A stretch of 64,000 nucleotides of DNA, taken from Methanobacteriota archaeon. Its GTDB lineage: Archaea; Halobacteriota; Methanomicrobia; Methanomicrobiales; Methanoculleaceae. The notes beneath the pieces were generated by a model that saw only the letters and a list, made by a program, of their open reading frames with translations, was not told where the DNA came from and searched no databases. Below are positions 1 through 64,000 of this stretch, one piece after another. The position numbers were made by a program, and so were the translations under genes. Location: assembly GCA_030446015.1 (NCBI GenBank), contig JASUSO010000001.1, positions 1-64,000 of the forward strand, given 5' to 3'. Every line of letters starts with the position of its first letter. Position 1 is the stretch's first letter.

Positions 1-279
1 GCCATTCTGGCAGTCGCACTTCGCGTGAGACCCGCATCGTCCATCCCTATCGGCGACCGAGCGTTATCCAGAGGTTGTGGAAGCATTTCAACAGGGCCGG
101 ATTTACGATATTCAGGTAGGCGTGGGGTTTGAGCACCGGAGGTGCGCACCCCTCACTTCCCTCGAAATCCATACTAAGTGCAACCGAAGGGCAGATGTTA
201 AGAGTAGACGGGAACTGTGGACACCCTGAGCCTGGAAGGGCCACACGACAAATGGGATTAGGGGAACGAGGGAAACCTC

Positions 280-2919
280 TCACCGTCCCCGGCTGATCTC
301 GTCGACGGCCGCGATCAGGAGGTCGATCTCCTGCTCCGTCGTGAAGGCCGCCATGCTCGCCCGCACCGTCCCCTCCGGGAGGCCGAGGTGCTCCATCAGC
401 GGCTGGCAGCAGTGGTGCCCCGAGCGCACCATGATATCCGCATCCTCGTCAAGCATCTGCGCCGCCTCCTGCGGGTGAACGCCGTCGATGGTGAACGAGA
501 CGACCCCGATCCTTGACCCAGGGTCTTTCCCGGCATAGACCGTGACCCCCTCGATCCCGGAGAGCCCCGCGATCAGCCGTGCGGTCAGGCGCTCCTCGTG
601 CCGGTGGATCTTCTCCATCCCGATCGCCGAGAGGTAGTCCACGGCGGCGCCGAGCGCAATCCCGCCGCCGACGTTCGGCGTCCCGGCCTCGTAGCGCTGG
701 TAGCCCTCCGCCGGATCGTAGCCTTCGGTGGTCACGCTCGCGACCATGCCACCGCCGAGAGTCGGCGGCTCGATGAGGAGATCCCGCATCCAGAGCACCC
801 CGGTCCCCATCGGCCCGAACATCTTGTGCCCCGCAAAGCAGAGGAAGTCGCAGCCGAGTTCCGCGACGTTCACCGGCATGTGCGGGAGGGACTGCGCTCC
901 GTCCACCAGGAGGAGGGCGCCGTGCTCCCGGCAGAGCGCCGCGATCTCGCGAACCGGCGGGACGACGCCGAGGACGTTCGAGGCGTGGGTGACGGCGACG
1001 AGCCGGACGCCGCCCCGGGCCAGGGCCGCCTCAAGCGCCGCAAGATCGAGCGCGTAGTTATCGTCGATCCCGATCACGTCGAGCGCGACCCCATGCTTTG
1101 CCAGCATCCGCCAGGGGAGGAGGTTTGAGTGGTGCTCGAGGATGGTAGTCACCACGCGGTCGCCCGGCCTCCAGGAGAGACCCTGAGCGACCATGTTGAT
1201 CGCGTCGGTGGCGTTCTTCGTAAAGACCGTCACCCCTGCCTCGCCGCCGATGAACCGGGCCACCTTCTCGTGGGCGTGCCAGTAGCGCTGCGTCGCGATC
1301 CGGGTCAGCCGGTGGACGCCCCGGCCGACATTCGCCCGGTAATGGTGCTCGAACTCGACGAGCGCCTCCACCACCGGCTCCGGCGAGAAACTCGTCGCCG
1401 CATTGTCGAGATAGACGATATCGCCGAGGATCGGGAAGTCCTTCCTGATCGTCTCGGGGGTGAACTCACTCTCCGCCGGCGGTACCGGCTCGCTGATACC
1501 CGTACTCTTCATGGTCGCCACCTTCTCCACCTTCCTGACCGGGACCTCACGGAGGGTGAAGTCGTCGTTGACGGCGATCCCCCGGTCCCTGCAGACCTCG
1601 CGCATCTTCGGGGGCAGCGCCCGCCACCGCCAGAGCCCCCACCGGTGGTAGACGTCAGGCAACCCGTTCTTCTCCGCCCAGCGGATAAGGAATTCGTCCC
1701 AGCGATCCGTCAACTCCGGGTGCATCTCGCGGAGCCCTTCGTACTCGCTCTCGAGCACCGCCGGGCAGAGGTAGCAGCCCACCCGCTCAAGCCCCATCTC
1801 GTAGAGCGGGTTCATCGGGACCTCGCGCCACCAGAGGTAGAGGAAGACCTCGAGCGCCCGCCAGTTCCGGATCGGCGAGACGTTCAGTTGCAGGGGGTTT
1901 GCCGGGTTCTGGCTCGTCTCGTCGAGGTCGGAACGGTTCCAGGACTCATACCACCGGTTCCCCTGGATGGTGACGCAGGGGCCGAGCCCGGCAAGATAGA
2001 TCTTCAACGGCTGCAGTTTCAGGAGTTTGCAGCACCAGCGGTGATCCTTCCCCGGCGGCCCCGCCTTCTCGACCGCCTGGAAGAAATCGCCGCCTTTCTT
2101 GATTATCTCGACGCCCTGCGACGCCGCGAACGCCACCGTCTCGGGGAGCTCAAGACCGGTGTCGATGAAGAACACCTGCTCCACCCCGGCCTTCCGCGCG
2201 AGATGGAGGACGGCGGTGCTGTCCTTGCCGCCGGAGAACGAGACGTTCACGCACGGCCGGTCGTTCATGTGTTTCTTGATAGTCCGGATGGCGTTGCGTT
2301 CGAGGTTCTTCAAGTGGTAGCGGTTCTTCTCGATGACCTCGTCCCAGCCCGGGTCGGGCCTGGTGCGGGGCTCGACGGGGGCGAGTTCCTTCACCCGGAT
2401 CTGCCCACCCCTGACGATTCCCGTGCCGAACCGGTTCCTGTAGGAGACGATGACCGTCCCGTCCGGCACCGGGGCCGCGAGCGGGAACTGCTTCCCGCCG
2501 ATGCGGCCCTTATGGGCGCTCACCGCAGGCTCGGCCTCCAGGTCGACGATGCCGCGCGTCGCGTGCGGCAGGATGTGCGGGAGGGCTTCGGGAGCGATAT
2601 CGAGGCTAAACCTCCGTTCAATCGGGTCGAACGTGAGCCAGCCGAGCCGGTCGCCGTGGACGATCACGAGGTCCGCCCGGTCGACCCCGCCGGTCTTGTT
2701 CAGGAGCACGACGCGGGGCAACGGGACGTCGCCGAACCGTTCGGTCAGGAGACGCCGGATGAGGGCTATATCCGCCGCGAGGGCGGGCCGGACGTCGTGC
2801 GGCTGCAGGAGCGCTATCTCCCGAACTTGCGCTCCGCAGGAGCAGGTGCGCCCGATGAGGGGGACGTTGCATTGGTCGCACCAGTAGAGGACTTTCTTTA
2901 CTGCCGGTTCGCGCTTCAC
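280..2919 (-). CDS. Fusion: zinc-ribbon / RNA-binding-like region / PAPS-reductase-like (PP-loop) domain + SufS-type cysteine desulfurase
   Basis: 879-aa ORF. N-term CDQC...CSC; PP-loop SGGKDST; WCCKLLK and CYLCP cysteine motifs; then class-V aminotransferase with YLDNAATS, LEHHSN, DGAQ, FAGHKMFGP and SGHHCCQP catalytic loop. Confidence 0.88.
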   Translation of the reverse strand: MKREPAVKKVLYWCDQCNVPLIGRTCSCGAQVREIALLQPHDVRPALAADIALIRRLLTERFGDVPLPRVVLLNKTGGVDRADLVIVHGDRLGWLTFDPIERRFSLDIAPEALPHILPHATRGIVDLEAEPAVSAHKGRIGGKQFPLAAPVPDGTVIVSYRNRFGTGIVRGGQIRVKELAPVEPRTRPDPGWDEVIEKNRYHLKNLERNAIRTIKKHMNDRPCVNVSFSGGKDSTAVLHLARKAGVEQVFFIDTGLELPETVAFAASQGVEIIKKGGDFFQAVEKAGPPGKDHRWCCKLLKLQPLKIYLAGLGPCVTIQGNRWYESWNRSDLDETSQNPANPLQLNVSPIRNWRALEVFLYLWWREVPMNPLYEMGLERVGCYLCPAVLESEYEGLREMHPELTDRWDEFLIRWAEKNGLPDVYHRWGLWRWRALPPKMREVCRDRGIAVNDDFTLREVPVRKVEKVATMKSTGISEPVPPAESEFTPETIRKDFPILGDIVYLDNAATSFSPEPVVEALVEFEHHYRANVGRGVHRLTRIATQRYWHAHEKVARFIGGEAGVTVFTKNATDAINMVAQGLSWRPGDRVVTTILEHHSNLLPWRMLAKHGVALDVIGIDDNYALDLAALEAALARGGVRLVAVTHASNVLGVVPPVREIAALCREHGALLLVDGAQSLPHMPVNVAELGCDFLCFAGHKMFGPMGTGVLWMRDLLIEPPTLGGGMVASVTTEGYDPAEGYQRYEAGTPNVGGGIALGAAVDYLSAIGMEKIHRHEERLTARLIAGLSGIEGVTVYAGKDPGSRIGVVSFTIDGVHPQEAAQMLDEDADIMVRSGHHCCQPLMEHLGLPEGTVRASMAAFTTEQEIDLLIAAVDEISRGR

Positions 2920-2969
2920 TTCAAGAATGATTGGCGGCCGCAGGCATTAAGTGAACCGACGGGATGTCC

Positions 2970-3515
2970 TCACGACCGCCTCAGCATCAGGACGAGAGCG
3001 GTGCCGAGGGCGGCCAGCAGGATAGCCGCAGCCGTGAGGAAGACGGTGTTGACGTACCGCTCCGCCTGCACGCCGGGGTAATCCGGGCCCGGTACGATGA
3101 CGTCGACCGGGGCGCGGGCCACGGCGCCGGAGACCGGGTCAAGGGCGACGAGGAGGAGTCGCCCCTCCGGCAACTCCGCGGAGGGCACTGTCCCGCGGAA
3201 ATGCCGGACGGTATCGCCGGCGGCCGCGGAATCGTCTTCGAAGAGCGTGTAGCCTGCAACGAGCGATCCGGAAGAGACGCTATAGACCAGCAGGTCGACG
3301 CGTTGCGGGGGGCGATAGAAACTCGCATCCCGGCTCCAGGCGGCGGAGACGACAAGGTCTTCGTCCCCGGCGAGGGTGTCGTTTGATAACGAGAGTAGAA
3401 GAGAAGGGAGCGGCGGGGGCGTCGCGCCAAAAACGGGGCAGGGCATGACGAGGAGGGCAGAGAGGGCCGCCAGGAGGAAGAGACCGATCCTGCGCGGCAT
3501 CCCATACGACATCAT
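2970..3515 (-). CDS. Predicted exported/membrane-anchored protein (signal peptide and C-terminal TM helix)
   Basis: N-term MPRRIGLFLLAALSALLVMPCPVFG; C-term TVFLTAAAILLAALGTALVLMLRRS; start moved to the MMSYG methionine. Confidence 0.6.
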   Translation of the reverse strand: MMSYGMPRRIGLFLLAALSALLVMPCPVFGATPPPLPSLLLSLSNDTLAGDEDLVVSAAWSRDASFYRPPQRVDLLVYSVSSGSLVAGYTLFEDDSAAAGDTVRHFRGTVPSAELPEGRLLLVALDPVSGAVARAPVDVIVPGPDYPGVQAERYVNTVFLTAAAILLAALGTALVLMLRRS

Positions 3516-3649
3516 AACCGGGGTATCGGCCCGGCAGGGGATAACCTTTCCCCGCCGGCAGACGGACAACCGCTCTCGCAAGCGGATAGGCGCAACGCTC
3601 CGGTGCGGCGATGCAAAGACTTATTCGTGTAAATGCGAATAATCTAAGT

Positions 3650-3958
3650 ATGGCGTCGCGCTGCGTAAACAACCTGGGTGGAGTGGTGCTCCTCAAGGAC
3701 GTGACACCTGAACAGGTGAACGAGTACGTGCAAAAGCACAGCAAAGAATACTACGAGATGCCCCCGGAGTTCGTCTTCAAGGACATCCGGATGCTCTTGA
3801 AAAAACCCATGCTCGTCGGCCTGAAGCTCCGGAAGAAGAAGATTCTGCTGCCGTTTACGAAGCCCTGCCCCGGTTACGGGACGATGCTCTTCGAGATCGG
3901 GGCAAAGGATGAAGATATCGAGTTCATCCGCAACAACCTTGTGAAAGTCTCGGAGTGA
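3650..3958 (+). CDS. Small conserved protein (possibly DUF1894-like, methanogen-restricted)
   Basis: Clean ~100-aa ORF from MASRCVNNLGGVVLL; family recalled from memory, not searched. Confidence 0.5.
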   Translation: MASRCVNNLGGVVLLKDVTPEQVNEYVQKHSKEYYEMPPEFVFKDIRMLLKKPMLVGLKLRKKKILLPFTKPCPGYGTMLFEIGAKDEDIEFIRNNLVKVSE

Positions 3959-4109
3959 GGCGGGCGGGCCGCTCCCGAAATCGGTCTATGCGCTCACCCG
4001 GCGGCCCCGCACCCTTTCTATCCCTTTTTCGCCGCCTTACCCCGCCCTTTTGGGGCGGCATGACCGATCGATATATAGCCCCTGGCGGGAGAAACTTATA
4101 GCGATCATC

Positions 4110-4739
4110 GTGGGCATTAAGGAGTGGGTAGTCCCTCAGGATAAGGCCTTTTTTGACCTCTTCGACGAGATGGCCAGAACGGTCGTTGCTGCTGCCGATC
4201 TTCTCGTTGATTTCGTCGAAAACTTTGAGGACGTGAAAGAAAAGTGCCGTAAGGTGAAGGAACTCGAACACCAGGGAGACGACATCTCGCACCAGATCTA
4301 CGAGCAACTGAATCGGACGTTCATCACGCCGCTTGAGCCCGAAGAGATCTCCCGCCTCGCCTCGGCGCTCGACGATATTCTCGATTACATCGACGGCACC
4401 GCGCAGCAGATGTACAGTTACGGCATCACCGAGACCGACAACGCGATGATTGAACTTGCAAAACTGATCCAGTTAAGCGTCGTCGAGATCGAGAAGGCCG
4501 TCGTCGGCATACGGTCGCTCAAGGATCCGGCCCTGATCGAGGAGCGGTGCATCGAGGTGAACCGCCTGGAGAACATCGCAGACGGCGTCCTCGCCCATGC
4601 CATCATGGACCTCTTCAAGACGAAGGATGCCATCACCATCATCAAACTCAAGGACATCTACGAGAACCTTGAGATGGCGACCGATAAGTGTGAAGACGTC
4701 GCAAACGTCCTGAGTGACATAGCCATCAGACATACCTGA
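4110..4739 (+). CDS. DUF47/PhoU-like phosphate transport regulator
   Basis: Helical PhoU-like sequence (FFDLFDEMARTVV..., DGTAQQMYSYGI..., YENLEMATDKCEDVANVLSDI), immediately upstream of a PiT transporter. Start could be GTG 4110 or ATG 4050. Confidence 0.85.
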   Translation: MGIKEWVVPQDKAFFDLFDEMARTVVAAADLLVDFVENFEDVKEKCRKVKELEHQGDDISHQIYEQLNRTFITPLEPEEISRLASALDDILDYIDGTAQQMYSYGITETDNAMIELAKLIQLSVVEIEKAVVGIRSLKDPALIEERCIEVNRLENIADGVLAHAIMDLFKTKDAITIIKLKDIYENLEMATDKCEDVANVLSDIAIRHT

Positions 4740-4744
4740 GCACC

Positions 4745-5929
4745 ATGGACCCGATCATCATCCTCGGCATCCTTCTCGCCCTCCTCTTTAACTTTGCAAA
4801 CGGCCTGAACGATGCCGCGAACTCGATCGCCACCATCATCGCGACCAAGGCCTTGACCCCCCTGCAGGCGGTCCTCCTCGCAGGGGTCTTCAACCTCATC
4901 GGCCCCCTCCTCTTCACGACGGCGATTGCGGCAACCATCGGAAGAGGGATCGTCGATCCCTCATATCTTACACCGACGCTGATCCTCGTGGCCATGGTCG
5001 GCGCGGTGCTCTGGATCCTTGTGACCTCTCTTTTCGGGATACCGGTATCAAGCAGCCACGCCCTGATCGGGGGACTCCTCGGTACCGGCATCGCCGCTGC
5101 CGGGACAGGAGCGGTGCTCTGGCCGCCGCTTACGATGATCGAGCAGGTCCTCTTCTACGGGTCCATCGGTGCGGTCCTCGGTGCGGTCATCACGGGTGCA
5201 CTGGCATACTATAAGGGCGACTTCAAGCCCTGGAACCTCCTCCTCGGCGGACTCATCGGGGTAACGGTCATCATTCCGGTCGCCATCGCAACAGGGTTGT
5301 TGAAGATCGGCGGCATCCTCGGGATCCTGATCTTCATCGTCGTCTCTCCTCTGCTCGGGTTCATCTCCGCGTTCGCCCTCAGCACCCTCGTCGTCAACGT
5401 CTTCCGCAACTATCATCCGCGGCGCTTCTCAAGCCTTTTTAGAAACCTCCAGATCTTCTCGGGTTCCTTCCAGGCCATCGGCCACGGGGCCAACGATGCC
5501 CAGAACGCGATGGGCATCATCACCGCCATGCTCCTTGCCGGCGGGCTGATCGCCGAGTTCTCGGTCCCGCTCTGGGTCATACTGGCGTCGTCGCTCGCCA
5601 TGTCGGTCGGGACGTTCTTGGGGGGCTGGCGGGTCATCGACAAGATGGCAAACCGGATCACGAAGATCCGGCCCTACCAGGGGTTTTCGGCATCGGCCAC
5701 TGCCGGCGGCGTCCTCTCGCTGATGACGATCTTCGGTATCTCCGTCTCGACGACCCATGCGACGACCGGCGCGATCATGGGCGTCGGCGCAACCCGCGGC
5801 TACTCGGCGGTCAAGTGGGGGGTCGTCCGCGAGATCGTCGCCGCGTGGGTCCTGACCATCCCGGCGGCGGCGATCGTGGCCGGGCTCTGCTACGTTGTCG
5901 GCCAGGCGGCGTTTGGCGGGATTGTTTGA
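4745..5929 (+). CDS. pit: PiT-family inorganic phosphate transporter
   Basis: NGLNDAANSIATIIATKAL and SFQAIGHGANDAQNAMGII PiT signature repeats; multi-TM. Confidence 0.93.
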   Translation: MDPIIILGILLALLFNFANGLNDAANSIATIIATKALTPLQAVLLAGVFNLIGPLLFTTAIAATIGRGIVDPSYLTPTLILVAMVGAVLWILVTSLFGIPVSSSHALIGGLLGTGIAAAGTGAVLWPPLTMIEQVLFYGSIGAVLGAVITGALAYYKGDFKPWNLLLGGLIGVTVIIPVAIATGLLKIGGILGILIFIVVSPLLGFISAFALSTLVVNVFRNYHPRRFSSLFRNLQIFSGSFQAIGHGANDAQNAMGIITAMLLAGGLIAEFSVPLWVILASSLAMSVGTFLGGWRVIDKMANRITKIRPYQGFSASATAGGVLSLMTIFGISVSTTHATTGAIMGVGATRGYSAVKWGVVREIVAAWVLTIPAAAIVAGLCYVVGQAAFGGIV

Positions 5930-6069
5930 GGGCGGGAGATCCATCTTTTTGGTATAGGACCAGTGGGGTCCGGGTTTGAATCGTTTATACCGGGCGAGAT
6001 GGCCGGCGGATCCGTCGGCTAAGAACCCGTGCGATCGCAAATAAGCACTCTTAATACACTTTCTCGTCA

Positions 6070-6208
6070 TCAAATAGTTATACGGCAGGACGCGGAGCAG
6101 CCGGACAGGACGCCGATTGCCCTGATGAACGGCAAGCAGATGGTGAGTCTCGAGCACGATATCGGGGTGGTGCGGACGAACTACGACCTTGCGGAGGGTG
6201 AAGAATGA
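6070..6208 (+). pseudogene. C-terminal remnant resembling an Mrr-like restriction endonuclease
   Basis: Open frame ending TGA 6206-6208 reads TPIALMNGKQMVSLEHDIGVVRTNYDLAEGEE, similar to the Mrr C-terminal pattern (VLxDGxxLxxLMxxxxVGV). No catalytic domain upstream. Confidence 0.4.
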
Positions 6209-6239
6209 CAGGAGTGGATAACCAGGAGGCAGAGACGGC

Positions 6240-7349
6240 GTGACGGTCCAACCCTACGTCCCGGAGCCGCTGCCCCCGGCCGGCATCGACTGGGAGGCCC
6301 ATATCCCGCAGATAGCGTCGGCGAACCGCGCCCTCGCCCGGTACGACGGCATCCTCCAGGCGATCCCGAACCCGCGGCTCCTCCTCTCCCCGCTCCTGAC
6401 CCAGGAGGCGGTGCTCTCGTCACGGATCGAGGGAACCCAGGCATCGCTCGAAGACGTCCTGCGGTTCGAGGCGAACCCGAAGGAGCCGATCGGCGATGCT
6501 GCTCTCGCCGACATCCGGGAGATCATCAACTACCGGGAGGCGCTGAATACCGCGGTGGAAGCCCTCAAGACCCGGCGGCTGGACATCGCCCTCGTCTGCG
6601 ACCTGCACCGGATCCTTCTCTCCGGCAGCCGGGGCATGGACCGGGAGCCGGGGTGCATCCGGGAGATCCAGAACTTCATCGGGCGGGACGCCCAGATCGA
6701 GCACGCGATCTATGTCCCGCCGGCGCCGGAGGATCTTTCCGGGGCGCTCGGGGACTGGGAGGCATACCTGCAGGGCGGGGAGTTGGACGTTCTCGTCCAG
6801 CTCTCGGTCTTAAAGGCGCAGTTCGAACTCATCCACCCGTTCTGCGACGGCAACGGGCGTATCGGGCGGATGCTCGTCCCCCTCGTCCTCTACGAGAAAG
6901 GGCTGATCGGGAGCCCGATTTTCTATATCAGCGCCTACCTTGAGCGGAACCGGCCGGTCTACTACGAGCGGCTGCTCGGGGTTTCGCGGGACGGGGACTG
7001 GAACGGCTGGATAACGTTCTTCCTCCACGCTATCGAGGAGCAGGCGGGGGCGAACGGCCGGAAAGCAACGGCGATCCTCGACCTTTACGACGAGATGAAG
7101 CAGACGGTGCCGGAGGTGACCCGGTCGCAGTATGCGGTCGCCGCGCTCGATGCGCTCTTTAAGACGCCGGTCTTCAGTTCGGCTGAGTTTTTCGAGCAGG
7201 CGGCGATACCCCGAAGGGCGGCAGAGCGGATCCTCCAGCAGCTCCGTGAACAGGGGATCATCGCCGTCCTTACCGAGGGCGGAGGGCGGCGTGCCGCGAC
7301 CTATGCCTTCCCGCGCCTGCTCGCCATCACCGAGGGGGACCGGTTGTGA
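6240..7349 (+). CDS. Fic family protein (class II, N-terminal inhibitory helix) with C-terminal winged helix
   Basis: HPFCDGNGRIGR matches HxFx(D/E)GNGRxxR; SSRIEGT matches inhibitory (S/T)xxxE(G/N); GTG start. Confidence 0.93.
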   Translation: MTVQPYVPEPLPPAGIDWEAHIPQIASANRALARYDGILQAIPNPRLLLSPLLTQEAVLSSRIEGTQASLEDVLRFEANPKEPIGDAALADIREIINYREALNTAVEALKTRRLDIALVCDLHRILLSGSRGMDREPGCIREIQNFIGRDAQIEHAIYVPPAPEDLSGALGDWEAYLQGGELDVLVQLSVLKAQFELIHPFCDGNGRIGRMLVPLVLYEKGLIGSPIFYISAYLERNRPVYYERLLGVSRDGDWNGWITFFLHAIEEQAGANGRKATAILDLYDEMKQTVPEVTRSQYAVAALDALFKTPVFSSAEFFEQAAIPRRAAERILQQLREQGIIAVLTEGGGRRAATYAFPRLLAITEGDRL

Positions 7350-7440
7350 ATACTCTGGTATCCCCAGGCCGTTTCGTGTAGACCAGAACCCCGATCCGAT
7401 AGACAGAAACCATGCCCCGGAGGTGGTTGTGGGAGACTCG

Positions 7441-7538
7441 TGACCCACACCGGAATTTGTGCGACACCTATGACCCACAAAAAACCTTGTGCGACACGGA
7501 GTGCACTTTTGTGTCGCACAAAACAGGTGGTGCGACAC
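7441..7538. repeat. Short intergenic repeat array with GTGCGACAC boxes
   Basis: GTGCGACAC at 7459-7467, 7489-7497, 7530-7538; inverted GTGTCGCAC at 7511-7519; TGACCCACA at 7441 and 7471 (30-bp period). Confidence 0.75.
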
Positions 7539-7692
7539 CCGTGACGCATAACGATCGGACCCGGCCGGCCGCCGGGCCCCTGGATAGCGGCGCAGGGGTG
7601 GCGCTGATAGAGAGGACCGTGTCGTAGTATAGGCGTAGAGGAGGATGCCAGGCCAGGAAACACCCTTTCCTCTTCCAGATCAGCTATGCCCA

Positions 7693-7878
7693 TCAGTACA
7701 ACTCTTCAAGGTCGTTCTCGGCCAGTTTCAGGATGTATTCTTCAGGAGCATAGAGTTTTGCCATTTTTTTAGGGTGTTTCCTCAGCCTGACGACCACTCG
7801 CTCTACCCCGGGTCTCAGGGGTCGGTCGAGCTGGATTGTCGTGTCGTCGATCAGTCTTCCGTCGACTTCTACCGGCAT
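7693..7878 (-). CDS. Small protein resembling AF2212-like/DUF104-type antitoxins
   Basis: MPVEVDGRLIDDTTIQLDRPLRPGVERVVVRLRKHPKK...; downstream and co-oriented with the methylase gene. Confidence 0.45.
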   Translation of the reverse strand: MPVEVDGRLIDDTTIQLDRPLRPGVERVVVRLRKHPKKMAKLYAPEEYILKLAENDLEELY

Positions 7879-7923
7879 TGCCCCCACTCCATGACATACT
7901 CAGATATTGCGGTTATTGATATC

Positions 7924-10900
7924 TCACACAACCCCCTCCACAACCGCGATCTCCTCCTCCGTGAGCCCGTACAACTCATACACCAGCCTATCGATCTGCC
8001 GGTCGGTCGCGTCGATCATCCCGGCGAGCGCCTCCTTCTCATGCGGGGCCTTCGCCGCCGCGAGGCGCTTGTTCAGGTCGAGCATCTTCTCGACGAGGGC
8101 GACCATGCGGTCGTGGCGGGCGACGTCGGAGGGGTCGGCGGGGTCGATGGGGCGGATTGGCAGGTTTTCCATATACTGCCGCTTCCAGCGGAAGAATCCG
8201 CCCCTGATCTCTGAACTGATGTTGGAAAAAAGGAATGTCCATAATGTTGAATTGAGGATTCCAACCAAATATAGAGAGTTGTTGCCGATGATGTATGAGG
8301 TCGTATCTGAGTAATGACTGTTCTTGTCGATTGTAAATTGTCCTCGTGTCGCGATTTCAGCGTAGATAATCTTCGGCTTCTCAAATTCCTGATAATAGTC
8401 ACAGGCCCTCAGTTCCCACCAATAGTCTCCTTTATCGCACCTCCGTTCACCACTTCCTGCAAATGGCTCAAGGTGCAATGCGATCGCCGGATAGGAGGTT
8501 TTTAGCCAGTCCCATTTGTCGGATACACTCCCTGAGTGCTGGTTAGTCCACCCTTTTTCAAAAAGGATCAAAAATTTCGTGGGGTCTGGAGTAAGATATC
8601 TCTTGATCTCCCGCCCCGCCAGAAACGGCTTGATGATCTCCGCACTCCGCGGGTCTTCGGCGATCAGCCGCTCCCTCGTCGCCTCGTCGATCACGAAAGC
8701 CTCGTTCAGTCCGGTCAGGATACCCCTATAGATCCTCCCGTCCACATACTCCCCCAGGGGCACCCCGGCGGCCCTGATCTTTTCAAGGAGCGCCTGCGTT
8801 CTTCCGTTAGTCAGGGACCACCCCCCATCGTCCAGGGCGGTTTGGTCCACTGGATACGCATGAGCCTTCACGTACTCCGTGAGGTCCGGGTAGTCCAGGT
8901 TCTCCACCTGCACTGCATCGAACCGCTCGCGGGGAGGCCCGGCCCCGATCCGGAGGATACAGGGATAGGTTGTCGCGCTCTCGAAGACCGGGAGATCCCC
9001 GAAATCAACGATCTCCTCGATCCGCTTCTCCTTCAGCCACGCCCGCAGGGGTTTCCCGTAGTTTGCCCGCATCCACTTGTTTGGCAGGATGTAGGTGAAC
9101 ACCCCGCCGGCCGCAAGCAGGTTCACCCCCCGCTCGACAAAATAGACGTACAGGTCGGCGGTGCCCTGGTAGACGCGGTAATGCTCCTTGAAATAGGCCT
9201 TTTGCTCCTTGATGCTCTCCTGGCGCACATACGGCGGGTTTGCGATCACCACATCGAACCCCGGATTCTGGCGCAGGAAGACCTCTGAGAAGTAGAGTTT
9301 CCAGAGGAAGAACGGTTTTGCCCTGTTCTTCCGGTACGCGGCAAGCTTCTTGCAGGCATCGGTATTGCCAGCCTCTTTGAGGGTCTCCTCGATGAGATCC
9401 CACTCCAGCCGCTCGATGGCGGCCCGGTACTCGTTCTTCCTCGCACGGTTCTGCTCGTTGAAGAAGAGCCGCTGATACCGCTTCAGCTCCCGGAGTTTGC
9501 GCCGCGACTCCTTGATGCGCAGGGATGCCGCCTGGTCAAACGTCACCTGCCGTGCGGTGGATCTCGGGCCTGCAAGGGCCTCTTTCTTCTTCTTCTCCAG
9601 CCGCGCAATCTCGCGCCGTATCCGCGCCGAATCTCCCTCCTCCGCTCCCGTGAGAATCCGGTGCAGCTCCTCCCCCAGGTCCTCTATCCTGGCATCGATG
9701 GACGCCGTCAAGGCCTCCGGGCCATCCTCGGGCTCAACCAGCAGCCCCTCATCAAAGAGGCTGACCCCCTCGAACTCGTCCACCAGGCTGTTCCCGCACA
9801 TGATCTTGTGGTCGAGGTTCGGGAGCGGCCGGATCGTCTGGATACTCTCCTCGTCCACGATCAACGAGAGCCAGAACCGGAGTTTGGTGATATCCACCGC
9901 TGACGAGTCGATGTCCACACCATAGAGAGAGTTCTCTATCGTCTGCCGCTTCAACTCGTAGATCGACCGATCTGCCTCCTCCCCGGAAAAGAACGGTGTC
10001 AGGATCGAACGGGCCTTCACGATCTCGTTCATCATCCCGACGGGGAACGCCCCCGAGCCCACCGCCGGATCCGCCACCCGGATCGAACAGAGCAACCGGT
10101 CAAGTTCGGCGTAATGGTTTCGGATGGATTCCGGTAGGGTAAACCGGGCATCCCGGAGCCACTCCTCGGCCTGGCCGCCGGCTTCCTGCGCATGGATGGT
10201 CATCCCGATGGTGACATCGCCACGCCTGATGAATACCTCCAGGTCCTTGCGGGGGATATTTGTGTGGTTCGCAAGATAGTCGATCAGGCTCTGCTGGCAC
10301 ATATAATGCACAATATCGCGCGGAGTGTAGAACGCTCCCTTCGATTTCCGGTCGGTCACATCGAGGAGGTTCTCAAAGACCTTCCCGAGCATCTCCGGGT
10401 CGACCGCCACCTCCCGCTCCAGGGGTTCGTCCTCTTTGATGGTGAAGTTGAACTCGTCAAACGTCTTCAGAATGTCCCCAAAGACCTCATTATCTATCTG
10501 CAGATTGGTGCCGGCCCAGTCGTAGTTCTGGATCGGCTCGAAGAGACCGCCGTTCAGGAACGGGATCTTGCACTTGAACTGGCTGTAGTAGTCCTCGCTG
10601 GGGGAGCGATCCACTGCAAGCGCCTCATAGAAGAGCGGCTCAAGGATATCGTTGAAGAAACTCTCGTAGGGAACAATCTCCCTGTCATACAGGCGGCGCA
10701 TGAAATCCTTCGGCCCCATCCCCCATTCCTGGAACCGCCCGGTCACGGGGTCCTGCCTCACCCCGAGCCACCCCTTCTTCTGGAGGAAATAGAGGAAGAC
10801 GATCTGGCCGAGGAGTTTCTTCGAGAAATCGACCGTCGAGATCTCCTTCTCCTTGAACTCCGCCTTGCAGATCGGATCGGCATCAAGCGCCCTCTCAAGC

Positions 10901-11517
10901 GACTCCTTCAGGTTGAGGTAACAGGCTTTGTACTTCTCGAAGAACTCCTTTGTGACGTTCTCGACGCTGAAACACTCCTCGATATCTGCAAGAGTCGGGG
11001 CTCCATTCGTCTCCTGGATGAGATGGAGGAATCGTTTTCTGCAGGTATGATTCGGCTCGTTCTTCCCCACAAGATACGAGAACCTGCGTGCAGGCGTCAA
11101 CTTCAAACTCGTGCGGATCCTCCCGTCGTCGCCGGTCCCGAGCTCGTACTCGAGCCTGACAAACGAGAAGCGCCAGTCCTCGTGGTCGTCGCCGTAAAAC
11201 GCGACCAGGGCCGCATCCCTCCCTTCGTTGTTGAGGTACTTCGCAATAAAGTTCCGCTGCATCGTCCGGGCGCGGTCACGGGAGGTCGACCGCATCAACC
11301 TGACATAGAGCACCCCGACGGTATGTTTCCCGTCAACGTAGGTCCCGATACTGTATGCCTCATCGATATAGTTCTTGAACTCGCGCCAGATCGGCAACCG
11401 CTGAGGAAATATCTGGAAGTCATCGAAGAGTTCCTGGACGAACCTCATATACCGGCCCGGATTGAAGGCGTTCTTGAAGACCCCATCAATGAGCCTGATG
11501 GTCTCCTCTTCATTCAT
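7924..11517 (-). CDS. Eco57I/PglX-like adenine-specific DNA methyltransferase with C-terminal target-recognition region
   Basis: Motif I ADPAVGSGAFP, motif IV NPPYVRQE, FYTPRDIVHYM; 1197 aa. Start overlaps the upstream helicase stop (ATGA). Confidence 0.88.
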   Translation of the reverse strand: MNEEETIRLIDGVFKNAFNPGRYMRFVQELFDDFQIFPQRLPIWREFKNYIDEAYSIGTYVDGKHTVGVLYVRLMRSTSRDRARTMQRNFIAKYLNNEGRDAALVAFYGDDHEDWRFSFVRLEYELGTGDDGRIRTSLKLTPARRFSYLVGKNEPNHTCRKRFLHLIQETNGAPTLADIEECFSVENVTKEFFEKYKACYLNLKESLERALDADPICKAEFKEKEISTVDFSKKLLGQIVFLYFLQKKGWLGVRQDPVTGRFQEWGMGPKDFMRRLYDREIVPYESFFNDILEPLFYEALAVDRSPSEDYYSQFKCKIPFLNGGLFEPIQNYDWAGTNLQIDNEVFGDILKTFDEFNFTIKEDEPLEREVAVDPEMLGKVFENLLDVTDRKSKGAFYTPRDIVHYMCQQSLIDYLANHTNIPRKDLEVFIRRGDVTIGMTIHAQEAGGQAEEWLRDARFTLPESIRNHYAELDRLLCSIRVADPAVGSGAFPVGMMNEIVKARSILTPFFSGEEADRSIYELKRQTIENSLYGVDIDSSAVDITKLRFWLSLIVDEESIQTIRPLPNLDHKIMCGNSLVDEFEGVSLFDEGLLVEPEDGPEALTASIDARIEDLGEELHRILTGAEEGDSARIRREIARLEKKKKEALAGPRSTARQVTFDQAASLRIKESRRKLRELKRYQRLFFNEQNRARKNEYRAAIERLEWDLIEETLKEAGNTDACKKLAAYRKNRAKPFFLWKLYFSEVFLRQNPGFDVVIANPPYVRQESIKEQKAYFKEHYRVYQGTADLYVYFVERGVNLLAAGGVFTYILPNKWMRANYGKPLRAWLKEKRIEEIVDFGDLPVFESATTYPCILRIGAGPPRERFDAVQVENLDYPDLTEYVKAHAYPVDQTALDDGGWSLTNGRTQALLEKIRAAGVPLGEYVDGRIYRGILTGLNEAFVIDEATRERLIAEDPRSAEIIKPFLAGREIKRYLTPDPTKFLILFEKGWTNQHSGSVSDKWDWLKTSYPAIALHLEPFAGSGERRCDKGDYWWELRACDYYQEFEKPKIIYAEIATRGQFTIDKNSHYSDTTSYIIGNNSLYLVGILNSTLWTFLFSNISSEIRGGFFRWKRQYMENLPIRPIDPADPSDVARHDRMVALVEKMLDLNKRLAAAKAPHEKEALAGMIDATDRQIDRLVYELYGLTEEEIAVVEGVV

Positions 11518-14500
11518 GCAGACTCACCTCCTGCGAAGTATCCGGAGAGGATGACTTCCTTAGGCCCGGAGATATCGACCGGCCCGAACGCCGGGCGGAA
11601 GAACTCCTCCGAGATCTCGGATTTGATCTTCGCAAGCATGGGGAGAGGTTCCGGGGTATACGCAATCTTTTTGAGGATCTTCTTGATGGTCGCCTTCGGG
11701 AGCGCCCCGTCTTCTATCAGTCCGAGAACCTTTCCCACGTACTCTTCGTCTTCATCCGTAAACTCCGGCGAGTGCTGGATCGCCCTGAGTATCCCGGTGA
11801 ATTTGACCTCGCCCCCTTTGCTGGCGCGTGAGGGTGCAATAGTACTCTCGATGGCAAACACATCTTCAAAAGCGGCTTTATTGGACGCAAGCAGCGAGTA
11901 AAAGTCCGATCCGATGGCATGCTTCTTCGTCGATGTCTCCGCCTGGAGAAGCTCCGCCGCACGCAGGAAGTCCACCTCCTCAGTAACAGCCTCCGCCCCT
12001 CTGACAGTCGTCTGAAAGATCTTCCGGAGTTTCCCCCGCCTGAAGAACGTGACCACTGAACGTTCGGATCCGCCGGCTACACGGCCGGTTCTTGCCTTCT
12101 TCGGGAGGTGCTTTATCTTTTTGAAGAGATCGGGATCCGAGTCTCGTATCTCCCGCAGGAACGTCAGATAACCGAGTTCGAGGTCTTCCTCCTCATCCTC
12201 TCCCGTGATTGTCTTTCGGGACGTCAATTTCGTGAAGAGATCGTGCGATTTGATCTCTTCATCCGTCAGGAGAGGAGCATCGTTCCCAAGCATCTCGATA
12301 AACGCTGCTATCTTTGCCTCAGCAGCCTCCTGCAGGCCGATCTCCTCGTTGATAGGCCCTGCTGGGAAGAAATTGAAGATATGGATCCTCTCAAACTTCG
12401 TATCCACACGGTTGATACGGCCGACCCGCTGCATCATCCGTGTCGGGTTCCACGGGATGTCATAGTTGATCACCACGTTGGAGCGATGAAGGTTTACCCC
12501 TTCCGAGAGAACCTCTGTCGTCACGAGAATCCGGTAGTCGTCCTTTGGATGCCGGGATTTCGCATCAAAGTTCTCGATAATTGCGATCCTCTCACTCTCC
12601 GAGGAAGACCCATGATACTCAAGAACACAGTCTCCAAACCGTTCCTTCAGGGCATCCGTAAGATAATCCGCCGTCTCCTTTGCTTCGGTGAAGACGATGC
12701 ACTTCTGGTCTTTGAGCCGGGGATCCGTTGAGAGCGCTTCAACAAACGCGGTGATCTTCGGGTCGTGTTCCACAGTATCCCAGAGTGATCGGAGTTTCTT
12801 GAGGATCGTCAGGTCATACCTGAGATCCTCCAGATACACCGAAGTGAAACTGGATGATGGCAGACAATAGACCTTCTTATCGTCGATAAGAGAGGCGATT
12901 TTGTCCATATTATCCTGTTCAAGGAGGTCGAAGATCGTGTTCGTGTGCATCTTGCTGATATAGACGTTCCCTCTCTCGACCTCCCGGATAAATACTTCAT
13001 AATACCCGATAAACCGGCTGATAGACATCTTAAATGCGAAGAAACTGCTCTCCAGCCTCTTCAAGAGCATTATCTTCATGAACTTCATCATGTTCTTCTG
13101 GGCCAGTTCCTCGGGATGTGAGGTTCCTTCCTTCAGATACAGGAGCGGGGTGTAGCGGGAATACTTGAACCGGTTCGCGATCAGGTCGATCGACTCCAGA
13201 AAGACCGAGTCCGTGTGGTCATCAAAGTGGTAATACACCGGTTGAGGGTCCTCAACCTCGGGGAACTTGAGGTTCTGCCGCTTCAGATCCTCGCTGTAGT
13301 ACGCAGCGATGCTCGCCCGCGTGCGCCGGACCATCAGGTACTGGAGCACATTCTCACGGATATCCTCGGCATTTTCCCTGACAACTCTCATGTACTCTTC
13401 GCGATCCCGCTGCCGGTCCAGCCCGTCAAGCCGTTTCTGGAGGGTATTGAAATATCTCTGAAGGTTGCGCACCTTCGGGTTTGGAAGCGTGGATTTTTTG
13501 GCGTTCTGGAAGAGTTTGATCTGGCTCAGGATATCGTTGGGAGAGTTGTTGAGCGGGGTTGCCGTCACCAGAATCACCCGCTTTCCCCTGCAGATCCGGT
13601 ACAGGCTCTCATAACTCTGCGTCATCTCGTTCCGGAATCGATGAGCCTCGTCGATGATCACGTTCTTGTACCGCTCGGTACCCCTCTTAAGAACGTGATC
13701 CAGTTTCCCAACCGATTCAAAATCTGCCTGGCGCACGCCAAAATCGAGGAAGACATTCGGCCATGAACCTGGATTCTCCCGGTCTATCAGGACAGGAGGA
13801 GCGAGAACGAGCGTCCTCCCATCGAGCTGCTGGGCAAGGAGGGTTGCTATGTACGTCTTCCCGAGGCCGACCACATCGGAGATAAAAACGCCACCGTACT
13901 CCTCCAGTTTTAATTTTGCGTCCTGCACCGCGTCCTTCTGGTACTGCAGGTCCATGAACCCCTCAGGGATGTATTCATTCCCGGTTTCCTGCTTATCGAG
14001 ATTGATCTTCTCCTTCAGGTATTCATAGAGGAATTTCAGGTAGAGTTCGTACGGGGTGATAGAATCGTTGAGCCAGGTCTGCGTCCGTATCGTCTCGACA
14101 TAACTCTCCGACACATCGGCCGAGTTTTCCCAGAGCTCGTTGAACTTGTTGAGCGCGTACTCGTAATCCCCCCGCATCTTGAGTTCGACGTTAAACTCAA
14201 GGTTATCCTGCAGTCCGGCTTGAGAAAAATTGCTTGAGCCAGTGATAACACGCCCCCTGTCCCTGTCACCCTCCTTGAAAGTCATTATGTAGAGTTTTGC
14301 ATGGATCTTCTCTGAAGGGTAAACGCGGATCTCAAGTTTTCCATTCCTCAACCACTCGATGAAGGTCAGAATACCCTTTTCTACGTCGAAGGCGTCTTCG
14401 GATTGATCCAGCTCTTCTTTGACCATGCTGGAGTATTGATTCCTGAGGTCCTTATTGGAAAGGAGGAGTGTTGAATGCCCCTCAAATGCGGCAGTCTGGA

Positions 14501-14711
14501 TAAGATCGTATGTCGTTTTATTGGTGCTGATGCCGATGAGGATTCTGATCTTCTCGGTATTCTCCAGGGCCCTCTCAAGAGCATAGAATCCACTCGAATA
14601 AAAATACCCGACGAGACAATCGAAAAGCGTGGTGTCCTTAACTAAGGCATTAAAACGATCAAGTAACGTATTGCCATTCTCATTAGTGATAAAAGTCAGA
14701 TCTGAAGACAT
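11514..14711 (-). CDS. PLD-nuclease domain + SNF2-type helicase
   Basis: PLD motif IHAKLYIM...GSSNFSQAGLQDN; Walker A DVVGLGKT; DEAH IIDEAHRFRNE; VTATPLNN; helicase C MMQRVGRINR. Confidence 0.9.
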   Translation of the reverse strand: MSSDLTFITNENGNTLLDRFNALVKDTTLFDCLVGYFYSSGFYALERALENTEKIRILIGISTNKTTYDLIQTAAFEGHSTLLLSNKDLRNQYSSMVKEELDQSEDAFDVEKGILTFIEWLRNGKLEIRVYPSEKIHAKLYIMTFKEGDRDRGRVITGSSNFSQAGLQDNLEFNVELKMRGDYEYALNKFNELWENSADVSESYVETIRTQTWLNDSITPYELYLKFLYEYLKEKINLDKQETGNEYIPEGFMDLQYQKDAVQDAKLKLEEYGGVFISDVVGLGKTYIATLLAQQLDGRTLVLAPPVLIDRENPGSWPNVFLDFGVRQADFESVGKLDHVLKRGTERYKNVIIDEAHRFRNEMTQSYESLYRICRGKRVILVTATPLNNSPNDILSQIKLFQNAKKSTLPNPKVRNLQRYFNTLQKRLDGLDRQRDREEYMRVVRENAEDIRENVLQYLMVRRTRASIAAYYSEDLKRQNLKFPEVEDPQPVYYHFDDHTDSVFLESIDLIANRFKYSRYTPLLYLKEGTSHPEELAQKNMMKFMKIMLLKRLESSFFAFKMSISRFIGYYEVFIREVERGNVYISKMHTNTIFDLLEQDNMDKIASLIDDKKVYCLPSSSFTSVYLEDLRYDLTILKKLRSLWDTVEHDPKITAFVEALSTDPRLKDQKCIVFTEAKETADYLTDALKERFGDCVLEYHGSSSESERIAIIENFDAKSRHPKDDYRILVTTEVLSEGVNLHRSNVVINYDIPWNPTRMMQRVGRINRVDTKFERIHIFNFFPAGPINEEIGLQEAAEAKIAAFIEMLGNDAPLLTDEEIKSHDLFTKLTSRKTITGEDEEEDLELGYLTFLREIRDSDPDLFKKIKHLPKKARTGRVAGGSERSVVTFFRRGKLRKIFQTTVRGAEAVTEEVDFLRAAELLQAETSTKKHAIGSDFYSLLASNKAAFEDVFAIESTIAPSRASKGGEVKFTGILRAIQHSPEFTDEDEEYVGKVLGLIEDGALPKATIKKILKKIAYTPEPLPMLAKIKSEISEEFFRPAFGPVDISGPKEVILSGYFAGGESA

Positions 14712-14918
14712 TGAACACGCCTATAACAAGAATAATAGTTATGTTATGATATAGTTGATGAAACGTATCTCGCCATATGGGAGGTAGTTTTCCTTCCCGG
14801 CAAGATCGTATGAGGGAACTACCTCTCCGGATTAGTTAAACGGACCTACTAGGCAGATAGGACCATGTACGGTCTCCACTCCGTGAACGTTTTAACTATA
14901 AACGATCAAATCCCACCT

Positions 14919-15368
14919 ATGACCCACTGGATCGCCTCCTCCAACCGTGACAACGCCAAGATCCTCGATAAGAAGCACATCTGGGGAGTTCCAAAGCGGA
15001 ACAAAACCCTCATGCACCGGGTCAAGCCCGGCGACACCATACTCGTCTACGTCCGGCAAGAGAAGGAGGGCGACACGATCCTCCCCTCCGCGATAACCGG
15101 TGCCTATGAAGTCGTTGCCGAGCCCTACGAGGACCACTCCCGCCTCTTCGTCACCCCGCCGCAGATGGGCGATGAGGTCTTCCCCTACCGCATGAAGGTC
15201 CGGCCAATCAAGGTCTTTGCCGAACCGCTGGAGTTCAAGCCGCTGATCGGGGATCTCAAATTCATCACGAACAAGACGATGTGGAGCGGCCACCTCCGCA
15301 TCGCCATGCGCGAGATCCCCGAGGAGGACTACCGGCTCATCCTCAAGCGGGCCGGAGTGGAGGCATAA
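14919..15368 (+). CDS. EVE domain protein
   Basis: MTHWIASSNRDNAKILDKKHIWGVPKRNKTLMHRVKPGDTILVYV is a typical EVE N-terminus; TTTTAACTATAAA ~25 nt upstream suggests a leaderless start. Confidence 0.85.
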   Translation: MTHWIASSNRDNAKILDKKHIWGVPKRNKTLMHRVKPGDTILVYVRQEKEGDTILPSAITGAYEVVAEPYEDHSRLFVTPPQMGDEVFPYRMKVRPIKVFAEPLEFKPLIGDLKFITNKTMWSGHLRIAMREIPEEDYRLILKRAGVEA

Positions 15369-15371
15369 CCG

Positions 15372-15800
15372 ATGTCCGAGATCACCGGCGTCACCTTCCC
15401 CGTCCCAAAACACCTCATGCCCCGGTTCTTTGCCGAAGGCAAGACCGTCTTCATCAAACCCGCCACCGTCTTCAAAGAGCTTCGCAGCGGCATGAAACTC
15501 GTCTTCTACCAGTCCCACGAGGATACCGGCTACGCCGGGCAGGCGACGATCAGGCGGATCGTCATCGAAGACGACCCCCTCGCGTTCTTCGAGACGTTCG
15601 GTGATGCAGTCTTCCTCACCCGGGAGGAGGCACGCGCCTACGTCGCGAACCAGGAGCGGTGGCAGGGGGTCAGGGTCAGGAAGGAGGCGCCCCGAAAGCG
15701 GCCCTGGATGGCGCTCGAACTCGAGGATGTCCGAAAATACGATTCAGTGAAGAAATCCGAACGGTTTGTCCCGGTCGGGGGAAGGTATCTCCGGGAGTAA
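15372..15800 (+). CDS. DUF365-like (PUA/ASCH-like) protein
   Basis: ITGVTFPVPKHLMPRFFAEGKTVFIKPATVFKELRSGMKLVFYQSHEDTGYAGQATI; 3 nt after the EVE gene. Confidence 0.7.
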   Translation: MSEITGVTFPVPKHLMPRFFAEGKTVFIKPATVFKELRSGMKLVFYQSHEDTGYAGQATIRRIVIEDDPLAFFETFGDAVFLTREEARAYVANQERWQGVRVRKEAPRKRPWMALELEDVRKYDSVKKSERFVPVGGRYLRE

Positions 15801-15819
15801 GTCCCATATCTTTTCGGGA

Positions 15820-16338
15820 ATGAAGATCATCAACATCGTCGCTTCCGGCGACCTTCACCAGTCTGTCTCGTTTGAGCGGTTGCCGGAGCTCCCCGATACA
15901 AACTACCGATATAATCCTGAGAACTACCACGGGGCCTACATCCTCCTCTCCCGAGGGAAGGCCACCATCTACAGGAGCGGGAAATACATCATCTACGGCC
16001 TCGCATCCCTCGACGAGGTCGACACCTCCTATCGGGAGTTCCTTACTCTTATCTCGCCCCTCATCGACCCTTCACTCGCGTCGCCGCCGGAGGTCAGGAA
16101 CATCGTCGGCATGGATGATTTCCAGATCGAGATCCCCCTATCACGGCTCGTCGTCGCGCTCAGGATGGAGCAGGTCGAGTACGAGCCCGAACAGTTCCCG
16201 GGCCTGATCTACCGGGGCGACGCAGGGACCGCCCTCATCTTCTCGTCAGGGAAGGTGATCCTCGCCGGGTTCAAAGACCTGGACTCGATGGAGGCGTTCG
16301 CATCCCGGCTGAAGGCAAAGATCAAGAATGTTGCGTAG
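15820..16338 (+). CDS. Divergent TATA-box binding protein paralogue
   Basis: Two-repeat TBP architecture: second repeat EYEPEQFPGLIYRGDAGTALIFSSGKVILAGFKDLDSMEAFASRLKAKI; first repeat LPDTNYRYNPENYHGAYILLSRGKATIYRSGKYIIYGL is degenerate. Confidence 0.87.
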   Translation: MKIINIVASGDLHQSVSFERLPELPDTNYRYNPENYHGAYILLSRGKATIYRSGKYIIYGLASLDEVDTSYREFLTLISPLIDPSLASPPEVRNIVGMDDFQIEIPLSRLVVALRMEQVEYEPEQFPGLIYRGDAGTALIFSSGKVILAGFKDLDSMEAFASRLKAKIKNVA

Positions 16339-16437
16339 TCCCCGCGTCCCTCGCGTAGAAGGTTGCGAGCCGCGACGCTCCCTCCGGAGCGGGATATTGA
16401 TTCTGCTGTCAGCCAGTGGTCGGCTGCCCTCATTCCC

Positions 16438-16758
16438 TCACGGGACCGCCCCCTCCGGAAGTTCCTCCGCCGCCAGCAGCGGGGGAAGATCAGTCTCCAC
16501 AGACCATTCGGGATGCAGCAGCGCCTCCGTATAGGCGCAGTCGGCGATCCAGTAGAGGTCGCGCTCATCCTTCATCCGGCCGGCCTGAAACGACCACGGG
16601 CCGGGCGCGACCAGGTCCAGCAACGCCCGGTATACCCCGCCGGGGCCGCCGCGAACCTCGTAGTCGATCCTGTCGGGAGCGTGGGGATCGTCGCCCTCGC
16701 CCCGGACGACGATCGCGGCTCCCTCTCGTGCGAGAGGTATCGTCCAGTGCGCTACCAT
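16438..16758 (-). CDS. Hypothetical protein
   Basis: Protein-like ORF MVAHWTIPLAREGAAIVVRGEGDDP...; no family recognised. Confidence 0.4.
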   Translation of the reverse strand: MVAHWTIPLAREGAAIVVRGEGDDPHAPDRIDYEVRGGPGGVYRALLDLVAPGPWSFQAGRMKDERDLYWIADCAYTEALLHPEWSVETDLPPLLAAEELPEGAVP

Positions 16759-16870
16759 ACCACACCCATGTATCCACACTTTATCCGCACCCGGCAGGGC
16801 ATCCGCACGGCTCCGGAGCAGGAGCGGCGCCCGTTCTGCCGAAACTCCATGCTATTATCCACACCCGGCA

Positions 16871-17233
16871 TCATGGCCGTTCCTCGTGCAGGACATACTG
16901 TGTCTTCTTCCTCGACGGTGCCCTCCGCTCCAGAATGCCAAGGTCGACCAGAACCTTGAGTTCCTTGAGCGCGGTCGTCGCCGCAACACCGGTGAGAGAC
17001 TGATAACCGCTGTTGGTGATGCTCCCCTGCGTCTTGAGATGGTTGACCGCGAGCACCTGTCGTTCGTTCAGCCCCATCTCCCGAATAACACTCTCGGTCA
17101 GCAGATCCTTGCGCATCGTCAGGCTGAACCCAAGCGGACTGCTGGCGAAGGTGGGAACCGGCATCCCGGCGCTACGGAGGGCCGTGATGATCCGCTCGAT
17201 CCCACCGTGCCCGGCATGAATTACATGCCGCCG
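16871..17233 (-). pseudogene. C-terminal remnant of an AlbA_2/RecG-like (Schlafen-type) helicase-related protein
   Basis: Reading RRHVIHAGHGGIERIITALRSAGMPVPTFASSPLGFSLTMRKD...MGLNERQVLAVNHLKTQGSITNSGYQSLTGVAATTALKELKVLVDLGILERR (typical GxGIERI...LNERQ...wHTH tail), starting in frame directly after the DUF1016 stop; no N-terminal domain. Confidence 0.7.
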
Positions 17234-18241
17234 TCACTCCTCCCCACGGCCAAGCTCCCCTTCCAGCTCGTCCACCGTCGGCAGCGTCCCGATCAATTCT
17301 TCGGGAAGAGAAGAGGTCAGCGCATACCCGGCAACCCCGATCGGTTTGGTCATATCCTTCAGCGCATACTCGGCGATAACCCGGTTCCTCGTCTTGCAGA
17401 GAACAATCCCGATGCTCGGATTGTCCGCAGGGTGAGCGAGGAGGTCGTCGACCGCCGAGAGGTAGAAGTTCATCTTTCCCGCGTATTCAGGAATGAACTC
17501 GCCAACCTTCAGGTCGATCACGACAAACGACCTGAGCTGGAGATGGTAGAAGAGCAGATCCAGATAATAGTCCTGCCCTCCGACCGCAAGGTGATACTGG
17601 CTCCCCACGAACGCAAATCCCACCCCGAGTTCCAAGAGGAACTCGCGGATATGGTCGATCAGGCCCCGCTCCAGTTCGCGTTCCCGCACCGCCTCTCCCA
17701 TTTCGAGAAAGTCAAAGATATAGGGATCTTTCATCGTCTGGATGGCGAGATCGGACTGTTCCGCCGGCAGGGTCGCCGAAAAGTTGGTGACCGCCCGTCC
17801 TTCGCGTTCACAGAGGCCGCTCTCGATCTGATGCACGAGCACGTTCCGCGACCAGCCGTTCGCGATGGTTTTGCGGATGTACCACTCCCGGGCCGCCGGG
17901 TCCTTCACCTTGTCAAGCAGCGTGACCGTGTGATACCAGGTAATTTGTGCAAGCACCTCCTGCACAATTGCCTCGTCCGGATATGCTCGTGCAAACGCGC
18001 TCATGTACTTGAGGTTTCGCGAAGAAAAGCCTTTTATATCCGGAAATTCTCTCCGAAGGTCCGCCGAAAGCCGGTCGATCACCTTCGCTCCCCAGCCCTC
18101 CTCCTGCTGCCGCTGTATAATATCCCGCCCGATCTGCCAGTAGAGCAGGATCAGTTCCCGGTTCACCGAGAGGGTAGCCCGAACCTGGGCTTCACGAACC
18201 CGTACCTTCAGAGCGGATTTGCCAACCCAGTTCTCGCGCAC
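17234..18241 (-). CDS. DUF1016/YhcG-type PDDEXK nuclease family protein, N-terminus possibly rearranged
   Basis: VNRELILLYWQIGRDIIQRQQEEGWGAKVIDRLSADLRREFPDIKGFSSRNLKYM; C-term QYHLAVGGQDYYLDLLFYHLQLRSFVVIDLKVGEFIPEYAGKMNFYL. Confidence 0.88.
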   Translation of the reverse strand: MRENWVGKSALKVRVREAQVRATLSVNRELILLYWQIGRDIIQRQQEEGWGAKVIDRLSADLRREFPDIKGFSSRNLKYMSAFARAYPDEAIVQEVLAQITWYHTVTLLDKVKDPAAREWYIRKTIANGWSRNVLVHQIESGLCEREGRAVTNFSATLPAEQSDLAIQTMKDPYIFDFLEMGEAVRERELERGLIDHIREFLLELGVGFAFVGSQYHLAVGGQDYYLDLLFYHLQLRSFVVIDLKVGEFIPEYAGKMNFYLSAVDDLLAHPADNPSIGIVLCKTRNRVIAEYALKDMTKPIGVAGYALTSSLPEELIGTLPTVDELEGELGRGEE

Positions 18242-18687
18242 TCAGCGGCGACCACTGCACTGTCGAATGCTGCGTTATGGGCCACGACGGTGCCGCACCG
18301 TGCCACCTCCCGGCAGAGCGCGTCGAGTGCCGTCTTGAGCGAAACACCTGTGCGAATCGCCGTATCGGTTGTGATGCCGTGAACGCTCACAGCGCCCGGT
18401 GGGATCGTAAACCCTTCCGGACGGATGGTGAAACAGGCCTGCCGGCCGGCATGTCCTTCACTGTCGCAGAAAAGCCATGCTATCTGCACCAGTCGCGGCC
18501 AGGCTCGCGTATCGTGCGGTGAAGCATTCCGGTAACGGGGGAGGCCGGCGGTCTCCGTATCGAAGAACAGGTACGTCTCCTTCTCGGGCCGCACCGGATC
18601 ATCGGCCCTGCACAGGTTCCTCTGACGATACATCGCCCTCTCAAAGGAGGAACTACAGATAGGCGGATAAAGATTTTCATTCGCCAC
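18208..18687 (-). pseudogene. Truncated DEDDh 3'-5' exonuclease (DnaQ-like)
   Basis: Exo I FDTETAG and Exo II VAHNAAFDSAVV present; ORF ends ARTGLANPL* before Exo III (HxxxxD) and overlaps the DUF1016 start. Confidence 0.75.
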
Positions 18688-18741
18688 CGACTACGCCGTG
18701 CGTTGACCTAGGGCAATAGCAGGCGCCCCTGATGAGCGGAA

Positions 18742-19398
18742 CTACTCCTCCCCGCCCGAGAGCTCCCGGTAATACCGGCAAAGCTCCGCGACGACGCACC
18801 GGTCGTGCTTCGGGTTCTGCGCCGTGCAGACGGCGCGGCCATGGCGGATCAAAAGATAGTTGATATCCCGCCAGACCTCCTGCGGGAAGAGGGCCACGAG
18901 ATCGCGCTCGATGATATCCGGGTTTGTACTCTCGGTGAACCCAAGCCTTTTTGAGACCCGGCGGACGTGGGTATCGACCGCGATCCCGACGTTGATATCG
19001 AACGCCTGGGAGAGGATGATGTTCGCGGTCTTTCGCCCGACGCCGGGGAGCGTCAGGAGTTCCTCCATCGTCCGTGGGACCTCGCCGCCGAACTCCTCGA
19101 CGACCTTCCTCGCCGCCCCGATGATGTGGCGGGCCTTCGTGCGGTGGAACCCGATCGTCCTGATGACCGGCTCCACCTCCTCCGGCTCCGCGCGGGCGAG
19201 CGCCTCCGGCGTCGGGTAGCGGGAGAAGAGGTCGTCGCGGACGGCGTTCACGGCGCGGTCGGTCGTCTGCGCCGAGAGGATCGTGAGGACCAGCGTCTCG
19301 TAGGGGTTATGGAAGTTGAGGAAATGGCGCCTGCCGTCGACGACGGGGTACTGTTCGAGAAGGCGGCGGTGGATCTCGCAGGCGGTCGCACGGTTCAT
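18742..19398 (-). CDS. nth: Endonuclease III
   Basis: HhH LPGVGRKTANIIL, VDTHVRRVSKRLGF and C-terminal Cys cluster C..NPKHDRC...C. Start set to 19398 because the longer ORF overlaps a tRNA. Confidence 0.93.
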   Translation of the reverse strand: MNRATACEIHRRLLEQYPVVDGRRHFLNFHNPYETLVLTILSAQTTDRAVNAVRDDLFSRYPTPEALARAEPEEVEPVIRTIGFHRTKARHIIGAARKVVEEFGGEVPRTMEELLTLPGVGRKTANIILSQAFDINVGIAVDTHVRRVSKRLGFTESTNPDIIERDLVALFPQEVWRDINYLLIRHGRAVCTAQNPKHDRCVVAELCRYYRELSGGEE

Positions 19399-19404
19399 GA
19401 TAGA

Positions 19405-19479
19405 TGGGGCAGGGCAGATTCGAACTGCCGTCAAAGCGTCCCAAACGCTCTAGGATGGACCAGGCTACCCTACTGCCCC
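19405..19479 (-). tRNA. tRNA-Pro (anticodon TGG)
   Basis: Cloverleaf on minus strand: acceptor GGGGCAG/CTGCCCC, anticodon loop TTTGGGA, T-arm GGCAGTTCGAATCTGCC. Confidence 0.9.
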
Positions 19480-19537
19480 TGTACCTGCATACATTGGGAA
19501 TCCAGACAAAAATAGTTGCCGATGAAGGATAGTATGT

Positions 19538-20242
19538 TCAGGAGAGCAGGGGGGCCGCACCCTCTTCGCAGACGACGGTCCCGACGAACGCGCCCTCCAC
19601 GACTGCCCGGCAGAGGTTCTCCGGGTCGCGGCCGTCGAGCACCAGGAGTGGAATGCCCGAGCGCTCGACCACCTTCCCGGCCACGATATCGAGCACGATG
19701 TTCGAGCCCGCGTTCATCCGGCTCCTCGTGATGATATCGAGGAGCTCCTGCGGCGTGAGGCGCTCGTACCTCACCGCACCGGCATCCTTCTTCGGGTCGG
19801 CGCTGTAGATCCCGTTCACCGACGTCGCGTTGATGAGGAGATCGGCGCCGACGCTCTCGGCGAGGACCGCGGAGACCGCATCGGTCGTCTGCGCGGGGGT
19901 GATGCCGCCCATGACGACGATCTTGCCGGTCTCTGCAAACTCCCGCGCCTCCGTGTAGTTCTCCGCGACGCGCGGATAAGCCGCATCCCCGAGTCCGGCG
20001 ATGAGAAGGCGCGCGTTCAGCCGGGTCACCATAATGCCGAGCTCATCCGCAACCGCCTCCCCGGCGCCGAGACCGCGGGCGACACCGATGTACCGGCGCG
20101 CCTCCCCGCCACCGCCGACGACAACAAAAATCCGGCACTTGCCGGCCATCTTTTTCAGAACAGATACGTATCGATCGATATTGTTTGATTCAAGCGAAGG
20201 AACCAGAACCGACCCGCCCAGAGAAATAACGATCTTCTTCAT
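19538..20242 (-). CDS. pyrH: UMP kinase (archaeal type)
   Basis: MKKIVISLGGSVL...VVGGGGEARRYI...INATSVNGIYSADPKKD. Confidence 0.93.
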   Translation of the reverse strand: MKKIVISLGGSVLVPSLESNNIDRYVSVLKKMAGKCRIFVVVGGGGEARRYIGVARGLGAGEAVADELGIMVTRLNARLLIAGLGDAAYPRVAENYTEAREFAETGKIVVMGGITPAQTTDAVSAVLAESVGADLLINATSVNGIYSADPKKDAGAVRYERLTPQELLDIITRSRMNAGSNIVLDIVAGKVVERSGIPLLVLDGRDPENLCRAVVEGAFVGTVVCEEGAAPLLS

Positions 20243-20282
20243 CCCACCCTATTATTATCCCTGATTTACTCATATACCTGTT

Positions 20283-20432
20283 GTGAAGAGGCTGCACTGC
20301 CCTGTATGCGGCTCTACGGATCTCTGGGCGGCTACCGGCGGGTATACCGGCTGCATCTACCGCTGCAAGCACTGCGGCTACTCCGGGGCGCTGGTCGTCG
20401 AGTACGACGACGAAGAACGGGACGGCCGGTAG
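20283..20432 (+). CDS. Small double zinc-ribbon protein (GTG start)
   Basis: VKRLHCPVCGSTDLWAATGGYTGCIYRCKHCGYSGALVVEYDDEERDGR; CPVC and CKHC pairs; below the ORF-track length cutoff. Confidence 0.65.
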   Translation: MKRLHCPVCGSTDLWAATGGYTGCIYRCKHCGYSGALVVEYDDEERDGR

Positions 20433-20477
20433 AGCCGTCCGCAATAACTATCATGGTTCCCCGCACGCGGTGATCAT

Positions 20478-21491
20478 ATGCACGAGGCGAGACTCTACCA
20501 GAAACTGGAGGAGAATACCGTCCGCTGCTCCCTCTGCGCTCACCGGTGCACCATCAAGGAGGGCAGGCAGGGAGTCTGCGGCGTCCGCATCAACCGCGGC
20601 GGCACGCTTTACGCCGCCACCTTCGGCAAGGTCATCGCCGAAGCGGTCGACCCCATCGAGAAGAAGCCGCTCTACCACTTCCTGCCCGGAACCCTCTCCT
20701 ACTCCCTCGGCACCATCGGGTGCAACTTCCACTGCGAACACTGCCAGAACTGGCACATCTCCCAGCAGACGCAGGAGATGGAGGCGCTCAGGGATATCAG
20801 CCCGGAGCAGGGCGTGGAGCGGGCAATCCGGTCGGGCTCTGCAAGCATCGCGTGGACCTACAACGAGCCCGCCATCTGGCACGAGTACCCGCTCGCGATG
20901 GGGACGCTGGCGCGGCAGAAGGGCATCGGGACGGTCTACGTCACGAACGGCTACATCACCGAGGAGGGGCTCCGCGAACTCGCACCGATGCTCAACGCCT
21001 TCCGCGTCGACATCAAGTCCTTCTCCGACACATTCTACCGGAAGGTCTGCGGCGGGCGGCTGCAGCCGGTCCTCGACGCGACGGCCCTTGCAAAGGAACT
21101 CGGGATGCACGTCGAGACGGTCACGCTGGTCATCCCGGGGCAGAACGACTCAATGGACGAGATGGAGACGCTCATTCGGTGGGTGCTCGAGAACCTCGGC
21201 CCCGACACCCCCATGCACTTCACCCGGTTCCACCCCGACTACAAGATGCTCGACGCAAGGCCGACCGAGGTCAGGGCTCTTGAGAAGATCTACGAGCGTG
21301 CAAAAGAACTCGGGCTCAACTACCCGTATCTCGGCAACGTCGGGAGGCACCCCTACGAGAACACCTACTGCCCTGCCTGCGGTAGCGTCGTCATTGAACG
21401 GTCGGGCTACGCCGTCAGGATACGGGGGCTTGAGGGGCACACCTGCACCGAATGCGGCGGGCGCATCGAGTATGTCTCCGAGATCAGGTGA
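20478..21491 (+). CDS. amrS: AmmeMemoRadiSam-type radical SAM enzyme
   Basis: CSLCAHRCTIKEGRQGVCGVR, radical SAM CNFHCEHCQNW, C-terminal CPACG/CTECG. Confidence 0.9.
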   Translation: MHEARLYQKLEENTVRCSLCAHRCTIKEGRQGVCGVRINRGGTLYAATFGKVIAEAVDPIEKKPLYHFLPGTLSYSLGTIGCNFHCEHCQNWHISQQTQEMEALRDISPEQGVERAIRSGSASIAWTYNEPAIWHEYPLAMGTLARQKGIGTVYVTNGYITEEGLRELAPMLNAFRVDIKSFSDTFYRKVCGGRLQPVLDATALAKELGMHVETVTLVIPGQNDSMDEMETLIRWVLENLGPDTPMHFTRFHPDYKMLDARPTEVRALEKIYERAKELGLNYPYLGNVGRHPYENTYCPACGSVVIERSGYAVRIRGLEGHTCTECGGRIEYVSEIR

Positions 21492-21963
21492 ACGGCGGAG
21501 GTTCCTCACCGACCGGATGCTCGGGACGCTCACCCGCTACCTCCGGTTCATGGGCTACGACACCATGAGCGCAAACAGCCTCACCCCGGGGAGTTCCCGG
21601 GAAGACACCCTCCTCCTCGAGATCGCCCGCCGGGACGGCCGTCTTCTTTTGACCCGCGACCGCGAACTCGCGCGGCGGGGCGCCAACCTCGCGGTCTACA
21701 TCTCATCCGAAGAGATCATGGCCCAGATCCGGCAGATCGCCGACCTCGGGCTGATCGAGCCCGAGATTCGGATGAGCCGCTGCTCCCTCTGCAACACCCG
21801 CCTCCGGCCGGCCACCCTGCGGGAGATCCGGGAGGCGCGCTACGCCCCGCGGTCGAATAGGGGGCTCGAGTTCTCATGGTGCCCCACGTGCCGGAAACTC
21901 TACTGGATGGGCTCGCACGGCCGCCGCCTCGAGTGCCGCCTGAGAGAATCCTTCTCATCCTGA
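21472..21963 (+). CDS. Mut7-C/DUF82 RNase domain protein with zinc ribbon
   Basis: FLTDRMLGTLTRYLRFMGYDT...LLTRDRELARR...CSLCNTRL...CPTCRKLYWMGSH. Confidence 0.85.
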   Translation: MSPRSGERRRFLTDRMLGTLTRYLRFMGYDTMSANSLTPGSSREDTLLLEIARRDGRLLLTRDRELARRGANLAVYISSEEIMAQIRQIADLGLIEPEIRMSRCSLCNTRLRPATLREIREARYAPRSNRGLEFSWCPTCRKLYWMGSHGRRLECRLRESFSS

Positions 21964-22122
21964 CACGGCCGGCTGAGCACCAAATCTCTCATTTTGAGGT
22001 TTTTTAGAGAATCCAAAGATATATCACCTCAGAGGCGATATGAAGCGCTCGAACCGCACGCCGGCCCGAGAGAGATCCCGAAATTGGCGAGGGGTCGGTG
22101 ACCGACAGAGGCGAGGAATACC

Positions 22123-23277
22123 ATGGAGAGTCTGAAGATCGCGTTTTTCTGCTGGGAGTCGCTGTATGCGGAGTGGGTCGGCGGGCTCGCGAACGCGGCG
22201 ACAAACCTTGCCGAGACGCTGGCACACAACCACGAGGTGCACTTTTTCACCCGGGGAGAGGGGAAGGACATCGAGGTCAACGGGGTGCAGTATCACTACT
22301 GCCGGCCGTCGGGAGAGGACATCGTCCGGTACTGCTCCGATATGAGCAGGAAGATGCTCGACCGATTCGACGAGTTCGACGCACCGTCGTTCGACCTCCT
22401 GCACTTCCACGACTGGCACGTGGTCGACGCGCTCCATCGGCTCCGGGACAGGGAGACCGTCCTCACCTACCACTCGACGGAGTTCGGCCGGAACGGGAAC
22501 AGGTTCAGCAACGGGCGGCCGTTCACGGAGATCTCCAGGATAGAACGTTATGGCGCATCGATTGCAAAGCGTATCACCGCGGTCTCCGCGACCCTCAGGC
22601 GGGAGGCCATGAGCCTCTACGGGATCCCGGACTGGAAGATCGACGTTGTCCATAACGGGATCGTGCCCGAACGCTACCAGGCAGACGTCGACCCGGAGGA
22701 GATCAAACGGCGCCACGGGTTCGACCCGGACTCCCCGCTGATCCTCTTCGTCGGGCGGCTCGCGTGGCAGAAGGGGCCCGACATGCTGGTAGACGCGGCG
22801 CCCGCTCTCCTCCGGGAGCACGCCGACAGCCAGATCGCGTTCGTCGGCGACGGGCAGATGCGCCGGGGGCTCGAGACCCGGGCGCGGTCGCTCCCCGTCC
22901 GGTTCCTCGGGCGGCTCCCCGACGCGGAGTACGTGCCACTCCTCAACGCAAGCGACATTGTCGCCATCCCGAGCAGGAACGAGCCGTTCGGGCTTGTGCT
23001 CCTTGAGGCATGGAGCGCCGGCCGATGCGTCGTCGCCTCCGACGTCGGCGGGCTCTCGGAGAACATCGAGCACGGGACCGACGGGGTCAAGGTGCAGCCG
23101 CGCCCGGACTCGATCGCCCGCGGGCTCTCCCGGGTGGCCGACTCACCTGAGAAAGCGCTCGCCATGGGCCGGGAAGGGCTCATCAAGGTGAAGAGAGAGT
23201 TCCCGTGGAGCCGGGTCGGCGCGCAGATGGAAGGTGTCTACAGGAGACTCGCGGAGTGCGACACCATCCCCTGCTGA
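22123..23277 (+). CDS. GT-B family 4 glycosyltransferase
   Basis: LFVGRLAWQKGPDMLVDA, IPSRNEPFGLVLLEAWSAGRCVVASDVGGL. Confidence 0.92.
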   Translation: MESLKIAFFCWESLYAEWVGGLANAATNLAETLAHNHEVHFFTRGEGKDIEVNGVQYHYCRPSGEDIVRYCSDMSRKMLDRFDEFDAPSFDLLHFHDWHVVDALHRLRDRETVLTYHSTEFGRNGNRFSNGRPFTEISRIERYGASIAKRITAVSATLRREAMSLYGIPDWKIDVVHNGIVPERYQADVDPEEIKRRHGFDPDSPLILFVGRLAWQKGPDMLVDAAPALLREHADSQIAFVGDGQMRRGLETRARSLPVRFLGRLPDAEYVPLLNASDIVAIPSRNEPFGLVLLEAWSAGRCVVASDVGGLSENIEHGTDGVKVQPRPDSIARGLSRVADSPEKALAMGREGLIKVKREFPWSRVGAQMEGVYRRLAECDTIPC

Positions 23278-23279
23278 CG

Positions 23280-24332
23280 TCACGGCAGCATGGCGGCCGC
23301 AAGGTGCTCCATCAGGCGGAACGGGTCGGACGCGACGACCGGCGTTCCTGCGTAGAGCTCCATCCCCCCGATATCCGACGTCCGCGAATGGAGGTCGCCC
23401 CGATCGACCACCCACGCGACGTAATACCCCGCCTCCCCGAGCGGGGGCATGTAGACCGCCGCGTTGTAACTCTGCACCCCGATGCTCCGGTAACACTCGA
23501 GCACCTTCGCGAGAGCCGGTGCAATATCGTGCGGCGACGTCGTGATGATAGCAACCTCGTGCTCCTTTCTCGGGGTGAGGTGCGCCATGACGCGGGCGCC
23601 CCTGTAGACGAGGCCGAGGCCGACGGCGGTGTGGACGGCGAAGAGGTCGTCGTAGTACTCGCACCCGTAGCGGCACCGGTACTCGTCCCGGACCTCATCG
23701 AGCCGTGCCGGCGCGGCGTAGGGCTGGTGGGTGAGCAGCACCTGGGCGTGGCTGCGCACGATGCTCGCCCCCGCACGCCAGAGGAAGTTCCAGATGATGA
23801 AGGGGTAGATCGCCCGGGGGTTCGCGCGGTTCGCGTCCTGGCACCAGCGGACGGCCACGTTGAGCAGATCGGCGATCTGCGGCTCACCGGTGATGTAGGG
23901 GTCGTCCTCCTTTGCGATGATGACGGCGTGGAGGTAGTCGTACTTGGCGATGTTGCTTGCCGTCACCCAGTGGTCGCCGTCGATCCGCCCGAACGTATCG
24001 GCCGGCGTCTCCTCGAGGGGGTTTGCAAACGGCCCTTCCGCCGAGAGCGCACGGAGATCCCGCGTCTCCTCGGCGCGGGGCGTCAGCACCGGGCGGCGTG
24101 ACCGGACGGAGTTAAAGAGCGTGCTCTCGCCGGTCTGGTTGTTGGTCACCCTCACGATCTGTTGCGTCTCGATATCGCCGTACTTCTCCCGCACCCACTC
24201 GCGCATCGCATCGGGGAAGGCCAGGTGCCCGGGTTCAACGTACCAGGAGTAGATCCTGCCCACGAGTTCCTCCGCGTCCGGCGCGAGCTCCTTCACGATG
24301 CCCGGCAATCGAGTGATATCAAGCCGTACCAT
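23280..24332 (-). CDS. GalT-like (HIT superfamily) nucleotidyltransferase homologue
   Basis: VRVTNNQTGESTLFNSVRSRRPV; IIWNFLWRAGASIVRSHAQVLLTH resembles the GalT HAQ region. Confidence 0.65.
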   Translation of the reverse strand: MVRLDITRLPGIVKELAPDAEELVGRIYSWYVEPGHLAFPDAMREWVREKYGDIETQQIVRVTNNQTGESTLFNSVRSRRPVLTPRAEETRDLRALSAEGPFANPLEETPADTFGRIDGDHWVTASNIAKYDYLHAVIIAKEDDPYITGEPQIADLLNVAVRWCQDANRANPRAIYPFIIWNFLWRAGASIVRSHAQVLLTHQPYAAPARLDEVRDEYRCRYGCEYYDDLFAVHTAVGLGLVYRGARVMAHLTPRKEHEVAIITTSPHDIAPALAKVLECYRSIGVQSYNAAVYMPPLGEAGYYVAWVVDRGDLHSRTSDIGGMELYAGTPVVASDPFRLMEHLAAAMLP

Positions 24333-24522
24333 GGAGTCCCGGTATACCGGCCATCCACCGATAAAGATTCGCATCGGCCGGGTGAAGAAACCCCCCGAAC
24401 ACGGCACCTGTGCGTTATCAGGTGAAATGCAAGGTTTATTGGTACAGATAACGAATATGATTTGAATACGCGGGACTCAGGCAACCAGCACCTTTGACAA
24501 CGGATTTTACCGGCAGCGAGAC

Positions 24523-27500
24523 ATGGCATTCTTTGACAGGTTCCGGACGAACATCGACGGGTTACGGCAGGCGAAGGACTATCCTGGCCTGGTTGCGGTC
24601 CTGGAGAGCGACGACCCCCGGAGCCGTGCCGATGCAGCGCGGGCGCTCGCTGCCCTCGGGGTTCCCGCCATCCCGGAGATCCTCAAGGCGCTCGAACAGG
24701 CCCGCCCGGCGTCGCGAGACCGGATGGTCGAATCCCTCGTATCAGTCGGCGCACCATCGATCCCGCTGCTTCTTGCCCTGATCCTCCGGGCCGGCCCCGG
24801 TCTGCAGGCATCCATCTCCCGCACCATCGCGGAGGCGGAGAACTCGATGGCCGAGATGCTGATGCCCGCCCTACACCACGACCAGCCGGCAATACGGCGT
24901 GCCACGGTGATCGCCCTGCAAGGGATGGGCAGGAAGGCAATCCCACCCCTCACGAAAGCGCTCCATGACGGCAACCCCTCGGTGCGAAGAGAGGCCGCAA
25001 ACGTGCTTGCCTCGATGAAATGGTCGCCCGAGAACGTCCAGGAGAAGGTGCATTTTTACTGCCTCCGGGAAGACTGGAAGGAACTCGCCAAACTCCAGGG
25101 GGCCGCCGTCCCGGCCCTCCTCAAGGCCCTGGCGAGCACCGACCCCCAAATGCGGAGCGAGTCGGCGCGAACCCTCGGGAAGATCCGCGATCCCCGGGCA
25201 GTCCCGCAGCTCATCAAAGCGGTGAAAGACCCCCGACCGGACGTCCGTATCCGTGCCGTCGAGGCGCTCGGGGAGATCGGGGACGACCGGGCGAAACCCC
25301 CGCTAGTCGATGTCCTGAACGATCCCCACCACCAGGTGCGGATGGAAGCGGCATGGGCCCTCGGCAAACTGGGATGGGTGCCGCAGAGCGACCTGCAGAA
25401 GGCAGAATACCTGATTGCAAGCGAACAGTGGAACGAACTGGTCAGGATGGGAAGAACGGCCATCCCACCGCTCATCCGGGCGCTGGGGATCGGCTACTCG
25501 GGCGTTCGCACCGGCGCGAGCGAAGCGTTGCGGCAACTGGGGCAGCCTGCACTCAACGCCCTGAGTATGGAAGCCTCGTCGAAAGACCCCGCACGAAAAC
25601 AGCGGGCCCTGGCCGCCCTCGAGTACATTCGGCAGCGCCAGGAGGAACTGTCCCGGACAAAGCCCGCACAGGAAGACTCCAGGTACAAAAAGGAACTCGA
25701 AGAAGGGCTTGCCACCCAGAAGAGGTTCGAGGAGCAGTTCGGGCGCCCGAACTACGCCGCTCTGGACAAGCGGATCAAGAGACCTTCGCCGCCTGCGCAG
25801 GATGAGACGCAACAGGAGCCCAAACAGCCCATAGAACAGACGCCAGAAGAGCCTGAGGCGGCCGTGAACCTCAGCGACCTCATCCGGGAGAGCCGGAAGG
25901 CGGAGGCGGCGTGGGCACGGGTCAAGGCGCGCTGGAAGGCCGATCTCCAGGCGGCTCCCGAGAATACGATCTCGCTGGACCAGCTCATCCCGATTGAGTT
26001 CGAGCAGGAGATCGCCGAGGCCGAAGAGGAGGACCTGTTCACCTACCGGCCCGAGGAGGGGGACCGGGAGCCGCAGGAACTGGAGATCCCACAGATCCCG
26101 AGGGAGACGGTTGAACCGCCAGAACCCCCCGAGCCGAGCCCTGAAAAGACGCCGCTCGAAAAGTGCCTTGAAGCGCTCAGGAGCAGCGACGCCAGCATCC
26201 GGGCTGCGGCGGTCGCCGCGCTCCAGAGCATGGGGAAGGAGGCGGTCGGATACCTCATCGAAACACTCTCCGACCCCCACTACAGCGTCCGCATCGCCGC
26301 CGCGGAGGCGCTCGGCGAGATCGGGGATCCGGACGGCGTCGAGGCGCTGGTCCAGGCGCTCGGCGACGCGAGAGAAGACGTCCGGATCGCCGTCATCTCG
26401 GCGCTCGGCCGTATCGGCGACCGCCGGGCCGTCAAACCACTCATTCGCCTCTTCCGCGACAGGTACCACGGCGTCCGGGTCGCCGCGGCGGACGCCGTCG
26501 CGGAGTTCGGCCGTGGCGCACTCAAGGAACTCGAAGAGGCACTGAACGACCCCTTACCGGTCGTCCGGGTGACCGCGGCGAAAGCGATAGGGCTCATCGG
26601 CGCAACCGAGTCGATCGCTGTCCTCGTCACGCATCTCGGGGATACCGCGCCGGACGTCCGGTGGAGCGTTGCCCGGGCCCTGAGCACCTTCGGCGCCATG
26701 GCGGTCGATCCGCTCTTCCTTGTGCTGAGAACAGGCAATAAGGAGGTGAGGCTTGCAGCGATCGATGCTCTCTGGGAGATTCCGGAGAAGGGTGCAGCCG
26801 ACGTTCTGCGCTACGCTCTCGACGATGAAGACGAGGAAGTGAGGACAAGGGCCGCGGCCGCCCTCAGGAAACGGCAGGTGATCGACGTATGGCGGAGGAC
26901 GCTCGGCAGCCAGGTCGAGGAAGAGGAACGCGCCCCGAAGAAGACGAGGAAGGTCCGGGTGGAGGATAAGACGGCGTTCGAGCAGTCGGGCCGGCAGGAT
27001 ATCGACACCCTGATCGGCGCGCTCAAGGACAGGGACTGGAACACGCAGCTCGGTGCCGCTACACGTCTCATCATGATGGGGCGCCCCGCCGTGGACGGCC
27101 TCATCCGTGCGCTCAAGGACGAAGACCCGGATATCCAGTCGGCCGCGGCCAGTATCCTCGGTGACATGCGCGAGACCGCGGTCACGCCGCTCATGGAGGC
27201 CCTGAGCGACAGCGACCGGTTCGTCAGGCTCGTTGCCGCCCGCAACCTGGGCCGGATCGGGAACAAACGGGCTATCGAAGCCCTGATCGGCTCACTGCAC
27301 CAGGAGCCCGACCCCGAGGTCCGGGCGACCGTGGCGGAGGCGCTCGGGTACATGGGGAGCAAAGAGGCGATCGAGCCGCTGGCCCTGGCGCTGCGGGACA
27401 GGGATGAGGACGTCAAGATCGCCGCAGCACGGTCGCTCGGCTACATCGGCGGCCTGAGTGCCATCGAACCGCTGGTCCTGGCGCTCCACGACGTGGACGA

Positions 27501-28011
27501 CCGGGTCAGGTACGCCGCACTCGAGGCCCTGAAGACCCCCGACGAGACGATGCGCCGCCACCTGATCGCCGCTCTCCGGACAGGGGACGAGACGTTCCGG
27601 GCGGGGGTCGCCGAGGCGCTGGAAGCGAGCGGCTGGAGACCGGAGACCGGCGAAGAACGGACGCTCTACCTCATGGCGCAGGGGAGGTGGGCCGAGGTGG
27701 AATGGGTCGGCGCCGACGCGCTGCCGGTGCTTGCGGAAGCGCTCTCCGATCAGCTGATCGAGGTCCGGGCGAACGCCGTCCGGGCGATCGACCGGATCGG
27801 GGGAGAGGGCGCTGTCGCCCCGCTCATCCAGGCACTCAGGGACGATGCGCTTGCGGTCAGAAAACGTGCCGAATGGGCCCTGATCCAGATGGGCGAGGCG
27901 GTGCTTCCGGCGCTCGACCAGGCGCTCAGCAAGGCGGCGCAGCCGGAGGCCCGGGAGGGGCTGCAGCGGATCATTGAGGAGATCCGCAGAAAAGAGACGG
28001 GAAGGATCTAG
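24523..28011 (+). CDS. Large HEAT-repeat (PBS-lyase-like) protein
   Basis: 1162 aa; many ~31-aa repeats of type DPxxxVRxAAAxALGxIGDxxAVxPLIxAL. Confidence 0.92.
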   Translation: MAFFDRFRTNIDGLRQAKDYPGLVAVLESDDPRSRADAARALAALGVPAIPEILKALEQARPASRDRMVESLVSVGAPSIPLLLALILRAGPGLQASISRTIAEAENSMAEMLMPALHHDQPAIRRATVIALQGMGRKAIPPLTKALHDGNPSVRREAANVLASMKWSPENVQEKVHFYCLREDWKELAKLQGAAVPALLKALASTDPQMRSESARTLGKIRDPRAVPQLIKAVKDPRPDVRIRAVEALGEIGDDRAKPPLVDVLNDPHHQVRMEAAWALGKLGWVPQSDLQKAEYLIASEQWNELVRMGRTAIPPLIRALGIGYSGVRTGASEALRQLGQPALNALSMEASSKDPARKQRALAALEYIRQRQEELSRTKPAQEDSRYKKELEEGLATQKRFEEQFGRPNYAALDKRIKRPSPPAQDETQQEPKQPIEQTPEEPEAAVNLSDLIRESRKAEAAWARVKARWKADLQAAPENTISLDQLIPIEFEQEIAEAEEEDLFTYRPEEGDREPQELEIPQIPRETVEPPEPPEPSPEKTPLEKCLEALRSSDASIRAAAVAALQSMGKEAVGYLIETLSDPHYSVRIAAAEALGEIGDPDGVEALVQALGDAREDVRIAVISALGRIGDRRAVKPLIRLFRDRYHGVRVAAADAVAEFGRGALKELEEALNDPLPVVRVTAAKAIGLIGATESIAVLVTHLGDTAPDVRWSVARALSTFGAMAVDPLFLVLRTGNKEVRLAAIDALWEIPEKGAADVLRYALDDEDEEVRTRAAAALRKRQVIDVWRRTLGSQVEEEERAPKKTRKVRVEDKTAFEQSGRQDIDTLIGALKDRDWNTQLGAATRLIMMGRPAVDGLIRALKDEDPDIQSAAASILGDMRETAVTPLMEALSDSDRFVRLVAARNLGRIGNKRAIEALIGSLHQEPDPEVRATVAEALGYMGSKEAIEPLALALRDRDEDVKIAAARSLGYIGGLSAIEPLVLALHDVDDRVRYAALEALKTPDETMRRHLIAALRTGDETFRAGVAEALEASGWRPETGEERTLYLMAQGRWAEVEWVGADALPVLAEALSDQLIEVRANAVRAIDRIGGEGAVAPLIQALRDDALAVRKRAEWALIQMGEAVLPALDQALSKAAQPEAREGLQRIIEEIRRKETGRI

Positions 28012-28676
28012 GGCAGCCGCCCGGCTTCCTTCCAGTAGTCGTACTCGTGGTGCCAGCGATCCTTGTTCGCCATGACCAGCGCCTGCATCCGCTCTAGCAT
28101 TGCGGCGTGGAGTTCCTCCTGATCGGGGTAGGTCTCCTTCGTCTCGATGGCTCGTACGAGTCTCTTCCCGAGTTCGTAGGCCCGCCCCTCTGCGGGCACG
28201 ATCGTCTCCGGGTCGCCGCCGAGCACCACGCCGACCCCGCCCACGGTGTTCGCGCCCAGGGTCTGCAGGACTCCGTTCAGGTAATCCACGACCTCGCCCG
28301 CACCGGAACCGCCTGCCGTGGAGACGGCGCACCCGTACTTCCCGATGAACATCTGGCAGTGGATGGCGTCCGCCATCCGGTCGAGCATCGTCTTGATCTG
28401 GGCGGTGACCGAGTTGATGTAGTTGGGCGACCCAAGGACGATCCCGTCGCTCTCAAGCATCTTCTGGTAGAGTTCGGCGAAATCGTCTTTCCTGACGCAC
28501 TCTCCCCGCTCGTAGCAGACCGTGCACCCGATACAGTACTCGATCCGGAGCTTCGCAACATCCACGAGTTCCACCTCGGCCCCGGCGCTCTCTGCCCCGT
28601 CGAGGACGGCCCGGACGAGCCGGAGCGTCTGGCTCCTTGAGCCGCGGGGGCTTCCATTGATCCCAAGTATCTTCAT
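28008..28676 (-). CDS. Flavodoxin-family NADPH-dependent FMN reductase-like (iron-sulfur flavoprotein type)
   Basis: MKILGINGSPRGSRSQTL, CIGCTVCYERGECVRKDDF, LGSPNYINSVTAQIKTMLDR. Confidence 0.9.
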   Translation of the reverse strand: MKILGINGSPRGSRSQTLRLVRAVLDGAESAGAEVELVDVAKLRIEYCIGCTVCYERGECVRKDDFAELYQKMLESDGIVLGSPNYINSVTAQIKTMLDRMADAIHCQMFIGKYGCAVSTAGGSGAGEVVDYLNGVLQTLGANTVGGVGVVLGGDPETIVPAEGRAYELGKRLVRAIETKETYPDQEELHAAMLERMQALVMANKDRWHHEYDYWKEAGRLP

Positions 28677-28724
28677 CGTATCTCCTCTGTAAACCCGTAT
28701 CCCGGATAACCCTTACCCGCAGCC

Positions 28725-29192
28725 TCACGGGATGTCGTGCGTGATCTCGATCCCGGCGCGGTACTGCCGGTCGCAGTCGCCGGGGAGCTGGCTGGTGGTG
28801 AATATCTTCGTCTCGCCGGCCTGGAACCGGGGAGCAAGAACGGTCTCGGTCGCCCGGATCATGTTGCTCTCGTCGTCGATGAGCATGAACCGGATGACGA
28901 CGTTTCGTGCGGGCCCGTCACCGTCGTTGGTCACCGTCCCGGTCATCGTCCAGTAGCAGGACCCGTCGGTGCGCATACGCTTCTCGGGTGCGGTGACAGT
29001 GGCCGAGAACGACGGTTTCGGTCCGGCGGGCGAGTAGGTGGTGTAGGCACCCACTGTCGCCTCGGGGGTCGCGTCCTCCGGCTCCGGCCCGGCGGAGTTC
29101 CCCATGCAGCCCGCCGTGACGGCGGCGCCGAAGAGGCAGCAAAGGAGGACGAACGTTGCAAGACTCCTTCCCGAAAGAGAGTCCTTCTTCAT
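28725..29192 (-). CDS. Predicted lipoprotein
   Basis: Signal peptide and lipobox-like LFGAAVTAGCMGNS. Confidence 0.6.
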   Translation of the reverse strand: MKKDSLSGRSLATFVLLCCLFGAAVTAGCMGNSAGPEPEDATPEATVGAYTTYSPAGPKPSFSATVTAPEKRMRTDGSCYWTMTGTVTNDGDGPARNVVIRFMLIDDESNMIRATETVLAPRFQAGETKIFTTSQLPGDCDRQYRAGIEITHDIP

Positions 29193-29280
29193 GATGGTTC
29201 ATCGACCGGCGGATATATAACGGATGCGAAATCGCATCTGGAGCAACGATTTATCTCCTCTCCGGTCAATGGCCGGAACG

Positions 29281-29769
29281 ATGATGAGAGAGACTGGAGA
29301 GACCGCCGGGATGGTGACGGTCTGCAACGCCGTGACCGGGGAGCTGGAAGAGGTCGAGAGGGTCGTCAAATCCGACGAGGAGTGGCGGCGGCAGCTGACG
29401 CCGGAAGAGTTCTCCGTCGCCAGGAAGGCGGGCACGGAGCCGGCCTTCACCGGGCGGTACTGGGACTGCAAGGAGGACGGGCTGTACGTCTGCGTCTGTT
29501 GCGGCAACCACCTCTTCTCCTCGGAGACGAAGTTCGAATCGGGCACGGGCTGGCCGAGTTTCACGAAACCGGTCTCTGAACGAAACATCTGGACGGAGCC
29601 CGACACGCGGTTCGCCATGAACCGGACGGAGGTGCTCTGCCGGCGATGCGACGCCCACCTGGGCCACGTCTTCGACGACGGGCCGCCGCCGACGTATCAG
29701 CGCTACTGCATGAACTCGGCATCGCTCCGGTTCGTGCGGAAAGGGGACCTCGCCGGCCGGCGCGAATGA
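29281..29769 (+). CDS. msrB: Peptide methionine (R)-S-oxide reductase
   Basis: CVCCGNHLFSSETKFESGTGWPSF...RTEVLCRRCDAHLGHVFDDGP...YCMNSASL. Confidence 0.95.
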   Translation: MMRETGETAGMVTVCNAVTGELEEVERVVKSDEEWRRQLTPEEFSVARKAGTEPAFTGRYWDCKEDGLYVCVCCGNHLFSSETKFESGTGWPSFTKPVSERNIWTEPDTRFAMNRTEVLCRRCDAHLGHVFDDGPPPTYQRYCMNSASLRFVRKGDLAGRRE

Positions 29770-29800
29770 TTATCCGGGAGCGGCGCCGACCCACTGATCA

Positions 29801-30424
29801 GTGACTGCACAACCATCCCCCTGGGACGAGGACTACCGGAGGCGGGGGAACCTCTGGGGAGGAGCCCCGGCGCCGCTCCCGGAGATCCCGGCCGGCGCGG
29901 CCGTCCTCGAAGTCGGCTGCGGGAACGGCAAGACCCTTGAGGCTATCGCCCGGCGATATCCGCGCGTTGCTGCGATCGATAGCTCCCCCGAGGCCGTCGC
30001 CCTCGCCCGCCGACGCCCGGGGACGGCGGAGATCGGGTTTGCCGTCGCCGACGCCCGGCACCTGCCGTTCCGGGATGCGGCGTTCGACGCGGTCTTCCTG
30101 GTTCACGTCGCGGGCCACCTCCCCGCGCAGGGCAGAAAGGCCGTAGCCGCCGAGGTCGTCCGGGTGCTCGGGCCCGGAGGCACGCTCTTCTTCCGGAGTT
30201 TCTCCGTCGAGGATATGCGCGCCGGGAAGGGGACGGAGACGGAGCCGTGGACGTTCCGGCGGGGCGGGGGCATCATCACCCACTACTTCACCGAGGACGA
30301 GGCGGCGGAACTCTTCTCACCGCTCGTAGCAGTCTCGGTCCGGACGCACCGCTGGCGGATGCGGGTTCGGGGGGAGGACCTCCCCCGGGCCGAGGTGGAG
30401 GGGGTCTTTCGCCGGGAGGGGTAG
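29801..30424 (+). CDS. Class I SAM-dependent methyltransferase
   Basis: VLEVGCGNGKTLEAIA motif I; DARHLPFRDAAFDAVF. Confidence 0.88.
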   Translation: MTAQPSPWDEDYRRRGNLWGGAPAPLPEIPAGAAVLEVGCGNGKTLEAIARRYPRVAAIDSSPEAVALARRRPGTAEIGFAVADARHLPFRDAAFDAVFLVHVAGHLPAQGRKAVAAEVVRVLGPGGTLFFRSFSVEDMRAGKGTETEPWTFRRGGGIITHYFTEDEAAELFSPLVAVSVRTHRWRMRVRGEDLPRAEVEGVFRREG

Positions 30425-30633
30425 AGCACAGGAAGAACCAGAACGGCGCCCAATCCATCCATCGGCCGGAACCGGAGACATACCTTTTTACCCGCCCGGA
30501 CCGACCTATACGTACCTGAATATGGAGGAAGCCGGAACCGCGCCGGCCGGCGCGGCTGCTCCCGGGCTCCTCCGTGCAGCATGGTCAACCTTTTTTGACA
30601 TTCGGACAAAACTACAGGTGAGGAAGAGAGGTC

Positions 30634-30858
30634 ATGTGTATTGCAATGCCCGCTGAGGTACTCGAGATAAAAGAGGGCAACATCGGCGTCGTCGACTTCG
30701 GCGACCTGCAGCAGGAGGTCCGGCTCGACCTCGTCGACGTGAAGGTCGGCGAGTTCGTGCTCGTCCACGTCGGGTTCGCCATCCAGCGCCTCAGCAGAGA
30801 GGAGGGGCTTGAGACCCGCGAGATCTTCAAGCAGGTCTACGCCGCGATGGAGGAGTAA
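30634..30858 (+). CDS. hypC: Hydrogenase maturation factor HypC
   Basis: MCIAMPAEVLEI start and length typical of HypC. Confidence 0.93.
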   Translation: MCIAMPAEVLEIKEGNIGVVDFGDLQQEVRLDLVDVKVGEFVLVHVGFAIQRLSREEGLETREIFKQVYAAMEE

Positions 30859-31199
30859 TGCACGAGTACAGCATCGCCTACGACATCTACACGACCGCCC
30901 GCCGGGCCGCGATCGAGAACAACGCAAAAGAGGTGAAGTGCGTCAGCGTGGATGTCGGCAAACTGGCGATGGTGAACCCCGAACAGGTGGAGTTCCTCTT
31001 CAACGTCATCATCGAGGACGACCCGCTCTTTACGGGGGCACGACTCTCGTGCCGGGACGTGGAGGCCCGCACCCGCTGCTCCTGCGGGTATGAGGGGGAC
31101 GAGCGGTTCGTCTGTCCTCAGTGCGGGAAACTCCCGGAGATCGTTGCAGGAATGGAAATCGTAGTCACCAACATCGAGATAGAAGTGGACGAAGAATGA
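30858..31199 (+). CDS. hypA: Hydrogenase nickel incorporation protein HypA
   Basis: MHEYSIAYDIYTTARRAA; zinc motif CSCG...CPQCG. Confidence 0.93.
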   Translation: MHEYSIAYDIYTTARRAAIENNAKEVKCVSVDVGKLAMVNPEQVEFLFNVIIEDDPLFTGARLSCRDVEARTRCSCGYEGDERFVCPQCGKLPEIVAGMEIVVTNIEIEVDEE

Positions 31200-32191
31200 A
31201 AGTCAACCTCATGCACGGCGCCGGCGGCGAGGTGATGGGCGAGCTCCTGCGCGTCATCACCAACCTCAAGCACAACAACGCCGGCGGGATCGGGCTCGAA
31301 TCGCTGGACGACGGTGCAGTCATCCCCTTAAACGGCCAGAACATCGTTTTTACGACCGACAACCACGTAATCTCGCCGATCTTCTTCCCCGGCGGGGATA
31401 TCGGGCGGATCGCTGTCTGCGGGACCATCAACGACCTCGCGATGATGGGTGGGCGGCCGATCGCGCTCTCGTGCGGCATGGTCATCCCCGAAGGCTTCGA
31501 GGTCGCCGACCTCGAGCGGATCGTCGCGTCGATGGACGCAGCGCTCGGCGAGTGCGGGGCGAGCCTCGTCACGGGAGACACCAAGGTGCTCGAGCGGAGT
31601 GCGCTCGACACCATCGTCGTCAACACCGCCGGGATCGGCGTCGCCGAGCGGGTGGTGCGGGACAACGGCCTTCGGCCCGGCGATAAGATCCTCGTCAGCG
31701 GCACCATCGGCGACCACGGGATCGCCATCATGGCCCACCGGGAGGGGTTCGACTTCGGCGGCCAGATCAAGTCCGACGTCGCCCCCCTCTGGCCGCTCAT
31801 CGAGAAAGCGCTCGCGGCCGGGGAGATCCACGCGATGAAAGACCCGACGAGGGGCGGGTTCGCAAACGCCATCAACGAGATGGCGAGAAAGAGCGGCGTC
31901 GGAGTCGTCATCGAGGAAGAGGACCTGCCCATCCGGGCGAGCGTCCGGAGCGCCGCCGGGATGCTCGGCATCGATCCGCTTGAGGTGGCAAACGAGGGCA
32001 AGGTCGTCATGGGGGTCGCGCCCAATGATGCCGAGGCTGTCCTCGCGGCCATACGCTCGCACCCCTACGGGCGCGACGCGGCGATCGTCGGCGAGGTCGT
32101 CGAAGGTTCGAACGTCGTGATGCGCACCGCCATCGGCGGAGAGCGGTTCATCGAGCCGCCGGTCGGCGACCCGGTCCCGCGTGTCTGCTAA
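31196..32191 (+). CDS. hypE: Carbamoyl dehydratase HypE
   Basis: MKVNLMHGAGGEVM...; C-terminal PRVC thiocarboxamide-acceptor Cys; overlaps hypA by ATGA. Confidence 0.94.
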   Translation: MKVNLMHGAGGEVMGELLRVITNLKHNNAGGIGLESLDDGAVIPLNGQNIVFTTDNHVISPIFFPGGDIGRIAVCGTINDLAMMGGRPIALSCGMVIPEGFEVADLERIVASMDAALGECGASLVTGDTKVLERSALDTIVVNTAGIGVAERVVRDNGLRPGDKILVSGTIGDHGIAIMAHREGFDFGGQIKSDVAPLWPLIEKALAAGEIHAMKDPTRGGFANAINEMARKSGVGVVIEEEDLPIRASVRSAAGMLGIDPLEVANEGKVVMGVAPNDAEAVLAAIRSHPYGRDAAIVGEVVEGSNVVMRTAIGGERFIEPPVGDPVPRVC

Positions 32192-32288
32192 CGAGGGGAC
32201 AACAATTTTTTTGCAACGCCCGGGTTGATACCCGCGCCAGTCATATACGATAAACGCCGTGGATACTCGCATGGAGAGGCATGAACCG

Positions 32289-32720
32289 ATGATGGAGGAG
32301 TCGGAGATCGAGGTGCGGCTGGTGGACGTCTGGGACGTCGAGACGATCGCCGACCTCTACCGGGCGGGCGGCTGGTGGAACGAGCGATGGGACCCCGCCG
32401 ACCTTGCCGCCCTCATCGCGGGCAGTTTCGCCTTCGCCGTCGCTGTCGACCGGACGACCGGCAGATCCGTCGGCATGGGCAGGGTGATCTCGGACGGGGT
32501 CTCGGACGGCTACGTGCAGGACCTGGTCGTCCTGCCCGGATACCGCGGCCGGGGCATCGGAACGATGATCTTATCTGCGCTGCTCGATTACTGTACGTCT
32601 AAAGGTGTCGCCTGGGTCGCCCTCGTCGCCGAGCCCGGAACCGAGCCGTTCTACACCGCGCTCGGGTTCCGGAGGATGGAAGGGCACACGCCCATGCGGT
32701 GGTACCCGGATAAGAGGTGA
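32289..32720 (+). CDS. GNAT acetyltransferase
   Basis: VQDLVVLPGYRGRGIGTMILSALLDY. Confidence 0.85.
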   Translation: MMEESEIEVRLVDVWDVETIADLYRAGGWWNERWDPADLAALIAGSFAFAVAVDRTTGRSVGMGRVISDGVSDGYVQDLVVLPGYRGRGIGTMILSALLDYCTSKGVAWVALVAEPGTEPFYTALGFRRMEGHTPMRWYPDKR

Positions 32721-32723
32721 AAT

Positions 32724-33638
32724 ATGCTGAAACCGGCCGACTTCAAGCCCGTGACCCTGGACGATCGCGACCTCTTCGACAGGCACTACCGGCAGTTCCC
32801 CCAGGTGCACAGCGACAACACATTCGCGAACATGGTCTGCTGGAACCACTACGCGGACTACCGATACGTGGAGGTCGAAGGCGCGATCGTCCTCTCGAGC
32901 ACCATCGACGGCGTGACATCGTACCGCATGCCGATCGGGCCGAAAAACCCGGATCTCCTCGAAGACCTCATCGACCTCGCGCTCCGGGAGGGCGGCGAAA
33001 CGCCCCTGTGGATTCTCGACCCAGAGAACGAAGCATGGCTCCGGGAGGCCTACCCAGCCCTCCCGCTGCACGAGAACCGGGACTTCTTCGACTACATTTA
33101 CCGAACAGTTGACCTCGCCGAACTCGCCGGGAAGGAGTACGCCACCATCCGTCACCAGGTCCACCGGTTCGGCCGGGAATACACGTACACCGTCGAGACG
33201 ATCACGGAGGAGAACATCCAGGAGGCCTGGGAGTTCCTGGTCGTCTGGTGCGAGTGGCGGGACTGCGACGCCGAACCCATCCTCGCCGCCGAGAAGGACG
33301 CCATCCTCTTTGCCGTGAACAACTTCTTCGCCATCGGGCTCGAGGGCTGGATCGTCAGGATCGGCGGCACCATCGGGGCGATATCGATCGTCGGGCCGGT
33401 CAACGAATCGATGGCGGTCGTTCACTTCGAGAAAGCGCTCCCCGATACCTACAGGAACATCTACAAGGTGATCACGACCGAGACGGCGGCCGGGCTCCGG
33501 GAGCGCTACCGCTACGTCAACCGGGAGTGCGACATGGGCGTCGCCGGGCTCCGCGAGTCGAAGACGCGCTACCACCCCGCGTGCATGGTCAAGGTCCACT
33601 CCGTGACCCGGCGTGACCTGGAGACGTGCTGCCGATGA
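32724..33638 (+). CDS. DUF2156 (phosphatidylglycerol lysyltransferase-like, GNAT fold)
   Basis: FKPVTLDDRDLFDRHYRQFPQVHSDNTFANMVCWNHY...VNRECDMGVAGLRESKTRYHPACMVKVHSV. Confidence 0.85.
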   Translation: MLKPADFKPVTLDDRDLFDRHYRQFPQVHSDNTFANMVCWNHYADYRYVEVEGAIVLSSTIDGVTSYRMPIGPKNPDLLEDLIDLALREGGETPLWILDPENEAWLREAYPALPLHENRDFFDYIYRTVDLAELAGKEYATIRHQVHRFGREYTYTVETITEENIQEAWEFLVVWCEWRDCDAEPILAAEKDAILFAVNNFFAIGLEGWIVRIGGTIGAISIVGPVNESMAVVHFEKALPDTYRNIYKVITTETAAGLRERYRYVNRECDMGVAGLRESKTRYHPACMVKVHSVTRRDLETCCR

Positions 33639-34897
33639 ACGCCGACCTGCTGCTCCGAAACGTCCAGCTCCCGACGGGGAGGCGCGCCGACATCGCCGTC
33701 GCCGGCGGCATCGTCCGGCACGTCGGCGCGGCGGTGCGCGCCGAGGAGACGATCGACGGCACCGGATACACCTGTCTCCCCGGTGCGGTCGATATGCACG
33801 TCCACATGCGGGGCGGGGTGCAGGCCGAAAAGGAAGACTGGCGGACGGGGACGACGAGCGCGGTCGCCGGCGGGGTGACGGTCGTCATCGACCAGCCAAA
33901 CACCGTCCCGCCCATCACCACGCCAGAACTCCTCCGGGCGCGCCTTTGCGAGGCAAAGGAGCAGGCGGTCTGCGGGTTCGGGGTGAACGCGGGCGTCGTG
34001 CCGGAGGCCGATCTTGCCGGGATGTGGGAGGCCGGCGCCACGGCCTTCGGGGAGACCTTCGCTGCCCCGTCGAGTTACGGCGAGGGGCTCGATGAAGAGA
34101 CGCTCAGGGGGCTGCTTGCCCGCATCCACGCCCTCGGAGGGGTCGCGACCATCCACGCCGAGGAGGTCGGCGGCCGGGCGCCGGCGACGCTCGCCGACCA
34201 CGACCGCGCCCGGCCGGGCGAGGGGGAGGCACGCGCCGTGCAGAAGGTTGCCGGCCTCGCCCCGGCAGGGCTGCGGCTCCACTTCTGCCATCTCAGCACC
34301 GCCGCCTCGGTCAGGGCCGCGCGCGGCACGGTGGAGGTGACGCCGCACCACCTCTTCCTCTCGCGCGAGATGTTTGATCCGGGCGATACCCATGCCCGGA
34401 TGAACCCTCCCCTCCGGGACGAGAAGACACGGCGCGAACTCTGGTCGTGCTGGGAGAGGATAGACGTCGTCGCCTCCGATCACGCCCCGCACACGGCTCG
34501 GGAGAAGGAGGCGCCCTTCGAGACCGCGCCCTCCGGCATCCCCGGGGTGGAGACGATGGTGCCGCTTCTCGTGGCGGCGGTGCAGGAAGGGCGGATCACC
34601 CTCGCCTCGGTGATCGAGAAGACGTCGTGGAATCCCGCCGCCATCCTCGGCATCCCGCGCGCGGGGTTCGAGCCGGGAGACCGGGCGGACTACGCCCTCT
34701 ACCCGTCCGAGGTAACCCGGATCGACGCCTCACTCCTCCACGCAAAGTGCGGCTGGTCGCCGTTTGAGGGGCTCGACGCGGTCTTCCCGGAGGTGGTGAT
34801 CGTCGGGGGAGCGCAGGCCTACGTTCACGGCGACCTCCGGGAGATTCATGCAGCGTGGTATCCCGGGCGAGGATATTTATCCCGGGAAAATAAATAA
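33635..34897 (+). CDS. pyrC: Dihydroorotase
   Basis: DMHVHMRGG (DxHxH), TIHAEE, LHFCHLST, DVVASDHAPHT. Confidence 0.92.
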   Translation: MNADLLLRNVQLPTGRRADIAVAGGIVRHVGAAVRAEETIDGTGYTCLPGAVDMHVHMRGGVQAEKEDWRTGTTSAVAGGVTVVIDQPNTVPPITTPELLRARLCEAKEQAVCGFGVNAGVVPEADLAGMWEAGATAFGETFAAPSSYGEGLDEETLRGLLARIHALGGVATIHAEEVGGRAPATLADHDRARPGEGEARAVQKVAGLAPAGLRLHFCHLSTAASVRAARGTVEVTPHHLFLSREMFDPGDTHARMNPPLRDEKTRRELWSCWERIDVVASDHAPHTAREKEAPFETAPSGIPGVETMVPLLVAAVQEGRITLASVIEKTSWNPAAILGIPRAGFEPGDRADYALYPSEVTRIDASLLHAKCGWSPFEGLDAVFPEVVIVGGAQAYVHGDLREIHAAWYPGRGYLSRENK

Positions 34898-35093
34898 TAC
34901 AGGGCCGATAAAGCGCACCTTATAGGTCCCCGGGTGATCATCTGGCGAGACGCCCGGAAATGAACCGCGGGACAACCCAGGTGCGCGACAGGCACGCCCG
35001 GCATATGGGTTCGATCGGGTGAGGAACGGCACAAGCCGCCTGTGAACATCGATCGTTAGTGTCGGGCGACATCCCATCACGAGGACATTTCTT

Positions 35094-35411
35094 ATGGAGA
35101 CCTACGCCGATGCCGTCGCCGAGACCCCGCACGGGGTGACCATCACGCTCGACGTCACGGCGGGCGCAAAGCGCTCGGTGTTTCCCGCAGGTTACAACGA
35201 GTGGCGCAAGAGCATCAAGTGCCAGATAGCGGCCCCCGCCGTCGGCGGGAGAGCGAACCGCGCTATCATCGACCTTCTTGCGGAGACGTTCAACGTTCCA
35301 CGCGCCGACGTGGAGATCATCGCCGGACATACATCCTCCTCGAAGATCGTGGCAATCACCGGCGTATCGAGGTCCCGCGCTCTCGCGCGCCTGAACGGCG
35401 CCGGGGCATGA
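35094..35411 (+). CDS. DUF167/UPF0235 family protein
   Basis: VTAGAKRSVFPAGYNEWRKSIKCQIAAPAVGGRANRAIIDLLAETF. Confidence 0.88.
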   Translation: METYADAVAETPHGVTITLDVTAGAKRSVFPAGYNEWRKSIKCQIAAPAVGGRANRAIIDLLAETFNVPRADVEIIAGHTSSSKIVAITGVSRSRALARLNGAGA

Positions 35412-35668
35412 GATCGCCCGGGCGGATACCCGGGGCTCCCGGATAGAACGACGTTGGCCGCGAGCGAGGTACAAGAAAAGATATCTCAAAGTGCTCTCTT
35501 TTAGGAGCATAAATTTAGATTTATCCTCTAAAAAATCTTGCGTCAAGCCCGCCATCTGATTTAAGTAATTTCACTCTAGATATATGATTAGCCCGTACTT
35601 CCGCGCAGGAACAAACCGTGTGCGGATGCGGCGATCAGACTTACCATTACAAAAGGAGGCAAGACTCC

Positions 35669-36886
35669 ATGTATTCATCGGATACCACAAAGTATCTCAT
35701 TCATCTTACTCTGCAGATCGAGGGGGTGGTCGACAAGCCCGACGTAGTGGGCGCCATCTTCGGCCAGACCGAGGGGTTGCTCGGCGAAGACCTCGATCTG
35801 CGCGATTTACAGAGGACCGGCCGCGTCGGCCGGATCGACGTCCAGATCACAACGAAACGGGGGGAGACTAAAGGCGAGATACTCGTCTCGTCATCGCTCG
35901 ACCGGGCGGAGACGGCGCTCCTCGCCTCGTCGCTCGAGACGATCGACCGGGTCGGGCCGTGCACGGCGCACGTGAAGGTCGACCGCATCGAGGACATCCG
36001 GGTGACCAAGCGTCGCAAGATCGTCGAGCGCGCCAAAGAACTCCTCCTCGAGGACTTCGATGAGGGCCCCATCAACAGCGACGAACTGCTCGACGAGGTC
36101 AGGGAGACGATCAGGATCGAGAAACTCGAGTACCTCGGCGAGGAGAGGGTGCACGCGGGGCCGAACGTCATGGACTCCGACGCTATCATCATCGTCGAGG
36201 GGCGGGCCGACGTCATCAACCTGCTCCGCTACGGGATCAAGAACGCCGTCGCGGTCGAAGGAACCAACGTCCCGCGCATCATCATCGACCTCTGTTCGCA
36301 GAAGACCGCGACGACCCTGCTCGACGGCGACCGGGGCGGCGAGCTGATCCTCCGCGAACTCCTCCAGGTAGCCGAGATCGACTTCGTGGCCTACAGTCCC
36401 CGGGGAAAGAGCGTCGAGGAGATGAGCCGCAAAGAGATCATCAAGGCGCTCCGGAACAAAGTGCCTGCGGTGGGGATCATCGACCAGCCCCCCGCCGAGG
36501 AGAACGTCGAGCGGTTGCCTGCGTACACACCCCACGCCGAGACGCGGGCTCCTGCCGGTGCAGGCGACGGCGAGCGGCCGCCGCGCCGTGAATGGACACC
36601 AAAGGTTCCGTCGACGCTCGGGGAGCACATGGCAGACGTCCGGGACAGGAATATTGCGCGGTTCCTCTCGCCGGACTACACCGTCCTGCTGGAATCCAGC
36701 GCAACCGACGTCGAGGGCGCACTCCAGAACCTGAACGGCGACGTCGAGGGGGTTGTCGTCGATCGCATCATCGACCAGAAACTCCTCGATCAGCTCGGGG
36801 GGAGGGACCTCGAGTTCGTGGCTGCGCGGGACTTTAAGGGGATAATAAAGCGTCCGCTCTCCATAAGGCTCATAAAGATAGGGTAG
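35669..36886 (+). CDS. dnaG: Archaeal DnaG-like primase/exosome subunit
   Basis: Toprim [39 protein letters not shown]; archaeal DnaG N-terminus. Confidence 0.95.
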
Positions 36887-36949
36887 TGGTTATCCCGGGT
36901 GCAAATTTATTTATATTTATATCTACTATTTTTATCTCTGGGAGAGAAT

Positions 36950-37234
36950 ATGCACAAGGAAGAGTTGATAGCCTTACATGCAATTCTTACTGAGATTAAA
37001 GACTTTTTTGAATTGCAGAACCCGGATCTGAAATTTTCACAATATTACTCGTTGAAGATAGACCCCTCACAGGTGCATAAGAGCAAGATGGAGCACAAGT
37101 ACGCAATATTCGTACTCGGCACGGAACTCGCCAACGCCATGAAAGATGTGGAGTTCTCGTCATCCGGCCGGATCTCCGCCCGGATGAAGGAACTTGCCGA
37201 GAAGACGCTCAAAGAGATAGAGTATCTCCAGTAA
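36950..37234 (+). CDS. UPF0058 family protein
   Basis: MHKEELIALHAILTEIKDFFE...DPSQVHKSKMEHKYAIFVLGTELANAM. Confidence 0.85.
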   Translation: MHKEELIALHAILTEIKDFFELQNPDLKFSQYYSLKIDPSQVHKSKMEHKYAIFVLGTELANAMKDVEFSSSGRISARMKELAEKTLKEIEYLQ

Positions 37235-37282
37235 GAATGCAGGCGCGGGGCCAATGGCTCCCTGCGCCCCCTCCCCTCTCCT

Positions 37283-38077
37283 TCAGGCACGCATCTCGCG
37301 CTCGCGCTCGATGAGGTATCGGGCGAGCAGCTTCGGAATGGGTGCCGCCATGCAGTGCCAGTTCGGCGTCCCGTTCACCTCAAGAACCGTGTAGCCTTCC
37401 TCGTCACGGAGGAGATCAACCCCGCAGTAGTCGATCCCGATCGCCGCCGCAGCCGCCTCGGCAATGGAGCCCATCTCCTCGTCGATCTCGACCGGCATCC
37501 CGATCCCGCCCTGATGAATGTTGTGCGTCAGGGAATCGGAGACCCGGGCTATCGCACCGACGGCCTCACCGCCGAGGACGAAGACCCGGAAGTCCCGGTC
37601 GTTCTTCACGTACTCCTGCAGGTACCATGGCCCCGGCCCGAGTTCCCCGGGCTCCGTCACGAGCCGGATACCGTTCCCGTCATACCCGTACAGCGGTTTA
37701 TAGACGACTCTTCCGTGGCGCCGGAGAAACGCCAGCGCCTGCTCCTCCGACCGGGTGTAGGCCGTATCCGGTGTCCTCACGTTGTTTTCGAGGAGGAGCG
37801 CCGTCGTCATCACCTTGGATGCGCAGGTAACGATGCTCTCGGGGGTGTTGATCACCCGGTTATGGAGCGAGAGCACATTCAAGGTCTCGAACTGGTGTCC
37901 GTCCTGCCGGATACCGCAGACCCATATGAGTGCATTCTCAAGCCCGGAGTCGAGGGGGTTGACTGAACCGAGATCGAGCACCTCGTATCGGGCGTCGGCT
38001 TTCTCCAGTTCCCGCATAACAGCGCCGGTCGAGTTGTCGTCCGGCGTATCGGTCGGTTTTGGTACGATGTGGATCAT
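37283..38077 (-). CDS. RimK-like ATP-grasp ligase (possibly MptN-like)
   Basis: VVYKPLYGYDGNGI, LQEYVKNDRDFRVFVLGGEAVGAIAR, VLEVNGTPNWH. Confidence 0.82.
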   Translation of the reverse strand: MIHIVPKPTDTPDDNSTGAVMRELEKADARYEVLDLGSVNPLDSGLENALIWVCGIRQDGHQFETLNVLSLHNRVINTPESIVTCASKVMTTALLLENNVRTPDTAYTRSEEQALAFLRRHGRVVYKPLYGYDGNGIRLVTEPGELGPGPWYLQEYVKNDRDFRVFVLGGEAVGAIARVSDSLTHNIHQGGIGMPVEIDEEMGSIAEAAAAAIGIDYCGVDLLRDEEGYTVLEVNGTPNWHCMAAPIPKLLARYLIEREREMRA

Positions 38078-38167
38078 GCGCCTCACATCCCGCTCCCGGA
38101 ACGGCAGTTCACGGACAGGGAATCTTCAGTACCATTTTGTACCTTGCCGGATATAACCGGTAGGTAC

Positions 38168-38644
38168 ATGCAGAAGAACCGGGTCTGTGTCATCGGGTGC
38201 GGAAATCCCTTTATGGGAAACGACGGGGCGGGGATCTCGGTGATGCGCCGCTTTGATGGGAGACTGCCCGGGGTGGATGCCATCGACGGCGGCGCAGGCG
38301 GGCTCGGCCTGGTCCCGCTGATGGAAGGCTACGAGAAGGTGGTGATCGTCGATGCGATGATCGGCATCGGCGACCGCATCGGAGAAGTCCGCACATTCGA
38401 CCTTCCGCCGTCGTGGGATCTCCCCGCATGCGCACTCCATGAGATCGGGATCGGAGAGGCGGTGACGATTGCCCGAGAGCTCGGATACGCCGGAGAGATC
38501 GTGACCGTCGGGATCGAAGTGGGTGAGATCCGGGAGTTCAGCAGGGATATCGACCCGGAGGTCGAGGAGGGGATCCGGATTGCCGAGCAGACGATCCTCA
38601 CCATCCTCCAGGAGTGGATAGGTAGTCCGGGGGTGCAATCATAG
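38168..38644 (+). CDS. Hydrogenase maturation protease (HyaD/FrcD-type)
   Basis: VIGCGNPFMGNDGAGISVMRRF; VVIVDAMIG. Confidence 0.88.
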   Translation: MQKNRVCVIGCGNPFMGNDGAGISVMRRFDGRLPGVDAIDGGAGGLGLVPLMEGYEKVVIVDAMIGIGDRIGEVRTFDLPPSWDLPACALHEIGIGEAVTIARELGYAGEIVTVGIEVGEIREFSRDIDPEVEEGIRIAEQTILTILQEWIGSPGVQS

Positions 38645-38745
38645 ACCGCTGTCGCCGGACGACCCTGGATGCCTCGCATCGCGCTCTCTCACAAGCGTAT
38701 AAAATAACAAGGTTTATCGTATACCACTGAGCTAAAGTTGTCTGA

Positions 38746-39369
38746 ATGCAACTGCCACGCGGTCGGTTTCATCGTCTAATCAAGTCCACGAAAACCCGTA
38801 CCCTGATAAATGAGGTGGTCTCAGAGCAGTTCACCGGGATATGCACGATAGTTCTCGGCAGCGAGAGCGCCATTCTGGTGTTGAACGAGGGTCAGGTTGT
38901 GCTTGCCGAATATGGGGGCATGAAAGGGCAGCACGTACTGGACGCGGTGCTGGAGGACGAAGAGAGCGAGGTAGCGGCTGAACTGAACATTCTGACGCCG
39001 GAACAGCTACGGCTTACTCTGGAGTTCAATTCCCCGTTTATGGTCGATAAGCCGAAATCCGGCCGGCCGTCGGCGGGGAAAGGTGCTCCAGCAGCCCCAC
39101 CCACAGCACCAACAGGTGCCGGTGCGGGCTCTTTTCCCAGGCATCGCCCGGAACCGACCGCTAAGGTGCATCGTATTCCCATGCCGCGAGCGAAGCCCGC
39201 GCAGGAGATGGTCGGACCGTCTCAATCGGGGGATGACGAACTCGATACACTCATCCAGAACATGGAGGAGATGGACGTCGACCAGCTGGTCAGCAGTTTC
39301 AAGGTAAACTGCAAGGACATGCTCAAGAGGATTCACCTCGACCATCTCATCAGGGATAAAGAGATCTAA
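38746..39369 (+). CDS. DUF2226-like protein
   Basis: RFHRLIKSTKTRTLINEVVSEQFTGICTIVLGSESAILVLNEGQVVLAEYGGMKG; N-terminal pattern recurs in the 44496 gene. Confidence 0.6.
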   Translation: MQLPRGRFHRLIKSTKTRTLINEVVSEQFTGICTIVLGSESAILVLNEGQVVLAEYGGMKGQHVLDAVLEDEESEVAAELNILTPEQLRLTLEFNSPFMVDKPKSGRPSAGKGAPAAPPTAPTGAGAGSFPRHRPEPTAKVHRIPMPRAKPAQEMVGPSQSGDDELDTLIQNMEEMDVDQLVSSFKVNCKDMLKRIHLDHLIRDKEI

Positions 39370-39390
39370 CCTTCAGGAGCTGGTAACAGA

Positions 39391-39912
39391 ATGGATTCAA
39401 CAGGTACTATCCAGTTTTTCCTCATCCTTCTCATGATTATAATGGTGGCCTGTCTTGCCGTCATTACGTACTACCTTGCGGAGATCTCCCGGTCAATCAA
39501 AGGACATGATCCTCCCGGGGTACCGGCAACGACCGAGGCACCCCGGGGTCCGGATCTCACAAAACCCATCTCCGCGCCTCCCAAAGGAGCAATCAAGCCC
39601 GGAGATATGGGGAGCCTTGAGGAGACGCTCGGTGCAATCAGCAAAAAATACAGTCTTGCATCCCTGACGCTGGCGACCGCAGACGGTCTTCTGATCGGTT
39701 CGACGAAACCCGGCAGCGAGGACGAGGCCGCACGCTACAGCCACCTCTACTCACAGGGAAGACTGCACGACGAGGAAGGAGTGGAACTCCTTGGTGTCTC
39801 CTACCACGGGGAGACGGTGGTCGGCATCGCCCACCTTTCGGAGCGTCTCTCCGACGAACAGACGAACGCACTCAAACAGGATATCCAGAGTACCCTGCAG
39901 TACTGGGTGTAG
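39391..39912 (+). CDS. Membrane-anchored roadblock/LC7-like protein
   Basis: N-terminal TM IQFFLILLMIIMVACLAVITYYLA, Pro-rich linker, roadblock-like C-terminal domain. Confidence 0.6.
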   Translation: MDSTGTIQFFLILLMIIMVACLAVITYYLAEISRSIKGHDPPGVPATTEAPRGPDLTKPISAPPKGAIKPGDMGSLEETLGAISKKYSLASLTLATADGLLIGSTKPGSEDEAARYSHLYSQGRLHDEEGVELLGVSYHGETVVGIAHLSERLSDEQTNALKQDIQSTLQYWV

Positions 39913-39942
39913 AGCGGGAAGATCGAAAGAGCGAGTGATTCC

Positions 39943-40731
39943 ATGGTAAAAGTATACACAATTGCGTCTGGTAAGGGCGGTACCGGCAAAACGACGGTCA
40001 CAGCAAACCTGGGTCCGATGCTTGCCCAGTTCGGAAAGAAGACATGTATCCTGGATGCCGACGTCGGAATGGCAAACCTCGGGCTCATCCTCGGGCTTGA
40101 AGACCTGCCGGTGACCCTGCACGAGGTGCTGGCAGGCAAAGCACGCGTCCGGGACGCCATCTACGACGGGCCGTTCGGCGTGAAGGTCGTCCCGTGCGGC
40201 CTCTCTCTGCAGGGCTTCCAGCAATCGAACCCCGACCGGCTCAAGGACATCATGACCGACCTTGTGAGCGAGTTCGATATCCTGATCCTGGATGCCCCTG
40301 CAGGGATCAGCAGGGACGGCGTCATCCCGCTGACGATTGCCGACGGGGTGATCCTCGTTGTAAACCCCGAGATATCCTCGATCGTCGACTCTTTGAAGAC
40401 AAAGATCCTGACCGAGACCGTCGGCGGGCATGTCGAGGGGGCGATCATCAACAGGGTCACGGCCAGCGAGGACAACTTCAACACCGCGCAGATGGAGAAA
40501 CTCCTTGGGGTCCGGGTGCTCGGGATCATACCGGAGGACCCGAACATCCGCCGCGCATCGGCTGGTCGGACGCCGGTCGTGGTGAAGTACCCGACGTCCA
40601 GCGCATCCCGCGCCTTCAAGCGCCTCTCTGCCGACGTTGCCGGGATCGAGTATACCGAGGAAGAGACAGAGCAGCCCAGGGAGAGCTTCGTCGACCGGCT
40701 TGCCCGCGCCCTCTTCCGGGCAAAAGCGTGA
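39943..40731 (+). CDS. minD: MinD-family P-loop ATPase
   Basis: Deviant Walker A ASGKGGTGKTTVTANLG; DADVGMANLGLILGL; C-terminal amphipathic segment FVDRLARALFRAKA. Confidence 0.92.
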   Translation: MVKVYTIASGKGGTGKTTVTANLGPMLAQFGKKTCILDADVGMANLGLILGLEDLPVTLHEVLAGKARVRDAIYDGPFGVKVVPCGLSLQGFQQSNPDRLKDIMTDLVSEFDILILDAPAGISRDGVIPLTIADGVILVVNPEISSIVDSLKTKILTETVGGHVEGAIINRVTASEDNFNTAQMEKLLGVRVLGIIPEDPNIRRASAGRTPVVVKYPTSSASRAFKRLSADVAGIEYTEEETEQPRESFVDRLARALFRAKA

Positions 40732-40986
40732 TACCGCAGTCTTCAAAGGTTATCACGTTCATCAACAATTTCTTTATTCGGGTTCGCTCGGCGAGGAACG
40801 CAGGGTCGTCCCATAACGGTTCTGCCTGCACGAGACGTCAGGAAATGAATATTCTTATTTGCCACGACTATCGGCACGATCATTTCCTGCACGATGCATA
40901 AAACGCCAGATTCAACCCCGATATGGAATTAAACGCCACGAAATCAAAAATAGCCACTATTTGAGAGTTTCTTTGAGCGAACAAAC

Positions 40987-41000
40987 GATATAATTTTAAT
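40987..41000 (+). promoter_or_regulatory. Candidate TATA box upstream of ferredoxin/hydrogenase genes
   Basis: ATATAATTTTAAT ~35-45 nt upstream of ATG 41035. Confidence 0.5.
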
Positions 41001-41034
41001 AGCAGGAAGGGTTAATCACTCCCTGAGGCTCGCA

Positions 41035-41277
41035 ATGGAGATACATGTGGATAAGGACGCGTGCGTAGGGTGCGGTCTCTGTGTCAAGGACTGCCCGATG
41101 CACGTGTACGAACTCCAGGACAACGTGAGTGTCGCGGTCAGGCCGAACAACTGTATGGGATGCCTCTCCTGCCACGAGATCTGCCCGGCCCAGGCACTCG
41201 AGCACCGGGGCATCTACGCCGCCCGGAGGCATTACATCGACATCAAGGTCTGTGAGATGCTTCGGAAGGTGATCTAA
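41035..41277 (+). CDS. 2x[4Fe-4S] ferredoxin
   Basis: CVGCGLCVKDCPMHVYEL...CMGCLSCHEICPAQAL. Confidence 0.92.
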   Translation: MEIHVDKDACVGCGLCVKDCPMHVYELQDNVSVAVRPNNCMGCLSCHEICPAQALEHRGIYAARRHYIDIKVCEMLRKVI

Positions 41278-41840
41278 TGAGCGCCGGCTACATCGATGAA
41301 CTGCACGAGGCATTTCACTCCGATCTCGTCTACCGTCCCGAGGATATTCCCCTTGACTGCTCCCCGAAACCGAAAGATCTGGAGCAGACGCTCCACGGCG
41401 TGATGAAACTCAACGGCCTCGTGATCAGGTCGCTTGAGGAGATCGCCGGCCGCGGGGCGAACGCAGTCACCTACCGTGCCGGGAAGAAGTTCGGCCACGA
41501 GGTCGCGAAGTACTTCCAGAAACGCGAGGACGTCGAGGGAGCGCTGCACGAACTTTCCGACCTGCTCCGGGGCCAGTACTCCTTCGAGGTCTGGAAACCC
41601 GAGGACAAGGAGACGTTCATCATCGAGGAGAACGGCGAGACGTTCATCTACCTCGTCTTCCACGACTGCATCGTCCGCCAGACGCTCCGGCGCAACGGTC
41701 TCGACCAGGGAGGCCCGCTCTGCCAGACGCTCTTTGGGTACGTCGTCGGCGCGATCGAGGAGATCACCGGCAGGAAAGCCAAACTGGAGATCGTTCACAC
41801 CGGCCCGAACGCCTGCCTGAAGAAATTGATCCTGAAGTGA
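41277..41840 (+). CDS. V4R-domain protein
   Basis: VTYRAGKKFGHEVAKY...FHDCIVRQTLRRNGLDQGGPLCQTLFGYVVGAIEEITGRKAKLEI...NAC. Confidence 0.8.
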   Translation: MSAGYIDELHEAFHSDLVYRPEDIPLDCSPKPKDLEQTLHGVMKLNGLVIRSLEEIAGRGANAVTYRAGKKFGHEVAKYFQKREDVEGALHELSDLLRGQYSFEVWKPEDKETFIIEENGETFIYLVFHDCIVRQTLRRNGLDQGGPLCQTLFGYVVGAIEEITGRKAKLEIVHTGPNACLKKLILK

Positions 41841-41850
41841 GGCGAGGACG

Positions 41851-42768
41851 ATGAAGATTGCTATCGAAGAACTGGCGGGCTGTTCGGGATGCACCATCGC
41901 GGTGCTCGACCTCCACGAGATGCTCCTCGACATCGTCGCGGAAGCGGATATCGTCTACTCCCCGGTGATCATGGACGTCAAGGAGCCTCCAGAGGGTATC
42001 GATATTGCGTTTGTGACCGGAGCAGTCCGGAACGAAGAGAACCGCGAGCGCCTCGAGAAGATCCGCAAGCGGGCAAAGACCCTTGTCGCACTCGGGACCT
42101 GCGCCTGCTACGGGGGCATTTCGGGTCTCTCGATGCTGAACTCGAACGAGGACCTCTTCTCCTACGTCTACCGGGAGACCGAGACGACGAAGCCCGACGG
42201 GGTCATCCCGACGGACGTCCCGCCGTTCCTCTACCGGGCGTTTGCTGTGGGCGACCTTGCAAAGATCGACTACTACGTCACGGGTTGCCCCCCAAAAGAG
42301 GCGCTCTTAAAGCAGATCATCCCGGCACTGGTCACCGGAGACACCCTCGAACTCTCCCGCAAGTCCGTCTGCTCGGAGTGCGACAGGAAGATGGGGCAGG
42401 TCGAGAACTGGACGCTCAAGCGCCGGCACGAGGGGGTCCCCGATCGCGAACACTGCCTGCTCGGGCAGGGCTACCTCTGCCTCGGGAGCGTCACCTTCGG
42501 GAGATGCGGCGCGTCGTGCCCCAAAAACAACATTCCGTGCCACGGGTGCAACGGCCCCTCGCTCGATATCCTTCGCGAGCCCTGTCGGGACATCTACGGC
42601 ATGATGGTGCGAAGGATCTCGGACCTCACCGATAAGCCGCAGAAAGAGGTGGAGAAGGAGCTCTACGACGTCGCACACACGATGTACGCCTTCACCATCG
42701 GGAGCCTGATCATGGAGGACAAGGAGAACTCAAAGATCCGGGATCTGGTAAAGGAGAGGAGCAGATGA
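41851..42768 (+). CDS. [NiFe]-hydrogenase small subunit (group 3, MvhG/FrhG-like)
   Basis: ELAGCSGCTIAVL, GTCACYGGISGL, GCPPKEALLKQI, CSECDRK, CLGSVTFGRCGASCPKNNIPCHGCNGP. Confidence 0.9.
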   Translation: MKIAIEELAGCSGCTIAVLDLHEMLLDIVAEADIVYSPVIMDVKEPPEGIDIAFVTGAVRNEENRERLEKIRKRAKTLVALGTCACYGGISGLSMLNSNEDLFSYVYRETETTKPDGVIPTDVPPFLYRAFAVGDLAKIDYYVTGCPPKEALLKQIIPALVTGDTLELSRKSVCSECDRKMGQVENWTLKRRHEGVPDREHCLLGQGYLCLGSVTFGRCGASCPKNNIPCHGCNGPSLDILREPCRDIYGMMVRRISDLTDKPQKEVEKELYDVAHTMYAFTIGSLIMEDKENSKIRDLVKERSR

Positions 42769-44132
42769 AAGAGATCACGATCAGCCCGGTGACCCGGATC
42801 GAGGGTCATGCAGGCGTCAGGATCTACCTCAACGACCAGGGCGAGGTCGACTCGGCCCACTTCCAGGTCGTGGAGTTGAGGGGGTTTGAGAAGTTCCTTA
42901 TCGGCGCTTCAATCGAGGAGGCGCCCCGTATCACGCCCCGCATCTGTGGGATATGCCCCTCGGCGCACCACCTGGCCGCAGCGAAGGCGACCGACCAGAT
43001 ATTCGGGGTCGAACCGCCGGCGAACGGGAAGAAACTCCGGGAACTCCTGAGCATCGGGCAGTTCATCCACTCACACGCCCTGCACTTCTTCATGCTCGCG
43101 GCTCCGGACTTCATCCTGGGCCACGACGCACCAGCGGAGACACGGAACGTCATCGGGCTTGCCCGTCACTCGCCGGATCTCGCGAAGAAGGCGATTGCGG
43201 TCAGGAAGTTCGGCCAGCGCCTGACGGAGGCGGTCGGCGGCAAACCCATCCACCCGTCGAACGCGGTGCCCGGCGGGATGTCGGCGCCGCTCACGGAAGG
43301 GAAGAGGACCGAACTGCTCACCATGGCGAACGAGGCCCTCGGGATCGCGCGTGAGGGCTGGGACCTCGCCCGCGGCCTCCTCGACGGCGTCGATACGGAT
43401 CTCGGGGCGGTGACGACCGGGTTCCTCGGCATGGCCAACAACGGAGTCTACTCGACCTACGAAGGGCCTGCCGTGATGCTCGGTCCGGACGGAGGCCAGC
43501 TCGGTTCGTTCTCGGGCCAGGACTACACGAACTTCATCGAGGAGTACTCGGAGGACTGGTCGTACCTGAAGTTCGCCCGGTTCAAAGGCGGGGACTACTA
43601 CCGGGTCGGGCCGCTCGCCCGGCTCAACATCGTGCAGACGATGGGTACGGAGCACGCGGACGCCGCTCTCGCGGAGTACCGCGAGCGCTTCGGCGCCGTC
43701 ACCCAGGCCACGCTCGCATACAACCTGGCACGCTACGTTGAGTTCATCGCCTCGTGTGAGCGGGCCGTCCAGTTGCTCTCCGACCCGGGCGTCACCGCGT
43801 CAAGCATTCGGACGCCGGTGGAAGGGATCGTGAACCGCCGGGGTGTCGGGATCATCGAGGCGCCCCGGGGCACCCTGATCCACGACTACACCGTCGATGA
43901 GAACGGCATCATCGAGCGGTGCAACCTGATCGTGGCGACCTGCCAGAACAACTACGGGATGGACCGCGGCGTGGAGGATATGGCACGCCGGGTGGTGGAG
44001 AACGGAGCGCTGACCGAGGGGGCGGCAAACCGCATCGAGATGATCGTCAGGGCGTATGACCCCTGCATCTCGTGTGCAACGCACGCTATCGGGAGGATGC
44101 CCATGAAGATCGAGTGTGTTCGAAGAACATGA
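42765..44132 (+). CDS. [NiFe]-hydrogenase large subunit (group 3, MvhA/FrhA-like)
   Basis: RICGICPSAHH N-terminal and DPCISCATH C-terminal Ni ligand motifs; 15-aa C-terminal extension AIGRMPMKIECVRRT. Confidence 0.92.
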   Translation: MKEITISPVTRIEGHAGVRIYLNDQGEVDSAHFQVVELRGFEKFLIGASIEEAPRITPRICGICPSAHHLAAAKATDQIFGVEPPANGKKLRELLSIGQFIHSHALHFFMLAAPDFILGHDAPAETRNVIGLARHSPDLAKKAIAVRKFGQRLTEAVGGKPIHPSNAVPGGMSAPLTEGKRTELLTMANEALGIAREGWDLARGLLDGVDTDLGAVTTGFLGMANNGVYSTYEGPAVMLGPDGGQLGSFSGQDYTNFIEEYSEDWSYLKFARFKGGDYYRVGPLARLNIVQTMGTEHADAALAEYRERFGAVTQATLAYNLARYVEFIASCERAVQLLSDPGVTASSIRTPVEGIVNRRGVGIIEAPRGTLIHDYTVDENGIIERCNLIVATCQNNYGMDRGVEDMARRVVENGALTEGAANRIEMIVRAYDPCISCATHAIGRMPMKIECVRRT

Positions 44133-44143
44133 GGTGATAGAAT

Positions 44144-44491
44144 ATGCTTAAACAGATCCTGGGAGAATTCCTGAAACTGGACGGAGTTACCGCTGCAGTC
44201 GTGGCGGGACGGGATGGCTTTGTGATCGAGAGCGTCGTTGCCGGGGACGTGGACGTCGAGGCCCTGGGCGCCATGGCGTCGACGGGCATGGGTACGTCTG
44301 AGGCCATGAGCGAGGAACTCGGGAAGGGCGAGATGCACCAGATGCTCATCGAACTGGAGAACGGGCCAATCCTGCTCTCCCCGCTCTCGGAGGACGAGCT
44401 GATCGCTATCGTGGCGAACGCGAACGTGAATGTCGGGAGAATCCGCTACGAACTGAAGAAGAACAGGGACCGGATAACTGCTGCTCTGTGA
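44144..44491 (+). CDS. Roadblock/LC7 domain protein
   Basis: LKLDGVTAAVVAGRDGFVIESV...AMASTGMGTSEAMSEELGKGEMHQMLIELENGPILLSPL. Confidence 0.88.
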   Translation: MLKQILGEFLKLDGVTAAVVAGRDGFVIESVVAGDVDVEALGAMASTGMGTSEAMSEELGKGEMHQMLIELENGPILLSPLSEDELIAIVANANVNVGRIRYELKKNRDRITAAL

Positions 44492-44495
44492 GACG

Positions 44496-45167
44496 ATGCT
44501 ACCCGACGGCATCTCACTTGGACGACTGCAGGGGCCGCTCTCGTCCCTTGCGTCAATCAGCCCTCACTTCACCGGAGCGGTGCGCATCAGCGAGCCAGAA
44601 GGGACCGGCTTTGTCCTGGTTTTAGCCGGAAAGCCGTATGCGGCCGCGTTCGAGAGCAGCAGCAAAGGCCTGCTGCTCAGCGGAGACGAGGCGTACACCT
44701 ACCTGCTTGACCGGCCGTCGCTCGATTACGAACTCATCGCCTACACCACCGGGGAGTCCGAGGCGGCCCGGGAAGCCTCGCGTGAGGCCGGGTGCCTGAT
44801 CTCCGAGGACGGCGCAAAACCTTCTTCGCGGATAGGGTCGGTGGAGACGAGTTGCCTCGACCAGATAGCGCGGCAGCCGGGCGTCGTCGCGGTCTCGATC
44901 TTCCACGAGGGGTTCGCTCTCCAGTCGCTCGGCTCCGCGGACTTCGAGCAGGTGGCCGCGGTCGCCGAAGACCTGCTCCGTGCCGGCACCCGCATCACCG
45001 GCGATATGGAGATGGGCGACCTCTCCCAGATGATCCTCGAGACACCGGCAGGGAAACTCATCATCGCGCCCTACGGTGACCTCTCCATCTGCATCCTCGC
45101 AAAGCCGGATGCCAACCTCGGTCTGATCCGGCTCTCGATGCGAGGGATGCGGGAGAGCTCCGGGTGA
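44496..45167 (+). CDS. DUF2226-like N-terminal domain fused to roadblock/LC7 domain
   Basis: N-term FTGAVRISEPEGTGFVLVLAGKPYAAAFE...; C-term QPGVVAVSIFHEGFALQSLGS...MILETPAGKLIIAPYGDLSICILAK. Confidence 0.7.
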   Translation: MLPDGISLGRLQGPLSSLASISPHFTGAVRISEPEGTGFVLVLAGKPYAAAFESSSKGLLLSGDEAYTYLLDRPSLDYELIAYTTGESEAAREASREAGCLISEDGAKPSSRIGSVETSCLDQIARQPGVVAVSIFHEGFALQSLGSADFEQVAAVAEDLLRAGTRITGDMEMGDLSQMILETPAGKLIIAPYGDLSICILAKPDANLGLIRLSMRGMRESSG

Positions 45168-45324
45168 GAGAAGGGGCGGTTCCGGCACCCCCGCTCTCTC
45201 CCGGCGACCCGCATGACCGCACCAAACAGTTGATATCTCCGATCGCTGGAAGTAGTTCTATGCATCACTCGATTAAATCGAGGAGAACGGCGAGGCTGCC
45301 CCGCCCGTGCAGGGGGACCGTCGT

Positions 45325-46266
45325 ATGAGGTATTACCCGGTTCATGCCGGATTCCCGCCGTATGCCGAGGTGAACCCGGCAGTTGAAGCGGCCTTTGCCG
45401 AGCACGGGCGAGGCAACGTCCAGATGCCGCCGAAGGTCTACGTGACGTTCGTCGAGAGCGGAGATTTCCGGACGATGCCGGCATACCTCCCGGCCCTGGG
45501 GGTTGCCGGGGTGAAGATCGTCAACGTCCACCCGCAGAACCGCACGAAGGGCCTTCCCACCGTCATGGCGCTCACCGTCATCATCGATATAGCGACCGGC
45601 GCCCCGACGGCTATCATCAACGCCACCGAACTCACCGCGCTGCGAACCGGAGCAGCGGGCGCCATTGCGGCGAAGTACCTCGCGCCCCGCCACCCCATCA
45701 CCCTCGGGATCGTGGGGGCCGGGCGGCAGGCGGAGGCGCAGGTGGAGGCGACGGCCGCCTCGCTCGCGATCGAGGAGATCCTGGTCTGGAGCAGGAGCGA
45801 GAAGAGCGCGGAGGCTTTTGCAGAACGTTACGCGGACTACAGCGCCCGGAGCGTCCCGCTTGAGCGCGCCTGCGACTGCGACGTCCTGACCACGACGACG
45901 CCGTCGACGAAGCCGATCGTGATGGCGGACTGGATCCACGAAGGGACGCACATCAACGCGATCGGTGCGGACGCACCCGGCAAACAGGAACTGGACCCTG
46001 CGATCCTCAAGATGGCTGAGGTCTTCGTCGACGACCCCGGCCAGGCGGCCCATTCGGGCGAGATCAACGTGCCGGTCAGCACCGGGGACTACGACCCCGC
46101 CCGGATCGCGGGAACCCTCGGCGAGGTCGTCATCGGGAAGAAAGGGCGGTCGTCCCCGGACGCCGTCACAATCTTCGACTCCACCGGGCTTGCCATCCAG
46201 GACCTCGCCATCGCCGCCCTCGTCCTGCGGCGGGACGAGGGGGAGTACGAACTGCCGTTTCCGTGA
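45325..46266 (+). CDS. Ornithine cyclodeaminase/alanine dehydrogenase family
   Basis: TELTALRTGAAGAIAAKYLA, LGIVGAGRQAEAQVEA, INAIGADAPGKQELD. Confidence 0.92.
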   Translation: MRYYPVHAGFPPYAEVNPAVEAAFAEHGRGNVQMPPKVYVTFVESGDFRTMPAYLPALGVAGVKIVNVHPQNRTKGLPTVMALTVIIDIATGAPTAIINATELTALRTGAAGAIAAKYLAPRHPITLGIVGAGRQAEAQVEATAASLAIEEILVWSRSEKSAEAFAERYADYSARSVPLERACDCDVLTTTTPSTKPIVMADWIHEGTHINAIGADAPGKQELDPAILKMAEVFVDDPGQAAHSGEINVPVSTGDYDPARIAGTLGEVVIGKKGRSSPDAVTIFDSTGLAIQDLAIAALVLRRDEGEYELPFP

Positions 46267-46312
46267 GAACGTCGCTGCTGAAATACCGTAACTCGCGAAA
46301 AAATAGGGGCAC

Positions 46313-46346
46313 AAAAAAAACGCCGCCCGGGGAGCAGCCACTCCCC
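46313..46346 (-). terminator. Candidate intrinsic terminator for the radical SAM gene
   Basis: Minus strand reads GGGGAGTGGCTGCTCCCC hairpin, GGGCGGCG, then T8; just downstream of the 46370 stop. Confidence 0.5.
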
Positions 46347-46369
46347 CCCATGTTGTATCAGGCAGGCAA

Positions 46370-47839
46370 TTACTCGCCCGTCCCGGGCTCCGCGAAGGCC
46401 TTCCAGACCTGCTCGCGGTAGACCGGGCCGCTGTTGTAGGTGCAGAACGGGATCAGGCGGCCGTCGGGGGTCGCGTAGTGGATGCAGCACCGCTGCACCC
46501 GGTCAAGGTCGTAGTTGTACTTGTCCATGAAGTGCATCGTGCCGATGAAGAGGGCGTTCCAGTGGAACTCACGCAGGGCCTCGAAGTTCTGCATCACGAG
46601 GGCCTTTGCGATCAGTTTCATGAACTCCCCGGTGTTCTTCTGCTCCGCCTTCCTCGTGGAGTTGTAAAGATCTTTGACGCCCTCGACGAGGGTCACGTAC
46701 TTGTTGAGCGACCCGCCTTTCGCGAGCTTCGCCGCCATCTTCTCGACCGACTCGAAGAAGGCGTCAACGTCCACCATCTTGTTGATCGGGACCATCCCTT
46801 CGTCGGTGACGAAGACGTAGGTCGCTGCGCCGCAATGCTGGTGCGTGGTGAACGTGATCTGGGGTTTGCCGGTATACGCTTCGACGAGCTCCGAGATCGG
46901 GACGACGCAGGGCACCGGGTAGAAGTAGTCCTTCTTGATCACGCCGTCCGTCTGCTCCTCGATCCGCTCAGCAAGCTCGGGGATGGTGATCCGCTCGTTC
47001 CTGACGTCATCCTCGCTCGCGGCCCCGGTGAACGCCACCGGCTGGAAGTTGACGCCCCGGATGGTCTTGATGTGCTCTGCGGCATATTTGATGATGGCGC
47101 CCACCTCGTGGTCGTTCCTGCCCTTGATGACCGTGGGGACCAGCACCACGCCCATGCCGATCTTCTCGCAGTTCTCTACCGCCCGCCGGTCGCTCGCCAG
47201 TTTCGGGTTTGTCTCGCGGCTGACGCCGTCGAAGTGCAGGTAGACAGTGGAGAGCCCCGCCTCTTTGAGCTGCTTCGCGTAGTCGGGATCCTGCGCAAGC
47301 CGGATGCCGTTCGTCGCGATCTGCACCTGGGATATTCCGAGCTCTTTCGCCTTCCGGATGATCTCGGGAAGATCTTCGCGCATCGTCGGCTCGCCGCCCG
47401 AGAACTGGACGGCAGGTGCCGGCACGGGCTTCTGCTCGCGCAGCATCGAGAGCATCCCGACGACCTGGTCGAAGGTCGGCTCGTAGACATAGCCGCATGC
47501 CCTGGCGTTCGCAAAGCAGAAGTCGCAGTTGAGGTTGCAGCGGTTCGTCAGGTCGATGTTTGAGAGGAGCGTCGTCGACCGGTGGTTCTCACAAACACCA
47601 CAGTCGTTCGGGCATCCTGCCGGAGAGACAGTCTTCTGCGGGTTTGCAATGCCGTTCCCGATGCGCTCATACGCATCGAATCTCCGGTACATCTCCGCGT
47701 CGGACCAGTAGAGACCCCGGTACGCACCATGTTCCGGGCAGGTGCGGACCAGCCAGACCTTTCCCCCCTCCTCAACGATATCGGCATCGAGCACGCGACC
47801 GCATGTTGGGCAGAGGCTCTTTGTCTTTTTTATAAGCAT
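46370..47839 (-). CDS. Radical SAM protein, tetraether-lipid-synthase (Tes)-like
   Basis: N-term CPTCG; RSAM CNLNCDFCFA; further Cys motifs CPNDCGVCENH and CCIHY; whole-length pattern recalled as MJ0619/MA_1486-like. Confidence 0.7.
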   Translation of the reverse strand: MLIKKTKSLCPTCGRVLDADIVEEGGKVWLVRTCPEHGAYRGLYWSDAEMYRRFDAYERIGNGIANPQKTVSPAGCPNDCGVCENHRSTTLLSNIDLTNRCNLNCDFCFANARACGYVYEPTFDQVVGMLSMLREQKPVPAPAVQFSGGEPTMREDLPEIIRKAKELGISQVQIATNGIRLAQDPDYAKQLKEAGLSTVYLHFDGVSRETNPKLASDRRAVENCEKIGMGVVLVPTVIKGRNDHEVGAIIKYAAEHIKTIRGVNFQPVAFTGAASEDDVRNERITIPELAERIEEQTDGVIKKDYFYPVPCVVPISELVEAYTGKPQITFTTHQHCGAATYVFVTDEGMVPINKMVDVDAFFESVEKMAAKLAKGGSLNKYVTLVEGVKDLYNSTRKAEQKNTGEFMKLIAKALVMQNFEALREFHWNALFIGTMHFMDKYNYDLDRVQRCCIHYATPDGRLIPFCTYNSGPVYREQVWKAFAEPGTGE

Positions 47840-47906
47840 TCTCTCACCGTGCCCACCTATTCATTCGTATCTCATGTTTCGACACTTTAATCTTTATATT
47901 TACTGA

Positions 47907-48482
47907 TTGTACTGGATATTGACAGTTATCAGTACAGACATCGGCTACTGGATCTTCTCCGGGCTTGCGGCACTCTGGATTATGATTCCGGCATACGTGC
48001 CGAACTCAGCGGCCGCACTCTTCGGCGGCGGAAGACCCATCGATCTCGGGCGGTCGTTCTCCGACGGGAGGCGGATCTTCGGCGACGGAAAGACGTACCG
48101 GGGGTTCTTCGGCGGCGTCCTCTCGGGGGTGCTGGTAGGTCTCATCGAGATCTGGGCGGCTGCCGCGTTCGGCCTGGGTGCTCTTCCGCAGCAGACGTTC
48201 CTCTCCGTCACCCTCCTCGCAACCGGCGCGCTCCTTGGGGATCTCGCCAAGAGTTTCCTCAAGCGGAGGCTCGGGAAGGAACGGGGAGAGTCCTGGTTCC
48301 TGGCCGACCAGTATGACCTGGTCGTCGGTTCCTTCCTGCTGCTCCTCATCTTCGACCCCCAGTGGTTGTCCTGGAATATCACCCTGCCCATCGCAGTCTG
48401 GATCGTCGTCATGACGCCCCTTCTGCACCGGGTGGTGAACATTATCGGTTATTACATCGGAGTTAAAGAGGTACCATGGTGA
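47907..48482 (+). CDS. carS: CDP-archaeol synthase
   Basis: Multi-TM; PAYVPNSAAALFGGGRPIDLGRSFSDGRRIFGDGKTYRGFFGG and LGDLAKSFLKRRLGKERGESWFLADQYDLVVGS. Confidence 0.93.
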   Translation: MYWILTVISTDIGYWIFSGLAALWIMIPAYVPNSAAALFGGGRPIDLGRSFSDGRRIFGDGKTYRGFFGGVLSGVLVGLIEIWAAAAFGLGALPQQTFLSVTLLATGALLGDLAKSFLKRRLGKERGESWFLADQYDLVVGSFLLLLIFDPQWLSWNITLPIAVWIVVMTPLLHRVVNIIGYYIGVKEVPW

Positions 48483-48988
48483 ACCCAATCGCGAAACTGT
48501 TGCTTGAGTGCGGGGCCATCGAGTTCGGGGAGTTCGTCCTCGCCTCGGGAGCCCGGAGTTCATACTATATTGATATAAAGGCTGCGACGACAAACCCCGC
48601 CATCCTCGGAGAGATCGGGAGATCCATTGCAAAAGACCAGACGTTCGATATGGTCGCCGGGGTGGCGGTCGGCGCCGTACCGATCGCCGTCGCCGTCTCG
48701 CTCGCGAGCGGCCGGCCGTACGCGATCATCAGGAAAGAAGCCAAGGACCACGGTAAGGCCGGGACGATCATCGGCGATGTTGCCGGGAAGGACGTGCTGC
48801 TGGTCGAGGACGTGACCACGTCGGGTGGGAGTGCCCTCTACGGTCTTGAGACCCTCCGCGCCGCGGGCGCGCACGTCGACCGGGTTATGACCGTCGTCGA
48901 CCGGGAATCGGGCGCTCGCGAGGCGCTCGCAGAAAAAGGCGCATCTCTTCTTGCACTTGTGCGGGTCAGCGAGCTGCTGGACGGATAA
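48476..48988 (+). CDS. pyrE: Orotate phosphoribosyltransferase
   Basis: VLASGARSSYYIDIKAATTNP; PRPP loop VLLVEDVTTSGGS. Confidence 0.93.
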   Translation: MVNPIAKLLLECGAIEFGEFVLASGARSSYYIDIKAATTNPAILGEIGRSIAKDQTFDMVAGVAVGAVPIAVAVSLASGRPYAIIRKEAKDHGKAGTIIGDVAGKDVLLVEDVTTSGGSALYGLETLRAAGAHVDRVMTVVDRESGAREALAEKGASLLALVRVSELLDG

Positions 48989-49011
48989 ACATTTTTTAAG
49001 AGCGGGCAAAT

Positions 49012-50307
49012 ATGATGGATATGAAAGTACTCGTTGTAGGCGGTGGTGGCAGGGAGCATGCGATCACCAGGGCGCTTTCCTGCAACAGTGACACGAAGAT
49101 CTTTTCTGTCATGGCACGCAAGAACCCGGGGATTGCCCGGGTCGCGGAGCGGGTGCTCCTCGAAAAAGAGACCAATATCGAGAAGATAATACCATTCGCC
49201 ACCAATTGCGGAGTCGATGCCGCGGTCATCGGGCCGGAGGCCCCCCTTGAAGCGGGCATCGTCGACCGCCTCCTCGAGGCAGGGATACCGTCTCTCGGAC
49301 CGACGCGTGCCGCAGCCCGGATCGAGACGGACAAGGCGTTCTGCCGCCGTTTGATGGAGCGGCACGGTATTGCGGGGTGCCCGGAGTACCACGTCTGCCA
49401 TGACCCGGAGGAGGCGCGGCAGTTCATCGAGTCCTACGACGGCGACCTCGCGATCAAGCCGATCGGGCTCACCGGCGGGAAAGGCGTGCGGATCATGGGC
49501 GAACACGTCGACGTGGCGGGAGCGGTCGAGTACGCCCGGGAGATCGGGGGGAACGTCGTCCTTGAGGAGCGGCTCGTGGGGGAGGAGTTCACCCTCCAGG
49601 CCTTCGTCGACGGCGAGCACCTGGTGCCCATGCCGCTCGTGCAGGATCACAAGCGTGCATACGAAGGGGACGTGGGGCCGAACACCGGCGGCATGGGCTC
49701 ATACTCCCTGGAGGACCATATGCTCCCCTTCGTCTCCCGCCGTGACTACGAGAGAGCCCTCCGGATCATGGAAGAGACGGTTGCGGCCATGCGGGCCGAA
49801 GGGACGCCGTACCAGGGGATCCTCTACGGCCAGTTCATGAACACCCGCGACGGCCCGAAGGTCATCGAGTTCAACGCCCGCTTCGGTGACCCCGAGGCCA
49901 TGAACGTCCTCTCGCTGCTCTCGTCGGACTTCGCCGCAATCGTCGGCCACGTCATCGACGGTAACCTTGCGCCGTCGCACGTCCGGTTCGAGAAGAAGGC
50001 GACGGTCTGCAAATATCTCGTTCCCGAGGGCTACCCGGATGCGCCGAGGGCGAACGAGCCGCTCACTCTCGGCGACTATGGCGACGCCCTGCTGTATTAT
50101 GCAAACGTCGAGGAGCGGAACGGGACGCTCCACACCCTGACGTCGCGGACGCTCGCGTTCGTCGGGAAGGGCGAGACCCTCGAAGAAGCCGAAGCGATAG
50201 CCGAGAAAGTGGCATCTTCCGTCTCGGGACGTGTCTTTCACCGCAGGGACATCGGCACCCCCGAGCTCCTCGAAAAGCGGTGCCGCCACATGAGGGAGAT
50301 TGCATGA
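49012..50307 (+). CDS. purD: Phosphoribosylamine-glycine ligase
   Basis: [58 protein letters not shown]. Confidence 0.94.
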
Positions 50308-51233
50308 AGAAGGATTTTCTCTCGATCATCGATCTCGATGAGTACGAACTCGAGAGCATCGTCGCCGACGCGGTGCGCCTGAAGCGGCTGAAGTCTGCGG
50401 GAACCGCGCATGAGTTCCTGAGGGGCAGGAGCCTCGGGATGATCTTTGAGAAGGCGTCCACCCGCACCCGGGTCTCGTTCGAGGTGGGGATGTCCGATCT
50501 CGGCGGCCACGCGCTCTTCTTAAATCCCCAGGATATGCAGCTCGGGCGGGGTGAGGAGATCAGGGACACGGCGCGGGTGCTTGCCCGTTACGTCGATGCG
50601 GTGATGATCCGCGCTTACAGCCACGCCACCGTCGAGGAGTTCGCCCGCTACGCGGATGTCCCGGTCGTCAACGGCCTCTCCGGCCGCCTGCACCCCTGCC
50701 AGGTGCTGGCCGACATCATGACCCTGACCGAGCGGTTCGGCGACCTCCACGGCCTGAAACTCGCGTGGGTCGGGGACGGCAATAACGTCTGCAACTCGTG
50801 GATCCTCTCCTCCGCCCTGACCGGGATGGAGATCGCGGTTGCAAGCCCCCCGCGCTACCGGCCGAAGGACGAGATCGTTGATCGGGCCCGGGCAATGGGA
50901 GGAAAGGTCACCATCGTCACGGACCCAATCGAAGCGGTCAGGGACGCGGACGTCCTCTACACCGACATCTGGGTCTCGATGGGCGACGAACAGGAGCGTG
51001 CCGAACGTCTGCGGGCGCTCAGGGGCTACACGATCGACTCCCGCCTCCTCGCGCAGGCATCCCCCGACGCCCTCGTGATGCACTGCCTCCCCGCCCACCG
51101 CGGCGAGGAGATCACCGACGAGGTGATGGAGGGGCCGCAGAGCATCGTCTGGGACCAGGCGGAGAATCGGCTCCACGCACAGAAGGCGCTCCTCGTGCGG
51201 CTGATCGCTGGCGGGATGCCGGCGGACGAGTGA
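50304..51233 (+). CDS. argF: Ornithine carbamoyltransferase
   Basis: [53 protein letters not shown]. Confidence 0.93.
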
Positions 51234-51543
51234 GCGATCTTCGCGGCCGATCTGCCCGTGGGTGTGGTCGGTTATGGGCTCTCCCCTGGTGGGGATGATG
51301 GTCTCCTCCGGCCCTGCGGGGGGACCATCAAAGAATTTTTTTAGACATCTATGCACCGCGAACTATCGGTGCTCTGCACAACTCCCTAATAATCCCTAGA
51401 CCAGACGTTCAGCCAGGAGTGCCCTCAAACAGCCCCGGTGCGGCAACTCCCACTCAACCCGCCGCCCCGGCCCTCGCCACGGCGCCCCGGAGCCACGCCC
51501 TGTCCCGCAACCCCCGGCGCAGAACCGGGAAAAAAAATGTAAT

Positions 51544-51777
51544 TTACTCCGCGATGAACTCCTGGAGACGCTCGAAGAGGTACTTCTGCACCTCTTCGAC
51601 GACCTCACGCCTGCCGCGGAACGCAATCAGTTCCCGTGCGTCTCCGTCCATGTTCGCGAACGACAACCTCTGCTGCCGGCGCACCACCTCGACGTCGTAC
51701 TTCTCGGCGACGTCGTAGATCATCTTCCGCGGGACGCCGGGGGGAACGATCATATCGTAGAGTTCTTCGTTAGCCAT
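51544..51777 (-). CDS. Small conserved protein downstream of methanogenesis marker 14
   Basis: 77-aa ORF MANEELYDMIVPPGVPRKMIYDVAEKYDVEVV..., 13 nt after the marker-14 stop. Confidence 0.65.
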   Translation of the reverse strand: MANEELYDMIVPPGVPRKMIYDVAEKYDVEVVRRQQRLSFANMDGDARELIAFRGRREVVEEVQKYLFERLQEFIAE

Positions 51778-51790
51778 GGTTCACCAGGTC

Positions 51791-53284
51791 CTACTTTCCT
51801 ATTTTGATCCGGCGGGACATAATACATGGCCCTCCCCGCACGCCGCCGAGCGGTTCCTTCGGTTTCCCGAGCGAGTTCATGCACCTGCCCATCAGCGCCG
51901 CTCCCCGGGCAAGGCCGTCGTCCACGAAGACCAGGTGGTCGTTCGGTTTGTCGTAGAGGTTCCGTTCGGTGATGCCTTCGAGGATGTACTCGGGCTTCCT
52001 CCCCGATATCGCCGCACGGCCGGTGAACCCGATCGACGAGTTCGGCGGAACCATCCCCTTCTCGACGGCGACGTCGATGAGCCGGAGCGCCATCCTCGCG
52101 CAGACCCGGTCGACGACCTCGGTCAGCATGCCCATGCCGTGCTTCTCGTGGATCTCGCGCCCGATCTCCCCAAGAGCGGGCATCTCGCTGCCGTTCACGC
52201 CGCAGTCGCACCCGATGAGGGCAACGCCCGACCTGTCGGCCACGTCGGCGCAGACCGGAACCCGCCCGAACCTTGTTCGGTCGGGAGGAACGATACGGAT
52301 ATCAATGAGCTCGTGGCAGCGGTCGACGTACTCATCGACGACGGAACGCCTCCTGCCCCCGAACGCTCCCTTGATGCTGTGGTCGCCGAAGAGGTCGAGG
52401 GCGGTTCCCGTCCGATCCTTGACGAGCCCGGTGCCCCGGACGATCGCGTCCGGTATGGCCCCCGCGAGCCCGCAGAAGTTCCCGGTCGTCTGGGCGAACG
52501 GGTTCGGGTCGTCCGGGGCGACGTCGCTTGTGATCCGACCGTCGAGCGTCGTCCCGAAGTCGATGGATATGCAGGGGTTGCGGAAGTCGACCGGCGTCCA
52601 CTTGGCGCCCTCCTTGATCCCCGCCATCGCGAGCTCGCCTTCCATCTCGTTTGCCACCATCTCGACGCCGGTGCACCCGACCGGCGGCACGACGCCCGCC
52701 ACCGCGCCGACGAAGACCACCTTATCGGCGAACGAGAACTGCCGGAGTTTCGGCGGGAGGTTGTCGATCGACATCGGCGGGGTCATCTTCCGCGGGGGGA
52801 CGCCGGCCGCGAGGCAGCCGTTTGCAAGAGCGATGATGAAGTCCCCGACCTGGTCGGGGGAGTCCATCGCCGCCACGACGCCGGTGCTCCGGACGACGAA
52901 GTCCAGGTCGTCCTGGATGCTCAGGTGGGCCTCCTTGTGGCACTGGATCAGGGTGTCGCGCACCAGTTCCGTGACCGACTCCCGCGTCAGTTCCGTGCCG
53001 TCCAGGGTCGCCCCGAAGACCGTCTCGCCGGGTTTCGGCGGCCGGACGTCGCGGCTCATGGTCACGGTCTTGTTGATGATGTACGACCTGCCCGTCTCGA
53101 GGTTCGTGCCGGTCAGAATACACTTTGTCGTGGTATTGCCCATCTCTACAGAAGCCACGATGAAATACGGCTTCACCCGGTACTCGGGAACACCCGCGCC
53201 CGCTCCGTGGGATATCGATGGCGGTGGCGGGCTCTCGACGATATGCGGTGTGGGTTTGAAAAAGCGCTCCAAAAAGCGGGCACA
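51791..53284 (-). CDS. Methanogenesis marker protein 14
   Basis: YFIVASVEMGNTTTKCILTGTNLETGRSYIINKTVTMSRDVRPPKPGE...; ASKHA-like SIDFGTTLDGR. Alternative upstream start at 53326. Confidence 0.88.
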   Translation of the reverse strand, partial: CARFLERFFKPTPHIVESPPPPSISHGAGAGVPEYRVKPYFIVASVEMGNTTTKCILTGTNLETGRSYIINKTVTMSRDVRPPKPGETVFGATLDGTELTRESVTELVRDTLIQCHKEAHLSIQDDLDFVVRSTGVVAAMDSPDQVGDFIIALANGCLAAGVPPRKMTPPMSIDNLPPKLRQFSFADKVVFVGAVAGVVPPVGCTGVEMVANEMEGELAMAGIKEGAKWTPVDFRNPCISIDFGTTLDGRITSDVAPDDPNPFAQTTGNFCGLAGAIPDAIVRGTGLVKDRTGTALDLFGDHSIKGAFGGRRRSVVDEYVDRCHELIDIRIVPPDRTRFGRVPVCADVADRSGVALIGCDCGVNGSEMPALGEIGREIHEKHGMGMLTEVVDRVCARMALRLIDVAVEKGMVPPNSSIGFTGRAAISGRKPEYILEGITERNLYDKPNDHLVFVDDGLARGAALMGRCMNSLGKPKEPLGGVRGGPCIMSRRIKIGK

Positions 53285-53666
53285 CATAGTAGTCGTTTCC
53301 CCGTCTCCGACTTTATACCTTTCCATGAATCCCTACGGCTTCCATGGCCCGGAGAGAGGAGATATCCCCCGGGATGCCGTCCTTCCGGTTCCCGGGAGAA
53401 CGTGCCGGTCTCTCCGGCAGGATCCGGCGATTCGGGGGATAGCCGGCGCTCCTGCCCAAAGCCGGGGAGGCATTATTACCTGTCCGGCTCCGGGGAGATC
53501 GCACCGGGCGGGGAGAGCCCCTGTCTGCCGTCGCAGATCACCGCCAGGCGGCCGCCGTTTCCGGTTCCGGCAGAGCGCTTATATATGGATAACACGGATA
53601 ACCACAGTACCGGACGGGTTGCTGCGCTCTATCGAGCCCGTTCCGCCCGGGGGATAGGTGAACCAT

Positions 53667-54071
53667 ATGGTTGCGCTTTCAGGCGAAGTTAAGGAGATTT
53701 TTACAAAGACCAAAGTCATGCCGATGGCCACCGCGTCGAAGGACGGCGTTCCGAACGTGGCGCCGATGGCATCGATCCAGCTCGTCGGCGACGACACCAT
53801 CTGGATCATGGACAACTACATGGTAAAGACGCTTGAAAACCTCAAAGAGAACCCTGTTACGGCGCTCTACTTCTACGACCAGGAGACCAAGCGCTGCTTC
53901 CAGGTGAAGGGCACGACAGAGATCAAGACGTCCGGCCCCGATTACGAGAAGTTCCGCGACCAGGTGAAAGCAAAGAGCGACAAGTTCCCGGCGAAATCGC
54001 TCATCGTCATCAAGATCACCGACGTCTTCGAGTGCACGCCGGGAAAAGAAGCCGGGAAGAAGGTGCTCTAA
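53667..54071 (+). CDS. Pyridoxamine 5'-phosphate oxidase-like FMN-binding protein
   Basis: VMPMATASKDGVPNVAPMASIQLVGDDTIWIMDNYMVKTLENLKENPVTALYFY. Confidence 0.85.
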   Translation: MVALSGEVKEIFTKTKVMPMATASKDGVPNVAPMASIQLVGDDTIWIMDNYMVKTLENLKENPVTALYFYDQETKRCFQVKGTTEIKTSGPDYEKFRDQVKAKSDKFPAKSLIVIKITDVFECTPGKEAGKKVL

Positions 54072-54079
54072 GCACCCCT

Positions 54080-55267
54080 TCAATGCTTCTTGAGGTTTTT
54101 GAGCAGGCGCGCCTGCAGGCCGAAGAAGTTCGAGAACCCGACGGCGTGGTTCTGGTCGAGCGTCTTCGAGTCGAAGGAGACAAGGTCGTCGGAGTAGATC
54201 GCGGAGTCAGAACTCCGGCCGAGCACCTTCACGCTGCCCTTGTAGAGGCCGACATCCACGGTGCCGTTCATCCGCTCCTGCGTCTTGTCGATGAACGCAT
54301 TGAGCGCGTAGAAGAGCGGTTCGTGCACGAGCCCCATGTAGGCGAGTTCTGACCACTTGTCGTCGACGATACGCTTGAACGCGAGCTCCGAACGGGTCAG
54401 GACGAGGTGTTCGAGATCGCTGTGCGCGGCGAGGAGGACGGTCGCGGCCGGGTGCTCGTAGATCTCGCGGGCCTTCAGGCCGAGGATCCGGTCCTCGACC
54501 ATATCGTTGCGGCCGACACCGTTCCTTCCGGCGATCCGGTTCAGTTCCCGGATCAGGGCAAGGCCGGGCATCTTCTTCCCGTTGAGTGCGACCGGGACAC
54601 CCTGCGCGAACTCGATGCTGATCTCCTCCATCGCGTCGGGAGCATCCTTCGGCGAGACCGTCCAGCCGTAGATGTCATCGGGCGGGTGGAAGGCGGGGTC
54701 TTCGAGTCTGCCGCCCTCGATGCTCCGGCTCCAGCAGTTCTCGTCGATGCTGTAGGGCTTCTCCTTTACCACCGTCACCGGGATATTGTGTTGCTGCGCG
54801 TAGTTGATCTCCCACTCGCGGGTCAGGTTCATCTCCCGCATCGGAGCGATGATGTCGTATCCGTTGGACCTGAAGATGAAGTCGAACCGGAGCTGGTCGT
54901 TTCCTTTGCCGGTGCAGCCGTGCGCGATCTTCGAGGCGCCTTCCTTCTTTGCGACCTCAACGATCTCCTCGGCGATCAGCGGGCGGGCAAGCGCCGTGCC
55001 CATCGGATAACCTTCATACGACCCGTTCGCTTTGATCGAGGGGAAGATGTAGTCCGCCACGAACTTCTCTTTCGCGTCGATGGTGTAGTGGTTGTCTGCA
55101 AGCATCCGGCCTTTCTCGGTTGCCCGGGCGATCTCCTCCTCGGGCTGGCCCACATCGACGGCAACGGTGATGATCTCGTCAAACCCGTAGTGCTCGCGCA
55201 GGAGGGGAATACAGACGGAGGTATCGAGACCTCCCGAAAATGCTAGGACGACTTTTCCCTTTTCCAT
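54080..55267 (-). CDS. argG: Argininosuccinate synthase
   Basis: [38 protein letters not shown]; start placed at 55267 rather than 55606. Confidence 0.95.
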
Positions 55268-55691
55268 GGTACTGATCTCCGCGTTCCTGATATCCTGCCT
55301 GACGGCAGATTGGAGTAATCTACATTGATATGACCTCTCACCCAATAAAAGAAATGGTATGGACGGACGCGCCGGCACAAATCCCATCCATACCTGCTTT
55401 TCCGGGTGCCGGTTGAACGAGCGTGGAGGCCCCGGGACGCTGAGGGCGATCGGACGATCCCGGCACCCACCTGCGCGGCCCGGGCCGCCGGGGCCGGATG
55501 GCAGGATACAGGGATCCAAAAAACGGGCGTTATAGAAGGAATTATCGGTAAAATTCGAATAAAACCCGATATCCTCGCCACGACTGCACCCCATCCATGA
55601 AAACACTGCAAAATGGCTGAAAATATAAAAATGAACAGAATTCTGCCAATTTTGCGAAACCCGAAATTATAAAGGGGATAACATAGAAATC

Positions 55692-56951
55692 GTGAAGCTG
55701 GAGGGTTCCGTCATTTTTGAGAAGGCATCCATAGAGGACACAACGTCACCACAACCAATAATCAGCGTCAGGAATCTGACCAAAGTATTCGGGCAGAATC
55801 CTGAGAAAGCACTGGAACTTCATAGGAAAGGCCGTTCAAAACACGAGATCTACGCGGAGACCGGCTCGACGCTGGCTCTCAACAACGTCTCGTTCGATGT
55901 CATGCCGGGCGAGACATTCGTGCTGATGGGTCTGTCCGGGAGCGGGAAGTCAACGCTTCTGCGCTGCATCAACCGGCTCATCGACCCCACCGAGGGTGAG
56001 ATACTGATCGACGGCGAGGATATCGTCGGCATGGGACAGGAGGAACTCCGGGAGACCCGACGGCGCAAACTCGGGATGATCTTTCAGAATTTCGCCCTTC
56101 TTCCCCACCGAACGGTTCTCGACAACGTCGCCTTCGGCCTCGAGATCCAGGGCGTCCCGGTGGAAGAACGACAGAAGAAAGCCGAAGAAATACTCCGGAT
56201 GGTGGGGCTCGGGGGCTATGGAGGGAGCATGCCCGGCGAGCTCTCCGGCGGTATGAAACAGCGGGTCGGGCTTGCCCGTGCGCTCACGAGCGATCCCGAC
56301 ATTCTCCTGATGGACGAGGCGTTCAGCGCTCTCGATCCCCTTATCCGCAGGGACATGCAGGACGAACTGCTGGATCTCCAGCAACGGCTGGTCAAGACGA
56401 TCATCTTCGTCACCCACGATCTCGACGAGGCCTTGAAACTCGGCGACCGGATCGCCCTGATGAAGGACGGTTCGATCGTGCAGGTCGGCACACCGGAGGA
56501 GATCCTGACGAACCCCGAGAACGCGTACGTCGAGAAGTTCGTCGCCGACGTCGACCTGACAAGGGTTCTCTCGGCAAGCGACGTGATGCGCCGCCCCGAA
56601 CCGGTCGCCCGGTGCACCGCGGGCCCGAGGGTTGCCCTGCACCTCATGGAAGAGCACGATATCGGGAGCGTATTCGTGGTCGACCGCTGGCGCCGCCTCA
56701 GGGGCCTTGTTACGCTCGATGATACGCTCAAGGCTGTGCAAGCGGGCAGGGGACTTGAGGAGATCATCACCACCGACGTCCCGACCGTGGCGCTCGACAC
56801 CCCGCTTACCGATATCATATCGGTGATCGCCGGGAGCCGCTATCCCGTTGCGGTGGTTGATGACGAAAACAGGCTTCAGGGATTAATATTCCGGGGTACC
56901 ATCCTCGCCGCCCTGGCGCGAAAGGGGGAGGATATCAATGCAACTGCCTAA
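55692..56951 (+). CDS. proV: Glycine betaine/proline ABC transporter ATPase with CBS domains
   Basis: GLSGSGKSTLLRCINRLIDPTEG; ELSGGMKQRVGLARAL; LLMDEAFSALDP; tandem CBS tail. Confidence 0.93.
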   Translation: MKLEGSVIFEKASIEDTTSPQPIISVRNLTKVFGQNPEKALELHRKGRSKHEIYAETGSTLALNNVSFDVMPGETFVLMGLSGSGKSTLLRCINRLIDPTEGEILIDGEDIVGMGQEELRETRRRKLGMIFQNFALLPHRTVLDNVAFGLEIQGVPVEERQKKAEEILRMVGLGGYGGSMPGELSGGMKQRVGLARALTSDPDILLMDEAFSALDPLIRRDMQDELLDLQQRLVKTIIFVTHDLDEALKLGDRIALMKDGSIVQVGTPEEILTNPENAYVEKFVADVDLTRVLSASDVMRRPEPVARCTAGPRVALHLMEEHDIGSVFVVDRWRRLRGLVTLDDTLKAVQAGRGLEEIITTDVPTVALDTPLTDIISVIAGSRYPVAVVDDENRLQGLIFRGTILAALARKGEDINATA

Positions 56952-57780
56952 ACTCCCCTTAGGGGACGCCGTCGAGGCGCTCGTCGACTGGATCGAGCAG
57001 TACTTCGGCTGGCTGCTCGACGCCGTCAGCGCAGGGCTCGGGTTCCTCATCGGCGGGCTGCAGGGCCTCCTGCTCGCCATACCGGCACCGGTCTTAATCC
57101 TCCTCGCAGCCGTTCTGGTCTGGTTTGTCACCCGGCGCGACATCAAACTGGCGGGACTCACAGCGCTCGGTCTGCTGCTGATCTGGGACCTCCAGCTCTG
57201 GAACCTTGCCATGCTCACCCTGGCGCTCGTCCTTGTCTCGACGATCGTCGCGCTCGCGATATCGATCCCGCTCGGCATCGCGGCCGCAGGAAGCGATGCG
57301 ATCAATGCGGCGCTCCGGCCGGTTCTCGACTTCATGCAGACGATGCCCTCGTTCGTGTACCTCATCCCCGCCGTGATCTTCTTCGGCCTCGGGAACGTCC
57401 CGGGCACCATCGCAACGGTCGTCTTCGCGATGCCGCCGGCGCTCCGCCTCACCAACCTCGGGATCCGGCAGGTGCCGACCGAACTCGTTGAGGTCGCGGA
57501 CGCGTTCGGCTCCACGCCCCGGCAGAAACTCTTCAAGGTGCAGCTCCCGGTCGCCCTTCCCACCATCATGGCAGGGGTGAACCAGTGCATCATGCTCGCC
57601 CTCTCCATGACCGTCATCGCATCGATGATCGGTGCCGGAGGGCTCGGCTACCAGGTGCTCGTGGGCATCCAGCGGGTGGATATCGGCATGGGGTTCGAGG
57701 CGGGGCTTGCCATCGTGATCATCGCGATCATCCTCGACCGGATCACCCAGAACCTCGTGCCGCAGTACGAGAACCGGTGA
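56938..57780 (+). CDS. proW: Glycine betaine/proline ABC transporter permease
   Basis: Multi-TM; RPVLDFMQTMPSFVYLIPAVIFFGLGNVPG; EVADAFGSTPRQKLFKVQLPVALPTIMAG. Confidence 0.93.
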   Translation: MQLPKLPLGDAVEALVDWIEQYFGWLLDAVSAGLGFLIGGLQGLLLAIPAPVLILLAAVLVWFVTRRDIKLAGLTALGLLLIWDLQLWNLAMLTLALVLVSTIVALAISIPLGIAAAGSDAINAALRPVLDFMQTMPSFVYLIPAVIFFGLGNVPGTIATVVFAMPPALRLTNLGIRQVPTELVEVADAFGSTPRQKLFKVQLPVALPTIMAGVNQCIMLALSMTVIASMIGAGGLGYQVLVGIQRVDIGMGFEAGLAIVIIAIILDRITQNLVPQYENR

Positions 57781-58179
57781 CCGGTCCCAATATTTTTCCC
57801 AGGAAGAATGGGCGGCCTTGCGTATCCTCCTGCATCTTCCATCATATCGACCGAGCGCGTGACGGACAGCCCACACACAGGAATGGTTTCCCGGCCGCAC
57901 GCGATTTGAAATCCGGTTTCAAGAAGACTCCGTTCCCCAAACGGAACCCGTAAAACCTAAATATGGTTATGATCTAACGTAGACCCGGTCAAAATCTGGC
58001 CTTTTTGCCCAGGGGTGCAAACACGCCAGAAGCGGCATCTACCGCCGCCTCTGCCCTATGCCCGGGTTGTCGGCGCTTTCGCCGTCCCGGACAGTTCGTG
58101 AGAACCCGGAACCCCACACTGCCGGGTTCTGAATGCAGTCTGCCCGCCCATCAGCGGGACAAACTCCACAAGGTGAAAT

Positions 58180-59052
58180 ATGGTTCGAAAAATTGGAAGC
58201 CTGTTCGCATTGACGAGCCTGGTTCTGGCACTTTGCCTCTTCTCCGCCGGCTGCACCGGCACGGAAACCGCCGAGGCGAAGAAGGTCAGCATCGGCTACG
58301 TCACCTGGGACTGTGCAATCGCCAGCACCAACGTGATGAAGCAGGTCTTTGAGGAAGCCGGATACGACGTCGAACTGATCGCAGTCGACGCAGGACCGCT
58401 CTTCCAGGCGCTTGCCAACGGCAACGTCGACTTCACGACGACCGGATGGCTCCCGCACACGCATGAGCACTACTGGGACCAGTACGGCGACCGGATCGAT
58501 TACGTCAAGGCAAACATCCCCGGAGCGGCACGTATCGGGCTTGTCGTCCCGACCTACGTGACCATCGACTCGATCGATGAGATGAACGATGTCGCCGATC
58601 AGTTCGGCGGCAGGATCGTCGGTATTGAGCCCGGAGCGGGCATCATGAGCCGGACCGAGCAGGCCATCGATGAGTACGGCCTCAACTACGAGCTGGTCGC
58701 AAGCAGCAGCGCCGGCATGGCGGCGGAGCTGCGCACCGCCATCAACAACGAGAAGTGGGTCGTGGTGACCGGGTGGTCGCCGCACTGGAAGTTCGGCCGC
58801 TACGACCTCAAGTTCCTCGACGACCCGAAGGAGGTCTACGGCGGGGCCGAGGATATCGTGACCCTTGCCCGACAGGATCTCGCGGCCGACGACCCGGAGG
58901 CCCATGGCATCCTGACCCGGTTCGAGTGGACCGCCGAGGACATCGCATCGGTCATGACCGATATCGAGGGCGGCATGCCTGAAGAGGAGGCCGCGAAGAA
59001 GTGGATCGACGCCAACCGCGACAGGGTCGACGTCTGGCTCGGGAAGGCATGA
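58180..59052 (+). CDS. proX: Glycine betaine ABC transporter substrate-binding lipoprotein
   Basis: Lipobox LCLFSAGCTG; VSIGYVTWDCAIASTNVMKQVFEEAGYDVEL; FTTTGWLPHTHEHYW. Confidence 0.92.
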   Translation: MVRKIGSLFALTSLVLALCLFSAGCTGTETAEAKKVSIGYVTWDCAIASTNVMKQVFEEAGYDVELIAVDAGPLFQALANGNVDFTTTGWLPHTHEHYWDQYGDRIDYVKANIPGAARIGLVVPTYVTIDSIDEMNDVADQFGGRIVGIEPGAGIMSRTEQAIDEYGLNYELVASSSAGMAAELRTAINNEKWVVVTGWSPHWKFGRYDLKFLDDPKEVYGGAEDIVTLARQDLAADDPEAHGILTRFEWTAEDIASVMTDIEGGMPEEEAAKKWIDANRDRVDVWLGKA

Positions 59053-59163
59053 CCCCCTTTTTTTTGCAAAAAATTCTCACGCAACCGTCTAGGTGTTGCG
59101 TTGCTAACCGCAGGCAGTGTGACCTCTGACAGGGGTGCTTTCACCGCCGGGAACCGATGTAGT

Positions 59164-59572
59164 CTCACGCGAAGAGCGAGCGAAGCGAGCTTGAGCACCA
59201 TTCAGAACGACGTTTCTTTGGAATGTCATTCGCACCTGGCGGTGCTCATGTTCCCTCCCCACAGGGGAGGTCGCACTTCGCGGCTTCGCGTCCTTCGCGT
59301 GAGACTGTTTCGGTGCTCAACCTGACTACCTCACGCGAAGCCGCGAAGAACGCGAAGATCGGTTATCCGAGAGGAACTCTCCTTCGGAGCCTGATGGCTT
59401 CTCATGCTCCCCCCACAGGGAAGGTCGCACCTCGAAGACCTTCGGGTCTTCTCACGCTCCTGCCCTTCGCACCTAACGGTGCTCGCGCTTCCGCCCTTCG
59501 GCCGGTCGCGTTCGGCCCGTCGCAGCTCGCACCTACGGTGCTCAAGCTCGCTACGCTCGCTCTTCGCGTGAG
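59164..59572. repeat. Non-coding element bounded by 36-bp inverted repeats, with internal smaller palindromes
   Basis: 59164-59199 CTCACGCGAAGAGCGAGCGAAGCGAGCTTGAGCACC is the reverse complement of 59537-59572 with one mismatch; internal CTTCGCGTGAG / CTCACGCGAAG pair at ~59276-59357. Confidence 0.85.
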
Positions 59573-59625
59573 ATGAACTGGATGAGAACACTGGAAGAAA
59601 AAGAAAGGGTGGTAAGATCCCGGGA

Positions 59626-62600
59626 TCACGCCAGCCCGTGGTAGTGCGCGAGCGGTTCGAGGGTGATCTCCTCGCGCTTGATGGCGTCGATCGCCATCGC
59701 CGCCGCCCGTGCCGCCTGGAGCGTGGTGATGTAGGGGATGCCGTAATCGACGGCGGCCCGCATGATCTGGATGTGGTCCTGCCGGGACGCCTTGTCCGCC
59801 GGGGTGTTGATGATCAGCCGGATGCTGCCCGACCGCATCGCATCGATGACGTTCGGGGAGCCTTCCTGGACCTTCCGCACAAGGTTCACCTCGACGCCGT
59901 TCTGGGTGAGGTACTCGACCGTTCCGCTCGTCCCGTAGAGCGTGAGGCCGAGTTCACGGAGTTTCCGCGCAATCGGGAGGATCTCCTCCTTCTGCTCGTT
60001 CGTCACCGATATGAAGACGTTACCGCTCGTCGGCAGGGTGTTGTCTGCAGCGGTGCTCGCCTTGTAGTAGGCGCGGCCGAAGTCGTAGTCGATCCCCATC
60101 ACCTCGCCGGTACTCTTCATCTCCGGCCCGAGGACGGTGTCGACGCCGGGGAGTTTGTTGAAGGGCAGGAGCACCTCTTTGACCGCGACGTGCTCGATCT
60201 CGGGCTCGGTGATACCCATCTCGGCGAGTTTGTGCCCCACCATCACCTTCGCCGCGATCTTCGCGAGCGCGATGCCCGTCGCCTTTGCGACGAACGGCAC
60301 CGTCCGGCTCGCACGCGGGTTCGCCTCGAGGACGTAGACCACGTCGTTTCGGACGGCATACTGGATGTTGATCAACCCGACGACCCCGAGGCCGAGAGCG
60401 ATCTTCTTCGTGTACTCCCGCACCCGCGCGATCACCGAGGGCGAGAGGGACTGCGGCGGGATGACGCAGGCCGAGTCGCCGGAGTGGACGCCGGCCCACT
60501 CGATATGCTCCATGATGCCGCCGATCAGGACGTCCGTTCCGTCACAGACCGCATCGACGTCGATCTCGACGGCGTTCTGGAGGAAGGAGTCGATCAGCAC
60601 CGGGTGTTTCTTGCTCACCCGGACGGCCTCCTTGATGTAACTCTCGAGTTCGGCCTCGTCGTGGACGAGTTCCATCGCCCGTCCGCCGAGGACGTAGGAC
60701 GGTCTGACCAGCACCGGGTAGCCGATCTCCCGGGCCATCCTCCGCGCCTCGTCTTCCGAGTAGGCGGAACTGTTCGCCGGACTCGGGATACCGAGTCTGG
60801 TGAGCAGGCGGCTGAACCGGTCGCGGTCCTCCGCCACGTCCATGGCGTCGGGCGACGTGCCGAGGATCTTCGTCGAGAGGCCGAGGCGCTTGATCTCCGC
60901 CTCCAGCGGCACGGCCAGGTTCACCGAGTTCTGGCCGCCGAACTGGACCATGACGCCGTAGTAGTCGTCCTTCTTGAGGATGTTCATGACGTCCTCAAGC
61001 TGCATCGGCTCAAAGAAGAGCCGATCGGAGGTGTCGGCGTCGGTCGAGACCGTCTCGGGGTTGTTGTTGACGATATGGACCTCGATCCCCTCTTCCTCGC
61101 GAAGCGCCATCACCGCGTGGACGGTGCAGTAGTCGAACTCGATCCCCTGGCCGATCCGGATCGGCCCGGAACCGAGGATCAGCACCTTCTTTGCGCCGTC
61201 GCGCGTGAGCTCGCACCCCTCCTCCCAGGTGGAGTAGAAGTAGGGCGTCGTCGCCGGGAACTCGGCGGCGCAGGTGTCCACCATCTTGTAGGTCGGCGTC
61301 CCGGAGAGCGCCTCGATCTCGGCGGCGGTCTTCTTCGTCAGCGCCATGAGGTCTTCGTCCGAGAAACCGTAGCGCCGGGCGACCCTGACGTCCTCCGGTT
61401 CGAAGTCGGTCTCGAGTTTCCGCTCGAGGTCGACGATGTTCTTGATCTTTTCGAGGAAGAACGGCGTGATCGACGTGAGGCCGGCAACCTCCTCGACCGT
61501 GAACCCCACACGGAAGGCATCGAAGAGGCACCCGAACCGTTCGTCCGTCGGGGACGTCAGGATCATCCGGATCTCGCTCGGATTCGTGTGCCGCTGCATG
61601 TCGTTGTCGAGCGACCGGAGCGCCTTCTTGAACGCCTCCTCGACCGTCCGCCCGATCGCCATCACCTCTCCGGTGCTCTTCATCGCCGTCGTGAGCGTCC
61701 GGTCGGCCGACTTGAACTTGTCGAACGGCCACCGGGGCACCTTCACCACGACGTAGTCGATCGCAGGCTCGAAGGATGCCGGGGTGACGCCGGTCACGGT
61801 GTTCATGATCTCGTCGAGCCGGAGCCCGATCGCGATCTTCGCCGCGACCCGGGCGATCGGGTAGCCGGTCGCCTTGGAGGCGAGCGCGGACGACCGCGAG
61901 ACACGGGGGTTCACCTCGATGACCCGGTAGTCGCCGTCCTTGTAGGCGAACTGGATGTTGCACCCGCCCTGGACGTCGAGCGCCCGGATGATCTTGATCG
62001 CGGCGGTCCGGAGCGTCTGGAACTCGTCGTCCCGCAGGGTGAGGATGGGCGCGACGACGACGCTCTCGCCGGTGTGGATGCCCATCGGGTCGACGTTCTC
62101 CATACCGCAGACGATGATGCAGGTATCGGATGCGTCGCGCATCACCTCGAACTCGATCTCCTTCCACCCGGCGACGCTCTCTTCCACGAGCACCTGGTGG
62201 ATCCGGGAGCGGGCGAGCCCGAGTTCGCATATCCGCCGCATCTCCTCAGGCGTGTGCGCCACGCCGCCGCCGGAGCCGCCGAGCGTATAGGCCGGCCGGA
62301 TGATCGCCGGGAGGCCGACCTCGCGGATCGCCTCGTCGATCTGGTTCATGCTCTCGATGATCATGCTCCGTGGGACGGGCTCGCCGATGGCGTTCATCAG
62401 GTCGCGGAACTGTTCGCGATCTTCGCCCCGGTAGATCGCCTCAAGGGGCGTCCCGAGGATCTCGACGCCCTCGAGCGCACCCATCTCCGCGAGTTCCGCG
62501 GTCATGTTGAGGCCGGTCTGGCCGCCCATGCCGCTCAGGATCCCGTCGGGCTTCTCCTTAGCGATGATCTTCGCGATGATCTCGGCCTTTAAGGGCTCGA

Positions 62601-62796
62601 TGTAGATGACGTCCGCCGTATCGGGGTCGGTCTGGATCGTCGCGGGGTTTGAGTTGACGAGGACGACCTCGACCCCCTCCTCCCGGAGCGCGCGGCAGGC
62701 CTGCGACCCCGAGAAGTCGAACTCGGCCGCCTGCCCGATCTGGATGGGGCCGGAACCGATGATGAGGACTTTCTTGATATGAGATTTCTTCGGCAT
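59626..62796 (-). CDS. carB: Carbamoyl-phosphate synthase large subunit
   Basis: KKVLIIGSGPIQIGQAAEFDFSGSQACRAL; KVLILGSGPIRIGQGIEFDYCTVHAV; 1056 aa. Confidence 0.97.
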   Translation of the reverse strand: MPKKSHIKKVLIIGSGPIQIGQAAEFDFSGSQACRALREEGVEVVLVNSNPATIQTDPDTADVIYIEPLKAEIIAKIIAKEKPDGILSGMGGQTGLNMTAELAEMGALEGVEILGTPLEAIYRGEDREQFRDLMNAIGEPVPRSMIIESMNQIDEAIREVGLPAIIRPAYTLGGSGGGVAHTPEEMRRICELGLARSRIHQVLVEESVAGWKEIEFEVMRDASDTCIIVCGMENVDPMGIHTGESVVVAPILTLRDDEFQTLRTAAIKIIRALDVQGGCNIQFAYKDGDYRVIEVNPRVSRSSALASKATGYPIARVAAKIAIGLRLDEIMNTVTGVTPASFEPAIDYVVVKVPRWPFDKFKSADRTLTTAMKSTGEVMAIGRTVEEAFKKALRSLDNDMQRHTNPSEIRMILTSPTDERFGCLFDAFRVGFTVEEVAGLTSITPFFLEKIKNIVDLERKLETDFEPEDVRVARRYGFSDEDLMALTKKTAAEIEALSGTPTYKMVDTCAAEFPATTPYFYSTWEEGCELTRDGAKKVLILGSGPIRIGQGIEFDYCTVHAVMALREEEGIEVHIVNNNPETVSTDADTSDRLFFEPMQLEDVMNILKKDDYYGVMVQFGGQNSVNLAVPLEAEIKRLGLSTKILGTSPDAMDVAEDRDRFSRLLTRLGIPSPANSSAYSEDEARRMAREIGYPVLVRPSYVLGGRAMELVHDEAELESYIKEAVRVSKKHPVLIDSFLQNAVEIDVDAVCDGTDVLIGGIMEHIEWAGVHSGDSACVIPPQSLSPSVIARVREYTKKIALGLGVVGLINIQYAVRNDVVYVLEANPRASRTVPFVAKATGIALAKIAAKVMVGHKLAEMGITEPEIEHVAVKEVLLPFNKLPGVDTVLGPEMKSTGEVMGIDYDFGRAYYKASTAADNTLPTSGNVFISVTNEQKEEILPIARKLRELGLTLYGTSGTVEYLTQNGVEVNLVRKVQEGSPNVIDAMRSGSIRLIINTPADKASRQDHIQIMRAAVDYGIPYITTLQAARAAAMAIDAIKREEITLEPLAHYHGLA

Positions 62797-63851
62797 TATG
62801 GAATCTCCCTGTATATGCGGTCAAAGAAGTGCATCTCCGTGTCCCGGGGGCCGCCGTGCGCCTCCGGGTGGAACTGGACGCAGGTGATGTTAAGGTCGCG
62901 GTTCTCGAACCCCTCGACCGTGCCGTCGTTCACGTTCCGGTACGAGACCGTGCATCCCTCGGGCAGGGTCTCCTCGTCCACCGCGAACCCGTGGTTCTGC
63001 GTGGTGATGTAGATGCTCCCGTCCTTGTAGCGGACCGGCTGGTTCGTCCCCCGGTGTCCGAACTTCATCTTGTAGGTCTCGGCACCGAGCGCGAGCGCGG
63101 CGACCTGGATGCCCATGCAGATCCCGATGACCGGCACCTCCCCGGCGAGGTCGCGGACGCACCGGATGGCGTGCGTCGCCCTCCTCGGGTCGCCGGGGCC
63201 GTTGCTGATGAAGAGTGCGTCCGGCTCCGCCGCCATCACCTCGTCCGGTGCGGCGGTGTGCGGGAAGACGTAGATGTCAGCACCCCGGAGGGCGAGGCTC
63301 TCGAGAATGTGCCGCTTCACCCCGAGATCGATGACGGCGATCCTCTTCCCGGGGCCGCTGATCCGGTAGGGCTCAGGGCAGGAGACGCTCCCGATGAGGT
63401 CGATGTCGCTGATCGGGGGGACTGCCCGGGCGCGCCTGACCGCCTCGTCCCCGTCGTCGCTCCCCACAATGAGCGATGCCCTGAACGTGCCGACCGTCCG
63501 GGTCTTTATCGTCAGACGGCGGGTGTCGACGCCTGATATCCCGAGAAGACCGTTCTCTTCAAAATATTCTGCAACCGAAGGGCGCGCCGCGGGCACGCGT
63601 GCGATCTCGCGCGCGACGCAGCCCTGCGCGTGAACCTTCGGGCTCTCAAAATTCTGCTGGTCTACACCATAGTTCCCGATGAGGGGATACGTAAACATCA
63701 AAATCTGTCCGGCATAACTGGGGTCGGTCAATGCCTCCATGTAACCGGTCATCTGCGTCGTGAAGACGAGTTCGCCGGAACATGTCCCTTCAACGCCAAA
63801 ACCATCCCCTACAACAAATGTTCCGTCTTCAAGACCCAGAACCGCCTTCAT
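62796..63851 (-). CDS. carA: Carbamoyl-phosphate synthase small subunit
   Basis: YPLIGNYGV; GATase VPVIGICMGIQVAALALGAETYKMKFGHRGTNQPV. Confidence 0.97.
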   Translation of the reverse strand: MKAVLGLEDGTFVVGDGFGVEGTCSGELVFTTQMTGYMEALTDPSYAGQILMFTYPLIGNYGVDQQNFESPKVHAQGCVAREIARVPAARPSVAEYFEENGLLGISGVDTRRLTIKTRTVGTFRASLIVGSDDGDEAVRRARAVPPISDIDLIGSVSCPEPYRISGPGKRIAVIDLGVKRHILESLALRGADIYVFPHTAAPDEVMAAEPDALFISNGPGDPRRATHAIRCVRDLAGEVPVIGICMGIQVAALALGAETYKMKFGHRGTNQPVRYKDGSIYITTQNHGFAVDEETLPEGCTVSYRNVNDGTVEGFENRDLNITCVQFHPEAHGGPRDTEMHFFDRIYREIP

Positions 63852-64000
63852 GAATTACCATACCATGTGGATCAGATTCCTTAATATAATTGTGGCATGG
63901 AGATAATGGCGATTCGAGGGCTCAGAACGGATAGATTGCGCCTTCATGATTTGAGAGGCAATACAAGGATATTTCCATACTCTGCTAGTCAGGGAAGGGA

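Follow-up and report, generated by a model that had tools for sequence, protein, structure and literature searches.

Why does a protein that is annotated as a PAPS reductase carry a complete cysteine desulfurase in the same polypeptide chain? This question is raised by a minus-strand gene (positions 280-2919) in the stretch of DNA analysed here, 64,000 nucleotides from an archaeon of the Methanoculleaceae, which we call the window. The answer bears on more than one gene. The name “PAPS reductase” is probably wrong for an entire archaeal family, and in Methanomicrobiales the fused desulfurase identifies the sulfur donor, which indicates sulfur transfer and thereby makes the function testable.

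Domain architecture of the fused protein

The open reading frame starts with a GTG codon and encodes 879 amino acids. A Zn-ribbon, a PP-loop domain and a complete desulfurase had been recognized in it in an earlier note made from the sequence, and this description was confirmed by the reading frame, by Pfam searches and by conservation. Pfam and NCBIfam matches, together with an alignment of 61 intact full-length fused proteins, delimit Zn-ribbon, PUA-derived, PP-loop and SufS parts, all on the minus strand. The Zn-ribbon spans residues 10-36 (positions 2812-2892), and its four cysteines, arranged as C14-x2-C17...C26-x-C28, are conserved without exception in the 61 fused proteins and throughout the other branches of the family. 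It is followed by an alpha/beta plus PUA-derived small beta domain (residues 42-182, positions 2374-2796; pLDDT of 91 in an AF2 model), which was assigned by Foldseek and by alignment with the Pfam PUA domain of a paralogue.

The PP-loop (PAPS_reduct) domain occupies residues 189-450 (positions 1570-2355). Pfam matches it at residues 225-387 with an E value of 2.9e-34, and a profile search leads to CysD and to APS and PAPS reductases. Its SGGKDS PP-motif (residues 229-234, positions 2218-2235) is invariant, as are two cysteine pairs that are shared by fused and unfused relatives: C296-C297 (positions 2029-2034) and C382-x2-C385 (positions 1765-1776). These pairs, which do not figure in the earlier note, form a CC-x84-CxxC motif in all 61 fused proteins, the four-cysteine motif of [4Fe-4S] APS reductases. 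C443 was also considered as a second catalytic cysteine; it is present in 57 of the 61 fused proteins but not in unfused relatives, and thus is not essential.

A variable and probably disordered linker (residues 451-487, positions 1459-1569) joins the two halves and measures 23 to 130 residues among homologues. A structure prediction based on 49 homologues gave a mean pLDDT of 85 for the fused protein, with a single disordered stretch at residues 462-485 (pLDDT below 50). The SufS-type desulfurase domain makes up residues 488-879 (positions 283-1458), with an Aminotran_5 match at residues 502-868 (E value of 3.3e-119) and a Foldseek match to the Thermococcus cysteine desulfurase 5b87 (TM score of 0.93 for the target). 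The PLP-binding lysine K699 (positions 823-825), H597 and the persulfide cysteine C837 (positions 409-411) within RSGHHCCQP are intact in 61/61 proteins. Among all models, SufS (TIGR01979) scores best at residues 490-876, with 410.4 bits against a cut-off of 475. The domain thus resembles SufS in its fold, PLP lysine and short RSGHHC loop, but differs in being fused, in falling below the subfamily cut-off and in belonging to an order where SufE was reported in 0/32 genomes (PMC8351635). Therefore, SufS needs another acceptor in Methanomicrobiales.

The N-terminal half belongs to the archaeal PRK13795 family (NCBIfam NF010366-NF010369), as indicated by alignment and by a tree; this placement is likewise absent from the earlier note. 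The Zn-ribbon, the PP-loop and the four Fe-S cysteines are common to both, and residues 7-474 align to positions 34-532 of the 667 in the PRK13795 model with 390.7 bits, which does not reach the cut-off of 745. In Methanosarcinales, relatives of this family have a C-terminal 2x[4Fe-4S] ferredoxin domain, at the place that SufS takes in the fused protein. Paper searches with the family identifiers yielded a single mention, which concerned MJ0973. A phage family annotated as PAPS reductase (phrog_424) matches the PP-loop half (window positions 1570-2919, E value of 1.2e-43), and some phages may carry relatives.

Distribution and origin of the fusion

A scan of GTDB genomes located 78 loci, nearly all of them in Methanomicrobiales, with representatives in Methanoculleus, Methanoregula, Methanospirillum, Methanogenium, Methanolinea, Methanocalculus and Methanocorpusculum. 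About 79 of 120 Methanomicrobiales genomes carry the fusion (some copies are cut by contig ends), and another 32 encode the PP-loop protein without a fused SufS, including one with both parts on separate contigs. Only 9 have neither, such that one form or the other is near-universal in the order (111/120). The earlier note had named, as an observation that would speak against its proposal, halves split into unrelated operons in all relatives; the halves are not split in this way, and the fusion is order-wide. A 2024 survey of archaeal fusions and fissions lists a “CysH-SufS” protein (cluster 536), which by its description is the same protein; it was reported to be exclusive to Methanomicrobiales and mostly fused, and was filed under assimilatory sulfate reduction (PMC11237513). 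Beyond that survey, the present analysis argues against sulfate assimilation, resolves the domains of the protein, and describes the replacement of ferredoxin by SufS, evidence for an origin in one fusion and the frequent proximity to fdhD and thiM.

Two old paralogues, A and B, were distinguished in a survey of the phylum. Both end in the ferredoxin domain in Methanosarcinales; in Methanomicrobiales, B has lost this domain and A occurs both unfused and as a SufS fusion. The copy of B in the window's own genome (L137, positions 3998-5413) consists of a Zn-ribbon, a true PUA domain and a PP-loop domain, with neither ferredoxin nor SufS. Fusions and some unfused members together form clade A1 (support of 97), apart from an unfused clade A2, and the SufS halves form one clade (support of 98) to which the order's stand-alone SufS proteins do not belong. 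These trees are consistent with one fusion followed by losses, so that the pairing has been kept across an order. At one locus (L141, genome G029) the two genes are separate but adjacent, and both are nested within the fused clade in the two trees; a fission is the best explanation of this arrangement. Fused genes with one in-frame stop codon were found in four genomes (G017, G113, G116 and G014), where they could represent fission, a pseudogene or a sequencing error.

Sulfate reduction and DNA phosphorothioation as alternatives

An assimilatory APS/PAPS reductase with a fused desulfurase, which is what the annotation implies, would account for the PAPS_reduct match and for CC/CxxC cysteines of the APS-reductase type. 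However, such an enzyme lacks a substrate supply, because ATP sulfurylase (PF01747) was found in 0/120 Methanomicrobiales genomes, APS kinase (PF01583) in 4/120 and CysN in 3/120. The PF01747 and PF01583 searches were positive in bacterial control genomes, and thus they work. For CysN, only hits above the cut-off were counted; a looser threshold mostly caught frames of about 425 amino acids, in archaeal controls as well, which are presumably EF-1A. PF01747 and PF01583 also had no match in M. jannaschii and M. acetivorans, both of which carry a PRK13795-family protein.

The catalytic cysteine of assimilatory reductases is held in a C-terminal ECGxH motif. When the C-terminal cysteines of the PP-loop half were compared with CysH, as had been proposed earlier, this tail (ECGLH) proved to be missing: it occurs in 0/61 fused proteins and 0/53 family proteins. 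Furthermore, the CysH model PRK02090 scores 58.5 bits against a cut-off of 154, and it is not evident what a cysteine desulfurase would do in sulfate reduction. Activity does speak for this alternative to some extent. APS/PAPS reductase activity has been reported for two M. jannaschii proteins, according to a passage in PMC10322725 (refs 44 and 45 there), and APS reduction with low Vmax and kcat has been described for the relative MJ0973 (PMC3448663). The PAPS reductase of M. thermolithotrophicus was rejected as an equivalent; it is FAD-dependent and belongs to another protein family (PMC10322725).

Judged by sequence, the PAPS-reductase reading fails: the PP-loop half has the four cysteines of APS reductases without their catalytic tail, and we regard a reductase function as very unlikely. 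The missing sulfate activation and catalytic tail, the Zn-ribbon and PUA-derived domains and the ferredoxin-bearing relatives likewise argue against the sulfate-assimilation filing in PMC11237513. The earlier note had left the choice between a thiolation enzyme and an assimilatory sulfur enzyme, as opposed to a classical PAPS reductase. With no sulfate activation and no CysH tail, thiolation is the better option, whereas the nucleic acid substrate that was also suggested is something we infer only.

Thiolation of DNA was considered as well, in the form of a DndA-DndC-like or BREX type 4-like phosphorothioation enzyme in one chain. The BrxP and SspD profiles match the PP-loop domain with 130 and 42.6 bits, respectively, DndA and SspA profiles match the SufS half, and a ferredoxin-type region is present both in BrxP (PMC12839542) and in the Methanosarcinales relatives. 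However, the likeness to DndC that had been pointed out before is weak, amounting to 22.5 bits on the PP-motif only (residues 217-241). No Dnd, Ssp or BREX-like partner is evident among the most widely shared neighbour families, and the near-universal presence in the order is unlike that of defence genes. DNA phosphorothioation is thus highly improbable. A type IIG restriction-methyltransferase gene, followed by a PLD + SNF2 helicase gene with DISARM/PbeA-like matches, is found at window positions 7924-14711. A defence role was rejected, since the type IIG restriction genes, which are 5 kb away, are not among the conserved neighbours.

Probable sulfur transfer and its possible substrates

We propose that the fused protein is probably a PP-loop sulfur transferase fed by SufS. 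Whether it acts on RNA is close to an even question: in this version, it would be an enzyme that transfers sulfur at the expense of ATP, draws on a persulfide donor of its own and most likely serves as a tRNA thiolase. The SufS half would take sulfur from cysteine as a persulfide on C837, and the flexible linker would allow this sulfur to be carried to the PP-loop half. There, the substrate would be adenylated with ATP and sulfur inserted via a putative [4Fe-4S] site formed by C296, C297, C382 and C385. The Zn-ribbon and the PUA-derived domain would dock the substrate, which is most likely an RNA base and probably belongs to a tRNA. Dedicated pairs of this kind are known from B. subtilis, where NifZ-ThiI and YrvO-MnmA each consist of a cysteine desulfurase that feeds one PP-loop tRNA thiolase with no extra carriers (PMC5372739). 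Those pairs are separate proteins with PP-loops of other families, whereas here a single chain is involved.

The RNA version draws on the paralogue in the same genome, in which a Zn-ribbon and a true PUA domain (Pfam E value of 9.5e-17) accompany the PP-loop, and on the basic N-terminal domain (net charge of +7, median of +8), as opposed to an acidic SufS half (-17). The N-terminal domain of the fused protein aligns with the Pfam PUA domain of paralogue B, to which it appears homologous in position, but the PUA motif is shortened and the region seems degenerate in the fused branch. None of 49 fused-protein N-domains has a PUA hit in Pfam; the best Foldseek matches are archaeal PUA proteins but are not significant (E values of 0.07-0.7), and a profile of the domain against the PDB gave chance matches only (lipid-binding proteins, E value of 0.14 and worse). 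The RNA-binding-like N terminus that the earlier note saw in the fused protein thus lacks a profile match there; in paralogue B, PUA is clear.

Other observations count against an RNA substrate. Sulfur in methanococcal tRNA does not come from cysteine, with sulfide reported as the donor (PMC5372739); MJ0973 was reported to reduce APS, as described above; and the fused gene most often has fdhD or thiM as a neighbour, not a tRNA gene. In addition, the PP-loop domain is closer in sequence to CysH/CysD than to TtuA, for which the profile search gave an E value of only 0.006. The [4Fe-4S] tRNA thiolases TtcA and TtuA resemble the fused protein in combining a PP-loop with Fe-S cysteines but represent another PP-loop subfamily, and the fused protein has four conserved cluster cysteines, not three.

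As for the product, M. maripaludis tRNA contains s2C17 and s2U33, and no enzyme is named for either in the portion of the report drawn on here (PMC7668247); by analogy, these nucleosides are candidates only. The product is unlikely to be 4-thiouridine because ThiI is encoded separately (in 96/100 genomes), and the fusion is not its replacement. The most specific form of the proposal, a new family of cysteine-fed, single-chain RNA thiolases whose product is one of the archaeal thionucleosides with no known enzyme (s2C17 or s2U33, for example) and in which the ferredoxin module was swapped for a cysteine desulfurase in this order, is a long shot. Sulfur transfer by the fused protein would give methanogens a cysteine-dependent sulfur route, as opposed to the use of sulfide for methanococcal tRNA (PMC5372739).

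A serious rival, though one that we rate as unlikely, is that the protein delivers sulfur to cofactors. The SufS half would then supply either FdhD, which sulfurates the Mo/W cofactor of formate dehydrogenase, or the synthesis of thiazole and thiamine; the acceptor activated by the PP-loop half would be a small molecule or a protein. Among 58 fused loci with at least 700 bp on both sides, the fused gene adjoins fdhD in 32 (in several orientations and families, mostly convergent), thiM in 16 and nadA in 4. Stand-alone sufS genes adjoin fdhD in 18/20 loci. No fdhD was found within 1.3 kb of relatives without a fused SufS, with flanks present in at least 17 unfused A, 11 Methanosarcinales A and 8 B loci; therefore, fdhD follows the SufS domain. 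It may be either a second client of SufS sulfur or a relic of the donor gene. The relic option detracts from this rival, since the mostly convergent link does not differ from the one in the stand-alone sufS-fdhD pair. Moreover, cofactor delivery leaves the Zn-ribbon/PUA-derived/PP-loop half unexplained, and this half also occurs with neither SufS nor fdhD.

In the window's own genome, fdhD lies at the start of contig C11 and points to the contig end, like the fused gene on contig C6. The starts of both contigs align to one stretch of another locus (L011), and thus the pair is very probably convergent here as well. Elsewhere in this genome (L176, positions 2215-5053), a stand-alone sufS overlaps fdhD beside a PP-loop gene that is LarE-like by its sequence. 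In Methanosarcinales, a flavoprotein gene pair (Fer4_20/Pyr_redox_2 and DHODB-FeS) is located directly upstream of the ferredoxin-bearing A relative (L118, positions 5782-8006; also L121). This NfnAB/SudAB-like pair could supply electrons, which would suit a ferredoxin-fed relative.

The window contains several other genes of interest. These encode a Fic-domain protein with a strong SoFic match (positions 6240-7349), a 1162-amino-acid protein made up mostly of HEAT repeats (positions 24523-28011; 11 HEAT_2 stretches) and a radical SAM protein with an HMPTM N-terminal zinc ribbon and a weak viperin-like match (positions 46370-47839).
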